Origin: Candidatus Methylomirabilis sp.
GTDB taxonomy: Bacteria; Methylomirabilota; Methylomirabilia; Methylomirabilales; Methylomirabilaceae
DNA length: 64,000 nt
Direction of reading: 5' to 3'
Assembly (NCBI RefSeq): GCF_028716865.1
Contig: NZ_JAQUOY010000014.1
Span: 1 to 64,000, forward strand
The notes under the pieces were generated by a model. That model worked only from the letters and a program-made list of their open reading frames with translations. It was not told the DNA's origin and did not search any database. Position numbers and translations under genes: made by a program. Positions 1 to 64,000 of this stretch are shown one piece after another (positions within the stretch are counted from its first letter, which is position 1; every line of letters begins with the position of its first letter).

Positions 1-150
1 CCTTTCGGGGGCTGCGCCGGTGGTATGGCTGACCAGGGGCCCCGCCGGCGCGGGCGCCCCGATATCGCGCCCGCGCGACGGTGGGGACGGCATGGCGGAT
101 GTGTTACCCATGTTTGACAGGACTACAGGCCCCTCAACTGAGACCGCCCC
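1..150. other. GC-rich edge segment, no gene recognised
   Basis: This stretch lies downstream of the ABC exporter stop codon. It is very GC-rich with local self-complementarity (for example GGGGCCCCGCCGGCGCGGG near position 36). No reading frame with family resemblance was seen. It may hold a terminator or repeat, but the window edge prevents a firm call. Confidence 0.3.
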
Positions 151-1887
151 CTATGGCGCGATTGGGACGAGACCCGAATCATGGTCGCTCGTGACTAAAG
201 AAACCTCGCCGTGTCGTATCCGGTAGACCATATCGGCAGACTTCACCATGGCAGGCTGATGCGAGATGGCCAGAATCGTCAGCCGATCCAGCAGGCCGCG
301 GAGCGTTCGGCAGATCTCCGCCTCAGTCTCCGGGTCGAGCGCGCTGGTCACTTCGTCCAGGATCAGCAGTTTGGGCCGATGCGCCAGCGCCCTGGCGATG
401 GCAATGCGTTGTCGCTGGCCTCCTGAGAGCGTCAAGCCGCGCTCCCCAACCGAACTGTGGATCCCGGAGGGCCGAGCCATCACAAAGTCCCAGGCGCCTG
501 CAGCACGCAGTGCAGCTTCGGCGTCAGCCTCGCTCAGTTCCGGATCGCCAAGCGTCACGTTCCGCAGCACTGTGTCGTGAAACAGGAAGGTCTCTTGTGG
601 TACGTATCCGATCATCCGCCGCCACTGCCTCAGGTCAACGGTGTCCAGCGACAGGTCGTCGATGAAGACATGGCCTTGCTGCGGACGCAACAGACCCGTA
701 AACAGATCCGCTATCGTCGTTTTCCCTGCCCCCGACGGCCCCATGATGGTAGTGAATGATCCCATCGAAACGGTCAGCGACGCATTCCGAAGTACATGAT
801 GTTTTCCATATCCAAAGCTGACCTTGTCCAGGCAAATGGCCTTCTCGAAGTGGGGGAGAAGACCTCCTGGCGCTGTTTCACGGTCACGGGTCGCGTCGTC
901 GATGGCCGCTTGCAACGACCAGAAGGCGCTTTCCAGGGTTCGCATTCTCTGGTATTGCCGCTGTATCTTGGCAAGGCAGGTCAGCAATTGAGCGAGAAGA
1001 AGGATCATAATCATCACGATACTGAAGGGCATCTGCCACCGGCCAAGGGCCACGTAGAACCCGACAGCGATGATGATGGCCAACAAGACATCTTGGGAGG
1101 AACTGAGCGCCTCCGAGCTGAGCACTTCCCGCTGGAATGCCCGGTTTAATCGCTGGGTGTCAGATCTAAGGGAGGGACCGATCAACTCTTCCCTCGCCAT
1201 GGCTTTGAGCGGTTTAATGGATTGAAGGCTATCGGTTAAACAGGCGAGAAGGGATTTTAAGAGTTGGGTCTGGCGAGTTCCGGCTCGATGCGCCATGCGG
1301 ATGAGACGGCTGAGTCCGTAGAGGATAGCGATTCCGGGAACCAGAAATGCCAAGGTCGCCTTCCCCGCGACAACAAAGACCACACCCGTATACACAATAG
1401 CCTGGACAAACAGGGTCGCCCCCTTGGCACCCTCATAGTACGCCATTGAAGCCCGCATCGCTTCAGTACCCACCGCGTTGGCAAAGCTTCCGACAGGTTG
1501 GCGTACATAATACTCCCACCGAGCGGCCAGGAGGGCATGGAGCAGGGAGAGTCGTAGATCAGTGGCGACGTGCGTGACCGTGTAACCGACCTGGGTTTTG
1601 GCCAACAGGGTAAATGCCCCTTTGACCGCCACACAGAGGACGATGACAATCAGCAGCGTGCCAACAGTCGGCCTCAGCCCCACGACCGAAAGGGATTGTG
1701 TCAGGACCTGCTGCGCTCCGAATAGCTGAGAACCGGCCCCCTGGATCTTTTCGTCGGTCGCCGCGCTAAGCATCGGAAGCAGCATGAGGAACCCGACCCC
1801 CTCCGCAATGCTGGCGAACAGCAGAGAGATGAGGGTGAGTGCGCTCCGTCGCGGATACTTCCGGACGATGGTGCTTAAAAAGCGCAT
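151..1887 (-). CDS. MsbA-like ABC exporter (fused permease and ATPase)
   Basis: This is a half-transporter of about 578 residues with an N-terminal block of hydrophobic segments (roughly residues 15-310) followed by a nucleotide-binding domain. The ATPase shows a Walker A loop GPSGAGKTT, the signature LSGGQRQRIAIARAL and a Walker B LLILDEVTSALD. Such homodimeric exporters flip lipids or lipid-linked sugars across the inner membrane (MsbA, PglK, other ABC-B/C-like exporters). The ATG at 1887 is preferred over an upstream TTG at 1899. It is the last gene of a minus-strand series with the Stealth and AsnB-like genes, next to the ceramide operon. The substrate could therefore be a glycolipid, but this is inference from position only. 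Confidence 0.85.
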   Translation of the reverse strand: MRFLSTIVRKYPRRSALTLISLLFASIAEGVGFLMLLPMLSAATDEKIQGAGSQLFGAQQVLTQSLSVVGLRPTVGTLLIVIVLCVAVKGAFTLLAKTQVGYTVTHVATDLRLSLLHALLAARWEYYVRQPVGSFANAVGTEAMRASMAYYEGAKGATLFVQAIVYTGVVFVVAGKATLAFLVPGIAILYGLSRLIRMAHRAGTRQTQLLKSLLACLTDSLQSIKPLKAMAREELIGPSLRSDTQRLNRAFQREVLSSEALSSSQDVLLAIIIAVGFYVALGRWQMPFSIVMIMILLLAQLLTCLAKIQRQYQRMRTLESAFWSLQAAIDDATRDRETAPGGLLPHFEKAICLDKVSFGYGKHHVLRNASLTVSMGSFTTIMGPSGAGKTTIADLFTGLLRPQQGHVFIDDLSLDTVDLRQWRRMIGYVPQETFLFHDTVLRNVTLGDPELSEADAEAALRAAGAWDFVMARPSGIHSSVGERGLTLSGGQRQRIAIARALAHRPKLLILDEVTSALDPETEAEICRTLRGLLDRLTILAISHQPAMVKSADMVYRIRHGEVSLVTSDHDSGLVPIAP

Positions 1888-1918
1888 GGCGACACGCAAC
1901 AGTTCCGAAGATTACACT

Positions 1919-2983
1919 TCACAGAGGTGTACCACCGACGATCGCTTCCGGAGAATAAAGATCTCGATTTTCAGCAGTCGTTTTCTCAAAACGGCTAGGG
2001 TTGGGGAAAAGACGTTCCAACATATGCGTGAGGTAGGATCCCCAATCAAAGTGCTCATTGTATTCGCAGTCATTTAGACACAGAAACTTCGGACGATGAG
2101 ATGGCGGTGTGTTGATGAGGGCTCTTGATTTCCGGAGTAAGCGGCTTATGTTTTTTCTAGACATCAGCAACCAATTTTTGTCGAAAATAGGCGTGGCAGC
2201 GCTCCTGTAAATCGCGTAATAAAGCAGCAAGGCGGCGACGTCAATGCTTTGTCGCGATCGAAACCTCTCATGCATCGCAGTAGACACCTCTCGCGGAAAC
2301 CTGTCATGTATCTCATAGGCAATCGATTTCGAGTGTATCTGAATTTGATGATTTGGATAATTCCAGAGATAAAAATTCTTCCGAAAAGGCCGCAGCCGTA
2401 TCCAGTGCCTTAGATGTATGCGAGGCCTATAGAATTTCCCCAACTCTACTTCCATGAGGTGACAGCTATTCACCATTTGCTCAGAAAATGGATCGTGTTC
2501 TGGGTCGCGAGGAATATGGACAAGATTTGTTTTGAAACCCACACGCATCTTCGCATTTCCAACAAGGAAATCTTCAGCAGAGACATCATTGAGAAAGAAC
2601 ATGTCATCATTTGCATATAAAAAAAACTCAGACAGTCCGCGAATTCTATGCATGACGGTCTCAATGGCATTAGAAGAAAAACATGGCAAGCAGCTGCTAT
2701 CCGGGAAAATATCTTGATGGTCAACAACAAATAGACCCCCAGCCTCTGGATTCAGCCAAGTCGGTCGCTGCTGGTTTGTAATAAGGTATATGTTTCGGAT
2801 GAAGGGTGCGTGCTTTGCTACGCTTCGCAAGCTGTATTTGAGCTCATCATGATTCCTAAATCTCGCAGCGAAAGGGGTCGGAGTACACCCACCGATTGTT
2901 TTAAGCGCTTCAATTTTTTTGGCTTGCCATACTGGATCTGTTGAGTCCACCCATAAATACACCAGATCGATCTCGTTTAGCAT
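1919..2983 (-). CDS. Stealth-family sugar-phosphate transferase
   Basis: The 354-residue protein starts with the Stealth CR1 signature (IDLVYLWVDSTDPVW, residues about 5-19). A CR2-like region follows, with RFRNHDELKYSLRSVAKHAP, IYLITNQQRPTWLN and the FFLYANDDMFFL block. The CR3-like part around residues 190-260 carries the NYPNHQ and HDRFP motifs. Members of this family transfer hexose-1-phosphate units to make phosphodiester-linked capsular polymers. A good ribosome site (GGAGG) lies about 10 bases before the ATG. The gene is visibly richer in A and T than its neighbours, which suggests acquisition by transfer. The product could be a surface polymer or a lipid decoration. Confidence 0.8.
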   Translation of the reverse strand: MLNEIDLVYLWVDSTDPVWQAKKIEALKTIGGCTPTPFAARFRNHDELKYSLRSVAKHAPFIRNIYLITNQQRPTWLNPEAGGLFVVDHQDIFPDSSCLPCFSSNAIETVMHRIRGLSEFFLYANDDMFFLNDVSAEDFLVGNAKMRVGFKTNLVHIPRDPEHDPFSEQMVNSCHLMEVELGKFYRPRIHLRHWIRLRPFRKNFYLWNYPNHQIQIHSKSIAYEIHDRFPREVSTAMHERFRSRQSIDVAALLLYYAIYRSAATPIFDKNWLLMSRKNISRLLRKSRALINTPPSHRPKFLCLNDCEYNEHFDWGSYLTHMLERLFPNPSRFEKTTAENRDLYSPEAIVGGTPL

Positions 2984-3178
2984 TCATGCTACCTCCTTCG
3001 CTCTAGCCAACAATGCTCCTGAAGCCACCTCCAGCAGGCCAGTCAATCTTAGATCGTCATCCCCCCTGTTGCGCGCGCAGCACCTGATGAAATGAGTAGT
3101 GGTTGACGGGAAAGCCGATGCGCAATGTATCTGCTCAGGTTGTGATTACTCGCGTGCAACCAAAAAACCGTAGGTGCT

Positions 3179-5176
3179 TCAGGCGGCGCCACCGGATGCT
3201 CCCAGGCAGCCACTCGTGATTGCGGATTCTGCCGCCTGATGTCGCCGCCACTGCTGGAACATCAGGACGCGCCACAGCAACTTCCCACGGTTATGCATTC
3301 CCGCAAGGTGTTCGTGCCAGCGTGCGCGGACAAGTGTGGGGTCGAAAAATCCGTCCTCGGCGAGTCTCCGTTCATCGAGCAGCTCTTCCGCCCATGTCCG
3401 CAACGGACCCCAAAGCCACGCCTTGATCGGCACGTCAAAGCCCCTTTTCGGGCGGTCGACCAGCGCCCGCGGCACGTACCGGTAAAGGACCCTGCGCAAG
3501 AGCCGTTTATTCTCGCCTGCATCCACATATTTGAGCGCCGGCGCCAGGCGCCAGACGTATTCCACGACGCGATGGTCAAGCAGCGGCACGCGAACCTCAA
3601 GGCCGAACGCCATGCTCGCTCGATCCACCTTGGTCAGCATGCCGTCCGGCAGGCGTGTCATCATATCGAGGAAGCCGATGCGTTCCATAAAGTCTGGCAA
3701 GGTGACCTCTGTCGTCGCATCCTGCAGAAGATCCGGCCGTTCACGCGCGTCAGACATGACAGCGGCCGAGTCCTCCAGTGGGCAGACCACCTGACGATAG
3801 AGGTCGCTCTCAGTTGCCCCCACGAAGGTGTGTGTCAGCACACTCCTCCGATTGAGCGAAAGCTTATGACGGAGGAAGACCGGGAGAACGCCGGACAGCA
3901 TCGCGCCCCCTGCCAGGATCCACTCTGCGGCAGCCGTTGTGGCGCCCGCTGTGGCGCCTCGCAGCGGCATGGGGAGATACCTGCCAGCCTGTGCAAGGGC
4001 CCGCGCCTTGTAGTAACTTGTATAGCCTCCGAGCAGTTCGTCGCCACCATCGCCTGAGAGCGCCACGGTGACATGCCGCCTGGTCAGCTCCGAGAGGAGC
4101 AGGGTCGGGATCTGAGAACTGTCGGCGAAAGGCTCGTCGTACCAGCGCGGCAGCTCTGGGATGATCGCTAAGGCCTGTTCGGGTGCGACGTACAGTTCGG
4201 TGTGCGCGGTGCCGAGATGCGCCGCCACCTCGCGGGCGTGGCGCGCCTCATCGTAGCGTGGCTCCGCGAAGCCGATCGTATAGGTGTTGATCGGACGGCT
4301 GCTCTGCGCCTGCATCAGGGCCGCAACCACAGACGAATCGATCCCGCCGGAGAGAAAGGCGCCCAGCGGTACGTCGGCCGCCATGTGACGGCCGACGGTG
4401 TCGCGCAGCAGGGATTCGAGGCCGTCGACGGCCTCCGCCTCGCTGATGTCGAGACGATTGGCCGCGGCCGCAGCAGCGACCTCCCGTGCATCCCAGTAGG
4501 GATGGATCTCCGGTGCGTCAGCGTAGGGTAGCACAAGGAGGTGGCCGGGCGACAGCTTGAAGACGCCGCAATAGATACTATGCGGTCCCGGTACGTAGCT
4601 GTAGCGAACGAAGGCGGCAAGACTGTCTCGGTCGATCTCTGGCGCCCAGCCAGCATGCGCGCGCAACGCCTTGAGCTCAGAGCCGAACATGAACAGGTTG
4701 CCAAATCGGGCCCAGTAGAGCGGCTTGATGCCGACTCGATCACGCGCGAGCGTTAGCGTCCGCGTTGCTCGATCCCACACGGCAAAGGCGAACATACCGT
4801 TGAGCCGCCCAAGCGCGGTTTTGACGCCCCACTCTGCGCACGCCTCGAGGAGAATCTCACTGTCGCAGTGACCGCGAAAGCGCCGACCATGGGCCTCAAG
4901 CTCGCGTCGGAGCTCGGCGTGATTGTATATCTCGCCGTTATAGGTGAGGACAAGACGCCCGCACGAGGAGACCATCGGCTGCCGCCCCGCCGGCGAGAGG
5001 TCGAGGATAGCGAGCCGCTGATGCGCCAACGAAATCCCTGCCGCCGGATCAATCCAGACGCCGGAATCATCGGGTCCCCGGTGGCGTAGGGTCGCCGCCA
5101 TCGCCGCGCCCGTCGCCGCTAAGTACTCGGCCCCTAGTGCGCCGCGCGTATCAAGGAATCCGGCAATGCCGCACAT
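3179..5176 (-). CDS. asnB: asparagine synthase (glutamine-hydrolysing), AsnB type
   Basis: The protein of 665 residues begins MCGIAGF, so Cys2 is the class II glutamine amidotransferase nucleophile after Met removal. The glutaminase domain spans roughly residues 1-215 (HRGPDDSG, YNGEIYNH). The synthetase domain follows, with the PP-loop SGGIDSS near residue 270 and the SGDGGDELLGGY block. The length matches AsnB proteins commonly found in polysaccharide clusters. There they may make asparagine or amidate sugar acids or other carboxylates. The neighbours (Stealth gene downstream, ceramide operon upstream on the same strand) favour an envelope role, but amidation of a specific substrate is not shown by the sequence. 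Confidence 0.88.
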   Translation of the reverse strand: MCGIAGFLDTRGALGAEYLAATGAAMAATLRHRGPDDSGVWIDPAAGISLAHQRLAILDLSPAGRQPMVSSCGRLVLTYNGEIYNHAELRRELEAHGRRFRGHCDSEILLEACAEWGVKTALGRLNGMFAFAVWDRATRTLTLARDRVGIKPLYWARFGNLFMFGSELKALRAHAGWAPEIDRDSLAAFVRYSYVPGPHSIYCGVFKLSPGHLLVLPYADAPEIHPYWDAREVAAAAAANRLDISEAEAVDGLESLLRDTVGRHMAADVPLGAFLSGGIDSSVVAALMQAQSSRPINTYTIGFAEPRYDEARHAREVAAHLGTAHTELYVAPEQALAIIPELPRWYDEPFADSSQIPTLLLSELTRRHVTVALSGDGGDELLGGYTSYYKARALAQAGRYLPMPLRGATAGATTAAAEWILAGGAMLSGVLPVFLRHKLSLNRRSVLTHTFVGATESDLYRQVVCPLEDSAAVMSDARERPDLLQDATTEVTLPDFMERIGFLDMMTRLPDGMLTKVDRASMAFGLEVRVPLLDHRVVEYVWRLAPALKYVDAGENKRLLRRVLYRYVPRALVDRPKRGFDVPIKAWLWGPLRTWAEELLDERRLAEDGFFDPTLVRARWHEHLAGMHNRGKLLWRVLMFQQWRRHQAAESAITSGCLGASGGAA

Positions 5177-5430
5177 CTACGTCTCTGTCCTGAGATTACT
5201 ATTCGGATTTCTACGCTTCAAGACGGATCGCTACGATTGTTCAGACGCCCTGCGAAGATAGGGTGAAGTGCGATCAACCCCTTCACGATCAGTTGAGCGC
5301 CCAACCTTATAGCCTCACGGGTTCACCATCGTGGAAGGCCCGTCGATCCCGTTGTGCCTGCATGATTGCGAATCCTGAGCTCGCTATCATGATTGGCCGG
5401 CTCTACAACTGCGCCGAGCTCTCTGCGGCG
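5177..5430. other. intergenic gap upstream of asnB
   Basis: These 254 bases lie between the asnB start and the end of the serine palmitoyltransferase-like gene, both read on the minus strand. No coding frame with recognisable homology was seen. The segment is long enough to hold an asnB promoter and a terminator for the ceramide operon, but no convincing boxes or hairpin were identified. Confidence 0.3.
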
Positions 5431-6621
5431 TTACGGAGAGAAGGTTGCCTTGACGGACGCAAAGGCCTTTGCAACGCGGTCGATCTGGTCAGGGGTGTGC
5501 GCCGCGCTCACGCTGCATCGGAGCAGGCTCCCGCCATCGGGGGCGGCTGGCGGCAGAATCATGTTCACGTATACGCCTTGTTGGAGGAGACTGTTCCAGC
5601 AGGCGATCGCTTCTTCCCCTCCGCCGAACCGGACTGCGATGATCGGACTGGGTTCGGGGCCAAGCCTGCATCCCAACTCTTTCAACGAATCGTACAATCG
5701 CCGCGCGTTAGCCCAGAGCCTGAGACGTAGCTCCGGTTCCGTTCGGAGCCTGCGTAAGGCAGCCCTTGTGGAAGCGATGACCGATGGGCAGGGTGACGCG
5801 GTGAAGATATACGGGCGACTGGCATACCGGATCAGTTCCATCTCTGGATGATCCGAGACACAGAACCCGCCGGTAGCGCCCAGGCTCTTACTGAAGGTTC
5901 CAACAATAAAATCGACGCTGTCTTCAACGCCGGCCTCTTCGGAGCGCCCGCGGCCTCGCTCGCCCAAGACTCCAAGCGAATGGGCCTCGTCCAGCAGCAG
6001 ATAGGCGCCGTGTTCCTGTTTCAAGGCCGCTATCTCCACTAGCGCCGCTCGATCTCCCAACATACTATAGATCCCTTCGGCGATGATCAGCGTATTGGCG
6101 CAACGCTTTCCCAGGCGTGTCAGGCGCTTATGGAGGTCGGCGGTATCGTTGTGGCGGAATCGAATGATCTCCGCGCCGCTCATCCGGCAGCCATCATAGA
6201 TGCTTGCATGGCAATCGGCATCGATCAGGATCACGTCTCCCTGGCCCGCGAGCGCCGAAATGACACCCAAATTTGCCAGATAGCCGGTCGAGAAGACATC
6301 ACACCACCGACGCCCATAAAACTCTGCCAGCTCTTTCTCTAATGCAAGGTGTCCGATAAAATTGCCATTCGCCATTCTGGAACCGGTGGTACCGGTCCCT
6401 TGCTCCCGCACGGCGCGTGCCGCTGCCTCAATACACTGAGGATCGAATGTTAACCCAAGGTAGTTGTTCGTCCCTGCCAGGATCATCGGACGGCCGTTCA
6501 CGACAGCTTCGGTCGGCGATAGGAGCCGTTCGATTGTTACCCGAAAGGGGTCTTCACTCACTTTCGTCAGTGCCTTGCGGGCATCGGCCAACTGTCGGAA
6601 CTTCTTCAGGAGAGCCATCAC
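5431..6621 (-). CDS. spt: serine palmitoyltransferase-like alpha-oxoamine synthase
   Basis: This 396-residue PLP enzyme of the alpha-oxoamine synthase family would condense serine with an acyl thioester to 3-ketosphinganine, the first step of sphingolipid synthesis. The PLP lysine lies in GTFSKSLGATGGFC. The following RPYIFTASPCPSVIAS closely resembles the corresponding segment of Sphingomonas and Caulobacter SPT as I recall them (RPYxFTASxPPSV) rather than AONS or KBL. Other SPT-like signatures are GTGTTGSRMANG, CHASIYDGC, GIYSMLGD and LLDEAHSLG. The ATG overlaps the upstream acp stop by four bases (ATGA), which implies translational coupling. The adjacent ACP, ligase and reductase make SPT far more likely than biotin synthesis. 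Confidence 0.85.
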   Translation of the reverse strand: MMALLKKFRQLADARKALTKVSEDPFRVTIERLLSPTEAVVNGRPMILAGTNNYLGLTFDPQCIEAAARAVREQGTGTTGSRMANGNFIGHLALEKELAEFYGRRWCDVFSTGYLANLGVISALAGQGDVILIDADCHASIYDGCRMSGAEIIRFRHNDTADLHKRLTRLGKRCANTLIIAEGIYSMLGDRAALVEIAALKQEHGAYLLLDEAHSLGVLGERGRGRSEEAGVEDSVDFIVGTFSKSLGATGGFCVSDHPEMELIRYASRPYIFTASPCPSVIASTRAALRRLRTEPELRLRLWANARRLYDSLKELGCRLGPEPSPIIAVRFGGGEEAIACWNSLLQQGVYVNMILPPAAPDGGSLLRCSVSAAHTPDQIDRVAKAFASVKATFSP

Positions 6622-6866
6622 CGGTGCTCCATAAGTTGCTCGATCTGCCGGGCGAAATCTCCGATGGTCCGTACGTCCGGGACGATGTTCAAAGGAATGG
6701 AGATGTCGAATCGTTCCTCCACCTCAAGCAGAAGTTCCATAACCTTCAGCGAATCGAGATCGAGATCGGCGACAAGTTCGGTTTCCTCTGAAAGGGCCTG
6801 TCCGTCCTGCCCATGCGGCCGAAGGATCTCGTAAAGTTGCGGCAGTATCGTCTCGTAGCGAGCCAT
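6618..6866 (-). CDS. acyl carrier protein for sphingolipid synthesis
   Basis: The 82-residue protein carries the phosphopantetheine attachment motif in LDLDSLKVMELL, with the serine near residue 39, and an acidic four-helix ACP profile. It sits between the reductase and the SPT-like gene and overlaps the latter by four bases. A dedicated ACP beside SPT is one of the five genes reported as required for ceramide formation in Caulobacter (Olea-Ozuna and colleagues). It probably carries the acyl chain activated by the adjacent ligase to SPT or to the ceramide synthase. Which of the two it serves cannot be read from sequence. Confidence 0.85.
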   Translation of the reverse strand: MARYETILPQLYEILRPHGQDGQALSEETELVADLDLDSLKVMELLLEVEERFDISIPLNIVPDVRTIGDFARQIEQLMEHR

Positions 6867-6893
6867 CTGTGAGTCAGCCTGAGATGAATGAAA

Positions 6894-7847
6894 TTATGCG
6901 CCCACCTCTCGCCCTGGCAACGGAAGACCAAGAGTGAGTCGCAGACCTTCTTCCAAACGCACCGCCGGCGCCCAGTTGACGACCCGGCAGAACGGAGCGT
7001 TGTCGCAGACCCAGTCCTGGTGTCTGAACTCCCGCATCTTTCCCGGGGTGAACATCGGCATGTATCCTATTACAGATGCCACCATCTTGTTGAACCTCGC
7101 GGCGACATCCAGAATCAGCTCCGGCACCTGGAAATGGACGACCCGTTTTCCCCGAAGCTGCCGGAAGGTCTCGACGACCTCATGCCAGGTGTACCCATTG
7201 GGATGCCCATCATCCAGCTCGAACGCGCGTTGCTCTCGGACATTACAAAGCAACCATTGTATCACGGCCTCTGCCAGGTCTTCCACGTAGAGCAAGGAGA
7301 ATCTGGCATCTTTTCGACCCAATATGGGGGCGAATCCCTGCAGCATCAGGCGAAGCAGGGGGCGCATCGCACGGTCCTCTGGGCCATAGACCACGGGAGG
7401 GCGAAGCGCGGTCCACGGGAGTCGATCGGTCACTGCAGTGAGGGCAAGTTCCCCCATCCGCTTGCTGGCTGCGTAGGGTGACAACTCCGGCTCTCGAGCC
7501 GCCAACGATGATATCAGCAGAAATCGGGGCACGGGGTTCCGGCTGGCGGCAATATGGGCCAGCCGCGAGACCGCTTCAACGTTTGTTCGATAAAAGTCGG
7601 CCTCGGTGATTCCGCGCACCGCCCCGGCGCAATGGATCACGGCGTCCGCATCGCCAATCAGGTCTTCGAGGCAGTCAGGGTCTTCGAGTGTACCCAGAAC
7701 CCACTGAAGTGATGTGCCCGCAAATCGAGCGGCCAGAGACGGTGAACGGAGCAGCGCGCGGACGCGCCATCCTCCTTGTATCAGCCTCCGGGCTACAGCA
7801 CTTCCGATGAATCCCGTCGCTCCCGTTAACGCGACAACGTCGCGCAT
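6894..7847 (-). CDS. NAD-dependent epimerase/dehydratase family reductase, CerR-like
   Basis: This is an extended short-chain dehydrogenase of 317 residues with an N-terminal Rossmann motif GATGFIGSAVARRL (about residues 9-22). The catalytic dyad appears as YAASK near residue 125. In Caulobacter an epimerase-family protein (CerR) in the same gene set reduces the 3-keto group during ceramide synthesis, acting after N-acylation. The position here between the acyl ligase and the ACP supports that role. The start overlaps the ligase stop by about 22 bases. A nucleotide-sugar epimerase function is the alternative, but the operon context argues against it. Confidence 0.75.
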   Translation of the reverse strand: MRDVVALTGATGFIGSAVARRLIQGGWRVRALLRSPSLAARFAGTSLQWVLGTLEDPDCLEDLIGDADAVIHCAGAVRGITEADFYRTNVEAVSRLAHIAASRNPVPRFLLISSLAAREPELSPYAASKRMGELALTAVTDRLPWTALRPPVVYGPEDRAMRPLLRLMLQGFAPILGRKDARFSLLYVEDLAEAVIQWLLCNVREQRAFELDDGHPNGYTWHEVVETFRQLRGKRVVHFQVPELILDVAARFNKMVASVIGYMPMFTPGKMREFRHQDWVCDNAPFCRVVNWAPAVRLEEGLRLTLGLPLPGREVGA

Positions 7848-9676
7848 GAATCCGCTTGCTGGTGGGGTTGCTGTGGGCGGGTTTCGGCGAATCCGTTTCG
7901 GCTGTGGAAGAACTGGGCTACGTTATTGCGGTTCAGGAATTCTTCCCGGGTCTTCGATCGGGACAGTTTCCCGGACGACGTGCGCGGCAGCGTACGTGGA
8001 GGAACGAGTTCAACAAAGCAGTCGATGGCGAACTGCTCGCGGATCAACCCCTGCAACCGATGGATGCATTCGGCTCGCTTGGCGGCATTCAGCTCCCGGT
8101 ACTGGACGACCATCACGGCTAACTCAGTCCGGTTGGGAGCCTCAATCGAGAACGCGCACGCGTCGCCTATTCTGATTTCCGGTAATTCCTCGGCGAGATG
8201 CTCTAAGTCCTGAGGCCAGATGTTTCGACCGTGAATGATAATAACATCTTTCTTCCGACCAATGATGACAATGCTGCCTGCCACGAGATAGCCAATGTCT
8301 CCGGTATCCAGCCACCCATCCGAGGATAAGACCTTCCGAGTTTTTCCACGATCTCCGAAGTAGCCGGACATGATGTTGGCGCCTCGCGCAAAGATCGCGC
8401 CGGCGTGGCGGTCCGGAAGAATCTGACCCTGCTCGTCTCGCACCTCGACCTGGATCCCGGGAAGCGCCGAACCGCAATTGACAAATCGACTCACATTCGT
8501 CCCGTCCATTTCCGACCCACACCCACGCCCATTGAGCGGTATCGCCACTCTACGTTCGGATAAAGGCGTCTGCTCAATATGATCAATAGTAATCCCTTCA
8601 CCGAGGGATGCAAAACTGATGGCGAGGGACGCCTCTGCCATACCATAGCAGGCCAAAAATGCGCTTGGCTTAAACCCGCTCAACGCGAAGGCTGCCGCAA
8701 ACTCCTCCAGGACATCAGACCGAATCGTTTCGGCGCCTACTCCCGCAGCTCGCCACGCGCTGAGATCGAACTTGCCGGCATCATCCCTTCTCAAACGTCT
8801 CGCACACATCTCGTACCCGAACGTCGGACTGAAGGAGATGGTAGCCCTTGTCTGCGTCATCAGGGACAACCACAATCGGGGTCGCATGGCAAAGGACCGC
8901 GTTTTCAGGTAATCTACTGAAACTTGGCCCACCATCGGCGCAAGCACGAATCCGACAAGCCCCATGTCATGATAAAAAGGCAACCAGGATACCGCGCGAT
9001 CTCCGGGACAAATCTTGAGACCGTGCGCGAGAATACCTTCCAGATTGGCGAGTACCGCGCTTTGAGTGATCATCACCCCGCGGGGAAACAGAGTGCTTCC
9101 CGAGGTGTATTGGATATAGGCCATCTCCGTGGGGCCCAAAGGTTCCAACGCTTGCGGGGCTTCCGGAAGGCATGTGAAGGTTTCTACGGTCCCGATATGG
9201 TCCAACTCGAGACCCTCGGCAGCCTCGCTCAGGAACGGAAAAAATTCAGGCCCAGCCACCGCGACGGACGGCTGGCAATGCGCCAAGAGCGCCCTGAGTT
9301 GGGCAACGTACCTTTTGTGGCCGCTTATCAGGAGCGAAGCCGACAGCGGGACAGGCACGAAGCCGGCATACTGACAGGCGAAAAAGAAGCGTTGGAAATC
9401 CGGGTCCGTGTCCGCAACGATCGCCACTCGAGCACCTCGCTCAAGTCCCAGGCTCAAAAGGCGACACGCCAGCGATTGTGCCTGTTCTCGAAGATCAGCA
9501 TAAGGCAGGACTGCGTGCAGTTCACCCTGGTCTCCATAGAAATTGCATCCAGTTTCTCCCCTAGCTGCATAATCCAGAGCCTCGGCCAACGTGGAAAAGC
9601 CACTGATTCGAAGCGGCACGGTATTCTCGGTCGGCGTTGGTCCTGTTCTCATCCTCCCCTTACCCCCTCTATGCAC
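7826..9676 (-). CDS. fatty acyl-AMP/CoA ligase (FAAL-like), first gene of the ceramide operon
   Basis: The protein is an ANL-superfamily adenylating enzyme of about 616 residues. It shows the P-loop YTSGSTLFPRGVMIT (arginine where lysine is usual), SWLPFYHDMGLVG typical of fatty acyl-AMP ligases, the YGMAEAS motif, DTGD and a C-terminal GKLSRSKTR with the catalytic-lysine region. About 30 residues extend past the usual end. It would activate a fatty acid and load the adjacent ACP. An alternative start at 9652 follows an AAGGGGAGG run. This is the promoter-proximal gene of the four-gene operon, divergent from the GNAT ceramide synthase candidate. Confidence 0.82.
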   Translation of the reverse strand: MHRGGKGRMRTGPTPTENTVPLRISGFSTLAEALDYAARGETGCNFYGDQGELHAVLPYADLREQAQSLACRLLSLGLERGARVAIVADTDPDFQRFFFACQYAGFVPVPLSASLLISGHKRYVAQLRALLAHCQPSVAVAGPEFFPFLSEAAEGLELDHIGTVETFTCLPEAPQALEPLGPTEMAYIQYTSGSTLFPRGVMITQSAVLANLEGILAHGLKICPGDRAVSWLPFYHDMGLVGFVLAPMVGQVSVDYLKTRSFAMRPRLWLSLMTQTRATISFSPTFGYEMCARRLRRDDAGKFDLSAWRAAGVGAETIRSDVLEEFAAAFALSGFKPSAFLACYGMAEASLAISFASLGEGITIDHIEQTPLSERRVAIPLNGRGCGSEMDGTNVSRFVNCGSALPGIQVEVRDEQGQILPDRHAGAIFARGANIMSGYFGDRGKTRKVLSSDGWLDTGDIGYLVAGSIVIIGRKKDVIIIHGRNIWPQDLEHLAEELPEIRIGDACAFSIEAPNRTELAVMVVQYRELNAAKRAECIHRLQGLIREQFAIDCFVELVPPRTLPRTSSGKLSRSKTREEFLNRNNVAQFFHSRNGFAETRPQQPHQQADSCATLSR

Positions 9677-10154
9677 TACGCCGTTGCCTGAAAAGTCCAG
9701 CCTCTCGACACTGGCGCGACCCCTCGCGTAAACCCAAGAAGGAGTCGAATCGGCCGAACTGCGCCGCCACTCTTATACTGGTCAAGCTCACAAGGCAACT
9801 CGCCATGCGCATTCTGCCAAGCAAGAGACGGCAGATATCCTCGCAAGCTTGCGGGAAGGACACTGGCATCTCGATATCTGCAGCAGGCAACTCTCGCACG
9901 AAACTCGCACTAGTGACGATAAGCATTGAAAGTTTTCATTACGTCATAGATAATGATGGGCACTCAAGCTAATGAATAGACCTGCCTGCCCCCGCCTCGA
10001 ATAGAAAACGTTGCATTATATACAAGACCTGGGATCTTTTACAATAAGAAAGTGAGTTGAGCTTAAGCGTGGCATTGACACAGCAACCCCTCTGCGGTAC
10101 AGGGGTATTGGATCAGAGCTTCGCAACCCGTATACCAACCGGGAATCTCTTATC
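9677..10154. promoter_or_regulatory. divergent intergenic region between ceramide operon and ceramide synthase gene
   Basis: No convincing gene was seen in these 478 bases. Promoter-like boxes for the rightward gene are TTGACA at 10075-10080, and TTGGAT at 10108-10113 with TATACC at 10131-10136 (17-base spacer). A short inverted repeat ACCCCT/AGGGGT at 10086-10106 lies between them and could be an operator. The leftward promoter for the operon was not resolved. The divergent arrangement would allow both halves of the pathway to be controlled from one region. Confidence 0.4.
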
Positions 10155-11297
10155 ATGCGAGCAGCGCTCGAACCTGTACGCATCGAACCGATAAACGGAT
10201 CGCGGGACCTTCGACGGTTCATTCGCGTCCCCTGGTCGGTCTACGTCGATGATCCCGCATGGGTCCCTCACCTGTTTCTCGAGCGACAGGAACAGTTTTC
10301 TCGGCGTCACCCGTACTTCGCCCACGCGCACTGCTGCTTCTGGCTCGCCTACCGTGGGATGAAGCCTGTCGGCCGGATCAGCGCTCAGATTGATGCGTTA
10401 CACGAGGCGCGGCATCAAGATGCCACCGGATTTTTCGGCCTGCTCGAAGCCGAGGACGAGGCAGAAACGTTTCACGCGCTGTTGAGTACGGCGGAGACCT
10501 GGCTGCGTGACCAAGGGATGGTGCGCATCCGCGGCCCATTCAACCTGTCGATCAACCAGGAGTGTGGGTTGCTCGTGGAGGGGTTCGATACACCTCCGAT
10601 GATCATGATGGGCCATGCCCGTCCGTACTATGCAGATCGGCTCGCGGCCGAGGGATATCAGGGCGTGAAGGACCTGTTGGCCTATCATATTGTCACCCAT
10701 TTCACACCTCCAGCACTCATGCGGACCGTTTTGAACCGAGTTGCAGGCGTCGCACGAATCCGGCCGTTGCGCCGGTCATGCCTGAGCGAAGAGCTCAATA
10801 TTCTTCGAGAGATTTACGAAGATGCGTGGTCGGCCAACTGGGGCTTCATTCCCTTCACAGAGGAGGAGTTTCGCCACCTCGGATACAGCCTGCGACTGCT
10901 GGTTGAGGACGAGTACGTACAGATTGCGGAAGTGGATGGGGAGCCGGCCGCGATGATCGTCGCCTTTCCGAATGTCAATGAGGCAATAGCCGATCTTGAC
11001 GGACGTCTATTCCCGCTCGGCTGGCTCAAGCTCTTGTGGCGGCTTAAGGTCAAGCAGCCGAAAACGGCCCGCGTCGCCCTGATGGGTGTGCGCAAGCGTT
11101 TTCAGGCGAGCGCGCTGGGAAGTGCGCTCGCTTTCATGCTCATCGATGCCGTGCGCGGCCATGGCATCAGGCGTGGAGTCCAGGCGGTTGAGCTTTCCTG
11201 GGTGCTGGAGGATAACAGACCGATGCGAAATATGCTGAGCATGATCGGGGGGGTTCCCTACAAACGCTACCGAATCTATGAAAAGGCACTGAGATAA
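10155..11297 (+). CDS. GNAT-fold N-acyltransferase, candidate bacterial ceramide synthase (bCerS)
   Basis: The 380-residue protein belongs to a large-GNAT family usually annotated as N-acetyltransferase. It has WSVYVDDPAWVPHLFLER near the N terminus, then PVGRISAQID, IRGPFNLSINQECGLLV and FDTPPMIMMGH. The C-terminal half carries a second acyltransferase-like region ending ELSWVLEDNRPMRNML. In Caulobacter a GNAT-family protein near the spt operon is the N-acyltransferase that converts 3-ketosphinganine to the N-acyl product. The gene diverges from the spt operon here, and its family resemblance is recalled rather than aligned. No Shine-Dalgarno site is obvious before the ATG. Confidence 0.72.
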   Translation: MRAALEPVRIEPINGSRDLRRFIRVPWSVYVDDPAWVPHLFLERQEQFSRRHPYFAHAHCCFWLAYRGMKPVGRISAQIDALHEARHQDATGFFGLLEAEDEAETFHALLSTAETWLRDQGMVRIRGPFNLSINQECGLLVEGFDTPPMIMMGHARPYYADRLAAEGYQGVKDLLAYHIVTHFTPPALMRTVLNRVAGVARIRPLRRSCLSEELNILREIYEDAWSANWGFIPFTEEEFRHLGYSLRLLVEDEYVQIAEVDGEPAAMIVAFPNVNEAIADLDGRLFPLGWLKLLWRLKVKQPKTARVALMGVRKRFQASALGSALAFMLIDAVRGHGIRRGVQAVELSWVLEDNRPMRNMLSMIGGVPYKRYRIYEKALR

Positions 11298-11380
11298 GGA
11301 GTGGACTGCCGTTGATCCCGATTGCCCTCGTTTGTCATCGTCGGGCCGGCTGTTCAACCTTGTCCTCTGAAACAGTACGC

Positions 11381-11410
11381 TTGTATAGCTTACCGATCGT
11401 GCGGTAATAT
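11381..11410 (+). promoter_or_regulatory. putative sigma-70-type promoter directly before the nucleotidyltransferase
   Basis: TTGTAT at 11381-11386 and TAATAT at 11405-11410 are separated by 18 bases. The predicted transcription start lies about at the ATG (11419), and no ribosome-binding site is visible, so the message may be leaderless. Confidence 0.5.
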
Positions 11411-11418
11411 GGCTCCTC

Positions 11419-12216
11419 ATGAAACAGCAACGAATCGAAAAAGCCATTATTCTTAGCGCCGGCAGCGGACGGCGCTTGCTGTCTCTCACCGCAGAGTTAC
11501 CCAAGTGCCTTCTCCCTGTAGATGCCGACCATCCGGTGCTCGAACTGCAACTGCGTATGCTGGCGCAGTGCGGTATTCAGCATGTTACCGTTATGGTGGG
11601 TTTTGGCGCCAAAAAGGTTGAGCGCTTCCTTGCCACCCATCCCATAGAGAATCTTGAGGTTCACACCCGTTACAACCCTTTCTTTAGGACTACCAACACT
11701 CTGGTCACATGCTGGCTGGCGATTCCAGAAATGACAAAGGACTTTATGCTGCTTAACGGCGATACTCTTTTTGAGGTGGAAGTCCTACGTCGCGTGCTCA
11801 CCTCCGACAAGGGGCCTGTGACTTTGGCCATCGACCAAAAGGCAGAGTACGATAAGGACGATATGAAGATAGTGTTGGACAGCGACGGACAACTTAAAGC
11901 GGTGGGGAAGGTGCTGGCGACGTCTAAGATCGATGGCGAGTCGATTGGCCTTATGGTGTTTAGAAACAAAGGGGTGGAGGCCTTTCGGGCCGCATTGGAT
12001 ACGGCTATACGGGATCCTGCGAACCTACGTAAGTGGTATCACGACGTCATCAGCACTATGGCTGGTTCGTTGTTGGTAGGGACCGAGTTCATTGAGGGAC
12101 TCTGGTGGACGGAAATTGACACACCAAAAGACTTTGCGAAGGCACGCTCATATTTCGTCCGCGAGCAGGCGGTACCTGAACGAACAACGGTGTTCTCATC
12201 GGTAGGAGATTCTTAG
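11419..12216 (+). CDS. LicC/COG1213-type cytidylyl- or sugar nucleotidyltransferase
   Basis: The 265-residue protein has the nucleotidyltransferase signature AIILSAGSGRRLLSLTAELP with PKCLLPV, then YNPFFRTTNTL, a hallmark of phosphocholine or inositol-phosphate cytidylyltransferases, and LLNGDTLF with the metal-binding aspartate. It would couple a phosphorylated alcohol to CMP (or a sugar to a nucleotide). Two CDP-alcohol phosphatidyltransferase genes lie nearby, so production of a CDP-activated head group for ceramide is a reasonable proposal. It follows the bCerS candidate on the same strand by 121 bases. Its stop overlaps the convergent GT4 stop by four bases. Confidence 0.75.
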   Translation: MKQQRIEKAIILSAGSGRRLLSLTAELPKCLLPVDADHPVLELQLRMLAQCGIQHVTVMVGFGAKKVERFLATHPIENLEVHTRYNPFFRTTNTLVTCWLAIPEMTKDFMLLNGDTLFEVEVLRRVLTSDKGPVTLAIDQKAEYDKDDMKIVLDSDGQLKAVGKVLATSKIDGESIGLMVFRNKGVEAFRAALDTAIRDPANLRKWYHDVISTMAGSLLVGTEFIEGLWWTEIDTPKDFAKARSYFVREQAVPERTTVFSSVGDS

Positions 12217-13379
12217 CGCTTGGGCCGGCCACCCAGATCAAGCAACACTTGCAGATATTGGTCAGTAGCACGGTCCACAGAAAACATGGCAGCCTGTGCG
12301 CGTAGCCTCTCCGGGTCTGGCGGCCTCTCCAGCACCGAGAGAATGGCCTCAGTCAGCGCCGCGTCGTCCCCCACCGGTACCAGCGGGCCGTAGGCGCCGC
12401 CGTCCAGGATCTCCGCCGGGCCGCTCGGGCAGTCCGTACTCACCACCGGACAGCCACAGGCCATGGCTTCAATCAGCACGCCGGGGAGCCCTTCCCAGGC
12501 CGAAGATAATACGAAGACCGAGGCCCGCATCATGTAGGGAAAGGGATTCGGCATAAACCCCGGCAGGGCCACATCGGAGGCTACGCCAAGATCCCGTGCT
12601 AATGCCTCTAATGTTGGGCGTTCTTGCCCCTCCCCCAGAATAATGAGCCGTGCCTTCCGCACCTCCCGGACTCGGGCAAAGGCCTTCAGCAGAGTCGGGA
12701 AATCTTTTTGAGTTGCAAGCCTCCCCACTGCCAACAATACTGGCGGGCTGCCTGGCGCAAACCAGGGATGGTCCAATGGGGCGCGCATCTTCTCTTGCAG
12801 CTCAGGCGTCACCACAGGATTATAGATCGTGGTGATGGACTCACGCGGCAGATTTGTAACACGAGCAACGTCATCCGCAACGCCATCCGATACAGCGATA
12901 ATGGCGTCGGCCCAGGGATAGAAGCGGCCTGCCAGTTGCGGTCGGAAGAGTGTTGTTTTCCCGTGTGCGTATGTGGCGGGTGGGCGCAGAGAGTTGCTGA
13001 CCCTCACCACTAACCTTGTTCGGGCGCGGGCAAGATACCGCGCCCACAAGGCAGCATCATTGACATGGTTCGCTGCTGACAGCACAACATCCGGCTGTTC
13101 GTGTCGTAGGTAGCTTGCCAAAGCTGCGACGCTCGCTAATGCCCATCGGGACTTATTCATTGCTGCCCATGGCAAGTGCCTCCAGCGGTGATCGAGGGCC
13201 ACCAGGCGCACCAAGGGAGAGAGTTCCTGGTAAAGAGTACCTTGTGAACAGGCCACCACAAGATCAACCTTGTGGCCTCGAGTAGCAAAGGCGTGGGCAA
13301 GGGTCAGCGTACGCCGCTCTGATCCGCTTCCAGAGAGGCCGTAGACGAATACGGCCAGGTGCCTGCTATCTTTATTCAT
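12213..13379 (-). CDS. family 4 glycosyltransferase (copy 1 of tandem pair)
   Basis: The 388-residue GT-B enzyme shows an N-terminal acceptor domain (GLSGSGSERRTLTLAHAF) and a C-terminal GT4 domain. The latter has LLAVGRLATQKDFPTLLKAF, LGEGQERPTLEALA and the SAWEGLPGVLIEAMACGCPV retaining-GT4 E-x7-E motif. It is a near-duplicate of the upstream gene at 13372-14544, and both share long identical blocks in the C-terminal half. It overlaps that gene by eight bases, so the two are translationally linked. GT4 enzymes add sugars from nucleotide donors to lipids or glycans. The acceptor is not known. Confidence 0.88.
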   Translation of the reverse strand: MNKDSRHLAVFVYGLSGSGSERRTLTLAHAFATRGHKVDLVVACSQGTLYQELSPLVRLVALDHRWRHLPWAAMNKSRWALASVAALASYLRHEQPDVVLSAANHVNDAALWARYLARARTRLVVRVSNSLRPPATYAHGKTTLFRPQLAGRFYPWADAIIAVSDGVADDVARVTNLPRESITTIYNPVVTPELQEKMRAPLDHPWFAPGSPPVLLAVGRLATQKDFPTLLKAFARVREVRKARLIILGEGQERPTLEALARDLGVASDVALPGFMPNPFPYMMRASVFVLSSAWEGLPGVLIEAMACGCPVVSTDCPSGPAEILDGGAYGPLVPVGDDAALTEAILSVLERPPDPERLRAQAAMFSVDRATDQYLQVLLDLGGRPKR

Positions 13380-14544
13380 GCGAGATAGTGTTCTTCGGTT
13401 GCTCTCCTCTGCATGGCCCCAGCAACAGCTCCAGATAGCGGTCGGCGGTATGATCCACGGAGAACAGGGCTGCCCTCGTGCGCAATCGGTTCGGATCCGG
13501 CGGCCTCTTCAGCACAGAAAGGATAGCCTCAGCCAGCGCTGCATCGTCCCCCACTGGCACTAGTGGGCCGTAGGCACCGCCGTCCAGGATCTCGGCTGGA
13601 CCGCTCGGGCAGTCCGTACTCACCACCGGACAGCCGCAGGCCATGGCTTCGGCCACAACGTTGCCGAACCCTTCCCAAGCGGAGGACAGCACAAAAACCG
13701 AGGCTCGTACCATGTAGGGGAAGGGATTGAGCACAAAACCCGGCAGGGCCACATCAGCGGCCACGCCTAGTTGTCGCGCCAGCCTCTCCAACTTCGTCCG
13801 CTTCTTTCCCTCCCCGAGGATGACGAGCCGCGCCGGACGTATCGCCCGCACCCGGGCAAAGGCCTTGAGCAGGGTCGGAAAATCTTTTTGAGCTACAAGC
13901 CTCCCCACTGCCAACAACACCGGCGGGCTGCCTGGCGCAAACCAGGGGTGGTCCAATGGAGCGCGCATCTTCTCTTGCAGCTCAGGCGTCACCACAGGAT
14001 TATAGATCATTGCGATGCGCTCACGTGGCAACCCTGTGACGCGAGCAACGTCATCTGCCACACCATTCGAAATGGAGATAATGGCGTCAGCCCAAGGATA
14101 GAAGTGTCGTGCTTGCCAGAGTTCAAACCGTTTTTGTATGTTCACAGCGGGTCGGGACAGATGGGTGCCGATCCTTATGACCAACTTTGTTCGGACGCGG
14201 GTGAGAGCGCGCGCCCACGGGGCGATGACATTGACGAGATGGCAACATGACAGCAAGACCGCCGGCCGCTCGCGTCGTAGATAGCGCGCCAAAGCTGGTA
14301 TGCTCGCCAAGGTCCAGGGGCCTTTCTTAACCCATGGCAAGTACGTCCACCACGGATCGAGGGCCACCAGGCGCACCAAAGGCGATATTTCCTGGCGAGG
14401 TGGATCTTGTGAGCGCACCACCACAAGATCCACCTTGTGACCCCGAGCCGCGAAGGCGTGAGCCAGGGTCATCATCCGCTGCTGTGCCCCTCCTCCAGAC
14501 AGGCTGAGAATAAACAGCGCCAGGTGCCGGTGATCTTCGGCCAT
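13372..14544 (-). CDS. family 4 glycosyltransferase (copy 2 of tandem pair)
   Basis: The 390-residue GT-B glycosyltransferase has SLSGGGAQQRMMTLAHAF at the N terminus and VLLAVGRLVAQKDFPTLLKAF, LGEGKKRTKLERLA and SSAWEGFGNVVAEAMACGCP in the C-terminal domain. It resembles the downstream paralogue throughout. The middle (NPVVTPELQEKMRAPLDHPW) is identical between copies, while the N-terminal acceptor half has diverged. This pattern suggests duplication followed by specialisation of acceptor binding. It follows the GT2 gene at 14569 by 24 bases in the same transcription unit. Confidence 0.88.
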   Translation of the reverse strand: MAEDHRHLALFILSLSGGGAQQRMMTLAHAFAARGHKVDLVVVRSQDPPRQEISPLVRLVALDPWWTYLPWVKKGPWTLASIPALARYLRRERPAVLLSCCHLVNVIAPWARALTRVRTKLVIRIGTHLSRPAVNIQKRFELWQARHFYPWADAIISISNGVADDVARVTGLPRERIAMIYNPVVTPELQEKMRAPLDHPWFAPGSPPVLLAVGRLVAQKDFPTLLKAFARVRAIRPARLVILGEGKKRTKLERLARQLGVAADVALPGFVLNPFPYMVRASVFVLSSAWEGFGNVVAEAMACGCPVVSTDCPSGPAEILDGGAYGPLVPVGDDAALAEAILSVLKRPPDPNRLRTRAALFSVDHTADRYLELLLGPCRGEQPKNTISHE

Positions 14545-14568
14545 GTTAGTTCATAACCCCAAGCAACA

Positions 14569-15606
14569 CTAGGTCTCCCACAGAGGGCGTCTGAAAACAA
14601 AAAAGAACAGATTCTGCTTTAAGCTTGCCAGGGCTCCTCTGCTCAACGGCGAGCGCCAGAAGTGTTTCCACGCTGCCCACCCCATGCCGCCCGAAGCACG
14701 CCAGCACGCGGTAACCCATAGCTGGCCCACCAGCCTGGCAAACGCCTCTGTGGGATAGCGCAGGACGCGGCGGTTGACCTTCTGCAGCTTTTGCAACCAA
14801 GCGTCGGCCCATTCCAGATACTCTCGGTCCGGCGCGAACTGCAACTTAGTCATGCGGGGGAGAACAAAGTGACGCTCTAAGTCGGTCACGGTAAACGTGA
14901 CCCCAAGCTCAGTAAGCTGTGCGCTCGCGATCTCCTGGTTCTTAGCCTTCATCAACTGTGCCTTCTCACGCCCAAGGTTACCCGCGTGTGTCCTGCGATG
15001 CACGAGGGTCTCTGGCAGGTTGCCGAGTTTAGAGTTCTTGGCAACACGCACAAACAGGTCAAAGTCTTCGCAAACCGCGTACTGTTCGCGGTACCGATAC
15101 TCCCGCAAGACGGCGGTCCTGGCCATGATCGAAGAGTTGCAAAGACTACATCGAAACAACAGCCGCGATTGCAACTCTCCTGGCGAGACAAATCGTCTCT
15201 TATCCCTGCTCAAGGATCGGCCGTTCTCATCCATCTCCGTCGCCCAGGCCCCCACCACCGCAAAGTCTTTGTGGCGGTCAAGAAAGGCTACCTGTTTCTC
15301 CAGCCGGCGCGGATAGGCCCAGTCATCACTGTCCAGCATGGCGATGTACTCCCCACGGGCCAGATCAATGCCCCTGTTGCGCGTCCTCGGTATACCGAGG
15401 TTCTGCTCATTGCACACCAGCCGCACACGGGAGTCCGTCGTATACGTCCGCAGGATCTCCACGCTGCCGTCAGTGGAGGCGTCGTCGATGAGGAGGAGTT
15501 CGAAGTCGATGAAGCTCTGGGCAAGGATGCTCTCGATTGCTGTGGCGACATACCTCTCGCGGTTATAGACCGGGATCAGGACGGTGACTCGAGGTGAGGT
15601 GCCCAT
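14569..15606 (-). CDS. family 2 glycosyltransferase (copy 1, shares identical 5' end with copy 2)
   Basis: The 345-residue GT-A enzyme starts MGTSPRVTVLIPVYNRERYV, with the nucleotide-binding DDASTDGSVEIL region and the DXD-like MLDSDDWAYPRRLEKQ. It likely acts on the cytoplasmic face to add a sugar. Its first 134 residues are identical to those of the gene at 15668-16705. The DNA match covers about 404 bases (15204-15607), after which the two genes diverge to moderate similarity. This points to recent gene conversion or unequal recombination rather than an old duplication. The C-terminal part sets acceptor preference in this family, so the two probably have different targets. Confidence 0.87.
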   Translation of the reverse strand: MGTSPRVTVLIPVYNRERYVATAIESILAQSFIDFELLLIDDASTDGSVEILRTYTTDSRVRLVCNEQNLGIPRTRNRGIDLARGEYIAMLDSDDWAYPRRLEKQVAFLDRHKDFAVVGAWATEMDENGRSLSRDKRRFVSPGELQSRLLFRCSLCNSSIMARTAVLREYRYREQYAVCEDFDLFVRVAKNSKLGNLPETLVHRRTHAGNLGREKAQLMKAKNQEIASAQLTELGVTFTVTDLERHFVLPRMTKLQFAPDREYLEWADAWLQKLQKVNRRVLRYPTEAFARLVGQLWVTACWRASGGMGWAAWKHFWRSPLSRGALASLKQNLFFFVFRRPLWET

Positions 15607-15607
15607 A
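15204..15607. repeat. direct repeat, left copy (5' end of GT2 gene 1)
   Basis: Read by eye, this stretch matches 16303-16706 base for base at an offset of 1099. It spans the first 134 codons of one GT2 gene including its start codon. Sequence on both sides differs between copies. The sharp borders suggest a recent conversion event. Confidence 0.85.
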
Positions 15608-15667
15608 TCAAAGACCTTCTACTCTCGCACTGTTCATAACGGGTCAGCACGCCGGCCTGACCGTGCG

Positions 15668-16705
15668 TCAGATATCCCGAGGTAGGTGTCTGAAAGCCAG
15701 CAAGAGAAGATACATCCTCATCCTCGACCACCCCTCTTTGCTCAACGGCGACTGCCAGAAGTATTTCCAGGCACTCCAACCCATACCGGTCATGGTATGC
15801 CAGCACACCACAAACCATATCTCGCCCACCATCTGTGCCAACGGACGTTCGGGATAACGCAAGGCATGTTGATTGGCCGCTTGCAGCTTGAGCAACCAGG
15901 CGTTGGCCCACTCGAGATACGTACGGTCAGGGGTCGACTGTACTCTGTCCATGCGCAGCAGGAGAAAGTGTCGTTCCAGGTCGGCAGGGGTGAACTCAAC
16001 ACCCAGCTCGGCAAGCTGAGCACTCACAATTTCCAGGTGTTTCTCCTTCACCACCTGCGCCTTTTCACGTGTAATGCCGCTGGCATGCACCCTGCGACAC
16101 AGCAGGATGTTGGGCAGATTGCCGAGCTTATATTTTCTGGCAAGGCGAACAAACAGGTCAACGTCTTCGCAAACTGCGTACTGTTCGCGGTACCGATACT
16201 CCCGTAAGACGGCGGTCCTGGCCATGATCGAAGAATGGTGATGACAGTAGCTAAACAGCAGCCGTGACTGCAACTCTCCTGGTAAGACAGGCAATATTTT
16301 GACCCTGCTCAAGGATCGGCCGTTCTCATCCATCTCCGTCGCCCAGGCCCCCACCACCGCAAAGTCTTTGTGGCGGTCAAGAAAGGCTACCTGTTTCTCC
16401 AGCCGGCGCGGATAGGCCCAGTCATCACTGTCCAGCATGGCGATGTACTCCCCACGGGCCAGATCAATGCCCCTGTTGCGCGTCCTCGGTATACCGAGGT
16501 TCTGCTCATTGCACACCAGCCGCACACGGGAGTCCGTCGTATACGTCCGCAGGATCTCCACGCTGCCGTCAGTGGAGGCGTCGTCGATGAGGAGGAGTTC
16601 GAAGTCGATGAAGCTCTGGGCAAGGATGCTCTCGATTGCTGTGGCGACATACCTCTCGCGGTTATAGACCGGGATCAGGACGGTGACTCGAGGTGAGGTG
16701 CCCAT
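15668..16705 (-). CDS. family 2 glycosyltransferase (copy 2)
   Basis: The start is set at the ATG at 16705 because the identical paralogue starts at the same codon and the repeat border lies one base upstream of it; the frame stays open upstream to 16768. The protein has the same GT-A N terminus as copy 1 (VTVLIPVYNRERYVATAIES, MLDSDDWAYPRR) and a diverged C-terminal half (VKILPVLPGELQSRLLF, then EYRYREQYAVCEDVDLFVRL). The upstream CDP-alcohol transferase stop lies inside this gene's 5' end (31-base overlap). The product probably adds a sugar in the same glycan or glycolipid pathway. Confidence 0.86.
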   Translation of the reverse strand: MGTSPRVTVLIPVYNRERYVATAIESILAQSFIDFELLLIDDASTDGSVEILRTYTTDSRVRLVCNEQNLGIPRTRNRGIDLARGEYIAMLDSDDWAYPRRLEKQVAFLDRHKDFAVVGAWATEMDENGRSLSRVKILPVLPGELQSRLLFSYCHHHSSIMARTAVLREYRYREQYAVCEDVDLFVRLARKYKLGNLPNILLCRRVHASGITREKAQVVKEKHLEIVSAQLAELGVEFTPADLERHFLLLRMDRVQSTPDRTYLEWANAWLLKLQAANQHALRYPERPLAQMVGEIWFVVCWHTMTGMGWSAWKYFWQSPLSKEGWSRMRMYLLLLAFRHLPRDI

Positions 16706-16706
16706 A
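16303..16706. repeat. direct repeat, right copy (5' end of GT2 gene 2)
   Basis: This is the partner of 15204-15607. It begins at the shared CCCTGCTC and ends at the start codon region. It also supplies the last codons of the CDP-alcohol transferase gene (ending WAPHLESPS), whose original 3' end may have been replaced. Confidence 0.85.
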
Positions 16707-18165
16707 CCCTCTCGGACGGGAGTTGAAACTTCTTTATGGTGAAAAAATATTGAGCGCCTAATGGCCACGCGTACGTCACCAGCATCCAGAAAAGAACATT
16801 TTTATAGCCAAGAAATGTTAAGAGAAAAATGTAAAACGTTCGAATGTCGCCTTTGATGAACGGCTGAATTTTTTGGAAGAATTTTAACCAGGCACTTTTC
16901 TGTGTTTTCAAGAAATCTACACCCATGGCTTGATGGCTGACATAGCCTGCTCGGCGCAGAAAGCGGTTATGAAAGACTACCGCCGTGCAATACCAAGCAC
17001 ACGTTACGACAGCAGCAAACACATAATTCAGCCCTTGTTGAGATTCGCGATACAGCGCAATTGTCAAAAAAGTAAAAGGAAGGCCGAATCGTAGATCGTC
17101 AATCAGCATATCGAATCGACCTCCGGCCTCCGATTCATAATTGCGCACGCGCGCCGTCTCACCATCGCACCGGTCTAAAACCCCTGCGGCGAATTGCCAC
17201 ACGATGGCGAATACAATCATCGCCCAGTATCGATTGACTAATAAAAATGAGGAGGACACCAGGAACAAAATAAGCTGGATCATACTGATCGCATTCGGAC
17301 TAAATCCACGGCGAACAAAAAGAAACGTCATCGGTTTGGAAAGTTTGGAATTCACGAGTTTTGAAAATTCCCCGCTGATTTCTTTAAAAGCTATTCTCCA
17401 GAAAAATTCCGTGATCTGCTCTTTACTTTCCTTTCCGGTCACTTTCAGCCACCATGCTTTTTCCAGGAACCCAGTGGTAAGCAAATATTTTTCATTCCAT
17501 CGTTGAACCATTTCAGCGAAGCTCTTGAAAGCTATATGTTGTAAATCCGATCGACGGCAAACGGCAATGTCAGTACTGATGACGCCATGTTGCAACTCGG
17601 CTGAAATCTCGACGGGGCGAGATGCAGCTAAGTCACACGTCGCATTCTGAAAAACGTCTTTGCTTAAAGCAATTTTTGTGAACGCGCTCGTGTTGTGAAA
17701 GATCACTTTGAATTTCTCAGTAAATGGCTCAGCAAACGCAACCTGCCCGGCATTCAGCCAAACATTTTTATAAGCGAACAGCAAAGGCTGTTTCTGTGAA
17801 TGGAATTTCGCAGCCTGATCAAAGAATGTAGGATGTACGATTTTATCCGCTTCGAATATCAAAAATACACCATCCCACTTTCCGACGACACAAGAAATCT
17901 TTTTCGATAGCATTTCATCGGACCGCAATTCCGATACGTCATATTCAAGGGCAATCCGTTTTCGAACCGAAGTTATCATTAATTCAATTTTTTTCCGCTG
18001 ACCGTCGGCGCAGATGATTTTAACCGTTCGTATGCCCGCCTTGGACATGGCTATCAAGGCGCGATTCAAGAGCGTTTCCCCGCCATATACAGAATCGTAC
18101 GTCGCGCCGACGGGTTCTGTATTTAAAGCGATGAGAACCGCTTGCGTAATATATTTACTCATCAT
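16675..18165 (-). CDS. fusion of degenerate nucleotidyltransferase domain and CDP-alcohol phosphatidyltransferase
   Basis: The 496-residue protein has an N-terminal half (residues about 1-230) resembling a nucleotidyltransferase fold. It has GGETLLNRALIAMSKAGIRT but lacks a clear GxGTR loop, so it may be inactive or use an unusual substrate. The membrane C-terminal half has the CDP-alcohol phosphatidyltransferase motif DRCDGETAR, then Gx3Dx3D in AGGRFDMLIDD. It resembles bifunctional CDP-inositol/DIPP-type proteins in layout. It could transfer a phospho-head group from a CDP-alcohol to a lipid such as ceramide. The DNA is visibly AT-rich relative to neighbours. The last residues derive from the GT2 repeat. 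Confidence 0.8.
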   Translation of the reverse strand: MMSKYITQAVLIALNTEPVGATYDSVYGGETLLNRALIAMSKAGIRTVKIICADGQRKKIELMITSVRKRIALEYDVSELRSDEMLSKKISCVVGKWDGVFLIFEADKIVHPTFFDQAAKFHSQKQPLLFAYKNVWLNAGQVAFAEPFTEKFKVIFHNTSAFTKIALSKDVFQNATCDLAASRPVEISAELQHGVISTDIAVCRRSDLQHIAFKSFAEMVQRWNEKYLLTTGFLEKAWWLKVTGKESKEQITEFFWRIAFKEISGEFSKLVNSKLSKPMTFLFVRRGFSPNAISMIQLILFLVSSSFLLVNRYWAMIVFAIVWQFAAGVLDRCDGETARVRNYESEAGGRFDMLIDDLRFGLPFTFLTIALYRESQQGLNYVFAAVVTCAWYCTAVVFHNRFLRRAGYVSHQAMGVDFLKTQKSAWLKFFQKIQPFIKGDIRTFYIFLLTFLGYKNVLFWMLVTYAWPLGAQYFFTIKKFQLPSERVWAPHLESPS

Positions 18166-18255
18166 CCACTAAAACTCCGCAACTCAAAGCATGTTCTTCT
18201 GAAATGTACGAGTAAGGCTTCATCTCAAACCGACCAGCTTGGACCGACAGAACTG

Positions 18256-19053
18256 TTAGCGCAAAGTGCATGAAGTATTTTTGAGCCGATCTTCTTTATT
18301 CAAACTACTAGCCCGTTTGAGCGTGAAGACGATAAAGTAGATGAAAAATGCTGCGGTAATCCCAAGAATAATTAAATTAAAAAGTGTGATGTTGATAAAC
18401 GACAAATGAATCGTTGGATTGCTGGCGAAATAAAAAACCGCATTCGCTCCAATAAGGATGACACGAACTTCCGTGGGGCCGATTTTACCGTAGGAAATTT
18501 TAAAAACGCCCGTGACTGCCGCATTCACATATGTGAGAATGCCAAGTTGTAAATAACCGACTAGCGCCAGCATAGCGTAATTAAAATCGACGAATGGCGA
18601 TAATCCTAAACCGATGCAGACCAATGTTTGGGTCAATGTATCTACCGTATGATCAACAAAATATCCATACTTGACTCGTTCGATTTTTCGATACCGTGCC
18701 AGCGTACCGTCCAGACTATCTCCAAACCAATTGACGACGAACCCGAAATCAGCCAGCCATAAAAAATTCTTGTCGACATTGCTGAGCCAATACCCGGCAG
18801 TAATGATAATGCCGCCGATGACTCCGATAGCAGTGAGTATATCGGGATTGACCCACGCCGGCATATGCTGGGACAAAAACCGCAGCGCCGGTCTTTCCAA
18901 TGGTCCGAACAAAATATCGTTAACGCGTTCGTCGGTTTTCTTAGTTGTACCCTTCATCGTGGTGGGTAATACATCCGACTGCCTACCCTCCTGCGGCTGA
19001 ACAGCCCCATCGTGAAGGCGTGCCTTAGTCACTGGCTCTGGCGCTTCAGCCAT
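18256..19053 (-). CDS. CDP-alcohol phosphatidyltransferase family protein
   Basis: The 265-residue integral membrane protein carries the family motif as DSLDGTLARYRK followed by GYFVDHTVD. All four metal-binding aspartates are present. About six hydrophobic segments follow from residue 60 on. It would use a CDP-activated alcohol and transfer the phospho-alcohol to a lipid hydroxyl, as in phosphatidylinositol or ceramide-phospho-alcohol synthesis. An internal ATG at 18957 is an alternative start. Its sequence is AT-rich like the neighbouring fusion gene, and a transposase remnant lies just upstream. Both features suggest the pair came in by transfer. Confidence 0.8.
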   Translation of the reverse strand: MAEAPEPVTKARLHDGAVQPQEGRQSDVLPTTMKGTTKKTDERVNDILFGPLERPALRFLSQHMPAWVNPDILTAIGVIGGIIITAGYWLSNVDKNFLWLADFGFVVNWFGDSLDGTLARYRKIERVKYGYFVDHTVDTLTQTLVCIGLGLSPFVDFNYAMLALVGYLQLGILTYVNAAVTGVFKISYGKIGPTEVRVILIGANAVFYFASNPTIHLSFINITLFNLIILGITAAFFIYFIVFTLKRASSLNKEDRLKNTSCTLR

Positions 19054-19062
19054 AACAGGCTA

Positions 19063-19275
19063 GGGTCCTTCCAGCAACTTGCCGAGACGCTCCGGACTCA
19101 CCTCAACGGGGTACTGGTCTGGACGAGCATCCGGATCACCAACGGCAACGTGGGGGGGATGAACAACACGATCAGGGCGATCAGTCATCGCGCCTTTGGC
19201 TACCGGACGTCTTGGACGTATATCGCAACCATCTCTCACTGCTATGCGGGTCTCCCACTACTGTGTCACTTTTAG
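19063..19275 (+). pseudogene. ISL3-like transposase C-terminal remnant
   Basis: The plus strand encodes the stretch QLAETLRTHLNGVLVWTSIR, then TNGNVGGMNNTIRAISHRAF and GYRTSWTYIATISHCYAGLP. This matches the C-terminal catalytic end of ISL3-type transposases (pattern TNGxxEGxNNxIKxISxRxxGYR). Only about 70 residues remain, with no start and no upstream domain. It is opposite in direction to the CDP-alcohol transferase, whose start lies at 19053. It is evidence of past insertion sequence activity at the edge of the AT-rich block. Confidence 0.75.
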
Positions 19276-19493
19276 GCGAGGAGCCAAAAAGAGCGGACTT
19301 GTGCAATCCAGTATCAGTACGATACCATAGAACCCCTTGGGAGGGATAGATCCAAGATGCGGAACTCTACAAAGCGAACTGGGGATCCCGGGGAAGCGGT
19401 CAGCCGTCAACGATAAGCGGCCAGCTTCTAAAGCGCTCCTTCACTTTACCTGTCCGCGGCGCAGGCAGGTCCGAGGCTGAACGCTTTACAGCC
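19276..19493. other. intergenic segment upstream of lptF
   Basis: No gene was recognised. The segment contains ACCTGTCCGCGGCGCAGGCA beginning near 19448, an imperfect hairpin with ACCTG/CAGGT arms. The 5' part may hold the outer end of the decayed insertion sequence. The lptFG promoter should lie here, but no clear boxes were picked out. Confidence 0.35.
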
Positions 19494-20558
19494 ATGTTGA
19501 TACTCGATCGATATCTGACCCGGGAAATCGCCAAGCCTCTGCTCGTCTTTTGTGGAGGGCTGTTACTGCTGTTTGCTAACTTTACCGCCATCCGGTACCT
19601 GAATCGGGTAGCCGACGGCACCATGCCCTTTCAAAGCGTCCTTCCGCTGGTCCTGGTCAGAACTGCGGTCGCACTGGAGATCCTGCTGCCGATCGCGCTC
19701 AACCTGTCGGTTGTCGTGACCCTTGGACGTCTCTACACCGATTCCGAAATGTCCGCTCTCTTTGGTTCCGGTATTAGTCCGATACGGGTCATACGCACCG
19801 TGATCGCGGGTTCTCTCGTCGTGGCGGGGATCGTGGCCTTGCTGTCCATCTACGTGCGACCATGGGCAAACGGAAACCGCTATCGTCTGGAGCGCCAGGC
19901 GGTTGCGGATATCGATCTGAACGATATGCAGCCGGGTCACTTCTACGAAAACTCCTCCGGCACTGTCTTATTCTTTCAACTGCGCGACCAGAGCAGTGGT
20001 CGAATGCAGAAGGTTTTTATCCAGTCTCGGTCGGAGGAGCGAGTTCGGCTCGTCTGGGCGGAGGAGGGCTATTACCCTGAACCGGTGAAGGCGGGTATGG
20101 GCCAGACCCTGGTTTGTTCTAGCGCCCAAATCTATGAGATCTATCGAGATCAGGGCAGGGTGAGACAGGCCACATCTGACGGGCTGGTTCTCGAGTGGGA
20201 GAAAGCACATGCTCCCTCGGAGGAGTACAGGCGAAAAGCCGCCCCAACCTGGCAGTTAGCCCGCTCAGATTCGCCCAAGGATATTGCAGAGTTTCAATGG
20301 CGACTGTCAACCCCGGTGGCTGCCTTTCTGATGGGATTGCTGGGATTTCCTCTCAGTCGTGCGAGGGCACGCGAGGGCAAGTATGCCAAGTTGTTCGTCT
20401 CGGTGCTGTGTTATGCCATATTCTATAACCTGAGTATCATGGCAAAGGCATGGGTTGAGCAGGAGGTTGTGAAGACCGTTCCGGGCATCTGGTGGGTCCA
20501 CCTTCTCTTGGGGATCCTAGTTGCATACCTGTTGTGGAGACGAACAACGCATCCATGA
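19494..20558 (+). CDS. lptF: LptF, permease subunit of the lipid exporter LptB2FG
   Basis: The 354-residue protein opens MLILDRYLTREIAKPLLVFC, typical of LptF/YjgP. It has membrane segments near residues 10-35, 55-80 and 100-120, a periplasmic beta-jellyroll domain (about 125-265) and three more segments at the C terminus (WRLSTPVAAFLMGLLGFPLS). LptF and LptG form the transmembrane part of the ABC machine that extracts lipopolysaccharide from the inner membrane. The gene overlaps lptG by four bases. The nearby ceramide and head-group genes raise the possibility that an anionic sphingolipid is a further or alternative cargo, which is inference. Confidence 0.85.
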   Translation: MLILDRYLTREIAKPLLVFCGGLLLLFANFTAIRYLNRVADGTMPFQSVLPLVLVRTAVALEILLPIALNLSVVVTLGRLYTDSEMSALFGSGISPIRVIRTVIAGSLVVAGIVALLSIYVRPWANGNRYRLERQAVADIDLNDMQPGHFYENSSGTVLFFQLRDQSSGRMQKVFIQSRSEERVRLVWAEEGYYPEPVKAGMGQTLVCSSAQIYEIYRDQGRVRQATSDGLVLEWEKAHAPSEEYRRKAAPTWQLARSDSPKDIAEFQWRLSTPVAAFLMGLLGFPLSRARAREGKYAKLFVSVLCYAIFYNLSIMAKAWVEQEVVKTVPGIWWVHLLLGILVAYLLWRRTTHP

Positions 20559-21622
20559 GTACGATTGATCGCCATATCTGGCTCAGGGTGATCAGGGGCT
20601 ATGCCCTTATGATGGCCGTCCTGCTGTCCGTCTTCAGCCTGATGGCATTTGTCAGCGAGTTGGACTCGGTGGGGCGCGGCACCTACACGCTGCGCGACGC
20701 GGTCTTCAACGTCCTCTTAACGGTGCCGAGCCGGATGATCGAACTGGCACCGGCAACCGCCATACTGGGAAGCATCATTGGCCTTGGAGAATTGGCGAGC
20801 GGCCACGAACTGATCGCCATGCTGGCCTTGGGCACCTCACCCCTGCGTATCGGATTATCGGTGACCGTGACCGGCATCGTCCTCATGATAGCAGTGGTAG
20901 GGATTCAGGAATGGGTGGCTCCGTCTACGGATCAAATCGCCTATACGCGTCGTATCCAGGCAATCTCGAATCCGGAAGCCCTGTCCACCAAACGGGGATT
21001 CTGGTCGCGCGATGGGCGGCAATTTATCCGGGTGCATCAGGTGTTGCCCGGTCGCGTTCTCTCCGACGTCGAGATCTACGAATTCGACGACCACGATCGC
21101 TTACGCCTGGTGACGTGGGCAGCGCAAGCCGATCCAAAGGATTCGCATCAGTGGGTACTTTTGAATGTAGTGCAACGAACGACCGAAGCGAAAGGGGTCG
21201 CAACGAAACACCTTGCCAGTCTTCCCTGGGCTGGATCACTGACACCAGCGCAAGTGGAACTGCTCATCCTGCCCGCCGAGATTCTGTCGCGTGCGGCGCT
21301 CGGCCGGTACATAACATTCCTGAAAGCAACCGGTCAGGATGTGGCGCGCCTGGAGATCAGGTTATGGCAGCAACTCACGATGCCCCTGTCGACCCTGATG
21401 ATGGTACTCGTCGCAATCCCCTTTGTACTCGGTCCCCTTCGGAAGGCGACTGCCGGCAAGCGGATCCTTCACGGGTCGCTGGTCGGCGCTGCCTTTCACC
21501 TGGGCAGCCATTCCGTAGCCTATCTCGGGGCCATCATGCATCTGAACGCGGCGCTGACCGTGCTAAGCCCGCTGGCCGTGCTGGGTGGGGTAACCGTGTG
21601 GGTGTACCGTCGTGCACAGTGA
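20555..21622 (+). CDS. lptG: LptG, permease subunit of the lipid exporter LptB2FG
   Basis: The ATG at 20555 overlaps the lptF stop (ATGA), giving a 355-residue protein beginning MSTIDRHIWLRVIRGYALMM. It has the same topology as LptF: N-terminal membrane segments, a periplasmic domain (about residues 130-260) and C-terminal segments around TMPLSTLMMVLVAIPFVLGP and the AVLGGVTVWVYRR end. Its 3' end overlaps the convergent phosphoesterase gene by about 60 bases. The partner ATPase LptB is not in this window. Confidence 0.85.
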   Translation: MSTIDRHIWLRVIRGYALMMAVLLSVFSLMAFVSELDSVGRGTYTLRDAVFNVLLTVPSRMIELAPATAILGSIIGLGELASGHELIAMLALGTSPLRIGLSVTVTGIVLMIAVVGIQEWVAPSTDQIAYTRRIQAISNPEALSTKRGFWSRDGRQFIRVHQVLPGRVLSDVEIYEFDDHDRLRLVTWAAQADPKDSHQWVLLNVVQRTTEAKGVATKHLASLPWAGSLTPAQVELLILPAEILSRAALGRYITFLKATGQDVARLEIRLWQQLTMPLSTLMMVLVAIPFVLGPLRKATAGKRILHGSLVGAAFHLGSHSVAYLGAIMHLNAALTVLSPLAVLGGVTVWVYRRAQ

Positions 21623-22576
21623 GCCCGCCGCCGAGTCTGCCACCCTTATTACGTGCTGATCCTCTGCAAGAAAACAGTGGTTCCCTGGGGAGTAGCCGCG
21701 CGCCGTCGTTCGAACCTCCCATCCGTGAGACGATCGACATACCTCGTAGACATGATACCCCGCACGCTGTTCCGGCTTTCGACCGCGCGCGGAGGCAGAA
21801 GGGACTCCCATCATGGGGATATTGCCTCGTACCTCGGGAAGGTACAGCACGGCAGAACGATGGGTATGTCCGTACAAAACCATCTCCACACCGTGCCGAG
21901 CGAGAAGAGCCCTCAACGTGGCCCCGTCGGTGAGTCTTTTCCGCCACGCGACCATGGCCGCCATAGGGAGATGGTGGATGAGGAGGATTCTGAACAGACC
22001 CTGTCGGCGGGTGAGGTCGAGGATGTCGCCGAGTCTGTTTATCTGTGCGGCACCCAGGCTTCCGGTGGCGAAAAAGGGTGCGGACGGGTGTGCGGAGGTC
22101 ACTCCAATCAGAGCGGTATGCCCACGCACACGTACGCTTGGAAAGAACGAACGACCCGGCGTCTGCTGTTTTCCGATCTGTAATCTCTGATCGGAGGCCA
22201 TATAGGGCGTCCACAGGGCGAAGGTGTCCGCCCACGGAGTACGGACGTATGCATCGTGGTTACCCGGGATAACGGTCACGTCATTCGATGAACCAAGCGT
22301 CTCCAGCCATTGTCGGGCTTGTCGAAATTCATCGGGGAGGCCAATATGGGTCAGATCACCCGTAATCACGACATGGTCCAGCGTCAGCCCTTTCAGATCG
22401 TGAAGCAGGGCAGCTAAGACCTCAGGAGCGTGCTCGCGACGACGCCGGAGCCGCCAGGACAGATAACCGAGCGCGCGCTTGTTCAGAAGATCGCGGATCT
22501 TGACGTCAATCAGCGAAGAGAGATGAAGATCAGAGAGGTGGGCGACTCTGAAGATTCCGTTCATCGATTTTGCCAT
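21563..22576 (-). CDS. calcineurin-like metallophosphoesterase
   Basis: The 337-residue protein contains the full set of metal-binding motifs: HLSDLHLSS (D-x-H), VVITGDLTH, VIPGNHDAY, LIHHLP and YGHTHRS. The fold is shared by CpdA, LpxH and LpxG-type enzymes, so the substrate may be a cyclic nucleotide or a lipid pyrophosphate. The position next to lptFG and the lipid cluster makes a lipid substrate attractive but unproven. The gene is convergent with lptG and overlaps it. The last 30 residues or so lack family resemblance and may reflect read-through into the overlap. Confidence 0.8.
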   Translation of the reverse strand: MAKSMNGIFRVAHLSDLHLSSLIDVKIRDLLNKRALGYLSWRLRRRREHAPEVLAALLHDLKGLTLDHVVITGDLTHIGLPDEFRQARQWLETLGSSNDVTVIPGNHDAYVRTPWADTFALWTPYMASDQRLQIGKQQTPGRSFFPSVRVRGHTALIGVTSAHPSAPFFATGSLGAAQINRLGDILDLTRRQGLFRILLIHHLPMAAMVAWRKRLTDGATLRALLARHGVEMVLYGHTHRSAVLYLPEVRGNIPMMGVPSASARGRKPEQRAGYHVYEVCRSSHGWEVRTTARGYSPGNHCFLAEDQHVIRVADSAAGSLCTTVHPHGYPTQHGQRA

Positions 22577-22660
22577 CCTGATGCGGAGCCATGTAAAGCG
22601 ACAAATCTCTGCATTCCCTTATTGAGGAGTCTGCCCGATAAGCCCCCGTCTCCTGTTCGA

Positions 22661-22680
22661 CCCTTCGATAAGCTCAGCAT
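22661..22680. repeat. dispersed repeat CCCTTCGATAAGCTCAGCAT
   Basis: This is a short partial copy of the CCTTCGAC-GCTCAGG family that also occurs at 50897-50974 and 63566-63588. It lies between the phosphoesterase start and the transporter promoter. Confidence 0.5.
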
Positions 22681-22754
22681 AACACAACAACCTCTTAGAC
22701 CGCACTGAGAGCGGAAATAAAAGAGGGCCGTCAACCATACGCTCCAGAAGCGTT

Positions 22755-22782
22755 TTGACTTTCACATCAAATCTGGTATGGT
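22755..22782 (+). promoter_or_regulatory. putative promoter of the transporter gene
   Basis: TTGACT at 22755-22760 and TATGGT at 22777-22782 are spaced by 16 bases. The ATG begins 12 bases after the second box and no ribosome site is visible, so the transcript would have almost no leader. Confidence 0.5.
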
Positions 22783-22794
22783 GAAACGCAACGC

Positions 22795-24198
22795 ATGATA
22801 CCGGTATTGACGACACTGGCACTCTTGGCCCTGCAGGGTTCCGCCGCGGCCGCAGAGGAGGGTGGGATGCCATTGGGCCATCAGCTCGGGCTGGTCTGGG
22901 TAGTCCCATTCGCCCTGATGCTCCTGTCCATTGCGGTCCTACCGCTCCTTGCTCCACGCTGGTGGGAATCCAACCTCAACAAAGGGATCATGTGCGCTAT
23001 CCTTGGGCTTCCCGTCTCATTCTACATCTTCAGGCTGGAGAGTGCACGCCTCGTCGAAACAGGGATTGAGTATGCGGCGTTTATCGTCCTGCTCGCAGCC
23101 CTGTTTATCATCTCCGGCGGAATTCACCTGCGGGGTTCGCTGCCTGGAACGCCTTTCACCAACACCGTCGTCCTGACGACAGGCGCCATCTTTGCAAATT
23201 TCATTGGAACTACGGGAGCCTCCATGCTTCTGATTCGTCCGGTCCTTCGCGCAAACGAGCGGCGTCGACATCAGGTGCATATCGTGATCTTCTTCATCTT
23301 CATCGTCTCCAACGTCGGCGGGCTGCTCACCCCCCTCGGTGACCCGCCGCTCTTTCTCGGTTTTCTTCGCGGGGTACCGTTCGAGTGGACGATTCGTCTG
23401 CTGCCGTACTGGCTCCTGATGATTACGCCGCTGCTCATCCTCTTCTACGTATGGGACCGGCGTTGGTTTGCAGCCGAACGAGCGGCACACCATGGGGCCA
23501 CAATAGAGGAGTATGGGGTTCAGGAAAAGCTGAGCGTTGACGGCAAGATCAATATCCTGCTCTTACTGGGCGTGATCACAGTGGCTTTTGTGGTGGGGCG
23601 GTTCGGCACCCAGATCGGTTTGCAGTCTGAACATGCGCGTCGGGGAGGGCAGGTGGTGGGGATGGGCATCCTCGCAGGGCTTTCCATGCTAATGACGCGT
23701 TGGGAAACGCGCGCTGCCAACGGCTTTACCTTATCCCCCATTGTGGAGGTAGCAGTGATCTTTGCCGGAATCTTCGCGACGATGATTCCTGCCCTGGCCA
23801 TCCTGGAGGCCCGCGCAGGCGAGCTCGGTCTCACGCGCCCATGGCAGTTTTTTTGGGTAACGGGATTCCTCTCGAGCTTCCTTGATAATGCGCCGACCTA
23901 CCTGACCTTCGCGTCGATGGCCAGCGGCCTGATGGGAACGGAAGCCGCACGCCTGGGTCAACTTCTGCACGCCACAACCGGGCCCATGCATGGGGAAGCG
24001 CTCCTGACGGCGATCTCTGTCGGTGCCGTCTCTATGGGAGCGAATACCTATATCGGCAACGGCCCCAACTTCATGGTCAAGGCAATCGCAGAAGAGGCCG
24101 GGATCGAGATGCCTTCTTTCTTCGGGTACATGAAATATACTATCGGCATCCTCCTTCCCCTTTTTCTGCTGGTTACTTTCGTCTTCTTTCGCCCATAG
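22795..24198 (+). CDS. NhaD/citrate-transporter-like sodium:proton antiporter family protein
   Basis: The 467-residue polytopic protein has about 11-12 hydrophobic segments. Conserved patches are NFIGTTGASMLLIRPVLRAN, SNVGGLLTPLGDPPLFLGF and FLSSFLDNAPTYLTF, plus a C-terminal SMGANTYIGNGPNFMVKAIA. These match the ion transporter group that includes NhaD and the putative citrate transporter family, in which the duplicated helix-breaking loops bind Na+. The first 24 residues look like a cleavable or anchor signal. An internal ATG at 22867 following GAGGAGGGTGGG is an alternative start. The likely role is Na+/H+ exchange at the inner membrane. Confidence 0.8.
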   Translation: MIPVLTTLALLALQGSAAAAEEGGMPLGHQLGLVWVVPFALMLLSIAVLPLLAPRWWESNLNKGIMCAILGLPVSFYIFRLESARLVETGIEYAAFIVLLAALFIISGGIHLRGSLPGTPFTNTVVLTTGAIFANFIGTTGASMLLIRPVLRANERRRHQVHIVIFFIFIVSNVGGLLTPLGDPPLFLGFLRGVPFEWTIRLLPYWLLMITPLLILFYVWDRRWFAAERAAHHGATIEEYGVQEKLSVDGKINILLLLGVITVAFVVGRFGTQIGLQSEHARRGGQVVGMGILAGLSMLMTRWETRAANGFTLSPIVEVAVIFAGIFATMIPALAILEARAGELGLTRPWQFFWVTGFLSSFLDNAPTYLTFASMASGLMGTEAARLGQLLHATTGPMHGEALLTAISVGAVSMGANTYIGNGPNFMVKAIAEEAGIEMPSFFGYMKYTIGILLPLFLLVTFVFFRP

Positions 24199-24207
24199 CT
24201 TCTGGCG

Positions 24208-24732
24208 CTACCGCTCGCTCACCACGAAGTGGGCTCTTCGGTTCAACTGCCAGGCTGCTTCATCATGACCCATGGCAAACGGACGCTCCTTCCCGAAGCT
24301 CACGATCTTGATGCGCCTGGCATCGATGCCCGCCACCTCCAGGTAGTCCCTGGTGGCCTTAGCTCGTCGTTCGCCCAAAGCCAGATTATACTCCGACGTC
24401 CCGCGTTCGTCGCAGTGGCCCTCGATCGTGATCCGCTCCGTTGGATTAGCATTGAGCCACTGAAGATCCTCGTTGAGACGTGGCTGCGCATCCTTGCGAA
24501 TGGCCGATTTATCAAAATCAAAGAAAATGTCCTTCAGTGGTGACTCCTTGCCTGCCATTGGTTGTTGGGCCGAGGGCGCTCCTGCTGCCGGTGGCTCCTG
24601 AATCGGCGCGGCAGGTTTTACCTCCTCCTCACCGAAAAACTCTGCAAGCTTCGCGCAGCTTGAGAGCAGAAATGCGACAGTCAACAGCAATCCTATGCTC
24701 GAGATAGTCTTGTGCCTCCATACTTTTCTCAT
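24208..24732 (-). CDS. pal: peptidoglycan-associated lipoprotein Pal (OmpA family)
   Basis: The 174-residue precursor has a lipoprotein signal (LLLTVAFLLSSC, acylated Cys near residue 26), a proline/alanine-rich linker and a C-terminal OmpA-like peptidoglycan-binding domain. That domain has FFDFDKSAIRKDA, then ITIEGHCDERGTSEYNLALG and RRAKATRDYL. It would anchor the outer membrane to the cell wall. The upstream GGAGGCG lies a proper distance from the ATG. TolB and the other Tol genes are not next to it. It is convergent with the transporter gene. Confidence 0.9.
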   Translation of the reverse strand: MRKVWRHKTISSIGLLLTVAFLLSSCAKLAEFFGEEEVKPAAPIQEPPAAGAPSAQQPMAGKESPLKDIFFDFDKSAIRKDAQPRLNEDLQWLNANPTERITIEGHCDERGTSEYNLALGERRAKATRDYLEVAGIDARRIKIVSFGKERPFAMGHDEAAWQLNRRAHFVVSER

Positions 24733-25031
24733 TGCTTTCGCCTCCTCAACGAATAATCCCCGTGATAGAGCAACTCACAGTGCTCACCGCAACCTCGACG
24801 CCATTTACGCAACACAAATGGTGCAAAACCTCCTGCGGGCAGATCGAGCAAAAAATGGATAAGGACCAAAATAAGTTATAAAACTGTTTCAGAATGAAGG
24901 TATCTTTACTCTTCACCAGTAGGCTTGTCAATCGAATTTCTAGTTTTTGTACGGGGTACTCCGGAAGTGGGCACGTTGACTCGGTGGAAGGTACACGTAA
25001 TAATGGGTTCGATGAGCGTAAGGAAGCGTAG

Positions 25032-25709
25032 ATGATCAGGCTGCAGCAGGTTGCAAAGGTCTATTCGCTGGGCAAGGTCGAGGTGCGAGCCCTAGATGGG
25101 ATCACGCTGACCATTGGGTCGGGAGAGTTCGTTGCGTTGGTTGGACCGAGCGGTTGCGGCAAAACCACTCTCCTCAACCTGATGGCCGGGATCGACCGGC
25201 CGACCTCCGGCGAGGTGTGGCTTGAGGGGGAGCGTCTGGATCGCCTGTCCGACGACAGCCTAACATGCCTTCGCCGGAGTAAGGTTGGGATCGTCTACCA
25301 GTTCTTCAATCTGCTTCCGACACTGACCGCCAGGGAGAACGTCGCTCTGCCGCTACTGTTGAATGGACTGCAGCGCAGCGACATCGAAGGGCGCGTTGAG
25401 CGAGGGCTGCAGCGGGTAGGGTTGATGCACCGCGCGGAGCACTGGCCTCATGAGCTGTCCGGCGGGGAACAGCAGCGAGTGGCCATAGCCAGAGCGATCG
25501 TGGCTGAACCGCGGGTTCTCCTGGCCGACGAGCCCACAGGCAACCTGGATTCGGTGGCGGGCGAAACGGTTCTGGATCTGCTCGCGCGGCTTCATCGAGA
25601 GCAAGGTCAGACGATTGTCCTGGCCACCCATAGCCAGGAGGCGATGAAAAGGGCCGGTCGGATCGTCTACCTGCGCGATGGAAGGATAGAGGGGCTCGAG
25701 GAGCGCTAA
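25032..25709 (+). CDS. LolD/MacB-type ABC transporter ATP-binding protein
   Basis: The 225-residue ATPase has Walker [11 protein letters not shown]-loop [16 protein letters not shown], signature [15 protein letters not shown], Walker [13 protein letters not shown] and the H-loop histidine in LATHS. This pattern is diagnostic of the MacB/LolD/FtsE group. The stop lies one base before the GTG start of the cognate FtsX-type permease. The pair plus a downstream AttH-like lipocalin forms a recurrent three-gene cassette. The substrate is probably a lipid or lipoprotein. Confidence 0.88.
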
Positions 25710-25710
25710 C

Positions 25711-28275
25711 GTGCATACCTGGTCGATCATGCGGCTCACCGTCCTTCGCCATCTCTGGACGAACCCTGTCAGGGTGCTGGTAACCGTGACGGGCGTCGCC
25801 ATTGGTGTCGCCACCTTTACCGCAATCCAGGCAACCAACGAGAGCGTCCTGCGCTCGTTTATGCGGGCGATCGATCTGGTGGCAGGTCGGGCCACGCTTG
25901 AGATTTCAGGCGGTGAGCCGGGAATCGACGAGTGGCTTCTGCCGGCCGTGCAACGGGTGGACGGGGTGTCGGCGGCCGCGCCGATCATGCAAACGGTGGC
26001 TTCCGTCGCTGATCGGCCGGGCGAAGCCCTTCTGTTGATGGGGGTTGATCTGTTTGCCGAAGATCCGTTTCGAGAATACCGGCTGGCTGATAGCGTTCGT
26101 CCGCCGGGGATTGAGGAGTTGCTCAGCACAGACGCGATCTTTGTGACTGCGGCATTCGCAGAGGCACATGGACTACAAAAAGGTGGAAGCCTGACCCTCT
26201 TGGTCGGATCGAAGCGGCAGCGGTTTACCATCAAGGGACTACTGACCCCACAGGGGCCGGCCCGTGCCTTCGACGGCAACATCGCGATCTTGGACATCGC
26301 CGCCGCTCAGGTGGCGTTCGGTAAGTTCGGACGACTCGATCGGATCGATCTGGTAACGGATGAGCGGGTCCCGCTGGATGAGATCAGTGCGCGCCTTGCG
26401 ACACTCCTTCCCCCGCACCTGACTGTCCAGCGACCGGATCGCCGGAGCCACCAAGTAGAGAAGATGCTCAGGGCGTTTCGTCTCAACTTGACCGCCCTGA
26501 GCGCGATCGCACTGCTGGTTAGTCTCTTCCTGGTTTATAATGCCGTCTCCCTTTCGGTCCTGGAGCGGCGACGTCAGATCGGAGTCCTCCGCTCACTCGG
26601 GCTCACGCGCCGTGCAGTGGCCGCGCTCTTTGCCGCGGAAGGGATGGCGCTGGGGCTCCTGGGCTCGCTGCTTGGAATCGGCGGCGGGCTGCTGCTTGGC
26701 GGGGCGCTCCTACAGAGCGTCTCAAGAACGGTCTCGACCCTCTATGCCTACCTCCGGGTGGAAGAGATCGAGGCTAGTCCGGGCCTTCTGCTTATGGCGC
26801 TGGGGTTAGGAAGCGTCGGTGCGCTGCTCGCCGCCATCGCGCCTGCCTTTGTGGCAAGCCGGATCGCGCCGAAAGACGCCATGCACCTCGGTTCCTTTGA
26901 GAGGACCTGGATGCGCCGCTCCCCGCTCGTGCTCCTGTGCGGCCTCCTGCTGCTCACTGCCTCGTTCCTATTGACTCGCCCGGGTCCGGTTGGCGGCGTT
27001 CCCCTTTTCGGCTATCTCTCCTTGGCCTGCCTCGTCTTCGGGGTTGCCTGTTTCACCCCCCATCTCTTACGCCTCATCGGGGCGGGCATCCATGCTCTCT
27101 GCGGAGGGAGGCGGGCGCCACTACTCACACTTGCCGCCGGCAATCTCTCATCGCAGGTCGGGCGGAGCGCGGTCGCGGTCGCCGCCATGATGACCGCCCT
27201 TGCGATGCTGGTTGGGCTGACCCTGATGATCGGCAGCTTCCGGCGGACGGTGGAGCTGTGGGTGGAGCAGACGATCAGGGCCGATCTCATGGTGTCGCCG
27301 GCGGCCCGCTTCGTCAAGGGAAGTCAGGCAACGCTTCCCGACACCTTCATCGAAGGCGCCGCTCGAATCCCAGGGATCGCTGCCCTTGACCCGTTCATCG
27401 GCCAGCGTATCGAGCTGTTGGGGCAGGAGGGGCTGCTCGCGGCGGGTGACTTCGAGGTGGTGGCGCGATACGGCAAGCTCCTGTTCAGGAGGGGGGAGTC
27501 GGCCACGATCCTTCAGCGCGCAAAGGCTGAGGGTGGGGTCATCATCTCAGAGAGTCTCGCGCTGTCCAGAGGACTCACCGAGGGGGACCGATTGCCTCTT
27601 TCTCTCCCTTCAGGCCGGGTCGAGCCTCCGATCATCGGTGTCTTCTATGACTACTCAACCGATGGCGGCAAGGTAGTGATGGATCGGAGCCTCTGGACGA
27701 AAACGGGGGGCGGGCACGGAGCCGACATCCTGGCGATCTATCTGCAGTCGGGCGCCGACGAGGCCGCGGTGCGGCAGCGGCTTCAGGCGATGGCGGGCGA
27801 GGATGGCGCAATCGCGCTCAACTCGAATCGAGCGCTGAAGGCCAGGGTCCTGGAGATCTTTGACAACACCTTTGCGGTAGCGCGCGCCCTGGAGCTGATC
27901 GCGATCCTGGTTGGCGTGCTCGGGATCTTCAACGTGTTGTGGGCCTCGGTCATGAGTCGCCAGCGAGAGATCGGCGTCCTACGGTCAGTCGGAGCGACGA
28001 GGACACAGATTGCCCGGATCGTCCTGGGTGAAGCGGGGCTCCTTGGCCTGTTAGCCGATCTGCTTGGCCTGCTTGCCGGCATCGCGCTGTCGCTGATCCT
28101 GATCCACGTCATCAACAAGCAGTCATTTGGCTGGACCATTCAGTTTCAGTTCTCCTGGTGGGTCGTCATGAAGTCGTCGATCATCGCGTTCGGCGCGGCC
28201 CTGCTGGCCGGCTACCTGCCCGCACGGCGAGCGGCCCGCATGAACGTCGCTGCAGCGGTGGTATATGAGGGTTAA
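25711..28275 (+). CDS. FtsX/MacB-type ABC permease, double-length
   Basis: The 854-residue protein starts with GTG. It has two FtsX-like modules: an N-terminal membrane helix, a large periplasmic region (about residues 45-240), three helices near 265-400, a second pair around 415-525, another periplasmic part and three C-terminal helices. Repeated RRRQIGVLRSLGLTRRAV and RQREIGVLRSVGATRTQIAR mark the cytoplasmic coupling loops of the two halves. The size fits the long permeases that work with a LolD-like ATPase and an AttH-like partner. The last codons overlap the next gene's start. Confidence 0.85.
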   Translation: MHTWSIMRLTVLRHLWTNPVRVLVTVTGVAIGVATFTAIQATNESVLRSFMRAIDLVAGRATLEISGGEPGIDEWLLPAVQRVDGVSAAAPIMQTVASVADRPGEALLLMGVDLFAEDPFREYRLADSVRPPGIEELLSTDAIFVTAAFAEAHGLQKGGSLTLLVGSKRQRFTIKGLLTPQGPARAFDGNIAILDIAAAQVAFGKFGRLDRIDLVTDERVPLDEISARLATLLPPHLTVQRPDRRSHQVEKMLRAFRLNLTALSAIALLVSLFLVYNAVSLSVLERRRQIGVLRSLGLTRRAVAALFAAEGMALGLLGSLLGIGGGLLLGGALLQSVSRTVSTLYAYLRVEEIEASPGLLLMALGLGSVGALLAAIAPAFVASRIAPKDAMHLGSFERTWMRRSPLVLLCGLLLLTASFLLTRPGPVGGVPLFGYLSLACLVFGVACFTPHLLRLIGAGIHALCGGRRAPLLTLAAGNLSSQVGRSAVAVAAMMTALAMLVGLTLMIGSFRRTVELWVEQTIRADLMVSPAARFVKGSQATLPDTFIEGAARIPGIAALDPFIGQRIELLGQEGLLAAGDFEVVARYGKLLFRRGESATILQRAKAEGGVIISESLALSRGLTEGDRLPLSLPSGRVEPPIIGVFYDYSTDGGKVVMDRSLWTKTGGGHGADILAIYLQSGADEAAVRQRLQAMAGEDGAIALNSNRALKARVLEIFDNTFAVARALELIAILVGVLGIFNVLWASVMSRQREIGVLRSVGATRTQIARIVLGEAGLLGLLADLLGLLAGIALSLILIHVINKQSFGWTIQFQFSWWVVMKSSIIAFGAALLAGYLPARRAARMNVAAAVVYEG

Positions 28276-29374
28276 GGGGTTCAATGTCTGGACAGTGGCG
28301 CTCCTCTGCCTCCTCATCGGGACTGTGGCGCCGATAGAGGCGGCCTTCCGGCAGGCGCTTCCCGGTTATCGATTCGCCTTTCCGCGGGACCACGCCTCAC
28401 ATCCCGACTTCAAGACCGAGTGGTGGTACTATTCCGGCCATTTGCAGACTGCGGACGGCCAGCGGTTCGGCTACCAACTGACCTTCTTCCGCGTCGGGGT
28501 CGATCCTGCGCTGCGGGGCGATAGCCGATCACGCTGGGCGGTTTCCGACCTGCACCTGGCCCACTTTGCCATCTCGGACCTCACGCACCGCCGCTTCCAA
28601 TACTGGGAACGCCGCAGCCGCGGCGCCCTGGACTCGGCCGGCGCCTTGACGAAAGAGTTCAAGGTCTGGAACGGCTCGTGGGAAGCCAGTGGAGACGGGC
28701 AGGTCCAGCGTGTGACCGCTCACGTTCCAGGATATGCGATCAATCTCACCCTGACCCAGACGAAACCGCCAGCAATCCACGGCAGTAACGGCGTGAGCCA
28801 AAAGGCGGCGGGGCTGGGCCATGCCTCCCACTACTACTCGCTTACCAGGATGGCCGTCGAAGGAACCTTGACCGTCGCCGAGAAGCGGCAGGCTGTGGCC
28901 GGCTCAGCTTGGATGGATCACGAATTCGGGAGCAGCCAATTGACCGCATCGCAAGTCGGCTGGGATTGGTTCGCGATCCAGCTTACGGATGGCGTCGAGT
29001 TGATGCTGTATCAACTCCGCCTAACGGATGGCCGACCCGACCCCTGCTCTAGCGGCAGCCTGATCCATCCGGATGGACGCATTGAGCATCTGCCCTTGAG
29101 CGCCTTCCAACTCACGCCACAAGAGGTCTGGCAGAGCCCGAAGAGCGGTGGCCGATATCCGATCCGGTGGCGGATCCAGGTCCCCAGTCGCCGCCTCGAC
29201 CTGTCTGTGCGGGCGGCGTTTCCCGATCAGGAGCTGGACACGAGAGGCAGCACCCTCGTGACCTACTGGGAGGGGTCGGTGTCAGTCGTGGGGACTGCGG
29301 GTAACCGACCGATCACCGGCGTAGGCTACCTCGAAATGACCGGTTACGCCGAGCCCTTCCGCCAGCCGCTCTAA
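28265..29374 (+). CDS. AttH/CrtC-like lipocalin-domain protein
   Basis: The 369-residue protein has an N-terminal hydrophobic signal (VALLCLLIGTVAPIEA). The AttH/carotenoid 1,2-hydratase-like fold then shows FKTEWWYYSGHLQTADGQRF, GYQLTFFRVG, WMDHEFGSSQ and WDWFAIQL. Members commonly follow an ABC ATPase-permease pair and may bind or present a lipophilic substrate in the periplasm. The ATG lies inside the end of the permease gene, which suggests coupling. The exact substrate is unknown. CrtC-like hydratase activity is not expected without carotenoid genes nearby. Confidence 0.8.
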   Translation: MRVKGFNVWTVALLCLLIGTVAPIEAAFRQALPGYRFAFPRDHASHPDFKTEWWYYSGHLQTADGQRFGYQLTFFRVGVDPALRGDSRSRWAVSDLHLAHFAISDLTHRRFQYWERRSRGALDSAGALTKEFKVWNGSWEASGDGQVQRVTAHVPGYAINLTLTQTKPPAIHGSNGVSQKAAGLGHASHYYSLTRMAVEGTLTVAEKRQAVAGSAWMDHEFGSSQLTASQVGWDWFAIQLTDGVELMLYQLRLTDGRPDPCSSGSLIHPDGRIEHLPLSAFQLTPQEVWQSPKSGGRYPIRWRIQVPSRRLDLSVRAAFPDQELDTRGSTLVTYWEGSVSVVGTAGNRPITGVGYLEMTGYAEPFRQPL

Positions 29375-29393
29375 TGGGGAAGGAGCGACTGCC

Positions 29394-29765
29394 CTATCTC
29401 GGTCGGCCGGTTCGGGACCAGAAGCTGGTCAGCGCCACGGCGAGTCCGGAGTTCTGCATTCCAACCTCGATGGCAATCGTTCGGCAGATGGTAGGATCGA
29501 GGCCGAGCGCTTTCGGCACAACATACCCGCCAGCCAGCCCCAGGAGATTATGCAGGACTACGACGATGATGATGGGTAGAGCGAGGGCGGAAAGCTGCGG
29601 CTGATTCAGCGCGACAACAATGATGCCGATAATGAACATGACGACTCCCAACAGTGGCACGATCGCCCACGTGAGTGGGATCAGCGGCGCGGGATAGACG
29701 ACAGCGGTGGCCGAGATGAGCACCGCCCAGAGCGGGAAGAGTCCGGCAATACGATCTATTCGGGT
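29394..29765 (-). pseudogene. bile acid:sodium symporter family remnant
   Basis: The frame reads RIDRIAGLFPLWAVLISATA, resembling the N terminus of BASS-family transporters. It then joins almost directly to a late segment (ALGLDPTICRTIAIEVGMQN, SGLAVAL) that normally lies some 150-200 residues downstream. The end is cut off soon after. An in-frame TGA lies at 29766-29768 and no start codon is evident. The gene thus appears to have lost its middle and its C terminus and is not functional. Confidence 0.6.
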
Positions 29766-29879
29766 TCACACCGTTACTTCGTGTGCAACCCTGGTTAAAC
29801 CTTCTCTCGCTACAGCTTTTCTGATAGGGTAACGTAACGCGAACACAGATCAACCCCTCTCTCAAGAAAGGAGTAACGT

Positions 29880-30188
29880 ATGGAACGCACTCTCCGAATT
29901 CTCTTTCCCGGCTTCGTCCTTGGTTTCCTGGTAGCCCTACCGGTCCTTGCAGGCGCCGGACCGATCGCGGAGCGGCAGGAACGGCAGCAGGATCGCATCG
30001 CTGAAGGGATCGCGAGCGGCTCACTCAATCCCAAAGAGGCTACACGCCTCGAAGCCGAACAGACCAAGATCGAGGCCGAGAAGCGGGCCTTCTTGCGGGA
30101 TGGGAAACTCGGACCTCGTGAGCGGGCCAAGCTTCGACGAGACCAGAACCGCGCGTCCCGTCACATTTACAAGGAAAAGCATGACTGA
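29880..30188 (+). CDS. small secreted charged protein
   Basis: The 102-residue protein has a clear signal peptide (residues 1-25, ending VLAGAG). The mature part is rich in Arg, Glu and Lys and predicted helical (RIAEGIASGSLNPKEATRLE). Proteins with this RIxxGxxSGxLxxxEAxxLE pattern are common hypotheticals in environmental Gram-negatives and have no assigned function that I know. The start is supported by AAGAAAGGAG seven bases upstream. The 3' end overlaps a decayed frame on the other strand. Confidence 0.75.
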   Translation: MERTLRILFPGFVLGFLVALPVLAGAGPIAERQERQQDRIAEGIASGSLNPKEATRLEAEQTKIEAEKRAFLRDGKLGPRERAKLRRDQNRASRHIYKEKHD

Positions 30189-30189
30189 G

Positions 30190-30587
30190 TTGTTCCGTCT
30201 TATGATCTCATCCCGGAAATAGATCCGCTTTCCCGTAACGAGGTCGGTCTTCTTCTCCGGCACGTCAGCAAGAGCCACATTGAAGACCTGCCCATCATAG
30301 GCCGGGTCGATCATCACGTAGTCCACCATCGCCCGCCGGTCATCGATCTTTAGCTTGAGAATCCCCGTCTGCTGTTCGAGGCGTTCGATGATCGTCGGCG
30401 AGATGCAGTCTCCGATCTGCACCACTATCCTGTCCCCCTTGCGGGTGACCTTGACCTCCGCCGTGGCTGGCTCGTGCCGGATAAATCTGCCGTATTTGAG
30501 GTCGGGTCTGGTTTCCAGTTCTTTCTTGAGTTCCTCCAGATCCAGCGGCGACCGAGCCCTTGCGCTACTACCGCCACCGTGCCGGAT
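30190..30587 (-). pseudogene. decayed gene fragment, possibly from a DNA methyltransferase C terminus
   Basis: An open minus-strand frame without a plausible start encodes LEELKKELETRPDLKYGRFI, EVKVTRKGDRIVVQIGDC, SPTIIERLEQQTGILKLKID and DYVMIDPAYDGQVFNVALAD. It looks like the tail of a conserved protein and loses resemblance near 30230. I associate it loosely with C-terminal parts of adenine-specific methyltransferases, but the family is not firmly recognised. An upstream stop at 30588-30590 and the overlap with the small secreted protein show that it is not intact. Confidence 0.45.
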
Positions 30588-30648
30588 TCAGGTTGAATTA
30601 ATTGACTGTTGGCGCTATCTATTATCCTAAGGCATCATCCTATGCGCA

Positions 30649-31461
30649 TTAGGTCGTAGGCGTTGGCTCGTCCAACCCAATCGACCGTTCAGGTGAAAAC
30701 GGCCTAAACGCATACAAGAACTGCCTGGTGATACTCCCTACCGGATAGGCATGATCGGCTACACCGCACTCGCCCGGTTCGTCTCGCGTGAGATAGGCCG
30801 TTCCGAAGATCCAGTCGAAGATGGAGAAGTTGTTGCCAAAGTTGCAGATCTGATATCGATGGAGGCGCGAATGATGCCAGCGGTGCATTTCGGGACCGAC
30901 GAAGAGGTAGATTAGGAATCCGATCCGAAGGTTCAGGTTCGAATGGATGAACATGCCGAAAAAGGCGTCTACGGAGGCCCAGATCAGCATGGCATGGTCA
31001 GAAACGCCCAACACTAAGAGTGGCAGGAGGTAGATGGTGCGGTCGAGCAACTTCTCAACCGGGTGAAATCGCGCCGTCGATAACCAGTCCATTTCAATCG
31101 AACTGTGGTGAGTCTCGTGCAGACGCCACCACCACGTGTAGCGATGCTTCAAGCGATGCAGCACATAGAAGAGAAAATCGAGCACGAAGAGCAAGACGAG
31201 TGCCTGCACCCAGATCGGTTGATCGCTGAGTACATTCATCGTGTAATCAGGTAACGTCTGGTGGGCAGCGTAGGATAAACTGACTGCCAACGTGCCATTG
31301 ATGACGATTCGCATGAGATAATAGATTGGGATATAGAATAGGTCGGCGAGGATGCCTTGCCGGAATATCGGTTGAGGTCGAAGCGGAGCCAGGCGCTCGG
31401 CGAGAAAGAACACGAAGGCCATTGCAGTAAAAATGAGAAGCAGCATCTGCGTCACCTCCAC
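30649..31461 (-). CDS. fatty acid hydroxylase/sterol desaturase family membrane protein
   Basis: The 270-residue integral membrane protein has the three histidine clusters of the di-iron hydroxylase family: HRLKHR, HETHHS and HRWHHSR. Several hydrophobic helices lie around residues 5-30, 45-65 and 80-105. Members introduce hydroxyl groups or double bonds into lipids, including sphingolipid C4 or fatty-acid C2 hydroxylation in eukaryotes. The gene is 20 kb away from the ceramide operon, so a link is only speculative. The enzyme requires oxygen, which implies that the host can meet O2. Confidence 0.82.
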   Translation of the reverse strand: MEVTQMLLLIFTAMAFVFFLAERLAPLRPQPIFRQGILADLFYIPIYYLMRIVINGTLAVSLSYAAHQTLPDYTMNVLSDQPIWVQALVLLFVLDFLFYVLHRLKHRYTWWWRLHETHHSSIEMDWLSTARFHPVEKLLDRTIYLLPLLVLGVSDHAMLIWASVDAFFGMFIHSNLNLRIGFLIYLFVGPEMHRWHHSRLHRYQICNFGNNFSIFDWIFGTAYLTRDEPGECGVADHAYPVGSITRQFLYAFRPFSPERSIGLDEPTPTT

Positions 31462-31674
31462 CTGTGCGTGGTGGCCAATGTACTACGACTCTTAGATCGC
31501 CGCAACAGGAAACACGCAGCGGAGGGAGTCTCATCGCCAATAGGGATTTGTCATAGTGACAATCTGCCAGAAGACCGTGAGGTGTTAAACGGAAACGGTA
31601 ACAGAGGAGTTCGATCCTATGGTACTCTTTGATCAGCCTCTTGAAGACTGCGCCGCGGCTATGGAGGTCCGAAC

Positions 31675-32739
31675 GTGAACAGGTTACAACACGGGGAGCG
31701 AGTCTCAATCGGGATTATAGGGTGCGGCCATTGGGGGCCAAATCACATCCGGGCCTTCCTGTCCCTGCCAGGGGTGTCCGTCTCCTGGGCGGTTGATCAG
31801 AGCAAGGATCGTTGCAGGAGTATTGCCGTGTCCTTCAGGCATGTTCGCGTTACGACGGACGTGCAGGAGGTTCTGAACGACGGGGGGGTTAACGCCGTCG
31901 TGATTGCTACACCAGCCGAAACTCACTGTGAGCTGGCAATCAGGGCCATCGAGGCTGGCAAGCACGTGTTATGTGAAAAACCGCTCGCATTGAGTTCGGC
32001 TGAATGTGAAAAGCTGATCGTTGCTGCGGCTGCCCGAGGCGTCGTCCTAATGGTTGGCCATGTCTTCCTGTTCAATACTGGCATCTTGAAGCTAAAAGAG
32101 ATTATCGATTCCGATGGGTTAGGGAATCTCTATTATGGCTCGGCAATCCGAACCAACCTCGGGCCCATCCGTAGCGATACCAATGTGTCCTACGACCTAG
32201 CCTCTCATGAGATTTCCATTTTTAATTTCCTCCTTGGTTCAACACCGCTTATCGTCTCAGCGCGCGGACAGGCATTCCTGAAGCCAGGCATCGAGGATGT
32301 GGCGTTCATCACCTTGACCTACCCGAAAAGCATTATCGCTGGCATTACGGTCAGTTGGCTCAATCCACAGAAGGTCCGCGAGATCACGTTAGTTGGTGAC
32401 AAGAAGATGGTGGTGTGGAACGATCTGGCGTTGAGCCCTGTGGCGATTCATGACAAAGGTACAGCACAGGAACCTTTCTACGATAGCTACGGCGAGTTCC
32501 AGCTCCTCGCACGGGAAGGCGATGTGACGATCCCGAAGATCCATACTGAAGAACCGCTTAAGCGCCAGGCCCGCTTTTTTATCGAGGCGATCAAGACGGG
32601 GACCGCAACGCTTTGCAGTGGAAAGTGTGGATTGGCAGTGATTCGGACGCTAGAGGCCATCAATGAATCAATGCTGAGAGGTGGCTCGCCTGTGGCGATC
32701 GAATCCAACAGGATCGGCGAGGGAAGGAAGACGCTGTGA
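31675..32739 (+). CDS. Gfo/Idh/MocA oxidoreductase, WlbA-like sugar dehydrogenase
   Basis: The 354-residue protein has a Rossmann fold (IGIIGCGHWGPNHIRAFLSL), the conserved GKHVLCEKPLA with the catalytic-site lysine, and a C-terminal substrate domain. It heads a set with a hexapeptide N-acetyltransferase, a GT2 and a DegT aminotransferase. This matches WlbA-WlbB-WlbC type pathways that oxidise C3 of UDP-GlcNAc-uronate and install a second acetamido group. The start is GTG with GGAGG nine bases upstream. Other sugar substrates remain possible. Confidence 0.82.
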   Translation: MNRLQHGERVSIGIIGCGHWGPNHIRAFLSLPGVSVSWAVDQSKDRCRSIAVSFRHVRVTTDVQEVLNDGGVNAVVIATPAETHCELAIRAIEAGKHVLCEKPLALSSAECEKLIVAAAARGVVLMVGHVFLFNTGILKLKEIIDSDGLGNLYYGSAIRTNLGPIRSDTNVSYDLASHEISIFNFLLGSTPLIVSARGQAFLKPGIEDVAFITLTYPKSIIAGITVSWLNPQKVREITLVGDKKMVVWNDLALSPVAIHDKGTAQEPFYDSYGEFQLLAREGDVTIPKIHTEEPLKRQARFFIEAIKTGTATLCSGKCGLAVIRTLEAINESMLRGGSPVAIESNRIGEGRKTL

Positions 32740-33314
32740 ATCGTTCAGGACTGGTTTTCATGCATAAGAAGGCACTCGTCGAGACTGATCGCATTGGGGA
32801 GGGCACACGTATCTGGGCCTTTGCGCATGTCATGTCGGATGTGACTATCGGGCGTAATTGTAACATCGGAGACCACGTGTTCATCGAATCCCACGCCACA
32901 CTTGGCGACAACGTGACAGTCAAGAACGGGGTCTCGATCTGGGAGCATGTCCACATGGCCGATAACGTCTTCGTCGGTCCAAATGTTACGCTGACAAACG
33001 ACCGCTTCCCACGGCGCAGCGAAACCGGTTACCGGGCGGAAGAGACCTGGATCGAGGAGGGGGTCACGATCGGGGCGAATGCCACCATCCTCTGCGGTAT
33101 TCGACTGGGTCGTCGAGCCTTTATTGGTGCCGGCTCGGTGGTGACGCATGATGTCGCCCCACACGCCTTAGTCTACGGCAACCCTGCGCGCCAACGTGGA
33201 TGGGTGTGCTTCTGCGGCCGATCGCTCAAATGGAATAAGGGGGAGTGCTTAAGTTGCGCGATGTGCGGCCGTCGGTACGATGTGACGGAGTCAGGTGCCA
33301 GGGAGGTAGTCTAG
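32736..33314 (+). CDS. hexapeptide-repeat N-acetyltransferase, WlbB/WbpD-like
   Basis: The 192-residue protein has a left-handed beta-helix of hexapeptide repeats (IGEGTRIWAFAHVMSDVTIG, GDHVFIESHATLGDNVTVKN) and ends in a cysteine-rich tail (CFCGRSLKW, CLSCAMCGRRYD), probably a small zinc site. It would acetylate the 3-amino group of the sugar formed by the aminotransferase in this cassette. The GTG start overlaps the preceding stop by four bases. An ATG eight codons later is the alternative start. Confidence 0.82.
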   Translation: MNRSGLVFMHKKALVETDRIGEGTRIWAFAHVMSDVTIGRNCNIGDHVFIESHATLGDNVTVKNGVSIWEHVHMADNVFVGPNVTLTNDRFPRRSETGYRAEETWIEEGVTIGANATILCGIRLGRRAFIGAGSVVTHDVAPHALVYGNPARQRGWVCFCGRSLKWNKGECLSCAMCGRRYDVTESGAREVV

Positions 33315-33319
33315 TCACG

Positions 33320-34057
33320 ATGGCGCGCTCAAGGCTAATCGGAGACGCTCGCATTGTGGCCATCCCGATTGCGTTTAATGAAGAGTACGCGATCGGGCGT
33401 GTGCTCGACCGCTTTGTAGGCACAGAGGGGGTAGATGTTGCGGTGGTCGATGACGGGTCAACCGACCGCACGCCAGTTATTATCGGCGAGAGAGGAGTGA
33501 CCCTCATCCAGCGAGCCAAGTGCGGTGGAGCCGGCGCGGCGATCCGTACGGCCTACGTCTGGGCGCGAAACCAGGGCTATGAGATCTGTGTGATCATGTC
33601 CGGTAACGATAAGGACCGCCCCTGTGAAATCCACCGCTTGGTCAATCCGATTCTGAGTGGTAAAGCGGACCTTGTGCAGGGGTCCCGCTACCTTACCGAC
33701 GGAACCCACGCCAATATGCCGCTTCATCGCCGGATTGCATCGGGATATATCCATCCCTTGGTGTTTTCACTAGTGGTGGGGCGCCGGATGACGGACACGA
33801 CGAACGGATACCGTGCGGTGCGACTGTCGATGCTAGCTGACCCTAGAATCGATCTCGACCAACCCTGGCTCGAAAAATATGAGCTCGAGCCCTATCTGCT
33901 CTTCAAAGCGATCCGACTTGGGTATGCGGTGCGTGAAGTGCCGGTGACGAAGATCTATCCGCCCCCTCCCATGCGCTACACGAAGATGACACCCGTAGCC
34001 GACTGGTGGAGTATTCTGCGCCCGATCATCATCCTCGGGCTGGGCCTCAAGAGGTAG
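33320..34057 (+). CDS. GT2 family dolichyl-phosphate-mannose-synthase-like glycosyltransferase
   Basis: The ATG at 33320, six bases past the previous stop and preceded by GGGAGG, gives a 245-residue GT-A enzyme. It has VAIPIAFNEEYAIGRVLDRF, then VAVVDDGSTDRTP, GGAGAAIRTAY and QGSRYL. The C-terminal part lacks the membrane helices of full dolichol-phosphate-mannose synthases. It may transfer the amino sugar made by its neighbours or make a polyprenyl-phosphate sugar. The cassette position between WlbB- and WlbC-like genes is unusual for biosynthesis alone and suggests coupled synthesis and transfer. Confidence 0.8.
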   Translation: MARSRLIGDARIVAIPIAFNEEYAIGRVLDRFVGTEGVDVAVVDDGSTDRTPVIIGERGVTLIQRAKCGGAGAAIRTAYVWARNQGYEICVIMSGNDKDRPCEIHRLVNPILSGKADLVQGSRYLTDGTHANMPLHRRIASGYIHPLVFSLVVGRRMTDTTNGYRAVRLSMLADPRIDLDQPWLEKYELEPYLLFKAIRLGYAVREVPVTKIYPPPPMRYTKMTPVADWWSILRPIIILGLGLKR

Positions 34058-34059
34058 AG

Positions 34060-35175
34060 ATGGAAGCGACGATTCCGTTTGTCGATCTCAGGGCGCAGTA
34101 TCGCTCGATTCGCGATGAGGTGAGAATGGCTATCGAGCGTGTGCTGGAAAGCGGGCAGTTTATTCTGGGAGAGACAGTAGAACAGTTTGAACAACACTTT
34201 GCCGGCTATCTGGGCACCACACACGCGATCGGCGTAGGGAGCGGACTGGACGCCTTGCGTCTGGCCCTCGAGGGCATCGGCGTCCAGCCTCGCGATGAGG
34301 TCATTATCCCAGCTAATACCTACATCGCGACGGCCCTTGCGGTCTCGGCTGTCGGGGCGACGCCTGTCCTGGTGGATTGTCTGGAGGACACGTATCAGAT
34401 AGATCCCGAGCTGATCGTAACGGCGATCACACCTCGCACGAAGGCCATCATCCCTGTCCATCTCTACGGCCAGTCGGCCAATATGGCCTCAATCACGGCC
34501 GTAGCCAAGGCATATGGCCTTGATCTCATCGAAGATGCGGCGCAGGCTCACGGGGCCCGCTTCGCTGGCTCGTTCTGCGGAACGTTGGGACGTGCCGGGT
34601 GCTTCAGCTTCTATCCAGCTAAGAATCTCGGTGCATATGGCGATGGCGGGATGGTGGTCACAGGTGATGATGAGGTGGCTCAGCGCATACACCTGCTGCG
34701 CAACTATGGCCAGCGGACCAAGAACGAGCACGTTGTGAAGGGGATGAATTCGCGGCTCGATCCGTTACAGGCCGCAGTGCTCAGCGTGAAACTTCGGTAT
34801 CTTGACAGATGGAATGCACGGCGGGCTGCCTACGCAGCACGATACTCCCAGGCGCTGGCCGGTCAGGGTGTGCGCATTCCAATGATCGATCCGCGTGGAA
34901 CACATGTCTTTCACACCTATATTGTGCGCACATTACATCGGGATGAACTCCAGGCATATTTGGCCCACAGGGGTATCCAAACTGGTATCCATTACCCACT
35001 TCCGATCCACCTGCAGGCGGCCTACCGGGAACTCGGGTACCGAGCCGGGGCTTTCCCGGTAGCCGAGCGGGTGTCACGGGAGATCCTTTCATTGCCCATG
35101 TATGCCGAACTGACCGAGAGTCAGATCGATCTTGTCGCCAATGCGGTTGTTGCCTTCACCAGCCAGAAGCGCTAA
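34060..35175 (+). CDS. DegT/DnrJ/EryC1 sugar aminotransferase (WlbC/FdtB-like)
   Basis: The ATG at 34060 gives a 371-residue PLP enzyme with IPFVDLRAQYRSI, the substrate loop GVGSGLDALRLAL, EDAAQAHGA and the PLP lysine in FYPAKNLGAYGDGG. It transfers an amino group from glutamate to a keto sugar at C3 (WlbC, FdtB/QdtB) or C4. With the dehydrogenase and acetyltransferase it completes an amino-sugar route. The dTDP-glucose genes at 60-63 kb would also permit a dTDP-3-amino-6-deoxy sugar, so nucleotide identity is open. Confidence 0.85.
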   Translation: MEATIPFVDLRAQYRSIRDEVRMAIERVLESGQFILGETVEQFEQHFAGYLGTTHAIGVGSGLDALRLALEGIGVQPRDEVIIPANTYIATALAVSAVGATPVLVDCLEDTYQIDPELIVTAITPRTKAIIPVHLYGQSANMASITAVAKAYGLDLIEDAAQAHGARFAGSFCGTLGRAGCFSFYPAKNLGAYGDGGMVVTGDDEVAQRIHLLRNYGQRTKNEHVVKGMNSRLDPLQAAVLSVKLRYLDRWNARRAAYAARYSQALAGQGVRIPMIDPRGTHVFHTYIVRTLHRDELQAYLAHRGIQTGIHYPLPIHLQAAYRELGYRAGAFPVAERVSREILSLPMYAELTESQIDLVANAVVAFTSQKR

Positions 35176-35295
35176 CCCTCACAGTAGGCCAAATGGCTGA
35201 CGCATGCCCGCCATGGGACGAGATGGGCAGCTTCATCCCTGCACTGTGTGGCGCGATGGCGGCGATGGAGGGGAGCGGGCGTATTGCCGACAGGG

Positions 35296-36876
35296 TCACG
35301 CCGAGGCACGATCAGGAAAAGGGGAGATGCTTGTCTCGCAAGCCATTGATTTTGCGGCTTGGCAGAGCTTCCAGCCTATCACGGTGGTTGCGCTCAGCGA
35401 CCCAGCCATTCCAAGCAGACAGAGGCTGAACGGCAAGCCTGCATAATAGGCATATGCGAACCAGAGATCCAGCGTATCGATAAGCTTCTCGCGGTCGGCT
35501 TCGGAGAGCGGGATGCGAGTGGCTCCAGCGTCTACCTGGAGCGACGGTTTTTTGCCATTCAGGAATGTTCGCCAGTTATGCAAGGCCATTGTAAGCTGTC
35601 CCCACGCCGGCGAGTAATTGGGCACGAAATGGGCCTTATACAGGAATAAGGGATCGGACGGGGTTGTCCGATAGGGGAACTCACCGATGATGCGGTAATA
35701 GGTCCCGTAGTACACCGAGATCCCACCAAACTGAACCAATAGCCCAGCAAGTGTCAGGGCAAGAAAGATTCGTCTGACGGCTGCCGACCCGCTTTCCAAC
35801 AACGACCCGCTCGGTAGGATCAGACATGGCAGCACAAGGGTCAAGTATCGCGGTCCCCAACTCCCCTCTCCAGCCCAATCTCGGTACTGCGCGATGACCA
35901 GAAGGTTAACCGCAAAGAGCCCGAGCAGCAGCCACGCCTCACGCGCTCGGCGCTTAGCCAGGAGGTTCGATGAGATCAGCCCGAACAGGGTGACGGGGGC
36001 GTAGAGGAAGAGGCTTTTCCCCGAACTCAGCAGGAGACCATACAACCCCACAAATAGGGGCGTCGAAAAGGCGTAAAGGCCCCGATAGCCAGTCTCCAGA
36101 ATCGATCCAAACCGCGCGTAGTTATAGCCAAAAGCGAGTCCCAGGAATGCTACCACCGGCGCCGAGAAGAGGATGAGACCCCTTTCCCAACGGTCTTTCT
36201 GGGTGCTGCTCAACAGATACCCAGCGAAGATGGGAAGATTGATAATAAATACCCACTTCGTGAGGATGCCACCACCGCAAAAGCCCCCGGCGTACATGAG
36301 CCGTCTTGGGTCGGCGTCTCGGCTGTAGGCGATGAGGTGATATACGGTCCCCAAGAGACAGAGGGTCTCGAGGGGTTGGGCGAGGAACGACTTCGTGGCG
36401 TATACGATAAAGAACGTGCTGAAGGCAAAGGCACAGGTGAGCTGCAGTGACACCCGGGAGGAAAAGCCGAGTCGGCGCGCGGTAAAGGCGAACAGGACGC
36501 AGGCGAGGGCGCTAATGACGGCATTGACCAGGGAGACGCTCCCTTTCAGGACGAGTAGACTCAGATGCGCCGGAACAAAGGTGGCAATTAGTTTCCCCAG
36601 GAGGTAGAAAGGAATTGCGACCACCGAGAGGGCAATGCCATAACGTGAGTAGTCCTTGCCGCCAACCCCAACTGCCACGTTCTCACCGCTCACCGAGATT
36701 TCGCCCCGCTCTACCATTGCCTGGGTGACATTAAAAATCGTAACCCCATCGCTAGAGGCGATGATTCCGCTGGAAGCCGACAAAAAGACCATAAGGAAAA
36801 AGACAAACAGTAGCAAGGAGGGCACTACGCCTTGGCGCTGCCCATGCTCTTGCGATCCGGAACGAGGCTGCAACAT
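35296..36876 (-). CDS. polytopic membrane protein, possible lipid-linked-sugar glycosyltransferase
   Basis: The protein of about 526 residues (ATG at 36876) has roughly ten hydrophobic helices. An early periplasmic-type loop (SSDGVTIFNVTQAMVERGEI) carries an acidic residue like the first loop of GT-C enzymes. The overall layout resembles PMT/ArnT-like glycosyltransferases that use polyprenyl-phosphate sugars, but no strict signature is seen. It is read toward the amino-sugar cassette on the opposite strand. A role in decorating surface glycans is plausible. Confidence 0.6.
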   Translation of the reverse strand: MLQPRSGSQEHGQRQGVVPSLLLFVFFLMVFLSASSGIIASSDGVTIFNVTQAMVERGEISVSGENVAVGVGGKDYSRYGIALSVVAIPFYLLGKLIATFVPAHLSLLVLKGSVSLVNAVISALACVLFAFTARRLGFSSRVSLQLTCAFAFSTFFIVYATKSFLAQPLETLCLLGTVYHLIAYSRDADPRRLMYAGGFCGGGILTKWVFIINLPIFAGYLLSSTQKDRWERGLILFSAPVVAFLGLAFGYNYARFGSILETGYRGLYAFSTPLFVGLYGLLLSSGKSLFLYAPVTLFGLISSNLLAKRRAREAWLLLGLFAVNLLVIAQYRDWAGEGSWGPRYLTLVLPCLILPSGSLLESGSAAVRRIFLALTLAGLLVQFGGISVYYGTYYRIIGEFPYRTTPSDPLFLYKAHFVPNYSPAWGQLTMALHNWRTFLNGKKPSLQVDAGATRIPLSEADREKLIDTLDLWFAYAYYAGLPFSLCLLGMAGSLSATTVIGWKLCQAAKSMACETSISPFPDRASA

Positions 36877-36970
36877 GACGGCATCATAGGGAACGAGCGC
36901 AGTGGGTGTCAACAAGAGAATAGCAGGCCGAGCCAAACTCAACTACAATGGCCGCAAAGGAGCAAAGCGA

Positions 36971-37957
36971 ATGCCCCCAACGCGTGTGATCATCGATACC
37001 GATCCCGGCATCGACGATGCCTTGGCGCTAATCCTCGCCTTCGCCTCTCCAGAGCTATCTGTCGAGGCGATCACGACCGTGGCCGGCAACGTCCCGGTGG
37101 CGCAGGCGGCGCGGAACGCCTGCCTGCTGCTTGAGGTGGCGGATCCGCACCCACGACCCCCGGTGGCCAAAGGTGCAGCACACCCCCTGATACGGCCGCT
37201 GCGCACTGCCGAGGACTACCATGGTGAGGACGGTCTGGGGGAGTTGTCCCGTTTCAAGACAGGGGAAGGGATGCCCCGGTACCCAGAACCACAACAACTC
37301 CTCGCGACCCAACCCGCCCCAGCCCTCATCGCCGAACTCATCAGTGCCGCTCCAGGGGAGATGGCCCTGATCTGCCTTGGGCCGCTGACCAATCTGGCGA
37401 TGGCGATCCAAGCGACCCCGACGCAGATGGCCAAGGTCAAAGAGATCATCATCATGGGCGGGGCGATCCAGGCGCCGGGTAATGTGACACCGGGGGCGGA
37501 GTTTAATCTGCACACCGATCCAGAGGCTGCTAGGCTCGTGTTTACCTCCGGCCTGCCGATTACCCTCGTCCCTTTGGATGTCACGCAGCGAATCATGCTC
37601 AGGACGGAGTTGATCGACGCGGTAGTCCGGCACATCGACAGTCGCGTGACCCAGTTCGTCCGCGATACTACCGAGCGACTGTTTGGCGTTGAACAGGGGC
37701 GGGCGGGGTGTGCCGCGATCCCGCTCCATGATCCGCTCGCTGTCGGTGTCGCGATCGATCCATCGCTCGTGACGCGCCGGCCATTGCATGTCGAGGTAGA
37801 GACGGGCAACGGGCCATCTCGCGGAATGACGATTGCCGACAGGCGCCAGATCAAAGAGGAATGGAAACAGACGCCAAACCTGCAGGTGTGTATGGAGGTG
37901 GACGCCGGACGGTTCATGGCCCTTTTTTTAGAGCGGATATGCCGGCCGCTTGCCTAA
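36971..37957 (+). CDS. inosine/uridine-preferring nucleoside hydrolase
   Basis: The ATG at 36971, preceded by GGAG, gives a 328-residue protein. It begins with the calcium-binding motif RVIIDTDPGIDDALALILAF and has IIIMGGAIQAPGN, AEFNLHTDPEAA and a C-terminal histidine/aspartate region (LHDPLAVGVAIDP). It cleaves nucleosides to base and ribose. Ribokinase follows, with its start inside this gene's end, so the two form a ribose salvage operon. Confidence 0.88.
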   Translation: MPPTRVIIDTDPGIDDALALILAFASPELSVEAITTVAGNVPVAQAARNACLLLEVADPHPRPPVAKGAAHPLIRPLRTAEDYHGEDGLGELSRFKTGEGMPRYPEPQQLLATQPAPALIAELISAAPGEMALICLGPLTNLAMAIQATPTQMAKVKEIIIMGGAIQAPGNVTPGAEFNLHTDPEAARLVFTSGLPITLVPLDVTQRIMLRTELIDAVVRHIDSRVTQFVRDTTERLFGVEQGRAGCAAIPLHDPLAVGVAIDPSLVTRRPLHVEVETGNGPSRGMTIADRRQIKEEWKQTPNLQVCMEVDAGRFMALFLERICRPLA

Positions 37958-38916
37958 GCCAACAGGTTGTCGTGATCGGCAGCGCAAACCTTGATCTGAC
38001 CGTCATTGCCTCCCGGCTACCGCGGGAGGGGGAGACGGTCCTCGGCGGAGAACTACTCCTCTCAAACGGCGGCAAGGGGGCGAATCAGGCTGTTGCGGCG
38101 CTCAAGGCCGGAGCCGAGGTCCGGTTCCTGGCAAAGGTCGGGCGTGATCCATTCGGTGACCGGATCTGTCGAGACCTCGTCGCGGCGGGGCTCCCGGCCG
38201 ATGGTCTGCTCCGGGACGAGTCGGCTCCGACGGGCGTCGCCCTGATCGTTGTCGATCGACAGGGGCGGAATCAGATCGCAGTGGCGCCTGGCAGCAATCA
38301 GTTGCTCCTGCCTGTAGTCATTGAGCAGCACGAACCCTTCCTGGCCCATGGGACCGTCATGCTCGTGCAGCTCGAGATCCCGATCGTTACCGTCGAGCGG
38401 GCGCTACAGTTCGCCAAGGCTCACGGGATGACGACGATCCTAAATCCGGCGCCGGCATCCGCTTTATCGGACGATCTTCTCCGTCACGTCGATCTGCTGA
38501 CACCGAACGAAACCGAGGCCGAAGCCTTAACAGGGATCGCGGTCTCCGACCTGCCCAGCGCTGCGGCGGCGGCCAAGGCGCTGCTCTTGCGCGGCCCACA
38601 CGTTGTCATCGTGACGCTTGGAGCTCAAGGGGCGCTGCTGTGCACGGCATCGATCGTGCAACATCTACCGGCTATCCCGGTGGCGGCGGTCGATACGACC
38701 GCCGCCGGTGACGCGTTCAATGGTGCGCTGGCTGCGGCCTTGGCTGGGAAACCTCAAACCGACACGCTTCGTACAGGCCGATTACGGGTATTAGAGGACA
38801 TCGTGCGCTTTGCGAACGCAGCCGGCGCCCTGACCACGACCAAGCGCGGCGCGCAAGAATCACTACCCACAAAGGCCGAGATCGAGAGGCTATTGGCAGC
38901 AAGACCTTTACCATAA
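37939..38916 (+). CDS. rbsK: ribokinase
   Basis: The chosen ATG at 37939 overlaps the hydrolase stop (translational coupling) and gives a PfkB-family kinase of 325 residues. It has VIGSANLDLTVIASRLPREG, the sugar-site GGKGANQAVAA and the C-terminal anion hole DTTAAGDAFNGALAAAL with the catalytic aspartate. It phosphorylates ribose released by the upstream hydrolase to ribose 5-phosphate. Confidence 0.88.
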   Translation: MPAACLSQQVVVIGSANLDLTVIASRLPREGETVLGGELLLSNGGKGANQAVAALKAGAEVRFLAKVGRDPFGDRICRDLVAAGLPADGLLRDESAPTGVALIVVDRQGRNQIAVAPGSNQLLLPVVIEQHEPFLAHGTVMLVQLEIPIVTVERALQFAKAHGMTTILNPAPASALSDDLLRHVDLLTPNETEAEALTGIAVSDLPSAAAAAKALLLRGPHVVIVTLGAQGALLCTASIVQHLPAIPVAAVDTTAAGDAFNGALAAALAGKPQTDTLRTGRLRVLEDIVRFANAAGALTTTKRGAQESLPTKAEIERLLAARPLP

Positions 38917-39041
38917 AGATTTCATGGGAGGCCGGACCGACTAGGACAGGGGTGTGCTCGAGCGAACACGGACAGAAGTCAGGGAGAAACGCTGGGCCGA
39001 AAAGAGATAGACGAGACGGGCTGTCGCCGGGCTAAAGTCAG

Positions 39042-39359
39042 CTAGGGCTGCGGGAAGGCGATGATGATCGAATCCAGCGAGAGGACCCGATACTCCTCGT
39101 TGTTCCTGTAGAAATAATGCCCCTCCACACCTTCGGAGGCCTCCTCGAAGGCGACAATCGCCTCTGGCGGCGGCATCTCCCGGAAGGAATTCGACCCTTC
39201 GTCAAAACCGTCGCCGGCCATCACAACCTGGCCGTATCGGATGGAGGCGCCACGTGGGCAGTGAACTGTCAGCGTATCCGGCGGTTCTCGAAGCATCCGG
39301 ACTACCAGATTGATGCCATAGACTTTAAACGGCGGGCATGAAGCCAACCTTTCGCTCAT
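39042..39359 (-). CDS. hypothetical protein
   Basis: The 105-residue protein has no signal or membrane segment and no recognised family. Notable parts are NLVVRMLREPPDTLTVHCPR and an acidic, aromatic C terminus (YFYRNNEEYRVLSLDSIIIA). The A/T-rich stretch just upstream (39360-39380) could be a promoter shared with the divergent Nudix gene. A shorter version starting at the internal ATG before LREPPD is possible. The coding evidence is the uninterrupted frame and composition only. Confidence 0.45.
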   Translation of the reverse strand: MSERLASCPPFKVYGINLVVRMLREPPDTLTVHCPRGASIRYGQVVMAGDGFDEGSNSFREMPPPEAIVAFEEASEGVEGHYFYRNNEEYRVLSLDSIIIAFPQP

Positions 39360-39467
39360 GTAATATGATATAACATAATGGGTGGCCTAAGGAAAGTAGA
39401 AAATGGCGCCGATTTCAGGCGCTCGTATTCGTGGCTGAGTGAACGGATGGAACAGGATTGAGGTGAT

Positions 39468-39905
39468 ATGGCGCGCGAGATCTCCGCGGGGGTAATCCTA
39501 TTCAGGCAAGCGCCAGAGCCGCACTACCTGCTCCTCCATTACGGGTCAGGCCACTGGGACTTCCCCAAGGGACACATCGAACCTGGCGAAGATGCGCAGC
39601 AAACGGCCATACGTGAGCTGAAGGAGGAGACCGGAATCGCCGAGGTCTCCTTTGTAGATGGCTACAAACAGACGCTCCGATATTTCTTCCGACAGAAAGG
39701 GATCGGGATCTTCAAGACTGTCATCTACTTCCTTGCAGAAACGGATCAGTCCGAGGTCAGCCTTTCCCATGAACATATCGGTTTCGACTGGCTTCCTTAT
39801 GACCTCGCCATGAGTCGGCTGACCTTCAAGAACTCCCGGGATCTCCTAGCCAAGGCCCATACCCACCTGCAAACAACCCAGTCAGCGATACGAGGCGATC
39901 GATAA
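39468..39905 (+). CDS. Nudix hydrolase, Ap4A-type
   Basis: The 145-residue protein carries the complete Nudix box GHIEPGEDAQQTAIRELKEE followed by TGI, preceded by WDFPKG, the pattern of bis(5'-nucleosyl)-tetraphosphatases. The Shine-Dalgarno GAGGTGAT precedes the ATG. It would hydrolyse dinucleoside polyphosphates or related compounds. Its 3' end overlaps the convergent MoaD-like gene by 80 bases. Confidence 0.88.
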   Translation: MAREISAGVILFRQAPEPHYLLLHYGSGHWDFPKGHIEPGEDAQQTAIRELKEETGIAEVSFVDGYKQTLRYFFRQKGIGIFKTVIYFLAETDQSEVSLSHEHIGFDWLPYDLAMSRLTFKNSRDLLAKAHTHLQTTQSAIRGDR

Positions 39906-40188
39906 TCATGCCTTGTTGCCTCGCCCTCTGAGTACTCAGGCTAGGGTCGCGTCCACCGGCCAGAGGCGGAAACAGGGCAAGAAGGTCCCCATCCTTGAGT
40001 GGAGTATCTTCGTCGACTTGGAGGCCGTTAATGAGGATCATCGTGGGGCGCGGCTTGGGAATACCGAGTTGGTCGACCACCTGTCCGACCGTCGCCCCAT
40101 CGGCACACTCCATGGTCGCCTTGTGGCCCTGGGAGCCTTTCGGCAGGTACTGAGATAACGCGGCGTACAGCGCCACCTCGATCTTCAC
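39826..40188 (-). CDS. MoaD/ThiS-like sulfur carrier with C-terminal extension
   Basis: The 120-residue frame shows a beta-grasp fold (IEVALYAALSQYLP, VGQVVDQLGI, DGDLLALFPPLAGG). In typical MoaD proteins the GG is the C terminus. Here about 36 residues follow, overlapping the Nudix gene. Either the tail is removed, the stop was lost by a small frameshift, or this protein does not work by thiocarboxylation. The ATG overlaps the stop of the FAD oxidoreductase by four bases, so the two are co-expressed as part of the aldehyde oxidoreductase cluster. Confidence 0.7.
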   Translation of the reverse strand: MKIEVALYAALSQYLPKGSQGHKATMECADGATVGQVVDQLGIPKPRPTMILINGLQVDEDTPLKDGDLLALFPPLAGGRDPSLSTQRARQQGMIIDRLVSLTGLFAGGYGPWLGDPGSS

Positions 40189-41450
40189 ACCCTACCGGCC
40201 TTTTTGATCGCTCGCAGAACAGTTCCCCAGCGGATGGTGGATGGCGCCAGGTGGTCCGGCTTCAAGGTAAAGGTTGTCCGGGTCCGGATCATGTTGTGGA
40301 GGATCCCAGCATCCTCGAAGTCGCCCACCAGCATCGCGCCCACAAGCTGTTCCCCTGTGAAGATCAGCTTGCGGTAGGTCTGCCTTCCGTCGTCACGGAC
40401 CTCCCGAATCTGATAGCCCGAACCAACCTTTGGATTCCACAGGCCGATTGAGGCGATCGGGGTGTCAATGACTGTCGTGACGTTCATGGCCATTGACCCC
40501 TCATATGCGGTGGACACCCCGGCCATATTCAGCCCGGCAATCCTGCCTTGGTTCAGCGCTTCAGGCCAGATGGCGTTCACCGCTCGCTTGCCGCTGAACA
40601 TATCTACCGTCTCAGCGACGTCGCCCGCGGCATAGATCCCATCCAGGCTGGTCCGCTGGTAGGCATCCACAAGTAGACCGCGGTTCATCTTCACGCCGGT
40701 CTCGCTGAGAAAGTCGAGGTTGGGCGCGACGCCAGCAGCCATCACCAGAAGCTGGCACGGAAACACCTCTCCACTGTCAACCTTCACCCCGGTGACGTGA
40801 CCATCCTTGCCCAACAGTTCCGTCGCCCTGACGCCGCACCTGACCGTTACCCCGGCTTCCCGAAGCGCTTCCTCCGCCATCACAGCCGAGACCGCGTCGG
40901 CCATGGCCGGCATCACGTGCGGCATCTGTTCGATGACGGTTGTCTTCAGACCGCGACGAGCAAACGCATCCACCACCTGAATCCCGATCAGGCCGGCGCC
41001 GATCACCACGGCCTCTTTCGCGCTGGGGATCGCCGCGTCAATCTGTTTGGCGTCATGGTTGGTGATGCAGGGGTAAATGCCTTGGAGATCCGTCCCCGGG
41101 ATCGGTGGCATCACAGCGTGAGAGCCCGACGCCACCAGCAGGTTGTCATAGGCCAGATTCTCGCCGTTGCTGAGCCTGACTCGGCGGACCGTAGGATCGA
41201 CGGCGAGAGCAGCGACCCCCATTATCCCCCGCACCTTCATCTGGTCAAAATAGCCATCGTCCCGCATCCGCATCCCGTCGTAGCCGACCTCACGAGAAAT
41301 GAAGTGCGTAAGACCAACCCGCGAGTAGAGCGGCATCGGTTCTTTGGAGACGACTGTGATCGGGCAGTCCTTATCCACTCGCCGAATCGCCTCAACGGCT
41401 GCCAAGCCTGCCGCACTCGCCCCGATGATGACGTGATGAAGCTTACCCAT
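40185..41450 (-). CDS. FAD-dependent pyridine nucleotide-disulphide oxidoreductase, AorC-like
   Basis: The 421-residue protein has an N-terminal FAD-binding motif (HHVIIGASAAGLAAVEAIRR), a central NAD-binding motif (AVVIGAGLIGIQVVDAFARR) and the second FAD motif (GIYAAGDVAET). It resembles the FAD subunit AorC of the aldehyde oxidoreductase of Aromatoleum (AorABC), which links the tungsten subunit to NAD. Genes for the other two subunits lie upstream on the same strand, separated by two unrelated genes. It ends in an overlap with the MoaD-like gene. Confidence 0.78.
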   Translation of the reverse strand: MGKLHHVIIGASAAGLAAVEAIRRVDKDCPITVVSKEPMPLYSRVGLTHFISREVGYDGMRMRDDGYFDQMKVRGIMGVAALAVDPTVRRVRLSNGENLAYDNLLVASGSHAVMPPIPGTDLQGIYPCITNHDAKQIDAAIPSAKEAVVIGAGLIGIQVVDAFARRGLKTTVIEQMPHVMPAMADAVSAVMAEEALREAGVTVRCGVRATELLGKDGHVTGVKVDSGEVFPCQLLVMAAGVAPNLDFLSETGVKMNRGLLVDAYQRTSLDGIYAAGDVAETVDMFSGKRAVNAIWPEALNQGRIAGLNMAGVSTAYEGSMAMNVTTVIDTPIASIGLWNPKVGSGYQIREVRDDGRQTYRKLIFTGEQLVGAMLVGDFEDAGILHNMIRTRTTFTLKPDHLAPSTIRWGTVLRAIKKAGRV

Positions 41451-41493
41451 AGTTGAGTTCCCTGAGTTTCATTGTACCAGCCCTCAACTGGCG

Positions 41494-42462
41494 CTAAGTA
41501 ACTGAATGAGGTGCGAGTTCCACTGGATCGCCCGTGCCAATGCTGCCCGCCTCAATGACCGACGCGTACACCCCTAGACACTGATTCGCTTCACGGACGA
41601 TCGTTCGCAGCACCGATGGATCGCGCGGTAAATCCGCCTGGGCGTGCATCGGCATCGCGCAACGGATCGTGGGAAGTTCACCTTTAACGACGAGATTACC
41701 GATACGAATCGCCCGGCCAACCCAGTCGTTCTCCACGGCGCCAATCGCAGACTCGGTGTCCACCAGTACGTTGGGTCTGAACCGCCTGACATCCCAATTG
41801 GCGGCCGGATTCAACTGCGACATCAACTGTAACGTGGACGTTGTCAGCACCTGAATCGGGAAGAGATCGAAATACGTGCCAGGCGGCGTGTAATACTCCC
41901 ACGCGACTGGAGGAACGCCGGATAAATCGGGCAATGGTTCCTCTGGTTCGCGCCCCAGCGCCGTCCGCAATTCCTTTGCGACCGGACCGCGGAGGATGAG
42001 CCGTTGCAGTAGGCGACGAGCCGGTCGATACGCCCAGAGTCGGCCAAGCAAAGCGGCGCCTGGCTCGCGTCTACGGTAATACGCCGTCTCTGCGGCCGGC
42101 TGCACCGGGCGGAGGGTCACGGACCGTCCGATCAGCTCCGACAAGCGCTGCGAGGCAGCCGGCGAGTCGCTGGAGACGGTGACGCCGTCGGGGAGTGTGA
42201 TGTCCACGTGCGGAATGTGGTCGGCGCGTGGCTCTGCGCGGTACATCGCCGAGCACTGCATCAGGATGGGGTGGCGCTTCGCGTTATGAATCTCCCCGGT
42301 CGCCTCATCTCGAATCGCCCAACCTCGATCGCCCCATAATCCTTGAGTGCCCACGTGACCACGATCGAGCCGCTCGCCGATCATGGACTTCACCGGGTAT
42401 CGCCAGATCTCGCGGACGCGCCCAATCCCTATGCTGACCTCCTTGCTCACCCCCCATGTCAT
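41494..42462 (-). CDS. MOSC-domain protein
   Basis: From the ATG at 42462 the protein has 322 residues. It carries an N-terminal MOSC_N barrel (REIWRYPVKSM, GLWGDRGWAIRDEATGEI) and a C-terminal MOSC domain with NDWVGRAIRIG and the conserved-cysteine segment RCAMPMHAQADLPRDPS. MOSC proteins bind molybdenum cofactor or move sulfur to it, which suits a neighbour of aldehyde oxidoreductase. The frame remains open to a TTG at 42609. A strong AAGGAGG about 16 codons in lacks a usual start codon after it, so the start is uncertain. Confidence 0.78.
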   Translation of the reverse strand: MTWGVSKEVSIGIGRVREIWRYPVKSMIGERLDRGHVGTQGLWGDRGWAIRDEATGEIHNAKRHPILMQCSAMYRAEPRADHIPHVDITLPDGVTVSSDSPAASQRLSELIGRSVTLRPVQPAAETAYYRRREPGAALLGRLWAYRPARRLLQRLILRGPVAKELRTALGREPEEPLPDLSGVPPVAWEYYTPPGTYFDLFPIQVLTTSTLQLMSQLNPAANWDVRRFRPNVLVDTESAIGAVENDWVGRAIRIGNLVVKGELPTIRCAMPMHAQADLPRDPSVLRTIVREANQCLGVYASVIEAGSIGTGDPVELAPHSVT

Positions 42463-42605
42463 GGAAGCGTTCTGAGATATCTTTCTGTGGTGCTTTACGG
42501 AATACTTCAAGAAGGCACTCAATGTGGCGAATGAGCTACTCCCCACAGTTGTAGGGTTGCACAGACTAGAGAAACGTCGGCTCCACCCGTCAGCTAGGCA
42601 GCTCG

Positions 42606-43295
42606 TCAAAGAATTCGGTCATGCTTCACCAAATTGTGCCGTGCGCACAGCAATTGAACATTAGCTTCGGTTAACGAAGTTCCGCCCTTCGACCACGGCA
42701 AATCGTGATCGAAGTGGAGTTCATCCGAGGCACCGCACACGACGCACTTACCACCGTCACGCTTCCAGACAGTAAGCTTGACCGCGGTTGGGATGATTCG
42801 ACGACGAACCGGAGTCATACTTGGCGGTACGCTGAAATCTTCCTCCCCCTCGACGGCCACCAGGCGAAACTTGAATACTAACCGATACTCGTCCCGTTCC
42901 TGCCAGGAATCTATAAGGTGGAAGATGCCATTGTAGGACCAGATTCCCACATGAATTTTCTCGTACACTCGAACTCTCTCGGGCTGGCGCCGTCCTGCCT
43001 TGGCGTCTTGAGCTGCCTTGTGAAACTTGCCGTTTTGCGTCAGGTTACCCGAAGGATAGTGCTCCGGCTGATCGACTACCTTCGGGTTTGGGGAGGAAGA
43101 CCCACGCGGCTCGTCATGACCCTCGTAGATCAATGTCGTGCCCCCGTCTTCAAGCCGGTCGCGGTAGGGGGCATTCCGTCGGACTGACATCAAAATAACA
43201 GAGTGATTGCCACCGAGACCGAAATTCATTCCTTGTTGAAGACTTGTACCTTCTCGTCGGCACATTTCGATATAGGGAATGATGTTGTCTGCCAT
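42606..43295 (-). CDS. SRA/YDG-like HNH endonuclease, probably modification-dependent
   Basis: The 229-residue protein has an N-terminal SRA-like region (QQGMNFGLGGNHSVILMSV, then GTTLIYEGHDEPRG) and a C-terminal HNH nuclease. The HNH part has the CVVCG and CARHN zinc pairs and HFDHDLPWSKGG, with LTEANVQLLC. SRA folds read 5-methylcytosine or hydroxymethylcytosine, and SRA-HNH fusions are known type IV-like restriction enzymes (for example ScoMcrA-type and TagI). The gene sits between a moaD and a MOSC gene inside the aor cluster, so it is probably an insertion. A homing role is the alternative. Confidence 0.75.
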   Translation of the reverse strand: MADNIIPYIEMCRREGTSLQQGMNFGLGGNHSVILMSVRRNAPYRDRLEDGGTTLIYEGHDEPRGSSSPNPKVVDQPEHYPSGNLTQNGKFHKAAQDAKAGRRQPERVRVYEKIHVGIWSYNGIFHLIDSWQERDEYRLVFKFRLVAVEGEEDFSVPPSMTPVRRRIIPTAVKLTVWKRDGGKCVVCGASDELHFDHDLPWSKGGTSLTEANVQLLCARHNLVKHDRIL

Positions 43296-43409
43296 AACTT
43301 GAACCTGACGAGAGGTTTGGCGCCGTGTTGCTTAGCTACTGAGTATGCTGGTCAGCATATCCCGGTCCCCAGATCTCTAATGAGAGCGATAATGCTGCCG
43401 CTTAGGGTA

Positions 43410-43691
43410 CTAACCACCCGGGAACCCTCGGGTGCCGTTGATGAGCAGCGTTACCTGGTCGAATGGGGTGAGCGTTGTCTTCAGACCGTCGAGAAGCGCG
43501 ATGTTCCGATCGTTGACCAGGACCTCGATGTCCTGCTTGAGCTTTTCCCCCTCAAACACGAACTCCCGGAATGCGGGGCGCATGACCTGCCTCAGCGCTT
43601 CCAGGAGTTCTTCCACCGTTCCGGCATCGATCCCGAACGTGGCCATTCCTGCAGCCCTCCGGATCGCCCCCAGGAACCTCACCTCAGCCAT
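43410..43691 (-). CDS. MoaD-type sulfur carrier protein
   Basis: The 93-residue protein ends in GFPGG, giving the C-terminal diglycine needed for thiocarboxylate formation, and has the ubiquitin-like pattern VRFLGAIRRAAG and IEVLVNDRNIALLDGLKTTL. It lies 20 bases after aorB. MoaD-like genes are usual in tungsten or molybdenum aldehyde oxidoreductase clusters, where they donate sulfur for the pterin cofactor. Confidence 0.85.
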   Translation of the reverse strand: MAEVRFLGAIRRAAGMATFGIDAGTVEELLEALRQVMRPAFREFVFEGEKLKQDIEVLVNDRNIALLDGLKTTLTPFDQVTLLINGTRGFPGG

Positions 43692-43697
43692 AAAAGA

Positions 43698-43730
43698 TAG
43701 AGTATAGGGTTTTAGGGTGTAGGGTAGAGG
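43698..43730. repeat. G-rich TAGGG-type repeat tract
   Basis: The plus strand reads AGTATAGGGTTTTAGGGTGT followed by AGGGTAGAGG, a run of TAGGG-like units. It spans the aorB-moaD junction and encodes the last aorB codons (LYPTP). Similar tracts lie at 52399-52423 and 55320-55352. Confidence 0.6.
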
Positions 43731-45520
43731 CCTAAATCCCTCAGTTTCTCTGGCGTCGGCACGCCTTGCGGGTCCCAGCCTCGAAGGCGATAGTATTCGG
43801 GCAGCATTTCGCCGAGGCGGGCCACCTTGCCCTTGGCCGGGCCAGCCGGAATCGGCTCTTCCAGGATGCGACGGGGTAAGGTATCGTCTTTGGCGCTGAA
43901 ACCGGCCTTGAGGTTGAAGAGCCGCTCGAGGTTCCAGATCCGCTCGCCGATCTTGACGACTTCCTCTTCCGTATAGCCAGCATTAGTCGCCAGCTCCAAC
44001 ATGGCATGCAGATCAGCAGGCCCCAGGGCGAAGGTGGTAAACACACAGGTACCGGTCGAATCGACGAAGGCGGTGGCGTCCTGGGACGCCTTGGCCAGGG
44101 CGGCTTTCCCTTCGGTGGAGAACGGATCCATCTTCCGAGGAACGCCGAATACCTCGGCCGCGATGGTGTAGCCGCGCAGGTGACAGGCGCCCCGGTTGGA
44201 AGTGGCATACCCCAACCCGATCCCCTGGGCCCCTCGTCCGTCGTACGCAGCGAACGCCTGCTGTTTGACCCCCATGAACAGCTCAGGGTGGCCGTACCGC
44301 TCAGCGAGCCGCGCACCGCCCAGCGCGAGCAGTGCGCCAAACCCCTCCCCCCTGCCCAGCTTCTCCGTCATCTCTACTAGGGCATCCGCGTCGCCGAAAC
44401 GAAGCGAGCGGCCGATCTCGCGCTCCGGGATGTAGCCCCGCTCGAACAGCTCCATGGCGGTAGCGATGGCCACACCCGCCTCGATAGTGTCCATCCCCAG
44501 CTCATTACACAGGTAGTTCGCCTTGGTGACTGCCGCCAGATCGTCCACGCCGGTCATGGCGCCAAGACCCCAGACAGTCTCGTATTCGGGTCCTTCGCCC
44601 GACCCCTTGAACGTTCCGGCCTTGACCTCGGTGACTCGCGCGCAGGCAATGGTACACGCAAAGCAGCCCTTATTCCGGATCAAGATCTCCTCATGGATAG
44701 TCTCGCCGCTGATTTTATCGGCGCCGGCAAACTGGCCGAATTGAAAGTTGTTGGTCGGCATGAAGCCATGCGCGTTGATGACGTTCACGATCCCTGGCGT
44801 GCCGTACGTCGGCAAGCCCTCTCCCGAACCGTGATCTGCCTTGAGCTTCGCCACGGCCGTCAAACAGGCCCGCATAAACTCTTGGGGATGCGCGACCTTC
44901 ACCGACCGAGTGCCCCGAAAGACCACCGCCTTCAGGTTTTTTGAGCCCATCACGGCGCCCACCCCGGATCGCCCTGCTGCCCGATGTTTGTCGTTGATAA
45001 TGCAGGCGGTGAGGCTCAGCGTCTCACCCGCCGGTCCGATGCTCAAGATCTTCGCCTCGGCGCTGGTGGCCGCTCGAAGGGCATCCTCGGTCTCGTGCGT
45101 GGACTGCCCCCAGACCTGGGCGGCGTCCCGAATCTCCACCCGGTCGTTGTTGATCCAGAGGTAAACGGGATGCGGCGCCTTCCCCTCCACGATCACCAGG
45201 TCATACCCGGCGTACCTCATCTCCGCGCCGACATACCCGCCGGAGTTGGAGCAGGCGATCGCGGCGGTAAGCGGCGACTTGGTCACCGCCATGTACCGGC
45301 CGCCTGTGGGGGCGTTCGTGCCGGTGAGCGGACCGGTGGCGAGGATCAGTTTATTGGCCGGTCCAAGCGGATCGAGCCGTGGATCGATTTCATCGTACAG
45401 GATCTTGGTCGCTAGGCCCCGGCCGCCGATGTAGGCCCTGGCAAGTTGCAGATCCAGCGGCTCTTTCGTCACGCTGCCGTTGCTCAGGTTGACCCTGAGG
45501 ATCGTCCCGGTCCAGCCCAT
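43712..45520 (-). CDS. aldehyde ferredoxin oxidoreductase, AorB-like tungsten subunit
   Basis: The 602-residue protein begins GWTGTILRVNLSNGSV and has the AOR signatures GGRGLATKILY and NAPTGGRYMAVTKSPLT. The iron-sulfur ligands are in NKGCFACTIACARVT, and LGMDTIEAGVAIATAMELFE is further typical. It would oxidise aldehydes to acids with a tungsto- or molybdo-bispterin and a [4Fe-4S] cluster. The start overlaps the ferredoxin-like gene's stop. Subunit layout resembles Aromatoleum AorABC, where NAD or hydrogen can be the partner. Confidence 0.88.
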   Translation of the reverse strand: MGWTGTILRVNLSNGSVTKEPLDLQLARAYIGGRGLATKILYDEIDPRLDPLGPANKLILATGPLTGTNAPTGGRYMAVTKSPLTAAIACSNSGGYVGAEMRYAGYDLVIVEGKAPHPVYLWINNDRVEIRDAAQVWGQSTHETEDALRAATSAEAKILSIGPAGETLSLTACIINDKHRAAGRSGVGAVMGSKNLKAVVFRGTRSVKVAHPQEFMRACLTAVAKLKADHGSGEGLPTYGTPGIVNVINAHGFMPTNNFQFGQFAGADKISGETIHEEILIRNKGCFACTIACARVTEVKAGTFKGSGEGPEYETVWGLGAMTGVDDLAAVTKANYLCNELGMDTIEAGVAIATAMELFERGYIPEREIGRSLRFGDADALVEMTEKLGRGEGFGALLALGGARLAERYGHPELFMGVKQQAFAAYDGRGAQGIGLGYATSNRGACHLRGYTIAAEVFGVPRKMDPFSTEGKAALAKASQDATAFVDSTGTCVFTTFALGPADLHAMLELATNAGYTEEEVVKIGERIWNLERLFNLKAGFSAKDDTLPRRILEEPIPAGPAKGKVARLGEMLPEYYRLRGWDPQGVPTPEKLRDLGLYPTP

Positions 45521-46011
45521 CAGCCTGCCACTTCCTTGTAAACTTCCTTCATCCGAAGGGCGGTAGCGGCCTGCTTGGCCTTGGGGCCCGCATCTTCATC
45601 GGTGAAGAGCAGCGCCTTTGGCGTGCAGAACTTCACGCACTCCGGATCGCCGTCGATAGAGAGGCAGAGATCGCACTTCTCGGCCTTGCCGTGATCCGCA
45701 TACAGCTCTATCGCCCCGAACGGGCAGGCCAGGACGCACATCTTACAACCGACACATTTGTTGTCGTCCACGTAGTACGCCATGTAGTCGTCGTTGCGAA
45801 GGATAGCGGTGGTGGGGCAGATCTTCGCGCACCAGGCTTCGCTGCATTGGGTGCAGGCGGTAGGGATGTAGACCGCCTCTTCAAGAAAGATGCTGACCTT
45901 GATGCGCGATCGAGTGGGGTTAAACTCGCCGGTGTGCTTCACGGAACAGGCCAACTCGCAGGCCCGGCAGGCGGTGCACCGTTCGGGGATAATGCTAAGG
46001 ACCTTCGCCAT
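45520..46011 (-). CDS. polyferredoxin-like iron-sulfur subunit, AorA-like
   Basis: The ATG at 46011, five bases after GGAGG, is chosen over a GTG six bases upstream. The 163-residue protein has four cysteine groups for [4Fe-4S] clusters: CTACRACELAC, CTQCSEAWCAKIC, CVGCKMCVLAC and CDLCLSIDGDPECVKFC. It is the expected electron-transfer subunit linking AorB to AorC. It is the first gene of the minus-strand aor unit. Confidence 0.87.
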   Translation of the reverse strand: MAKVLSIIPERCTACRACELACSVKHTGEFNPTRSRIKVSIFLEEAVYIPTACTQCSEAWCAKICPTTAILRNDDYMAYYVDDNKCVGCKMCVLACPFGAIELYADHGKAEKCDLCLSIDGDPECVKFCTPKALLFTDEDAGPKAKQAATALRMKEVYKEVAG

Positions 46012-46087
46012 TCCCACCTCCGTCTACTCTGATCGGATTACGATTCCCTTCATCTAACTCCACGCCATCACCCCTGTCAAGGGGATT

Positions 46088-46127
46088 CAGGGGGGTCGCG
46101 ACTGGGGCTATGCGAGCGACCCCCCTG
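46088..46127. repeat. perfect inverted repeat with 12-base arms
   Basis: CAGGGGGGTCGC at 46088-46099 pairs with GCGACCCCCCTG at 46116-46127 across a 16-base loop. It lies between the divergent aor operon and the histidine kinase. There is no T-run, so it is more likely a REP-like element or protein site than a terminator. Confidence 0.65.
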
Positions 46128-46221
46128 CCCGACGGATGATAGGCAAGAACTCGACAATTCCGCTGCGCGTTCACCACGCTGGGCAAGCACGAGGCCTGCC
46201 CCTGCACGCCATAACTTTCCC

Positions 46222-46251
46222 TTGACGCCGCTGAAGCAGGACGGCTAAAGT
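46222..46251 (+). promoter_or_regulatory. putative promoter of the histidine kinase gene
   Basis: TTGACG at 46222-46227 and TAAAGT at 46246-46251 are separated by 18 bases. The ATG starts eight bases after the second box and no ribosome site is visible, so a leaderless message is possible. Confidence 0.45.
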
Positions 46252-46258
46252 CTTAACC

Positions 46259-47797
46259 ATGAGGTTCCAACGCAAGTTACTACTCGGCTTCGCGCTCATG
46301 GTTGTACCGGTTCTGCTGATCAGCGCAGAGGCCATCTGGAATAACCGGGAGGAACGAGCAGCCCTTAGGGCGCTCGGCGAGAGTATGGCGAGAACCCGAA
46401 CGTATGCCGATCTCGAAACGGTCCTGTTCCGCCAAAGTCGCCAAATCTGGGGGTTTCTCACCGGGACGGACCATGAGGCGCAGGCGGAGTTCTTCCGGCT
46501 GGAGCCGGAGATCGAGGAGCGCCTCCGCCGGTGGAAGCTGACACTGACACTCGATGAAATGGATCTCGCCACAGACGTCGAGCAGCTCCACACCCAGATG
46601 TTCGATGTTGGCAAGCGAATCATCTCCCTGTACCAGGCCGAACAGCGAAAGGCAGCGCTGACCCTGGCCAATACGGAGTTAAAAGGCCGGCTCCTGCCCG
46701 CCCTCAGCGCGAAAAATAAAGAGGTGTATGGCGCAGCCCGCGCACACAGTCTGCAACGGGCCTACGCCAGGCTCGAGGCGATCCTGCAGACGGAACAGCG
46801 GCTGCTCTCATTGGTGATCCTGCTGTCCTTGGTCCTCGGGGTGGCCGCCTCGGTCCTGATCTCCAGGGGGCTGGCGCGTCCGATCCATCAGCTCAAGGCG
46901 GCAATGGAGGTGGTGGGAGCAGGTCGCCTGGATCACGAGGTAGCGGTCCATTCGCAAGACGAGATCGGCGAGTTGGCCCAGGCGTTCGCCGGAATGACCG
47001 AGAACCTGAAACGTTCCCATGAGTCGATGGCCTGGCTCAACCACGAGTTGGAAGCCAAGATCAAGAAGCTGGAAGCGACCCAGACGCAACTCATCCAATC
47101 TGAAAAACTGGCCTCCATAGGCGAGATGTCAGCCGCAGTCGCTCACGGCCTGCGCAATCCCTTGGCGAGTCTTCGGGCCGCGGCCCAAGTCGCCCTTCGT
47201 CACGTATCCGATGGACCTGTAGCGCAGGCGCACTTGAGGATGGTCATCGCCGAGGTGGACCGACTGGACCGCCGCATTACTCATCTGCTCAGCTTCTCCC
47301 GACCGGGACCTTTTCGTCCCATGCCGGAACAACTCCCGAGGCTGATTGAGGGTCTCGTGCCCACATTCGCCGGGCCGCTCAGGGATCGTGGTATCCGGCT
47401 TGAGATCGACCCGATGAACGACCTGCCGGAGGTCTATATCGATCCTATTCAGGTGGAGCAAGCGTTGAGTGAGATCCTCTCCAATGCGCTTGATGCTATG
47501 CCCGAGGGCGGGTCTGTCACGATCCGGGGGTACCGCGAACCGGAACACGGCACGTCAGAATCCGTGGTCCTGGAGATCACCGACACCGGGGATGGGATCG
47601 CCATACCACTGCTCCCGTCGGTCTGTGATCCATTCTTCACGACAAAGGCGGATGGGACCGGCCTTGGTCTCGCCATTGCCAAACGGTATGTGGCGCAGAA
47701 TGGCGGTCATCTTGACATCACCAGCGCGCCAGGAGCCGGAACAACGGTAAGGATTACACTGCCGGCCGTATCGAGTGACCGGGACAGGATCGCATGA
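46259..47797 (+). CDS. membrane sensor histidine kinase with HAMP domain
   Basis: The 512-residue protein has two membrane helices (residues about 6-26 and 181-204) flanking a helical periplasmic sensor. A HAMP domain (GLARPIHQLKAAMEVVGAGR) follows, then a short coiled coil, the HisKA box with His near 296 (AAVAHGLRNPLASLR) and an ATPase domain (N box LSNALDAMPEGG, G1 DTGDGI, G2 GTGLGLAIAKR). It is a class that pairs with NtrC-type regulators, and the next gene is one, overlapping by four bases. The signal is unknown. Confidence 0.9.
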   Translation: MRFQRKLLLGFALMVVPVLLISAEAIWNNREERAALRALGESMARTRTYADLETVLFRQSRQIWGFLTGTDHEAQAEFFRLEPEIEERLRRWKLTLTLDEMDLATDVEQLHTQMFDVGKRIISLYQAEQRKAALTLANTELKGRLLPALSAKNKEVYGAARAHSLQRAYARLEAILQTEQRLLSLVILLSLVLGVAASVLISRGLARPIHQLKAAMEVVGAGRLDHEVAVHSQDEIGELAQAFAGMTENLKRSHESMAWLNHELEAKIKKLEATQTQLIQSEKLASIGEMSAAVAHGLRNPLASLRAAAQVALRHVSDGPVAQAHLRMVIAEVDRLDRRITHLLSFSRPGPFRPMPEQLPRLIEGLVPTFAGPLRDRGIRLEIDPMNDLPEVYIDPIQVEQALSEILSNALDAMPEGGSVTIRGYREPEHGTSESVVLEITDTGDGIAIPLLPSVCDPFFTTKADGTGLGLAIAKRYVAQNGGHLDITSAPGAGTTVRITLPAVSSDRDRIA

Positions 47798-49185
47798 ACT
47801 CCTCTACGCTGTTGATTGTGGATGATGAGCGCACCCTTGCCCGCTCGATCAAACTGTTCATGTCCGAGCAAGGGTACGAGGCAGAGGTCGCTGAGAACGC
47901 CGATAAGGCGCTGGATCTGCTGGATCGCTTCCGTCCGGACCTGGTTTTCCTCGATGTCTGCCTGCCGGGCACAAGCGGCATCGAGCTGCTGAGAAGAATC
48001 AAAGAGTTCGACCGCAATATTGCCATCATTGTCATGACCGCCTACGGCTCGATTGAAGGGGCGGTGGAGGCGGTCAAGCTGGGGGCGTTCGACTATATCA
48101 AGAAACCGGTTGACCTGGATGAGCTGAAGCTGCTGGCTGACCGGGCGTGTGAGAGCTCCCGGTTGCGGCAGGAGCTCTCCTACTACCGGGAGCGAGAGGT
48201 CCGGGAACTTCCCTTCATGGGGATCATCGGCAAGTGTGACGCGGTCCGCGACATCATCGCGAGGATTCGGCAAATCGCCGCCTTAGAGGAGCCCCCACCC
48301 ATTCTGATCGCGGGGGAGACGGGAACCGGAAAGGGGCTGGTGGCGCGTACACTGCACCGCCACAGCCGGCGGGCTTCACGCTCGTTCATCGAGATCAACT
48401 GCACGGCGTTACCTGCCACGTTGATGGAGGCGGAGCTGTTCGGGTACGAGCGGGGAGCGTTCACGGACGCCAAGGAATCAAAGATGGGCCTGTTCGAGGC
48501 CGCTGATGGAGGCTTCCTCTACCTGGACGAGGTGGGGGACCTGGAGCTTGCACTGCAAGGCAAGCTACTGCGAGCCGTCGAAGAGGGGGTGATCCGCCGG
48601 GTCGGAGGGCTACGGGATCGACGGGTCGATGTCAACATCGTTGCCGCCACTCATCGGGACCTCGAACATGAGGTCAAGGCCGCACGATTCAGAAAGGACC
48701 TCTACTATCGGCTCGCCGTCATCACCATCGATCTTCCACCGCTTCGCGAGCGTGGCGAAGATATTCTGATGCTCGCCACCCACTTCCTGGATACATTTAA
48801 CGCCAAGTACGGCAAGGCGGTCCGAGCGATCGACGACAGGGCGGTCCGCATCCTGTGCGAGTATCCGTGGCCTGGCAACGTTCGCGAGCTGAGTCACGTC
48901 ATCGAGCGGGCGGTCCTGTGGAGCCACGGGGAACGCCTGTCTGTTGAACAGCTCTCCCTGGCCCCTTCACCGCAGATCACGCCGTCCGACGCTCTGCCTG
49001 CTGCTGGTCTGACCCAAGGGGCTCTCCCACCGGAGGGGATCGATCTGGCGGCGTGGGAAAGGTCGTTGGTTGAGCAGGCGTTACGGGAAAGCGGCGGCAA
49101 TAAGACCAAAGCGGCCAAGCTGCTCCACCTCAGCCGAGACACCCTTCGCTATCGGCTGAAGAAGTTCGGCCTCTCCCGGCCCTGA
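47794..49185 (+). CDS. NtrC-family sigma-54-dependent response regulator
   Basis: The 463-residue protein has a receiver domain with phospho-acceptor Asp54 (LVFLDVCLPGT), an AAA+ domain with Walker A GETGTGKG and the loop GAFTDA in place of GAFTGA, and a C-terminal Fis-type HTH (TKAAKLLHLSRDTLRYRLKK). It would activate sigma-54 promoters when phosphorylated by the adjacent kinase. The glycine-to-aspartate change in the sigma-54-contact loop is a known natural and mutant variant that can alter control. No strong -24/-12 site was found nearby. Confidence 0.9.
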   Translation: MNSSTLLIVDDERTLARSIKLFMSEQGYEAEVAENADKALDLLDRFRPDLVFLDVCLPGTSGIELLRRIKEFDRNIAIIVMTAYGSIEGAVEAVKLGAFDYIKKPVDLDELKLLADRACESSRLRQELSYYREREVRELPFMGIIGKCDAVRDIIARIRQIAALEEPPPILIAGETGTGKGLVARTLHRHSRRASRSFIEINCTALPATLMEAELFGYERGAFTDAKESKMGLFEAADGGFLYLDEVGDLELALQGKLLRAVEEGVIRRVGGLRDRRVDVNIVAATHRDLEHEVKAARFRKDLYYRLAVITIDLPPLRERGEDILMLATHFLDTFNAKYGKAVRAIDDRAVRILCEYPWPGNVRELSHVIERAVLWSHGERLSVEQLSLAPSPQITPSDALPAAGLTQGALPPEGIDLAAWERSLVEQALRESGGNKTKAAKLLHLSRDTLRYRLKKFGLSRP

Positions 49186-49220
49186 GTCGTCATCAGGCCT
49201 TCGACCAAGGGAGGACTGGT

Positions 49221-49763
49221 TTGTCCGACAAAGCGGATATACCGAGGGGGAAAAAGACAATGGATACCGACGTCCTTGTCATGGGAGGGCTCACCATCCT
49301 GATGGTCGCGTGGGCCTTTACGAAAGGGAAGGATCTGCCGCTGCGGGGCTTTCAGGTGGGGTTTGGGCTGCTCCAGGAGGTCTGGCTTCCATTGCTGCTC
49401 GGCTTCTGTCTGGCCGGCCTCTTCGAGGTGCTCGTCTCCCGAGAGCTGCTCGTCAAATGGATGGGTGAGGAGTCCGGCTTTCAGGGCATCTTACTCGGAT
49501 GGCTGGTGGGCCTGCTGATGCCCGGCGGGCCGTATGTCGTCTTCCCTTTGGCAGCCGCGCTCTTGAAGGAGGGGATAGGGGTCGGGCCGCTGCTCACCTT
49601 CATCACTGCCAAGTCGCTCCTCTCGCCGATACGGATGTTCACGTGGGAGGTCCCGTTCCTCGGCTGGGCCTTTGTCACGGCCAGGACGGTACCGAGCCTG
49701 CTCCTGCCCCCAATCGTCGGCATCATCGGCCAGCGACTCTTCACCCTGTTTTCCCGATTGTAA
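49221..49763 (+). CDS. half-size permease of the ArsP/YraQ (DUF318) type
   Basis: The 180-residue protein has four to five hydrophobic helices and the conserved LLGFCLAGLFEVLVSRELLV. Next come GWLVGLLMPGGPYVVFPLAA and LLTFITAKSLLSPIRMFTWE, seen in one half of ArsP/YraQ permeases (proline-rich MPGGPY motif). Such half-size forms may work as homodimers. The start is TTG with GGGAGG upstream, and an ATG at 49260 is an alternative. It follows the two-component genes on the same strand. Confidence 0.65.
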   Translation: MSDKADIPRGKKTMDTDVLVMGGLTILMVAWAFTKGKDLPLRGFQVGFGLLQEVWLPLLLGFCLAGLFEVLVSRELLVKWMGEESGFQGILLGWLVGLLMPGGPYVVFPLAAALLKEGIGVGPLLTFITAKSLLSPIRMFTWEVPFLGWAFVTARTVPSLLLPPIVGIIGQRLFTLFSRL

Positions 49764-49835
49764 CCTGGCGCCCGGAACACACCCATGACATGACTGCCGC
49801 TGCGAACTCGTGAGACAACGGGCCAGGATGATGAC

Positions 49836-50138
49836 GTGAGAACTGCGCCGGATCAGCCGTTCGAGGAGCCGGTGAAGCTTCCCATCGAAGAAGCCCTCGA
49901 CCTGCACGCCTTCGCGCCGAGGGAGATCGCCTCGGTGGTCGAGGAATATCTATGGCAGTGCCATCAGGCAGGAATATCGGAGGTCCGCCTGATTCACGGG
50001 AAGGGTACAGGTACGCAGCGGGCGGTCATCAGGCAACTCCTGATGAACCATCCCGATGTTCTGTCCTTTGCCGATGCGCCGCCGCAGACCGGGGGATGGG
50101 GAGCAACTGTAGTCCGCCTTAAACCGCCCGGCAGTTAG
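49836..50138 (+). CDS. Smr-domain protein
   Basis: The 100-residue protein (GTG start) consists of an Smr domain with EALDLHAFAPREIASVVEEY and the HGKGTGTQRAVIRQLL nuclease motif, ending in the typical GGWGATVVRL strand. Smr domains nick DNA or RNA, or act in ribosome rescue as in MutS2 and SmrB. Stand-alone short forms are common. It converges with the amidotransferase gene, with a four-base overlap of the ends. Confidence 0.82.
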   Translation: MRTAPDQPFEEPVKLPIEEALDLHAFAPREIASVVEEYLWQCHQAGISEVRLIHGKGTGTQRAVIRQLLMNHPDVLSFADAPPQTGGWGATVVRLKPPGS

Positions 50139-50842
50139 CGTAGGCTCTCACAAAAGCGCGAGAAGAGAATCCGGGCCCGCCGATTAAGTGCGTCGATCCG
50201 TGCTGGAAGCTGTTCAAGGATCGTATCGGGCCGGATATAGTCCTTGACCCCTTCAAGCTCCTGCGTAAAGGTCCTGACCCAGTCGGAGACCATCGACGCC
50301 GTGACCTCGAGGTGAAACAGCAGACCGTAGATATTGCGACCAATCGAAAAGGCCTGGCACTCATAGAGCGCTGACCTGGCCAGATTGATGGCCCCAGGCG
50401 GCATGTCGAAATACTCGCCATGCCACTCGAACACCTTAATCGACGCAGGGAACCCGCCGAACAGCCGATCGTGTCGCGCCGCCATGGTGAGATGGACCGG
50501 GTACCAGCCGATCTCCTTGCGCGGCCCTTGGCGGATGGTCCCGCCGGCCGCCTTGGCGATGAGCTGCGAACCGAGACAGATGCCCAGCGTGGGAAAATCA
50601 AGCGCCAGCGCCTCCTTCAGGAGTCGATCCTCTGTCCTCAACCACGGGAAGTCAGCTTCGTCGTTGACACTCATTGGCCCGCCCATGACCAGGAGCCCGG
50701 AATATGGCGAAAGATCACTCGGGACTTGATCGCCATCGTACAACCTCACCGTCTCCACGGGCCGTTTCTGCGCTTGGAGCACGTCCAGGAAGATGCCCGG
50801 GGTCTCACACCCGATGTGCTGAAAGACCAGGAGTGGTTTCAT
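50135..50842 (-). CDS. class I glutamine amidotransferase (GMP synthase-like)
   Basis: The 235-residue protein has the class I triad: nucleophile Cys in LGICLGSQLIAKAAGG, and His and Glu in the HLEVT motif. EWHGEYFDMPPGA precedes it. Stand-alone members of this family hydrolyse glutamine or glutamyl amides and are often wrongly called GMP synthase. There is no fused synthetase domain. The substrate is not clear from context. Confidence 0.83.
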   Translation of the reverse strand: MKPLLVFQHIGCETPGIFLDVLQAQKRPVETVRLYDGDQVPSDLSPYSGLLVMGGPMSVNDEADFPWLRTEDRLLKEALALDFPTLGICLGSQLIAKAAGGTIRQGPRKEIGWYPVHLTMAARHDRLFGGFPASIKVFEWHGEYFDMPPGAINLARSALYECQAFSIGRNIYGLLFHLEVTASMVSDWVRTFTQELEGVKDYIRPDTILEQLPARIDALNRRARILFSRFCESLR

Positions 50843-50896
50843 TGCAAAGGATCTCCATCGCGGAAGGGGTGACCTGCAGGATCCCCGCTATATTTA

Positions 50897-50974
50897 CCGT
50901 TCGCCCTGAGCCATGTCGAAGGGCAATATTACCGACGTGTTCTACCCGTGGTTCGACAGGCTCACCACGAACGG
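50897..50974. repeat. inverted pair of a dispersed GTTCG-GAGC repeat
   Basis: CCGTTCGCCCTGAGCCATGT (50897-50916, continuing CGAAGGG) faces GTTCGACAGGCTCACCACGA (50951-50970, continuing ACGG). The two arms are related in inverted orientation. Partial copies occur at 22661-22680 and inside the LysM gene (63566-63588). It fills the gap between the amidotransferase and GlcG-like genes. Confidence 0.7.
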
Positions 50975-50997
50975 CTCGTGCGGGTGTTGATGACTCC

Positions 50998-51432
50998 CTA
51001 TGTTCGCCATGGGTGGTCTGGAAGATCGGACAGTCCAATGACCTCAACGCCGGCCTTGGCGACAAGATGGTCGTTCTCAACCGAACTGCCGCTTACTCCA
51101 ATCCCTCCAATAAGGATACCGTCTCTGTTCACAATGGGAAGCCCTCCAGGAAAGGTAATTAAGCCTTCATTGGAGTGCTCAATCCCAAACAGCGGACCGG
51201 CAGGCTGAGAGAGCTTGCCGATTTGACCCGTGGGCATCCCGAAGAAACAGGCAGTCTTAGCCTTTTTGATCGCAATATCGATACTTCCGACCCAGGCATC
51301 ATTCATCCGAGCAAAGGCTTTCAAGCTGGCCCCGGAATCCACGACCGCAATACACATCTGGGTGCTGATTGCCTCAGCTTTTTTCATGGCAGCCTCAACG
51401 GCTTGCTGCGCTTCTTCAAACGTCACATGCAT
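50998..51432 (-). CDS. GlcG/HbpS-family protein
   Basis: The 144-residue protein matches the heme-binding HbpS/GlcG fold (ALPHA-beta with [40 protein letters not shown] and [20 protein letters not shown]). The GGAGG sequence lies at a good distance from the ATG. The family binds heme or corrinoids or takes part in glycolate use. No glc genes are nearby, so function is open. Confidence 0.82.
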
Positions 51433-51473
51433 GGTCGTCTCCTCCCATCAAAGCCTGTTGTAAGGCGCGGTAG

Positions 51474-51614
51474 TTAGCGCCCACGATGACGAGTACTCTC
51501 CATCGCAATCAGGGCCTCCAGCCCCCGCCGGATCAAGGCGGTCTTCTCGCTGACCCCGGTCAATTGCTCGGCCCTCTTCAGGAGCGAGTCATCGATACTG
51601 AGCGTGGTTCTCAT
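51474..51614 (-). CDS. orphan VapB-type antitoxin, shortened
   Basis: A 46-residue protein (MRTTLSIDDSLLKRAEQLTG, then VSEKTALIRRGLEALIAMES) matches the N-terminal ribbon-helix-helix part of VapB antitoxins of the DUF2191/PF09957 type. The usual C-terminal toxin-binding tail is missing. No VapC toxin lies downstream on the minus strand, where the GlcG-like gene stands instead. It is probably a leftover of a toxin-antitoxin pair or a stand-alone repressor. Confidence 0.6.
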   Translation of the reverse strand: MRTTLSIDDSLLKRAEQLTGVSEKTALIRRGLEALIAMESTRHRGR

Positions 51615-51744
51615 ATGCGTCAGCCTGCATTAGCCATGCAGACTCATCAAGGCTTCGGATAGCGCTAACGTCATGGCGACGTGCCGCGCGTTCTTTTCGC
51701 GTCGGTCTCGATCGGCGTGGGCTGCACGGTATCAATCTCTGGTC
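51615..51744. other. gap between orphan antitoxin and GNAT gene
   Basis: A 25-codon minus-strand frame (MRPEIDTVQPTPIETD...) starts at the ATGA overlap with the GNAT stop, but it shows no family resemblance. It may be a decayed remnant. Nothing else was seen. Confidence 0.25.
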
Positions 51745-52209
51745 TCATAAACTCAGGCGGAATGGAATCATCTGGGAACGAATAAAGCCAGCCCGTCCGT
51801 AGAACCGCATGGCTGAACTGTTCGTGGCGTCCGTGAGCAACGTAACACGACTACAGCCAGCAGCCCGCGCTCCACTGATGGCCCCATGCAGTAACCGCTC
51901 GCCGATACCCTGCCCGCGCCGACTCGGATGCACAATCATATCCTCAAGCCACGCCGCGCGACCGCCCTCGGCTGTGCTCACGGTGAAGAGGATACTCACC
52001 ATGCCCACGATCCTGTCCCCGTCAGTCGCGCAATAAATGCACCCAACCTCCGGCTGCTCGACAATGAGACGAAGCCCACGCGCCTGCCGCTCGGTATCGG
52101 GCTTGAAGTCGGCCTCCTGCGCGAACAACAGCAAGAGCAAATCGCAAAGCTGGGTGACATCAGCTGTGATGGCCTGTCTCACGCAAATCTTATCGATCGG
52201 ATATTGCAT
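51745..52209 (-). CDS. GNAT N-acetyltransferase
   Basis: The 154-residue protein has the acetyl-CoA-binding motif RRGQGIGERLLHGAISGAR and VTLLTDATNSSAMRFYGRAG, with VRQAITADVTQLCDLLL at the N terminus. It acetylates an unknown amine. Neighbours do not suggest a substrate. Confidence 0.83.
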   Translation of the reverse strand: MQYPIDKICVRQAITADVTQLCDLLLLLFAQEADFKPDTERQARGLRLIVEQPEVGCIYCATDGDRIVGMVSILFTVSTAEGGRAAWLEDMIVHPSRRGQGIGERLLHGAISGARAAGCSRVTLLTDATNSSAMRFYGRAGFIRSQMIPFRLSL

Positions 52210-52398
52210 GATGCGTAGTGCGGCCCAATTATCGATTAGCCTAGTCAGACTATCAGTGTTAGGCTGGTCGGCCTATTACGTCCTTGGAACTCCAACGATT
52301 GCCGAGATTCTCCAGCCGTTCTAGGGACTTGTCAAGGGTTTCCATAGAAAATGTCTGTTGCGTTATCGCGTCTTGCGTATGCCCCATCTCAAGGCCCC

Positions 52399-52491
52399 GG
52401 TAGTGGGTGTAGGGTGTAGTCGGGTTAGGCCGTTATGGCCGTAACCCGACGGCTCGCAGGAGGATGTCGGGTTACGCTGCGCTAACCCGAC
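52399..52491. repeat. two adjacent palindromes with shared arms, next to a TAGGG tract
   Basis: The arms GTCGGGTTA (52419-52427) and TAACCCGAC (52442-52450) form one hairpin. The same arms recur at 52466-52474 and 52483-52491 around another loop. A GGGTGTAGGGTGTAG tract precedes them. They fill the approximately 400-base gap upstream of thiI, in which no gene was recognised. Confidence 0.7.
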
Positions 52492-52610
52492 CTACGCTGA
52501 AGATACTTTACAAAAGGGAGTAGGGGGGATTTCGATTGCCGATCACGGGGAACGTGTTAGGATGGGAGAGCAGAAGGCCAGGAGGCATTGTGAAGAGTGG
52601 AGGCAACGCG

Positions 52611-53792
52611 ATGGTACGACCATCGGTAAAGGGCGCCCTCATCCATTACCACGAGATCGCCCTCAAGGGGAAAAATCGAGGCTTCTTTCTGAGGCAGCTT
52701 GAGGCCAATCTCCTGCTGGCCACGCGTGATCTCGATTGCGGCCCGCTCCGTCGGCCTGCCGGTCGGCTATTCTTGGAGATGCGCGAGGAAACCTCGTGGG
52801 AGGTCCTGCGGCAGCGGCTGAGCCGGGTCTTCGGAATTGCGAACTTCTCCCCCGCCCTCGCGATGGCGCCGGACCTGGAGCTGCTCGCGAAGCGGATCGA
52901 AGAGGAGGTCTCGAGCCGTGCATTTCGTAGCTTTCGCGTGGCAGCCCGTCGCGCCTTCAAGACCTTTCCACAGACCTCCCAGGAGATCAACGAGACGATC
53001 GGGGCCAGAGTCAAGCACATCTCTGGCGCCAGCGTCGATCTCACCAATCCGGACCTGACCATCTACATTGAACTGCTCCCCGCAGAGGCGTTTGTCTATT
53101 TCGAGAAGTGCTTGGGTCCTGGGGGCTTGCCGGTGGGGACCAGCGGGACTGTCGCGTGTCTGCTCTCAGGCGGGATCGATTCGCCGGTTGCGGCCTACCG
53201 GATGATGAAGCGCGGCTGCCGTGTCGTTTTCGTCCACTTCCATAGCCAGCCGTTCGCCGACCGAACCTCACAAGACAAAGCGATCGAGCTGGTGCGACTG
53301 CTCACCCGGTACCAGTTTGCCTCTCGCCTCTACCTGGTGCCCTTCGGCGAAATCCAGCAGGAGGTGGTCTCTCGCGTCTCGGGACGCCTGAGGGTCCTTG
53401 TGTATCGGCGGCTGATGCTGCGGATCGCCGAACAGATCGCCCAAAAGGAAGGCGCCCAAGCTCTGGTGACCGGTGAGAGTCTCGGCCAGGTGTCGTCACA
53501 AACTCTTGAAAATATCGCCGTCATCGAGCAGGCATCCACCCTGCCGATTCTGCGCCCCTTAATTGGAATGGATAAAGACGAGATCACACAGCAGGCGCAG
53601 CAGATTGACAGCTACGATGTCTCTGTCCTCCCCGACCAAGACTGTTGCTCGATGTTTCTACCAAGGCAGGTGGCGACGCACACGACTCACCGCGAGGTCG
53701 AACTTGCCGAGCGCCCCCTTGACCTGGACCGACTCGTGGCGCAGGCACATCCTACTGCGCACTCCCTTGAGCTGTCGTTTCCCAGTCGGTAG
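52611..53792 (+). CDS. thiI: tRNA 4-thiouridine synthase ThiI (without rhodanese domain)
   Basis: From the ATG at 52611 (GGAGG seven bases upstream) the protein has 393 residues with THUMP features in the N-terminal half, IHYHEIALKGKNRGFF, the PP-loop SGGIDSPVA and SLGQVSSQTLENIAVIEQAS. It ends without the C-terminal rhodanese domain of E. coli ThiI, leaving the DQDCCSMFLP region. It adds sulfur to U8 of tRNAs and may feed thiamine synthesis. A frame extends upstream to 52536 but is not favoured. Its TAG stop lies within a 28-base palindrome. Confidence 0.88.
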   Translation: MVRPSVKGALIHYHEIALKGKNRGFFLRQLEANLLLATRDLDCGPLRRPAGRLFLEMREETSWEVLRQRLSRVFGIANFSPALAMAPDLELLAKRIEEEVSSRAFRSFRVAARRAFKTFPQTSQEINETIGARVKHISGASVDLTNPDLTIYIELLPAEAFVYFEKCLGPGGLPVGTSGTVACLLSGGIDSPVAAYRMMKRGCRVVFVHFHSQPFADRTSQDKAIELVRLLTRYQFASRLYLVPFGEIQQEVVSRVSGRLRVLVYRRLMLRIAEQIAQKEGAQALVTGESLGQVSSQTLENIAVIEQASTLPILRPLIGMDKDEITQQAQQIDSYDVSVLPDQDCCSMFLPRQVATHTTHREVELAERPLDLDRLVAQAHPTAHSLELSFPSR

Positions 53793-53816
53793 AGGCACGT
53801 TGCAACGTGCCTCTAC
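53789..53816. terminator. perfect 28-base palindrome at convergent gene ends
   Basis: GTAGAGGCACGTTG (53789-53802) is followed directly by its exact reverse complement. The TAG stop of thiI (53790-53792) and, on the other strand, that of the cytochrome c gene (53813-53815) both lie within its arms. It could form a bidirectional terminator hairpin. Confidence 0.75.
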
Positions 53817-54199
53817 TTCTTCGGTTGGTACTTCGGGACCGCCGCTGCGCGGATGAAGGCAACGATCTCCTTGATCTCCTTGTCGTTAAGCATGTTGCCG
53901 TAGCCGGTCATCAGCGGGCTTAGCTTCTCGGCTGCGCTGCCGTTCTTGATAACATTGGTCAATTGCGCGTCGGTTCTGGCATTCATATACGTCCCGTCCG
54001 TAAGGTTCCGCGGCTTGGGATTCAGAGAAGCGGCTGCCAACCCGTCTCCCTTACCCGCTGGGCCATGACACGGAACACAAAAGGTCATAAACTTCTCCGG
54101 AGCCTTGAGCTCGGCGGCGGCCGGCACGGCTGTCCAGGCCCCTGCGGAGCTCACGGCTAACGCAGTTAACAGAATCACTCGAACAGTCGCTTTTCTCAC
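53813..54199 (-). CDS. small periplasmic monohaem cytochrome c
   Basis: The GTG start at 54199, eight bases after AGGAGG, gives about 128 residues. It has a signal peptide (VRKATVRVILLTALAVSSAG), one haem motif CVPCH, and GYGNMLNDKEIKEIVAFIRA with the probable distal methionine ligand. It resembles cytochrome c6/c-class I proteins that carry electrons in respiration. The gene ends in the palindrome shared with thiI. Confidence 0.85.
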   Translation of the reverse strand: MRKATVRVILLTALAVSSAGAWTAVPAAAELKAPEKFMTFCVPCHGPAGKGDGLAAASLNPKPRNLTDGTYMNARTDAQLTNVIKNGSAAEKLSPLMTGYGNMLNDKEIKEIVAFIRAAAVPKYQPKK

Positions 54200-54405
54200 C
54201 CTCGCTTCCTCCTGTAAAGTGGTTCTCACCCATCGCATGCAAGAAGTAACTGCCATTCTTTGGAAGTTTGCGCTCCAGATTGTCCTATGTCAAGAGGAAG
54301 TTAAGCTGTTCTTAACAAGCCCAAAATCTGTTGACTTTTCATGTGATTCCGGCTAGGTTGAGCCCGGTATTCAGGTATTGCTTAGTGAGCAGAGAAAGGG
54401 CCACA

Positions 54406-55317
54406 ATGACGTACGCCTATTTCAATGGGCAGTTCGTTCCGCTTGATCAAGCCAAGGTCAGCATCCAGAACAATACCTTCCAGTACGGGACCGGCATCTT
54501 CGAGGGGATCCGGGCCTACTGGAACCTGGAAGAGCGGCAGCTCTACCTGTTCCGCATGGTGGAACACTACGTCCGATTGCTCAGGAACTGCCGAGTCCTG
54601 AAGCTCAATATCGGCAAGGACGAGAAAGAGTTATCGGAAATCACCCTCGAATTGCTCAAGAGAAACCACCCCGAAACCGACACCTATATCCGGCCGATTG
54701 CGTATGTCGATTCCGAGGGGATCGGCCCAAAGTTCATCGGCTATTCCGCCGGTTTCGCCATGTACACACTGCCGCTTGGCGACTACATCGACGTCTCAAG
54801 GGGAATCAAGGTGGGCTTTTCCTCCTGGCGCCGAATCAATGATAACAGCATCCCGGCCCGTTGTAAGGTGACCGGCGGCTACGTCAACTCCGCCCTGGCC
54901 AAAACCGAGGCCCTCGAACATGGCTACGATGAGGCGATCTTCCTTACCGAGAAGGGCTTTATCTCTGAGGGATCGGCAGAGAATATCTTTCTCATCAGGG
55001 GGGGGAAGTTAATCACACCTGCCCTGTCCGAGGATATCCTGGAAGGGATCACCCGCGAGACAGTGATCGAGCTGGCTCGGGAGGAGTTGGGCATCGAGAC
55101 GATCGAGCGGCCCATCGGCAGGACTGAGCTGTACGTTGCCGATGAAGCGTTTCTCTGCGGAACGGGGGCACAGGTCTCGCCCATGATCGAGGTGGACAAA
55201 CGGCCGCTGGGTACCGGCAGGATCGGACCGATTACCTCAAAGATTCAAGCGCTCTATTTCGACGTGGTCAAAGGAAAGCAGAAGAAGTACGCTCACTGGC
55301 TGACGCCAGTCTATTGA
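54406..55317 (+). CDS. ilvE: branched-chain amino acid aminotransferase
   Basis: The ATG at 54406 (AAAGGG upstream) gives the family-typical length of 303 residues. It has YFNGQFVPLDQAKVSIQNNT, the YGTGIFEGIRAYW motif, NSALAKTEALEHGYDEAIFL and LSEDILEGITRETVIELARE. It transfers amino groups between glutamate and branched-chain keto acids. Confidence 0.9.
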   Translation: MTYAYFNGQFVPLDQAKVSIQNNTFQYGTGIFEGIRAYWNLEERQLYLFRMVEHYVRLLRNCRVLKLNIGKDEKELSEITLELLKRNHPETDTYIRPIAYVDSEGIGPKFIGYSAGFAMYTLPLGDYIDVSRGIKVGFSSWRRINDNSIPARCKVTGGYVNSALAKTEALEHGYDEAIFLTEKGFISEGSAENIFLIRGGKLITPALSEDILEGITRETVIELAREELGIETIERPIGRTELYVADEAFLCGTGAQVSPMIEVDKRPLGTGRIGPITSKIQALYFDVVKGKQKKYAHWLTPVY

Positions 55318-55319
55318 AG

Positions 55320-55352
55320 AACAGGGTGTAGGGGATGAGGTAGAGGGTTTAG
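55320..55352. repeat. G-rich TAGGG-type tract
   Basis: AGGGTGTAGGGGATGAGGTA and GAGGGTTTAGG lie in the convergent gap between ilvE and the UDP-xylose synthase gene. It resembles the tracts at 43698-43730 and 52399-52423. Confidence 0.5.
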
Positions 55353-56317
55353 GAAAAACCGGCCATTTGCTTGCGGAAATACTCGATAGTAAGCGCAAGC
55401 CCTTCAGCAATCTGCACTTTTGGCTCCCAGCCGAGTGTCGCCCTTGCCAGGCCAATATCCGGTTGACGGACACGAGGATCGTCCAGCGGTAACGGGCGAA
55501 ACTCAATGCCTGCGGTGAACCCTGTCGAACCAGTGGACGATCCGCCAACCACCTTCAGGACCATGTGGGCCAGCTCAAGAACCGTGAATTCCTTCGGGTT
55601 CCCGATGTTTACCGGATTAACCTCATTCGACATCAGCAGGCGGTACAATCCCTCAACTAAATCAGAGACGTAGCAGAAGCTTCTGGTCTGCGATCCGTCG
55701 CCATACACCGTCAGGGGCTCGCCGCGGAGCGCCTGGTTGATGAAGTTAGACACAACCCGACCATCGTTGGGCCGCATCCGTGGGCCGTACGTATTGAAGA
55801 TCCTGGCGATTCGGGTGTCGAGGCCATGATACCGGTAATAGGCCATGGTCATTGCCTCGGCGAACCGCTTCGCCTCGTCATACACTCCGCGTGGGCCGAC
55901 CGGATTCACGTTTCCCCAGTACTCCTCCCGCTGGGGATGGCTGATGGGATCGCCGTAGACCTCTGAGGTCGACGCCAGCAGGAAATGGGCGCCTTTGGCC
56001 TTAGCCAGGCCCAGGGCCTTGTGCGTGCCAAGAGAGCCGACTTTAAGCGTCTGGATCGGAAGGCGTTGATAATCGACGGGACTGGCAGGAGAGGCAAAAT
56101 GGAGCACATAACCCAGCGGGCCTTCGATGTACAGGTACTCGGTGACGTCCTGCTTGATGAAGCGAAAACGTTCATGCCCAATCAAGTGGGCGACGTTGTC
56201 CATCCGACCGGTGATCAGGTTATCGAGGCAGATAACCTCATGTCCTTCCTCAATCAAGCGGTCGCACAGGTGGGAACCAAGGAATCCGGCGCCTCCGGTG
56301 ATCAGCGTGCGAGGCAT
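55349..56317 (-). CDS. uxs: UDP-glucuronate decarboxylase (UDP-xylose synthase)
   Basis: The 322-residue extended SDR has [20 protein letters not shown], the [20 protein letters not shown] signature characteristic of [14 protein letters not shown] with the catalytic Tyr and Lys, and [10 protein letters not shown]. It decarboxylates UDP-glucuronate to UDP-xylose. UDP-glucose dehydrogenase is directly upstream on the same strand, giving the two-step path from UDP-glucose. Confidence 0.88.
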
Positions 56318-56327
56318 AGAACCCCTT

Positions 56328-57671
56328 TCATCGTCCGATCGCCAGATATTCGAACCCCATGGCCTTCATCTTCTGGCGATCGAATAGGTTCCGGCCATCC
56401 AGTATCAGGGGTCGTCGCATGAGGCTCTTGACCCGTGTGAGGTCAAGGTTGGCAAACTCTTTCCACTCCGTCGCCACGACCAGCGCATCGGCACCAGAAG
56501 CTACCTCATACGGATTCTGACAGCAGACGAGCGAAGGGAGTTGCTGTAGCGCCCTCTCCATCGCCTTTGGGTCGTAGGCCTTGACGGCCACGCCTTCCGC
56601 CAGAAGCCGATTGATGAGGGCAAGCGCGGGGGAGTACCGCACGTCGTCCGTATCCGGTTTGAAGGCCAGCCCCCAGACACCGACAACCTTTTCCTTCAGG
56701 ATCCAGAGCTGATCCTTCAGCTTCTTGATCGCCTGCGCAATTCTCGCCTGGTTGATTCGATCAACCTCTCGCAGCAGGCCAAAATCGTATCCGCACTTCT
56801 CTGCAATTTTGACGAACGCCTGAAGATCCTTCGGGAAGCAAAACCCTCCGAAGCCGAGCCCCGCGTTCAAGAAGGCGCGTCCGATCCGCCGGTCGAGCCC
56901 CATCCCCTCCGCTACCAGCTCAACATCAGCGCCAACCAGCTCACACAGATCCGCCACGCTATTCATGAAGGAGATCTTTGTGGCCAGAAATGAGTTCGAG
57001 GCGTGCTTGATCAACTCAGCACTCTTGATGTCCGTAACCAGGAATGGCACGGGTCGGACTTTCTCGCACTTACTGTGAATCGGACAGGTGAAGGCGCGGT
57101 GAAGAATCGGCTCGTACAACTCCCTGAGCAGCCGCTCCGCCCGAGGATGCTCTACCCCCACTACGATCCTGTCGGGGTGTAGAAAATCCTCAACAGCAGA
57201 ACCCTCGCGAAGGAATTCGGGGTTGGAGGCGACATCGAACCGTTCGTTAACGCCTCCCCCATAGACCTTGAGCGTCTTCTCAATCCACATCCCGGTTTGA
57301 ACGGGCACCGTGCTCTTCTCTACCACCAGCTTGTAGGCAGACGACAACTCCCCGATCCGCCGCGCCACCTGCTCCACCGCTGAGAGGTCCGCGTCTCCAT
57401 CTTCCAGTGGCGGCGTCCCGACGCAGATGAAGATCACCGTCGCGGCCTCGATCCCTTCCTTGAGGTCGGCGGTAAAGGACAGACGACCCGCCCCCCGGTT
57501 ACGCGTAACAAGGTTATCGAGGCCAGGCTCGAAGATGGGCAGTTCGCCCCGCTTCAGAGTCGCGATCTTCTCCCGGTCGTCGTCCACACAGACCACGCGA
57601 TGACCGATCTCCGCGAGGCACGCTCCGGTGACAAGGCCGACGTACCCCGTCCCCACGATGCAGATCTCCAC
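56328..57671 (-). CDS. ugd: UDP-glucose 6-dehydrogenase
   Basis: The 447-residue protein has the NAD motif [20 protein letters not shown], the conserved-cysteine region [16 protein letters not shown] and the C-terminal nucleotide domain ([20 protein letters not shown]). It oxidises UDP-glucose to UDP-glucuronate. It is located 10 bases upstream of the UXS gene on the same strand. Confidence 0.9.
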
Positions 57672-57676
57672 TAGCC

Positions 57677-59734
<2,058 letters not shown>

Positions 59735-59760
<26 letters not shown>

Positions 59761-60091
59761 CCTGAAGTCGGACAATGTCATCTTCCCCGAGGTAAGCGCC
59801 GTTTTGAATTTCAATAATGGTGAGTAGACGAGGTCCGGGATTCTCGATTCGGTGATCTGTCCCTACCGGTACGAATGTCGATTCCTGGGCTTTGACGAAC
59901 AAGACCCGGTCTCCGATGCTCATCTTGGCCGTGCCGGACACGACAATCCAATGCTCGCTCCGTTGAGTATGGCGCTGCAGACTGAGACGATGCCCCGGAT
60001 TAATCTCAATCCGCTTGACTTTGTACCCTTCTCCCTCCCCAAGGACTGTCCATCGTCCCCAGGGACGTATTTCGGTCAGCATAGTTTGCAT
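59735..60091 (-). CDS. type II-like mannose-6-phosphate isomerase (cupin domain)
   Basis: The 118-residue protein is a single cupin with RPWGRWTVLGEGEGYKVKRI, the metal-binding HRLSLQRHTQRSEHW and VPVGTDHRIENPGP. It matches the isomerase half of bifunctional ManC/AlgA. Here it is encoded separately upstream of manC and overlaps it. It supplies mannose-6-phosphate or acts as an accessory isomerase. Confidence 0.85.
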
Positions 60092-60232
60092 GTAATGCCC
60101 TGTCTGTTCCCCAGAACATCGCGTTCAGCAATCAGTATCAGCCGCAGATAAAGTGGAGCGGCACACTACAAGAGCTGACAGCTTCCTCAGGTCGCGTTTT
60201 CGTTCGCCGTGGTGAGGCAGCTTCATAGAGTA

Positions 60233-61255
60233 TTACTGGGAGGCGTGTGAGAGGTCTCCGTACGTCTGCTGGTAATACTCCCGATACGCCCCCTCCTTGA
60301 TGCGCGTCCACCAGGTCATGTGGCCCCTATACCAGCCGACTGTTTTCGTAAGCCCAGTCTCAAAGGGAATGCGCGGGCTCCAGCCCAGCGCCTGCTCAAG
60401 TTTCGACGTATCGAGAGCGTACCTCCGATCATGCCCAAGCCGGTCCTTGACGTGCGCAATCAACGCATCGGGCTTGCCAAGGATCCGCAGGATGAAGCGT
60501 GCGACATCAATGTTGGCCCACTCGCAGTTACCGCCGATATTGTAAATCTCTCCGGAGACTCCGTTCTTCAGAATCAGCGCCAAGGCCTCACAATGGTCCT
60601 GCACGTGCAACCAATCTCGGACGTAGAGGCCGTCGCCGTAGAGCGGAAGCGGTTCACCAACAAGGGCGTTGGTAATAAAGAGTGGAATCACCTTCTCCGG
60701 GAACTGGTGGGGGCCATAGTTGTTAGAACTCCGGGTAACGATGACCGGCAACCCGTAGGTGCGAAAGTAGGCCGCAGCCAGCAGGTCTGCCGCCGCCTTG
60801 CTGGCCGCATAGGGGCTGTTTGGGCGGAGGGGGCTCTCCTCTGTAAAACGACCGGACGGCCCCAGAGAACCATACACCTCATCGGTGGAGACTTGCACCA
60901 TCCTTGGGATCCGATGCCGGCGGCATGCCTCCAGAATGACCTGCGTTCCAAGCACATTCGTCTCTACGAATGCCCTCGCATCCTGGATGCTTCGATCCAC
61001 GTGCGATTCAGCCGCGAAGTTCATCAGTGCGTCGAACTCCTCCTTCAGCAACTCGTCCACCAACGTCGCGTCACAGATGCTCCCCTTGACAAATCGGTAT
61101 CGGGGATCGCGTTCAACGTCGGCGAGATTTTCGAGGTTGCCGGCGTAGGTCAGCTTGTCGAGATTCACGACGCGGCAAGAAGGTTCTGTTGCCAGAAGAT
61201 GGCGAATGAAGTTCGACCCGATAAATCCGGCCCCGCCGGTCACAAGGATCCGCAT
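60233..61255 (-). CDS. rmlB: dTDP-glucose 4,6-dehydratase
   Basis: The ATG at 61255 lies three bases after the stop of the epimerase gene. The 340-residue SDR has ILVTGGAGFIGSNFIRHLLA, NFAAESHVDRSI, the TDEVYGSL signature and YAASKAAADLL with the catalytic Tyr and Lys, and RSSNNYGPHQFPEKVIPLFI. It makes dTDP-4-keto-6-deoxyglucose from dTDP-glucose. Confidence 0.92.
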   Translation of the reverse strand: MRILVTGGAGFIGSNFIRHLLATEPSCRVVNLDKLTYAGNLENLADVERDPRYRFVKGSICDATLVDELLKEEFDALMNFAAESHVDRSIQDARAFVETNVLGTQVILEACRRHRIPRMVQVSTDEVYGSLGPSGRFTEESPLRPNSPYAASKAAADLLAAAYFRTYGLPVIVTRSSNNYGPHQFPEKVIPLFITNALVGEPLPLYGDGLYVRDWLHVQDHCEALALILKNGVSGEIYNIGGNCEWANIDVARFILRILGKPDALIAHVKDRLGHDRRYALDTSKLEQALGWSPRIPFETGLTKTVGWYRGHMTWWTRIKEGAYREYYQQTYGDLSHASQ

Positions 61256-61257
61256 GG

Positions 61258-61719
61258 CTACCCCAGCTTTACCGCCCAATCGTATGGGATATCCGGAGTA
61301 TCATAGGGGATCCGAAACTCATCCGGCTCCTGATAATTGTAGAGCTCGGTAGGGAAATTCACAATTGCCGACATCCGGTCGCCAACCGCCTTATACCCAT
61401 GGATCACCAGAGGCGGGATCTTGACCAACGTCGGATTCTGCTCACCAATGAAGAACTCATTGATCAGGCCTTTGGTGGGAGAGTTATCGCGGGAATCGAA
61501 CAGGACAACCTTGGACATTCCGAGGACCCCAACAAAGTGATCGGTCTGTTTCTTATGATAGTGCCACCCTTTTACCACCCCTGGATAGGCAGCAGTAATA
61601 TAGGCTTGCCCGAACCGCTCGAACTCCTCCCAGTCGCTACGAAGCATCTCTGTGAGGAAACCGCGTTCATCAGGAACCCGGCGCAACAACCTGGTTTTCA
61701 CACCATCGATGAGCGTCAT
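61258..61719 (-). CDS. RmlC-type dTDP-sugar 3,5-epimerase-like cupin
   Basis: The ATG at 61719 (AAGGTGCGAGG upstream) gives 153 residues. The protein has DERGFLTEMLRSDW, AYPGVVKGWHYHKKQTDHF with the active-site histidine and SKVVLFDSRDNSP. It is related to RmlC but shorter than the standard enzyme (about 180), and the second half is divergent (VHGYKAVGDRMSAIVNFPTE). It may be a 3- or 3,5-epimerase. The partner reductase RmlD is not in the window. Confidence 0.8.
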   Translation of the reverse strand: MTLIDGVKTRLLRRVPDERGFLTEMLRSDWEEFERFGQAYITAAYPGVVKGWHYHKKQTDHFVGVLGMSKVVLFDSRDNSPTKGLINEFFIGEQNPTLVKIPPLVIHGYKAVGDRMSAIVNFPTELYNYQEPDEFRIPYDTPDIPYDWAVKLG

Positions 61720-61748
61720 CGCACCTCGCACCTTGGACTTTGAACCTG

Positions 61749-62813
61749 TTATACTAACCCCACCTGACTGCTGTCCCCGAGCATCAGCCGATAGGCCTTC
61801 GGCTTTCCGTCGGACCGAAACACCTCGACGTTCTTCCCGATGAGACTATCCTCCAACCTCCCGCCGATATCAGTAATTCGGCACTGGTCCAGGATGATAC
61901 TATGCTCGATCTCACTGTTCTGCACGAGCGTATCATGATAGATAGAGGTAAAAGGCCCGATGTAGGAGTTGATGATACGGCAGCGCTTACCGATGATGAC
62001 CGGTCCTCGAATAGTGCTGGCCACAACACTCGCCCCCGGTTCCACGACCACCTTTCCGATAAGGTGTGAGGCTTCGTCCACTTCCCCCTCCGCCTTGGAG
62101 GTAATCGCCTCCAACATGATCCTGTTGGCTTCGAGCATATCTTCAAGCTTCCCCGTATCTTTCCACCAGCCATTGATGATATGGGGATGGACCTGATATC
62201 CTTTGTCGATCAGGTACTGGATGGCATCGGTGATCTCCAGTTCGCCACGCTGCGACGGCTTGATGGCCTCCACCGCCTCAAGGATCGTGTGGTCGAACAT
62301 GTAGACCCCCACGAGCGCCAGATCGCTCTTAGGGCGCACCGGCTTCTCCTCCAGAGAGACCACCCGGCCATCTCGAAGCTCCGCCACGCCGAATCGCTGC
62401 GGGTCACGAACCCTTGCCAGGAGGATCTGGGAGTTGACGCCCAACTGCTCGAACTCTTCTACGAGGGAGCAAATCCCATCCTTGACCAGGTTATCGCCCA
62501 GATACATCACGAAGGGATGATTCCCCAGAAACGGCCCAGCAATCTTGACGGCATGGGCTAGTCCAAGGGGCGCTTCTTGCTCAATATACGAGACATCGAG
62601 ACCCCATTGCGCCCCATCCCCCACCGCCTCCCGAATCTCGCGCTTCGTATCGCCAACCACGATCCCAACCTCCCGGATCTTGGCCTCCGCCATCGCCTCC
62701 AGGGCATAGAAGAGGATTGGCTTGTTGGCGATGGGCACGAGTTGCTTGGCGCTGGTATGGGTGATGGGACGCAGGCGAGTTCCCCTGCCTCCGCTTAAGA
62801 TCAATGCCTTCAT
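61749..62813 (-). CDS. rmlA: glucose-1-phosphate thymidylyltransferase, long form
   Basis: The 354-residue protein has LILSGGRGTRLRPITHTSAK, QEAPLGLAHAVKIA, YLGDNL and a C-terminal left-handed beta-helix part (VVEPGASVVASTIRGPVIIG). The long form with the beta-helix is typical of archaea and some bacteria. It makes dTDP-glucose for rmlB. It is the first gene of the long minus-strand nucleotide-sugar unit. Confidence 0.9.
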   Translation of the reverse strand: MKALILSGGRGTRLRPITHTSAKQLVPIANKPILFYALEAMAEAKIREVGIVVGDTKREIREAVGDGAQWGLDVSYIEQEAPLGLAHAVKIAGPFLGNHPFVMYLGDNLVKDGICSLVEEFEQLGVNSQILLARVRDPQRFGVAELRDGRVVSLEEKPVRPKSDLALVGVYMFDHTILEAVEAIKPSQRGELEITDAIQYLIDKGYQVHPHIINGWWKDTGKLEDMLEANRIMLEAITSKAEGEVDEASHLIGKVVVEPGASVVASTIRGPVIIGKRCRIINSYIGPFTSIYHDTLVQNSEIEHSIILDQCRITDIGGRLEDSLIGKNVEVFRSDGKPKAYRLMLGDSSQVGLV

Positions 62814-63044
62814 GAGGTTACCTCGGCCGCACTCAGCACCACCCCATCATCCAGACCGATACGCAAAGCGTTGTGTAGATGGTGAAGTCTGAACTGGCGA
62901 GAAGATTCAAGACGTTTGATAGACAGGGGAATTGTACGGAAGGAGCCTCGGCTTGTCAATTTTCAAATATCGGGCTACTGCGGGTCGGGATCGAGAATAC
63001 CCCCCCAGGACAGGTAAGGAAGTAATCGATTTACCTGACGCGGC
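62814..63044. promoter_or_regulatory. gap upstream of the nucleotide-sugar unit
   Basis: The 231 bases before rmlA hold no gene that I recognise. The promoter for the long minus-strand unit should be here, but no clear boxes were identified. Confidence 0.3.
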
Positions 63045-63281
63045 TCAGCGACGCAGGTGTTGCTTGAGCCACTCGTACCCTTCTCGCCCGCTCAGATAGA
63101 AGCCGATGGAAAAGGTCCCCCAACTCACAAGCGACGCAAGGAGCGTGATATTGATCTTTGTCGTATTAGAAAGTGGAAGGAACGGGATTGTCACATAGGC
63201 TGGGTAGACCAAGAAGCTTGCAGCAATGAAGGTCACGCCTACGATAAACCGAATGCGTCGGTCAGCGCCGCTTGGTGGCAC
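63045..63281 (-). CDS. small membrane protein, unknown
   Basis: The 78-residue protein has two hydrophobic helices (IVGVTFIAASFLVYPAYVTI and TLLASLVSWGTFSIGFYLSG) with a basic N terminus. I do not recognise a family. The frame and hydrophobic pattern support a real gene. It lies between the LysM gene and rmlA on the same strand. Confidence 0.6.
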   Translation of the reverse strand: MPPSGADRRIRFIVGVTFIAASFLVYPAYVTIPFLPLSNTTKINITLLASLVSWGTFSIGFYLSGREGYEWLKQHLRR

Positions 63282-63333
63282 GACTCTGGACCCTGACCTA
63301 AAAAAGGTTGGTAGGCGGGCGCGAAGGTCGCCG

Positions 63334-63999
63334 TCAGCTCTTGCTGGGACGGATCATCAGCTCCTGACCTACCTGGAGCTTAGCCTGACGTCCAAGGTCA
63401 TTCCATCGGCGAAGCTCTTCCGGCGTCACATCGTGGACTCTGGCGATCTCCCACAGGGTATCGCCTCTTTTCACCCGGTGATATGTGGCGGAAGCTGTGG
63501 AAGCAGGAGCGCTCCGACGAGCCTCACGGCTGCTCTTTGCGGCCTGCATCTTCACCTGGACTGCCTGTCCTGAGCCAAGTCGAAGGGCTTGCCCCGGCCG
63601 CAGCTTCGTTTGACCCCTCAGATCGGTATCGTTCCACCGTCGGAGTTCCTCAGGCGTGACAGCGTAGGCCCTGGCGATCCCAAAGAGCGTATCGCCAGGC
63701 TTGACGATGTGGACGGTGGAGCGGGCGGGTGCAGTGACCTCAGGGGCCCGCAGTGCAACAGTTCGGGAACGGGTGGCTTGAGCAACGGTTATGGCTCGTT
63801 CACTGGATGGTTGGGTTGGCACCAATCGGAGCAGTGCCCCCACCTTCAGCTTGTCGCCAACTTTTACCCCATTGAGGCTGGCGAGCCCGGCGGCGGTCGT
63901 CTGGTGCCGCGACGCGATCGATACCAGGGTCTCCCCTCTTTTCACGCGATGCCACCGGCTTATAGCTTGAACCATCGTACGGGAAGGGATTCGCGGCAA
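63334..63999 (-). CDS. LysM-repeat protein, partial at window edge
   Basis: The C-terminal 221 residues of a longer frame that runs out of the window contain three LysM domains (about residues 16-58, 94-137 and 172-216) with VKRGETLVSIASRHQTTAAG, VKPGDTLFGIARAY and VKRGDTLWEIARVHDVTPEE. Membrane-bound lytic transglycosylases of the MltD type end this way, but the catalytic part is not visible. A dispersed repeat is translated inside it as LRLGSGQA. Confidence 0.75.
   Translation of the reverse strand: MPRIPSRTMVQAISRWHRVKRGETLVSIASRHQTTAAGLASLNGVKVGDKLKVGALLRLVPTQPSSERAITVAQATRSRTVALRAPEVTAPARSTVHIVKPGDTLFGIARAYAVTPEELRRWNDTDLRGQTKLRPGQALRLGSGQAVQVKMQAAKSSREARRSAPASTASATYHRVKRGDTLWEIARVHDVTPEELRRWNDLGRQAKLQVGQELMIRPSKS
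63566..63588. repeat. dispersed repeat inside the LysM gene
   Basis: TGTCCTGAGCCAAGTCGAAG followed by GGC resembles one arm of the inverted repeat at 50897-50923. It sits in the linker after the second LysM domain, where it is tolerated in frame. Confidence 0.6.
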
Positions 64000-64000
64000 C

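Follow-up and report, generated by a model that had tools for sequence, protein, structure and literature searches.

Comparison with described sphingolipid loci

The closest described systems are the CC_1152-CC_1168 cluster of Caulobacter crescentus (PMC11324152) and the Escherichia coli locus, which has been reported in its BL21 version (PMC9386255). The locus considered here lies in a window of 64,000 nucleotides, the whole stretch of DNA that was analysed. With the Caulobacter cluster it has in common spt, acpR, cerR, aasR, bcerS, a CpgD relative, a CC_1158-like phosphoesterase and a second LptF/LptG pair, but it lacks cpgA, cpgB, cpgC and CC_1153, its CpgD relative carries Thr in place of Asn90, it has additional Stealth, AsnB-like and glycosyltransferase genes, and its host is an NC10 bacterium. 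The E. coli locus (L148) also has yghO diverging from a FAAL-CerR-ACP-spt series with LptF2/G2 nearby; the flanking genes differ, however, and the E. coli SPT and GNAT proteins are 56% and 49% identical to those of the window. Within the same genus, Candidatus Methylomirabilis oxyfera (genome G025, locus L043) has the same core (83% identity for SPT and 79% for bCerS) as well as LptF2/G2, the ABC gene and the phosphoesterase, but, in contrast to the window, it holds the full CpgA-D and CC_1153 set. In other Methylomirabilota families (loci L051-L056) the SPT, CerR and bCerS genes are again adjacent, although the SPT belongs to a divergent clade and no ACP or FAAL gene was found at the locus.

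The MAG carrying the window is 2.54 Mb long in 53 contigs and 99.98% complete, and a search of the whole MAG returned no 16S gene. We compared it with 15 genomes of the window's genus and 95 of its phylum; G025, a closed single contig of 2,752,854 bases with the PmoA motif GDWDFW near 2.11 Mb, and G021 are of the window's genus, and G008 is of its order. Kinship to the genomes of the genus, together with pmoA in the closed genome, leads us to infer that the host is a Candidatus Methylomirabilis (NC10/Methylomirabilota) and is therefore non-proteobacterial, as a preliminary description of this DNA had thought possible. The same description expected the locus to extend the range of known sphingolipid makers, and it would do so by adding an NC10 host, a group that the main text of PMC11334938, with its 38 phyla, does not name. 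Since spt-like genes have already been predicted in about 40 phyla (PMC11334938), that extension is nonetheless incremental.

Core operon

The complete ceramide pathway gene set claimed in the preliminary description is present, all five genes lying where it had located them, in one compact locus:

5431..6621, minus strand: SPT, serine palmitoyltransferase of the ACP-dependent (rhodobacterial) type, by NF047599, tree and catalytic residues
6618..6866, minus strand: AcpR-type acyl carrier protein with a DSL motif, by PF00550
6894..7847, minus strand: CerR-like short-chain dehydrogenase, NDUFA9-like, by PF01370
7826..9676, minus strand: AasR-type fatty acyl-AMP ligase / acyl-ACP synthetase (FAAL), by NF006624
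10155..11297, plus strand, divergent: predicted bCerS-type tandem-GNAT N-acyltransferase, by PF00583, identity to YghO, tree and fold

For the FAAL, the ATG at 9652 is a more likely start than 9676. The FAAL and CerR genes overlap by 22 nt and the ACP and SPT genes by 4 nt, with a gap of 27 nt between CerR and ACP, and the phrase "one overlapping operon" is therefore nearly exact, failing only at that gap; the GNAT gene (10155-11297) does diverge on the plus strand from the operon on the minus strand. FAAL, CerR and SPT keep their order and share a strand in 61/61 named relatives that have all three, and bCerS stands directly upstream of FAAL, in divergent orientation, in 17 of the 38 that also have bCerS. 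The five-gene arrangement goes far beyond what chance would produce. Within the genus, SPT (above its cut-off) and bCerS occur together in 11 of the 15 genomes and are both missing from the other four, a co-occurrence that does not amount to 15 independent cases because these genomes are kin. The set is compact, as had been stressed, but the compactness is not new, the same clustering being known in E. coli and C. crescentus (PMC9386255). Likewise the interval 5431-11297 first delimited does enclose the five genes, whereas the functional cluster extends on both sides of it, over about 151-22576.

The SPT protein scores 628.7 bits on the NCBIfam SPT equivalog NF047599 (cut-off 500) and 336.4 bits on the bioF model, below the cut-off of 426.45, and the genome encodes a separate BioF on contig C7 (TIGR00858, 440.9 bits, cut-off 426.45). 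It is 53% identical to Sphingomonas SPTs. In a tree of 61 rows the genus forms one clade (100/99) and belongs to an ACP-type SPT clade with the Sphingomonas, Caulobacterales and E. coli enzymes (100/100), the nearest relatives coming from Gammaproteobacteria, Nitrosomonas, Geobacter, Gemmatimonadota and Nitrospirota; BioF and Kbl fall outside. Grouping with AONS or KBL, which the preliminary description had named as the outcome that would undo its claim, was thus not observed, and a BioF/Kbl identity was rejected on the model scores, the separate BioF and the position in the tree. The residues K245 (the PLP lysine), H138, D211, H214 and R368 are conserved in 61/61 rows. The position of Sphingomonas R378 is Leu in the SPTs of the window and of Caulobacter; we rejected its loss as a mark of changed function, given that the Caulobacter, E. 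coli and Nitrosomonas SPTs are also without R378.

The ACP falls below all NCBIfam housekeeping-ACP cut-offs in its model scores and its gene is linked to spt in relatives, while the FAAL scores 762.9 bits on NF006624 (cut-off 600); with the gene of this specialised ACP next to spt, and that of a FAAL-type ligase clustered with them, the two make up a putative AcpR/AasR pair. The CerR protein matches named SDR families weakly and its identity rests on synteny; it has the invariant YxxxK motif (Y125-x3-K129), and NDUFA9 is among its best PDB relatives, a likeness also reported for Caulobacter CerR. A putative periplasmic location of CerR has been reported for Caulobacter alone (PMC11087976).

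Aligned over its full length, the GNAT protein shows 49% identity with E. coli YghO and 48% with an spt-linked GNAT of Phenylobacterium (CC_1154 itself was not in the alignment). A PDB sequence search with it gave no match; its AlphaFold model (pLDDT 91.3) has a tandem-GNAT fold, and the best PDB match to the model is a tandem GNAT (E 7.9e-15). A GNAT outside the bCerS clade was the other outcome that the preliminary description had named as refuting its claim, but in our tree the protein falls inside the spt-linked GNATs, including those of Caulobacteraceae. From sequence and modelled fold we predict that it is a bCerS-type N-acyltransferase.

Export and flanking genes

On both sides of the core operon lie further genes of the cluster:

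151..1899, minus strand: ABC transporter, candidate flippase (PF00005/PF00664), with 47-51% relatives beside spt in Azotobacter, Pseudomonas and Geobacter
1919..2983, minus strand: Stealth-family phosphotransferase, candidate alternative head-group enzyme (PF11380, PF17101-17103), an spt neighbour in four cpgA/B-less genomes
3179..5176, minus strand: AsnB-like amidotransferase between SPT and Stealth (PF00733; TIGR01536 486.8 bits, cut-off 267.1)
11419..12216, plus strand: CpgD-like nucleotidyltransferase with Asn90 changed to Thr, 41-49% to spt-linked CpgD relatives
12213-13379 and 13372-14544, minus strand: two GT4 glycosyltransferases, sphingolipid link uncertain (the first by PF13692/PF00534, the second by its ORF and similarity; syntenic in G032)
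14569-15606 and 15668-16768, minus strand: two tandem GT2 glycosyltransferases, link uncertain (the second by PF00535, the first sharing its N-terminal half; syntenic in G032)
16675-18165 and 18256-19053, minus strand: two CDP-alcohol phosphotransferases, unlike CpgA (PF01066; weakly inositol-phosphate-like in NCBIfam; kept in G032 beside LptF2/G2)
19494..20558, plus strand: LptF2, a second LptF of the sphingolipid-cluster type (PF03739, tree)
20492..21622, plus strand: LptG2, a second LptG of the sphingolipid-cluster type (PF03739, tree)
21563..22576, minus strand: metallophosphoesterase related to the spt-linked CC_1158 type (PF00149; 44% to an spt-linked Phenylobacterium phosphoesterase)

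These export and head-group genes, which did not figure in the preliminary description, are the more interesting part of the locus. The contig on which the locus lies (C14) ends beside the ABC transporter gene. Two LptF/LptG pairs are present in the genome, and LptF2/G2 (19494-21622) group with the spt-linked copies of Azotobacter, Pseudomonas, E. coli and Nitrospirales, apart from the genome's other pair (LptF 100/99; LptG 87/92). That LptF2/G2 are carriers of phosphosphingolipids is, for Caulobacter, a proposal only (PMC11324152). An AsnB-like gene also occurs in the loci of G022, G024 and G032. LpxC was found in the window's genome, and the host therefore probably makes LPS as well.

Judged by its gene content, the locus is very probably a sphingolipid locus of the Caulobacter/E. 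coli type that makes ceramide. The pathway that we propose is built on the gene identities, gene order, phylogeny, co-occurrence and gene losses observed directly, all activities, export and the head group being deduced from these, and the roles of its steps are taken from the Caulobacter work (PMC9386255, PMC11087976, PMC11324152). AasR would activate a fatty acid and load it onto AcpR, and SPT, by analogy, would turn acyl-AcpR and L-serine into 3-oxo-sphinganine. N-acylation by bCerS and ketone reduction by CerR, in an order that is debated, would then yield (dihydro)ceramide, and the dedicated LptF2/LptG2, perhaps with the ABC transporter, could carry the product towards the outer membrane. 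Our best guess for the enzyme of a replacement head group, a phospho-sugar, would be the Stealth phosphotransferase beside SPT. To our knowledge, no Methylomirabilis enzyme has been assayed.

Head-group genes in the genus

Each of the eleven Caulobacter phosphosphingolipid genes is matched in the M. oxyfera locus: the five ceramide genes, CpgD, CC_1153, CC_1158, CpgA, a DAGK-type CpgB and CpgC. The locus also holds a desaturase gene, an ABC gene and LptF2/G2; the names CpgA, CpgB and CpgC are based on 28-42% identity and on a gene content matching Phenylobacterium. With this complete Cpg set M. oxyfera would be expected to produce ceramide diphosphoglycerate (CPG2). The window's genome, by comparison, does not hold the CPG2 pathway (cpgA, cpgB, CC_1153, cpgC): searches of it gave only a weak domain match for CpgA, no match for DAGK_cat (cpgB), which was positive in 13 of 14 control genomes, no match for a CC_1153-like gene, and for cpgC only a short match with stops on contig C43. 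The same contig has an intact desaturase, and the remnant upstream of it ends LTVAYGGEVDFVRL, to be compared with LAVTCGGEVNFVRL at the end of M. oxyfera CpgB. Taken alone this remnant is weak (E 0.05-0.12), but G032 has clearer cpgB and cpgC scars on the two sides of its desaturase, and the position of the remnant and the G032 scars make a convincing case for reading it as a cpgB scar. The join between C14 and C43 is inferred from G032, since the contig breaks beside the ABC gene.

The CpgD relative has TTNTL where xxDNL is otherwise invariant. Position 90 is Asn in every CpgD-type row except those of the window and G032, where it is Thr, and a fragment from G030 also has Thr. The Asn90 of Caulobacter CpgD makes contact with both ribose and glycerate (PMC13228409). 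The genomes with Thr90 (the window's, G032 and G030) are all without CpgA and CpgB, and both are present in each of the five genomes in the genus whose CpgD is of the ordinary form. CpgA and CpgB are also missing from G027, whose CpgD region lies off the contig. Immediately downstream of spt there is a Stealth gene in 4/4 cpgA/B-less genomes (the window's, G032, G027 and G030), and Stealth occurs in 0/80 other spt loci. G032 is syntenic with the window, both CDP-alcohol phosphotransferases included. In G033 and G034, which keep CpgA and CpgB, the interval from FAAL to bCerS holds a gene resembling CDP-glycerol glycerophosphotransferases and a further nucleotidyltransferase gene (family scan: G033).

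With CpgA, CpgB, CpgC and CC_1153 lost and the substrate residue of CpgD changed, a head group different from that of Caulobacter would be the most likely one for the ceramide of the window's species, and on these genes we regard the chances of such a head-group switch as evenly balanced. That Stealth is the enzyme of the alternative head group, a phospho-sugar, is a more tentative suggestion. It may also be, although we would hesitate to assert it, that across the genus the ceramide core and the Lpt-type exporter are constant and the head-group module is exchanged: M. oxyfera and its relatives would carry the phosphoglycerate module (CpgA-D), the window's species, together with at least G032 and G030, a Stealth-type phospho-sugar module accompanied by a changed CpgD, and G033/G034 perhaps one based on a CDP-glycerol-type transferase. 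If this is true, the window encodes a new class of bacterial phosphosphingolipid.

Alternative explanations

The ceramide core could also be at work while the Stealth, AsnB, glycosyltransferase and CDP-alcohol genes serve a neighbouring polysaccharide pathway, in which case the sphingolipid would be free ceramide or would receive a head group made elsewhere. Many sugar-nucleotide and glycosyltransferase genes do lie in the downstream part of the window, and the glycosyltransferases vary between species of the genus, as this explanation would have it. On the other hand, in 4/4 cpgA/B-less genomes the Stealth gene either immediately adjoins spt or is placed between it and the spt-linked ABC gene, and in three of these four a CpgD relative has been retained but altered. 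We consider it a possible explanation, if a somewhat doubtful one.

A departure from standard ceramide could instead arise at the first step, if the SPT-like enzyme were an alpha-oxoamine synthase that used a different amino acid or formed a different product, for example a sulfonolipid base or 1-deoxysphinganine made from alanine or glycine; the lipid would then be sphingolipid-like but no standard ceramide. The amino acid does differ among near members of the family, and 1-deoxysphingolipids have been found in abundance in anoxic water (PMC11334938), but the 100/100 clade with the Sphingomonas, Caulobacterales and E. coli enzymes, and the far lower score of the PDB cysteate enzyme (205 vs 437 bits), make this improbable. 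Contamination, in the form of a proteobacterial contig binned into an NC10 genome, might be suspected from the SPT and bCerS trees, in which the genus is nested within a mainly proteobacterial clade. The same locus is found, however, in 11 genomes of the genus, among them the closed single-contig genome, which by itself already refutes a contaminating contig; the separate clade of the genus (100/99) and a GC content of 57.7% in the locus, close to the 58.2% of the window, also speak against it, and we rejected this explanation as having practically no chance of being right.

Novelty and implications

Returning to a ceramide locus native to Methylomirabilis, its core is of a known type, and what is new is the apparent head-group switch as read from the genes. 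We found no report of sphingolipids from Methylomirabilis in the freely available papers searched. These bacteria, which depend on nitrite to oxidise methane, are environmentally important. Since the genus is kept in enrichment cultures, the prediction drawn from its complete ceramide and export locus can be put directly to the test by lipid analysis, and the locus could also supply a new marker lipid. The presence of CpgA/CpgB in some species and not in others, along with a single CpgD substitution, offers a natural experiment on the choice of sphingolipid head group, and it bears as well on whether LptF2/LptG2 export differing head groups. Hopanoid markers are listed for Methylomirabilis in one paper.

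Distribution of SPT types and head-group genes

A divergent second SPT clade was recovered in the tree from other Methylomirabilota families (genomes G008, G012, G019, G020, G035 and G088; loci L051-L056), with relatives of CerR and bCerS adjoining the SPT gene and neither ACP nor FAAL found within these loci. There are therefore two SPT types within the phylum Methylomirabilota, and the Methylomirabilis sphingolipid cluster may have been acquired by transfer.

The ACP-type SPTs of G052 and G053 (loci L049 and L050), two genomes of a large-genome family in the same class as the window's host, take a basal position within the ACP-type clade of the SPT tree. Within the window's genus, genome G033 has between FAAL and bCerS a gene resembling CDP-glycerol glycerophosphotransferases (PF04464), together with one for an unrelated nucleotidyltransferase (L045:5436-7564), and G034 is laid out similarly; this arrangement would be a third head-group layout, as predicted from gene content.

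An enterobacterial spt gene was compared with 5426 complete E. coli genomes, and 4094 of them gave a match at 60-80% DNA identity. Second lptF and lptG genes adjoin spt in the one genome inspected (locus L148), so that genes for sphingolipids appear to be widespread in this species.

Other genes of the window

14569-16768, tandem pair of GT2 glycosyltransferase genes
30649-31461, fatty-acid hydroxylase (PF04116)

The N-terminal halves of the GT2 pair are nearly identical and the C-termini have diverged; the pair appears, from sequence, to be a recent duplication. The hydroxylase, possibly acting on lipids, bears a distant likeness to OlsE, an ornithine-lipid hydroxylase; its score of 111.6 bits falls far short of the cut-off of 475.
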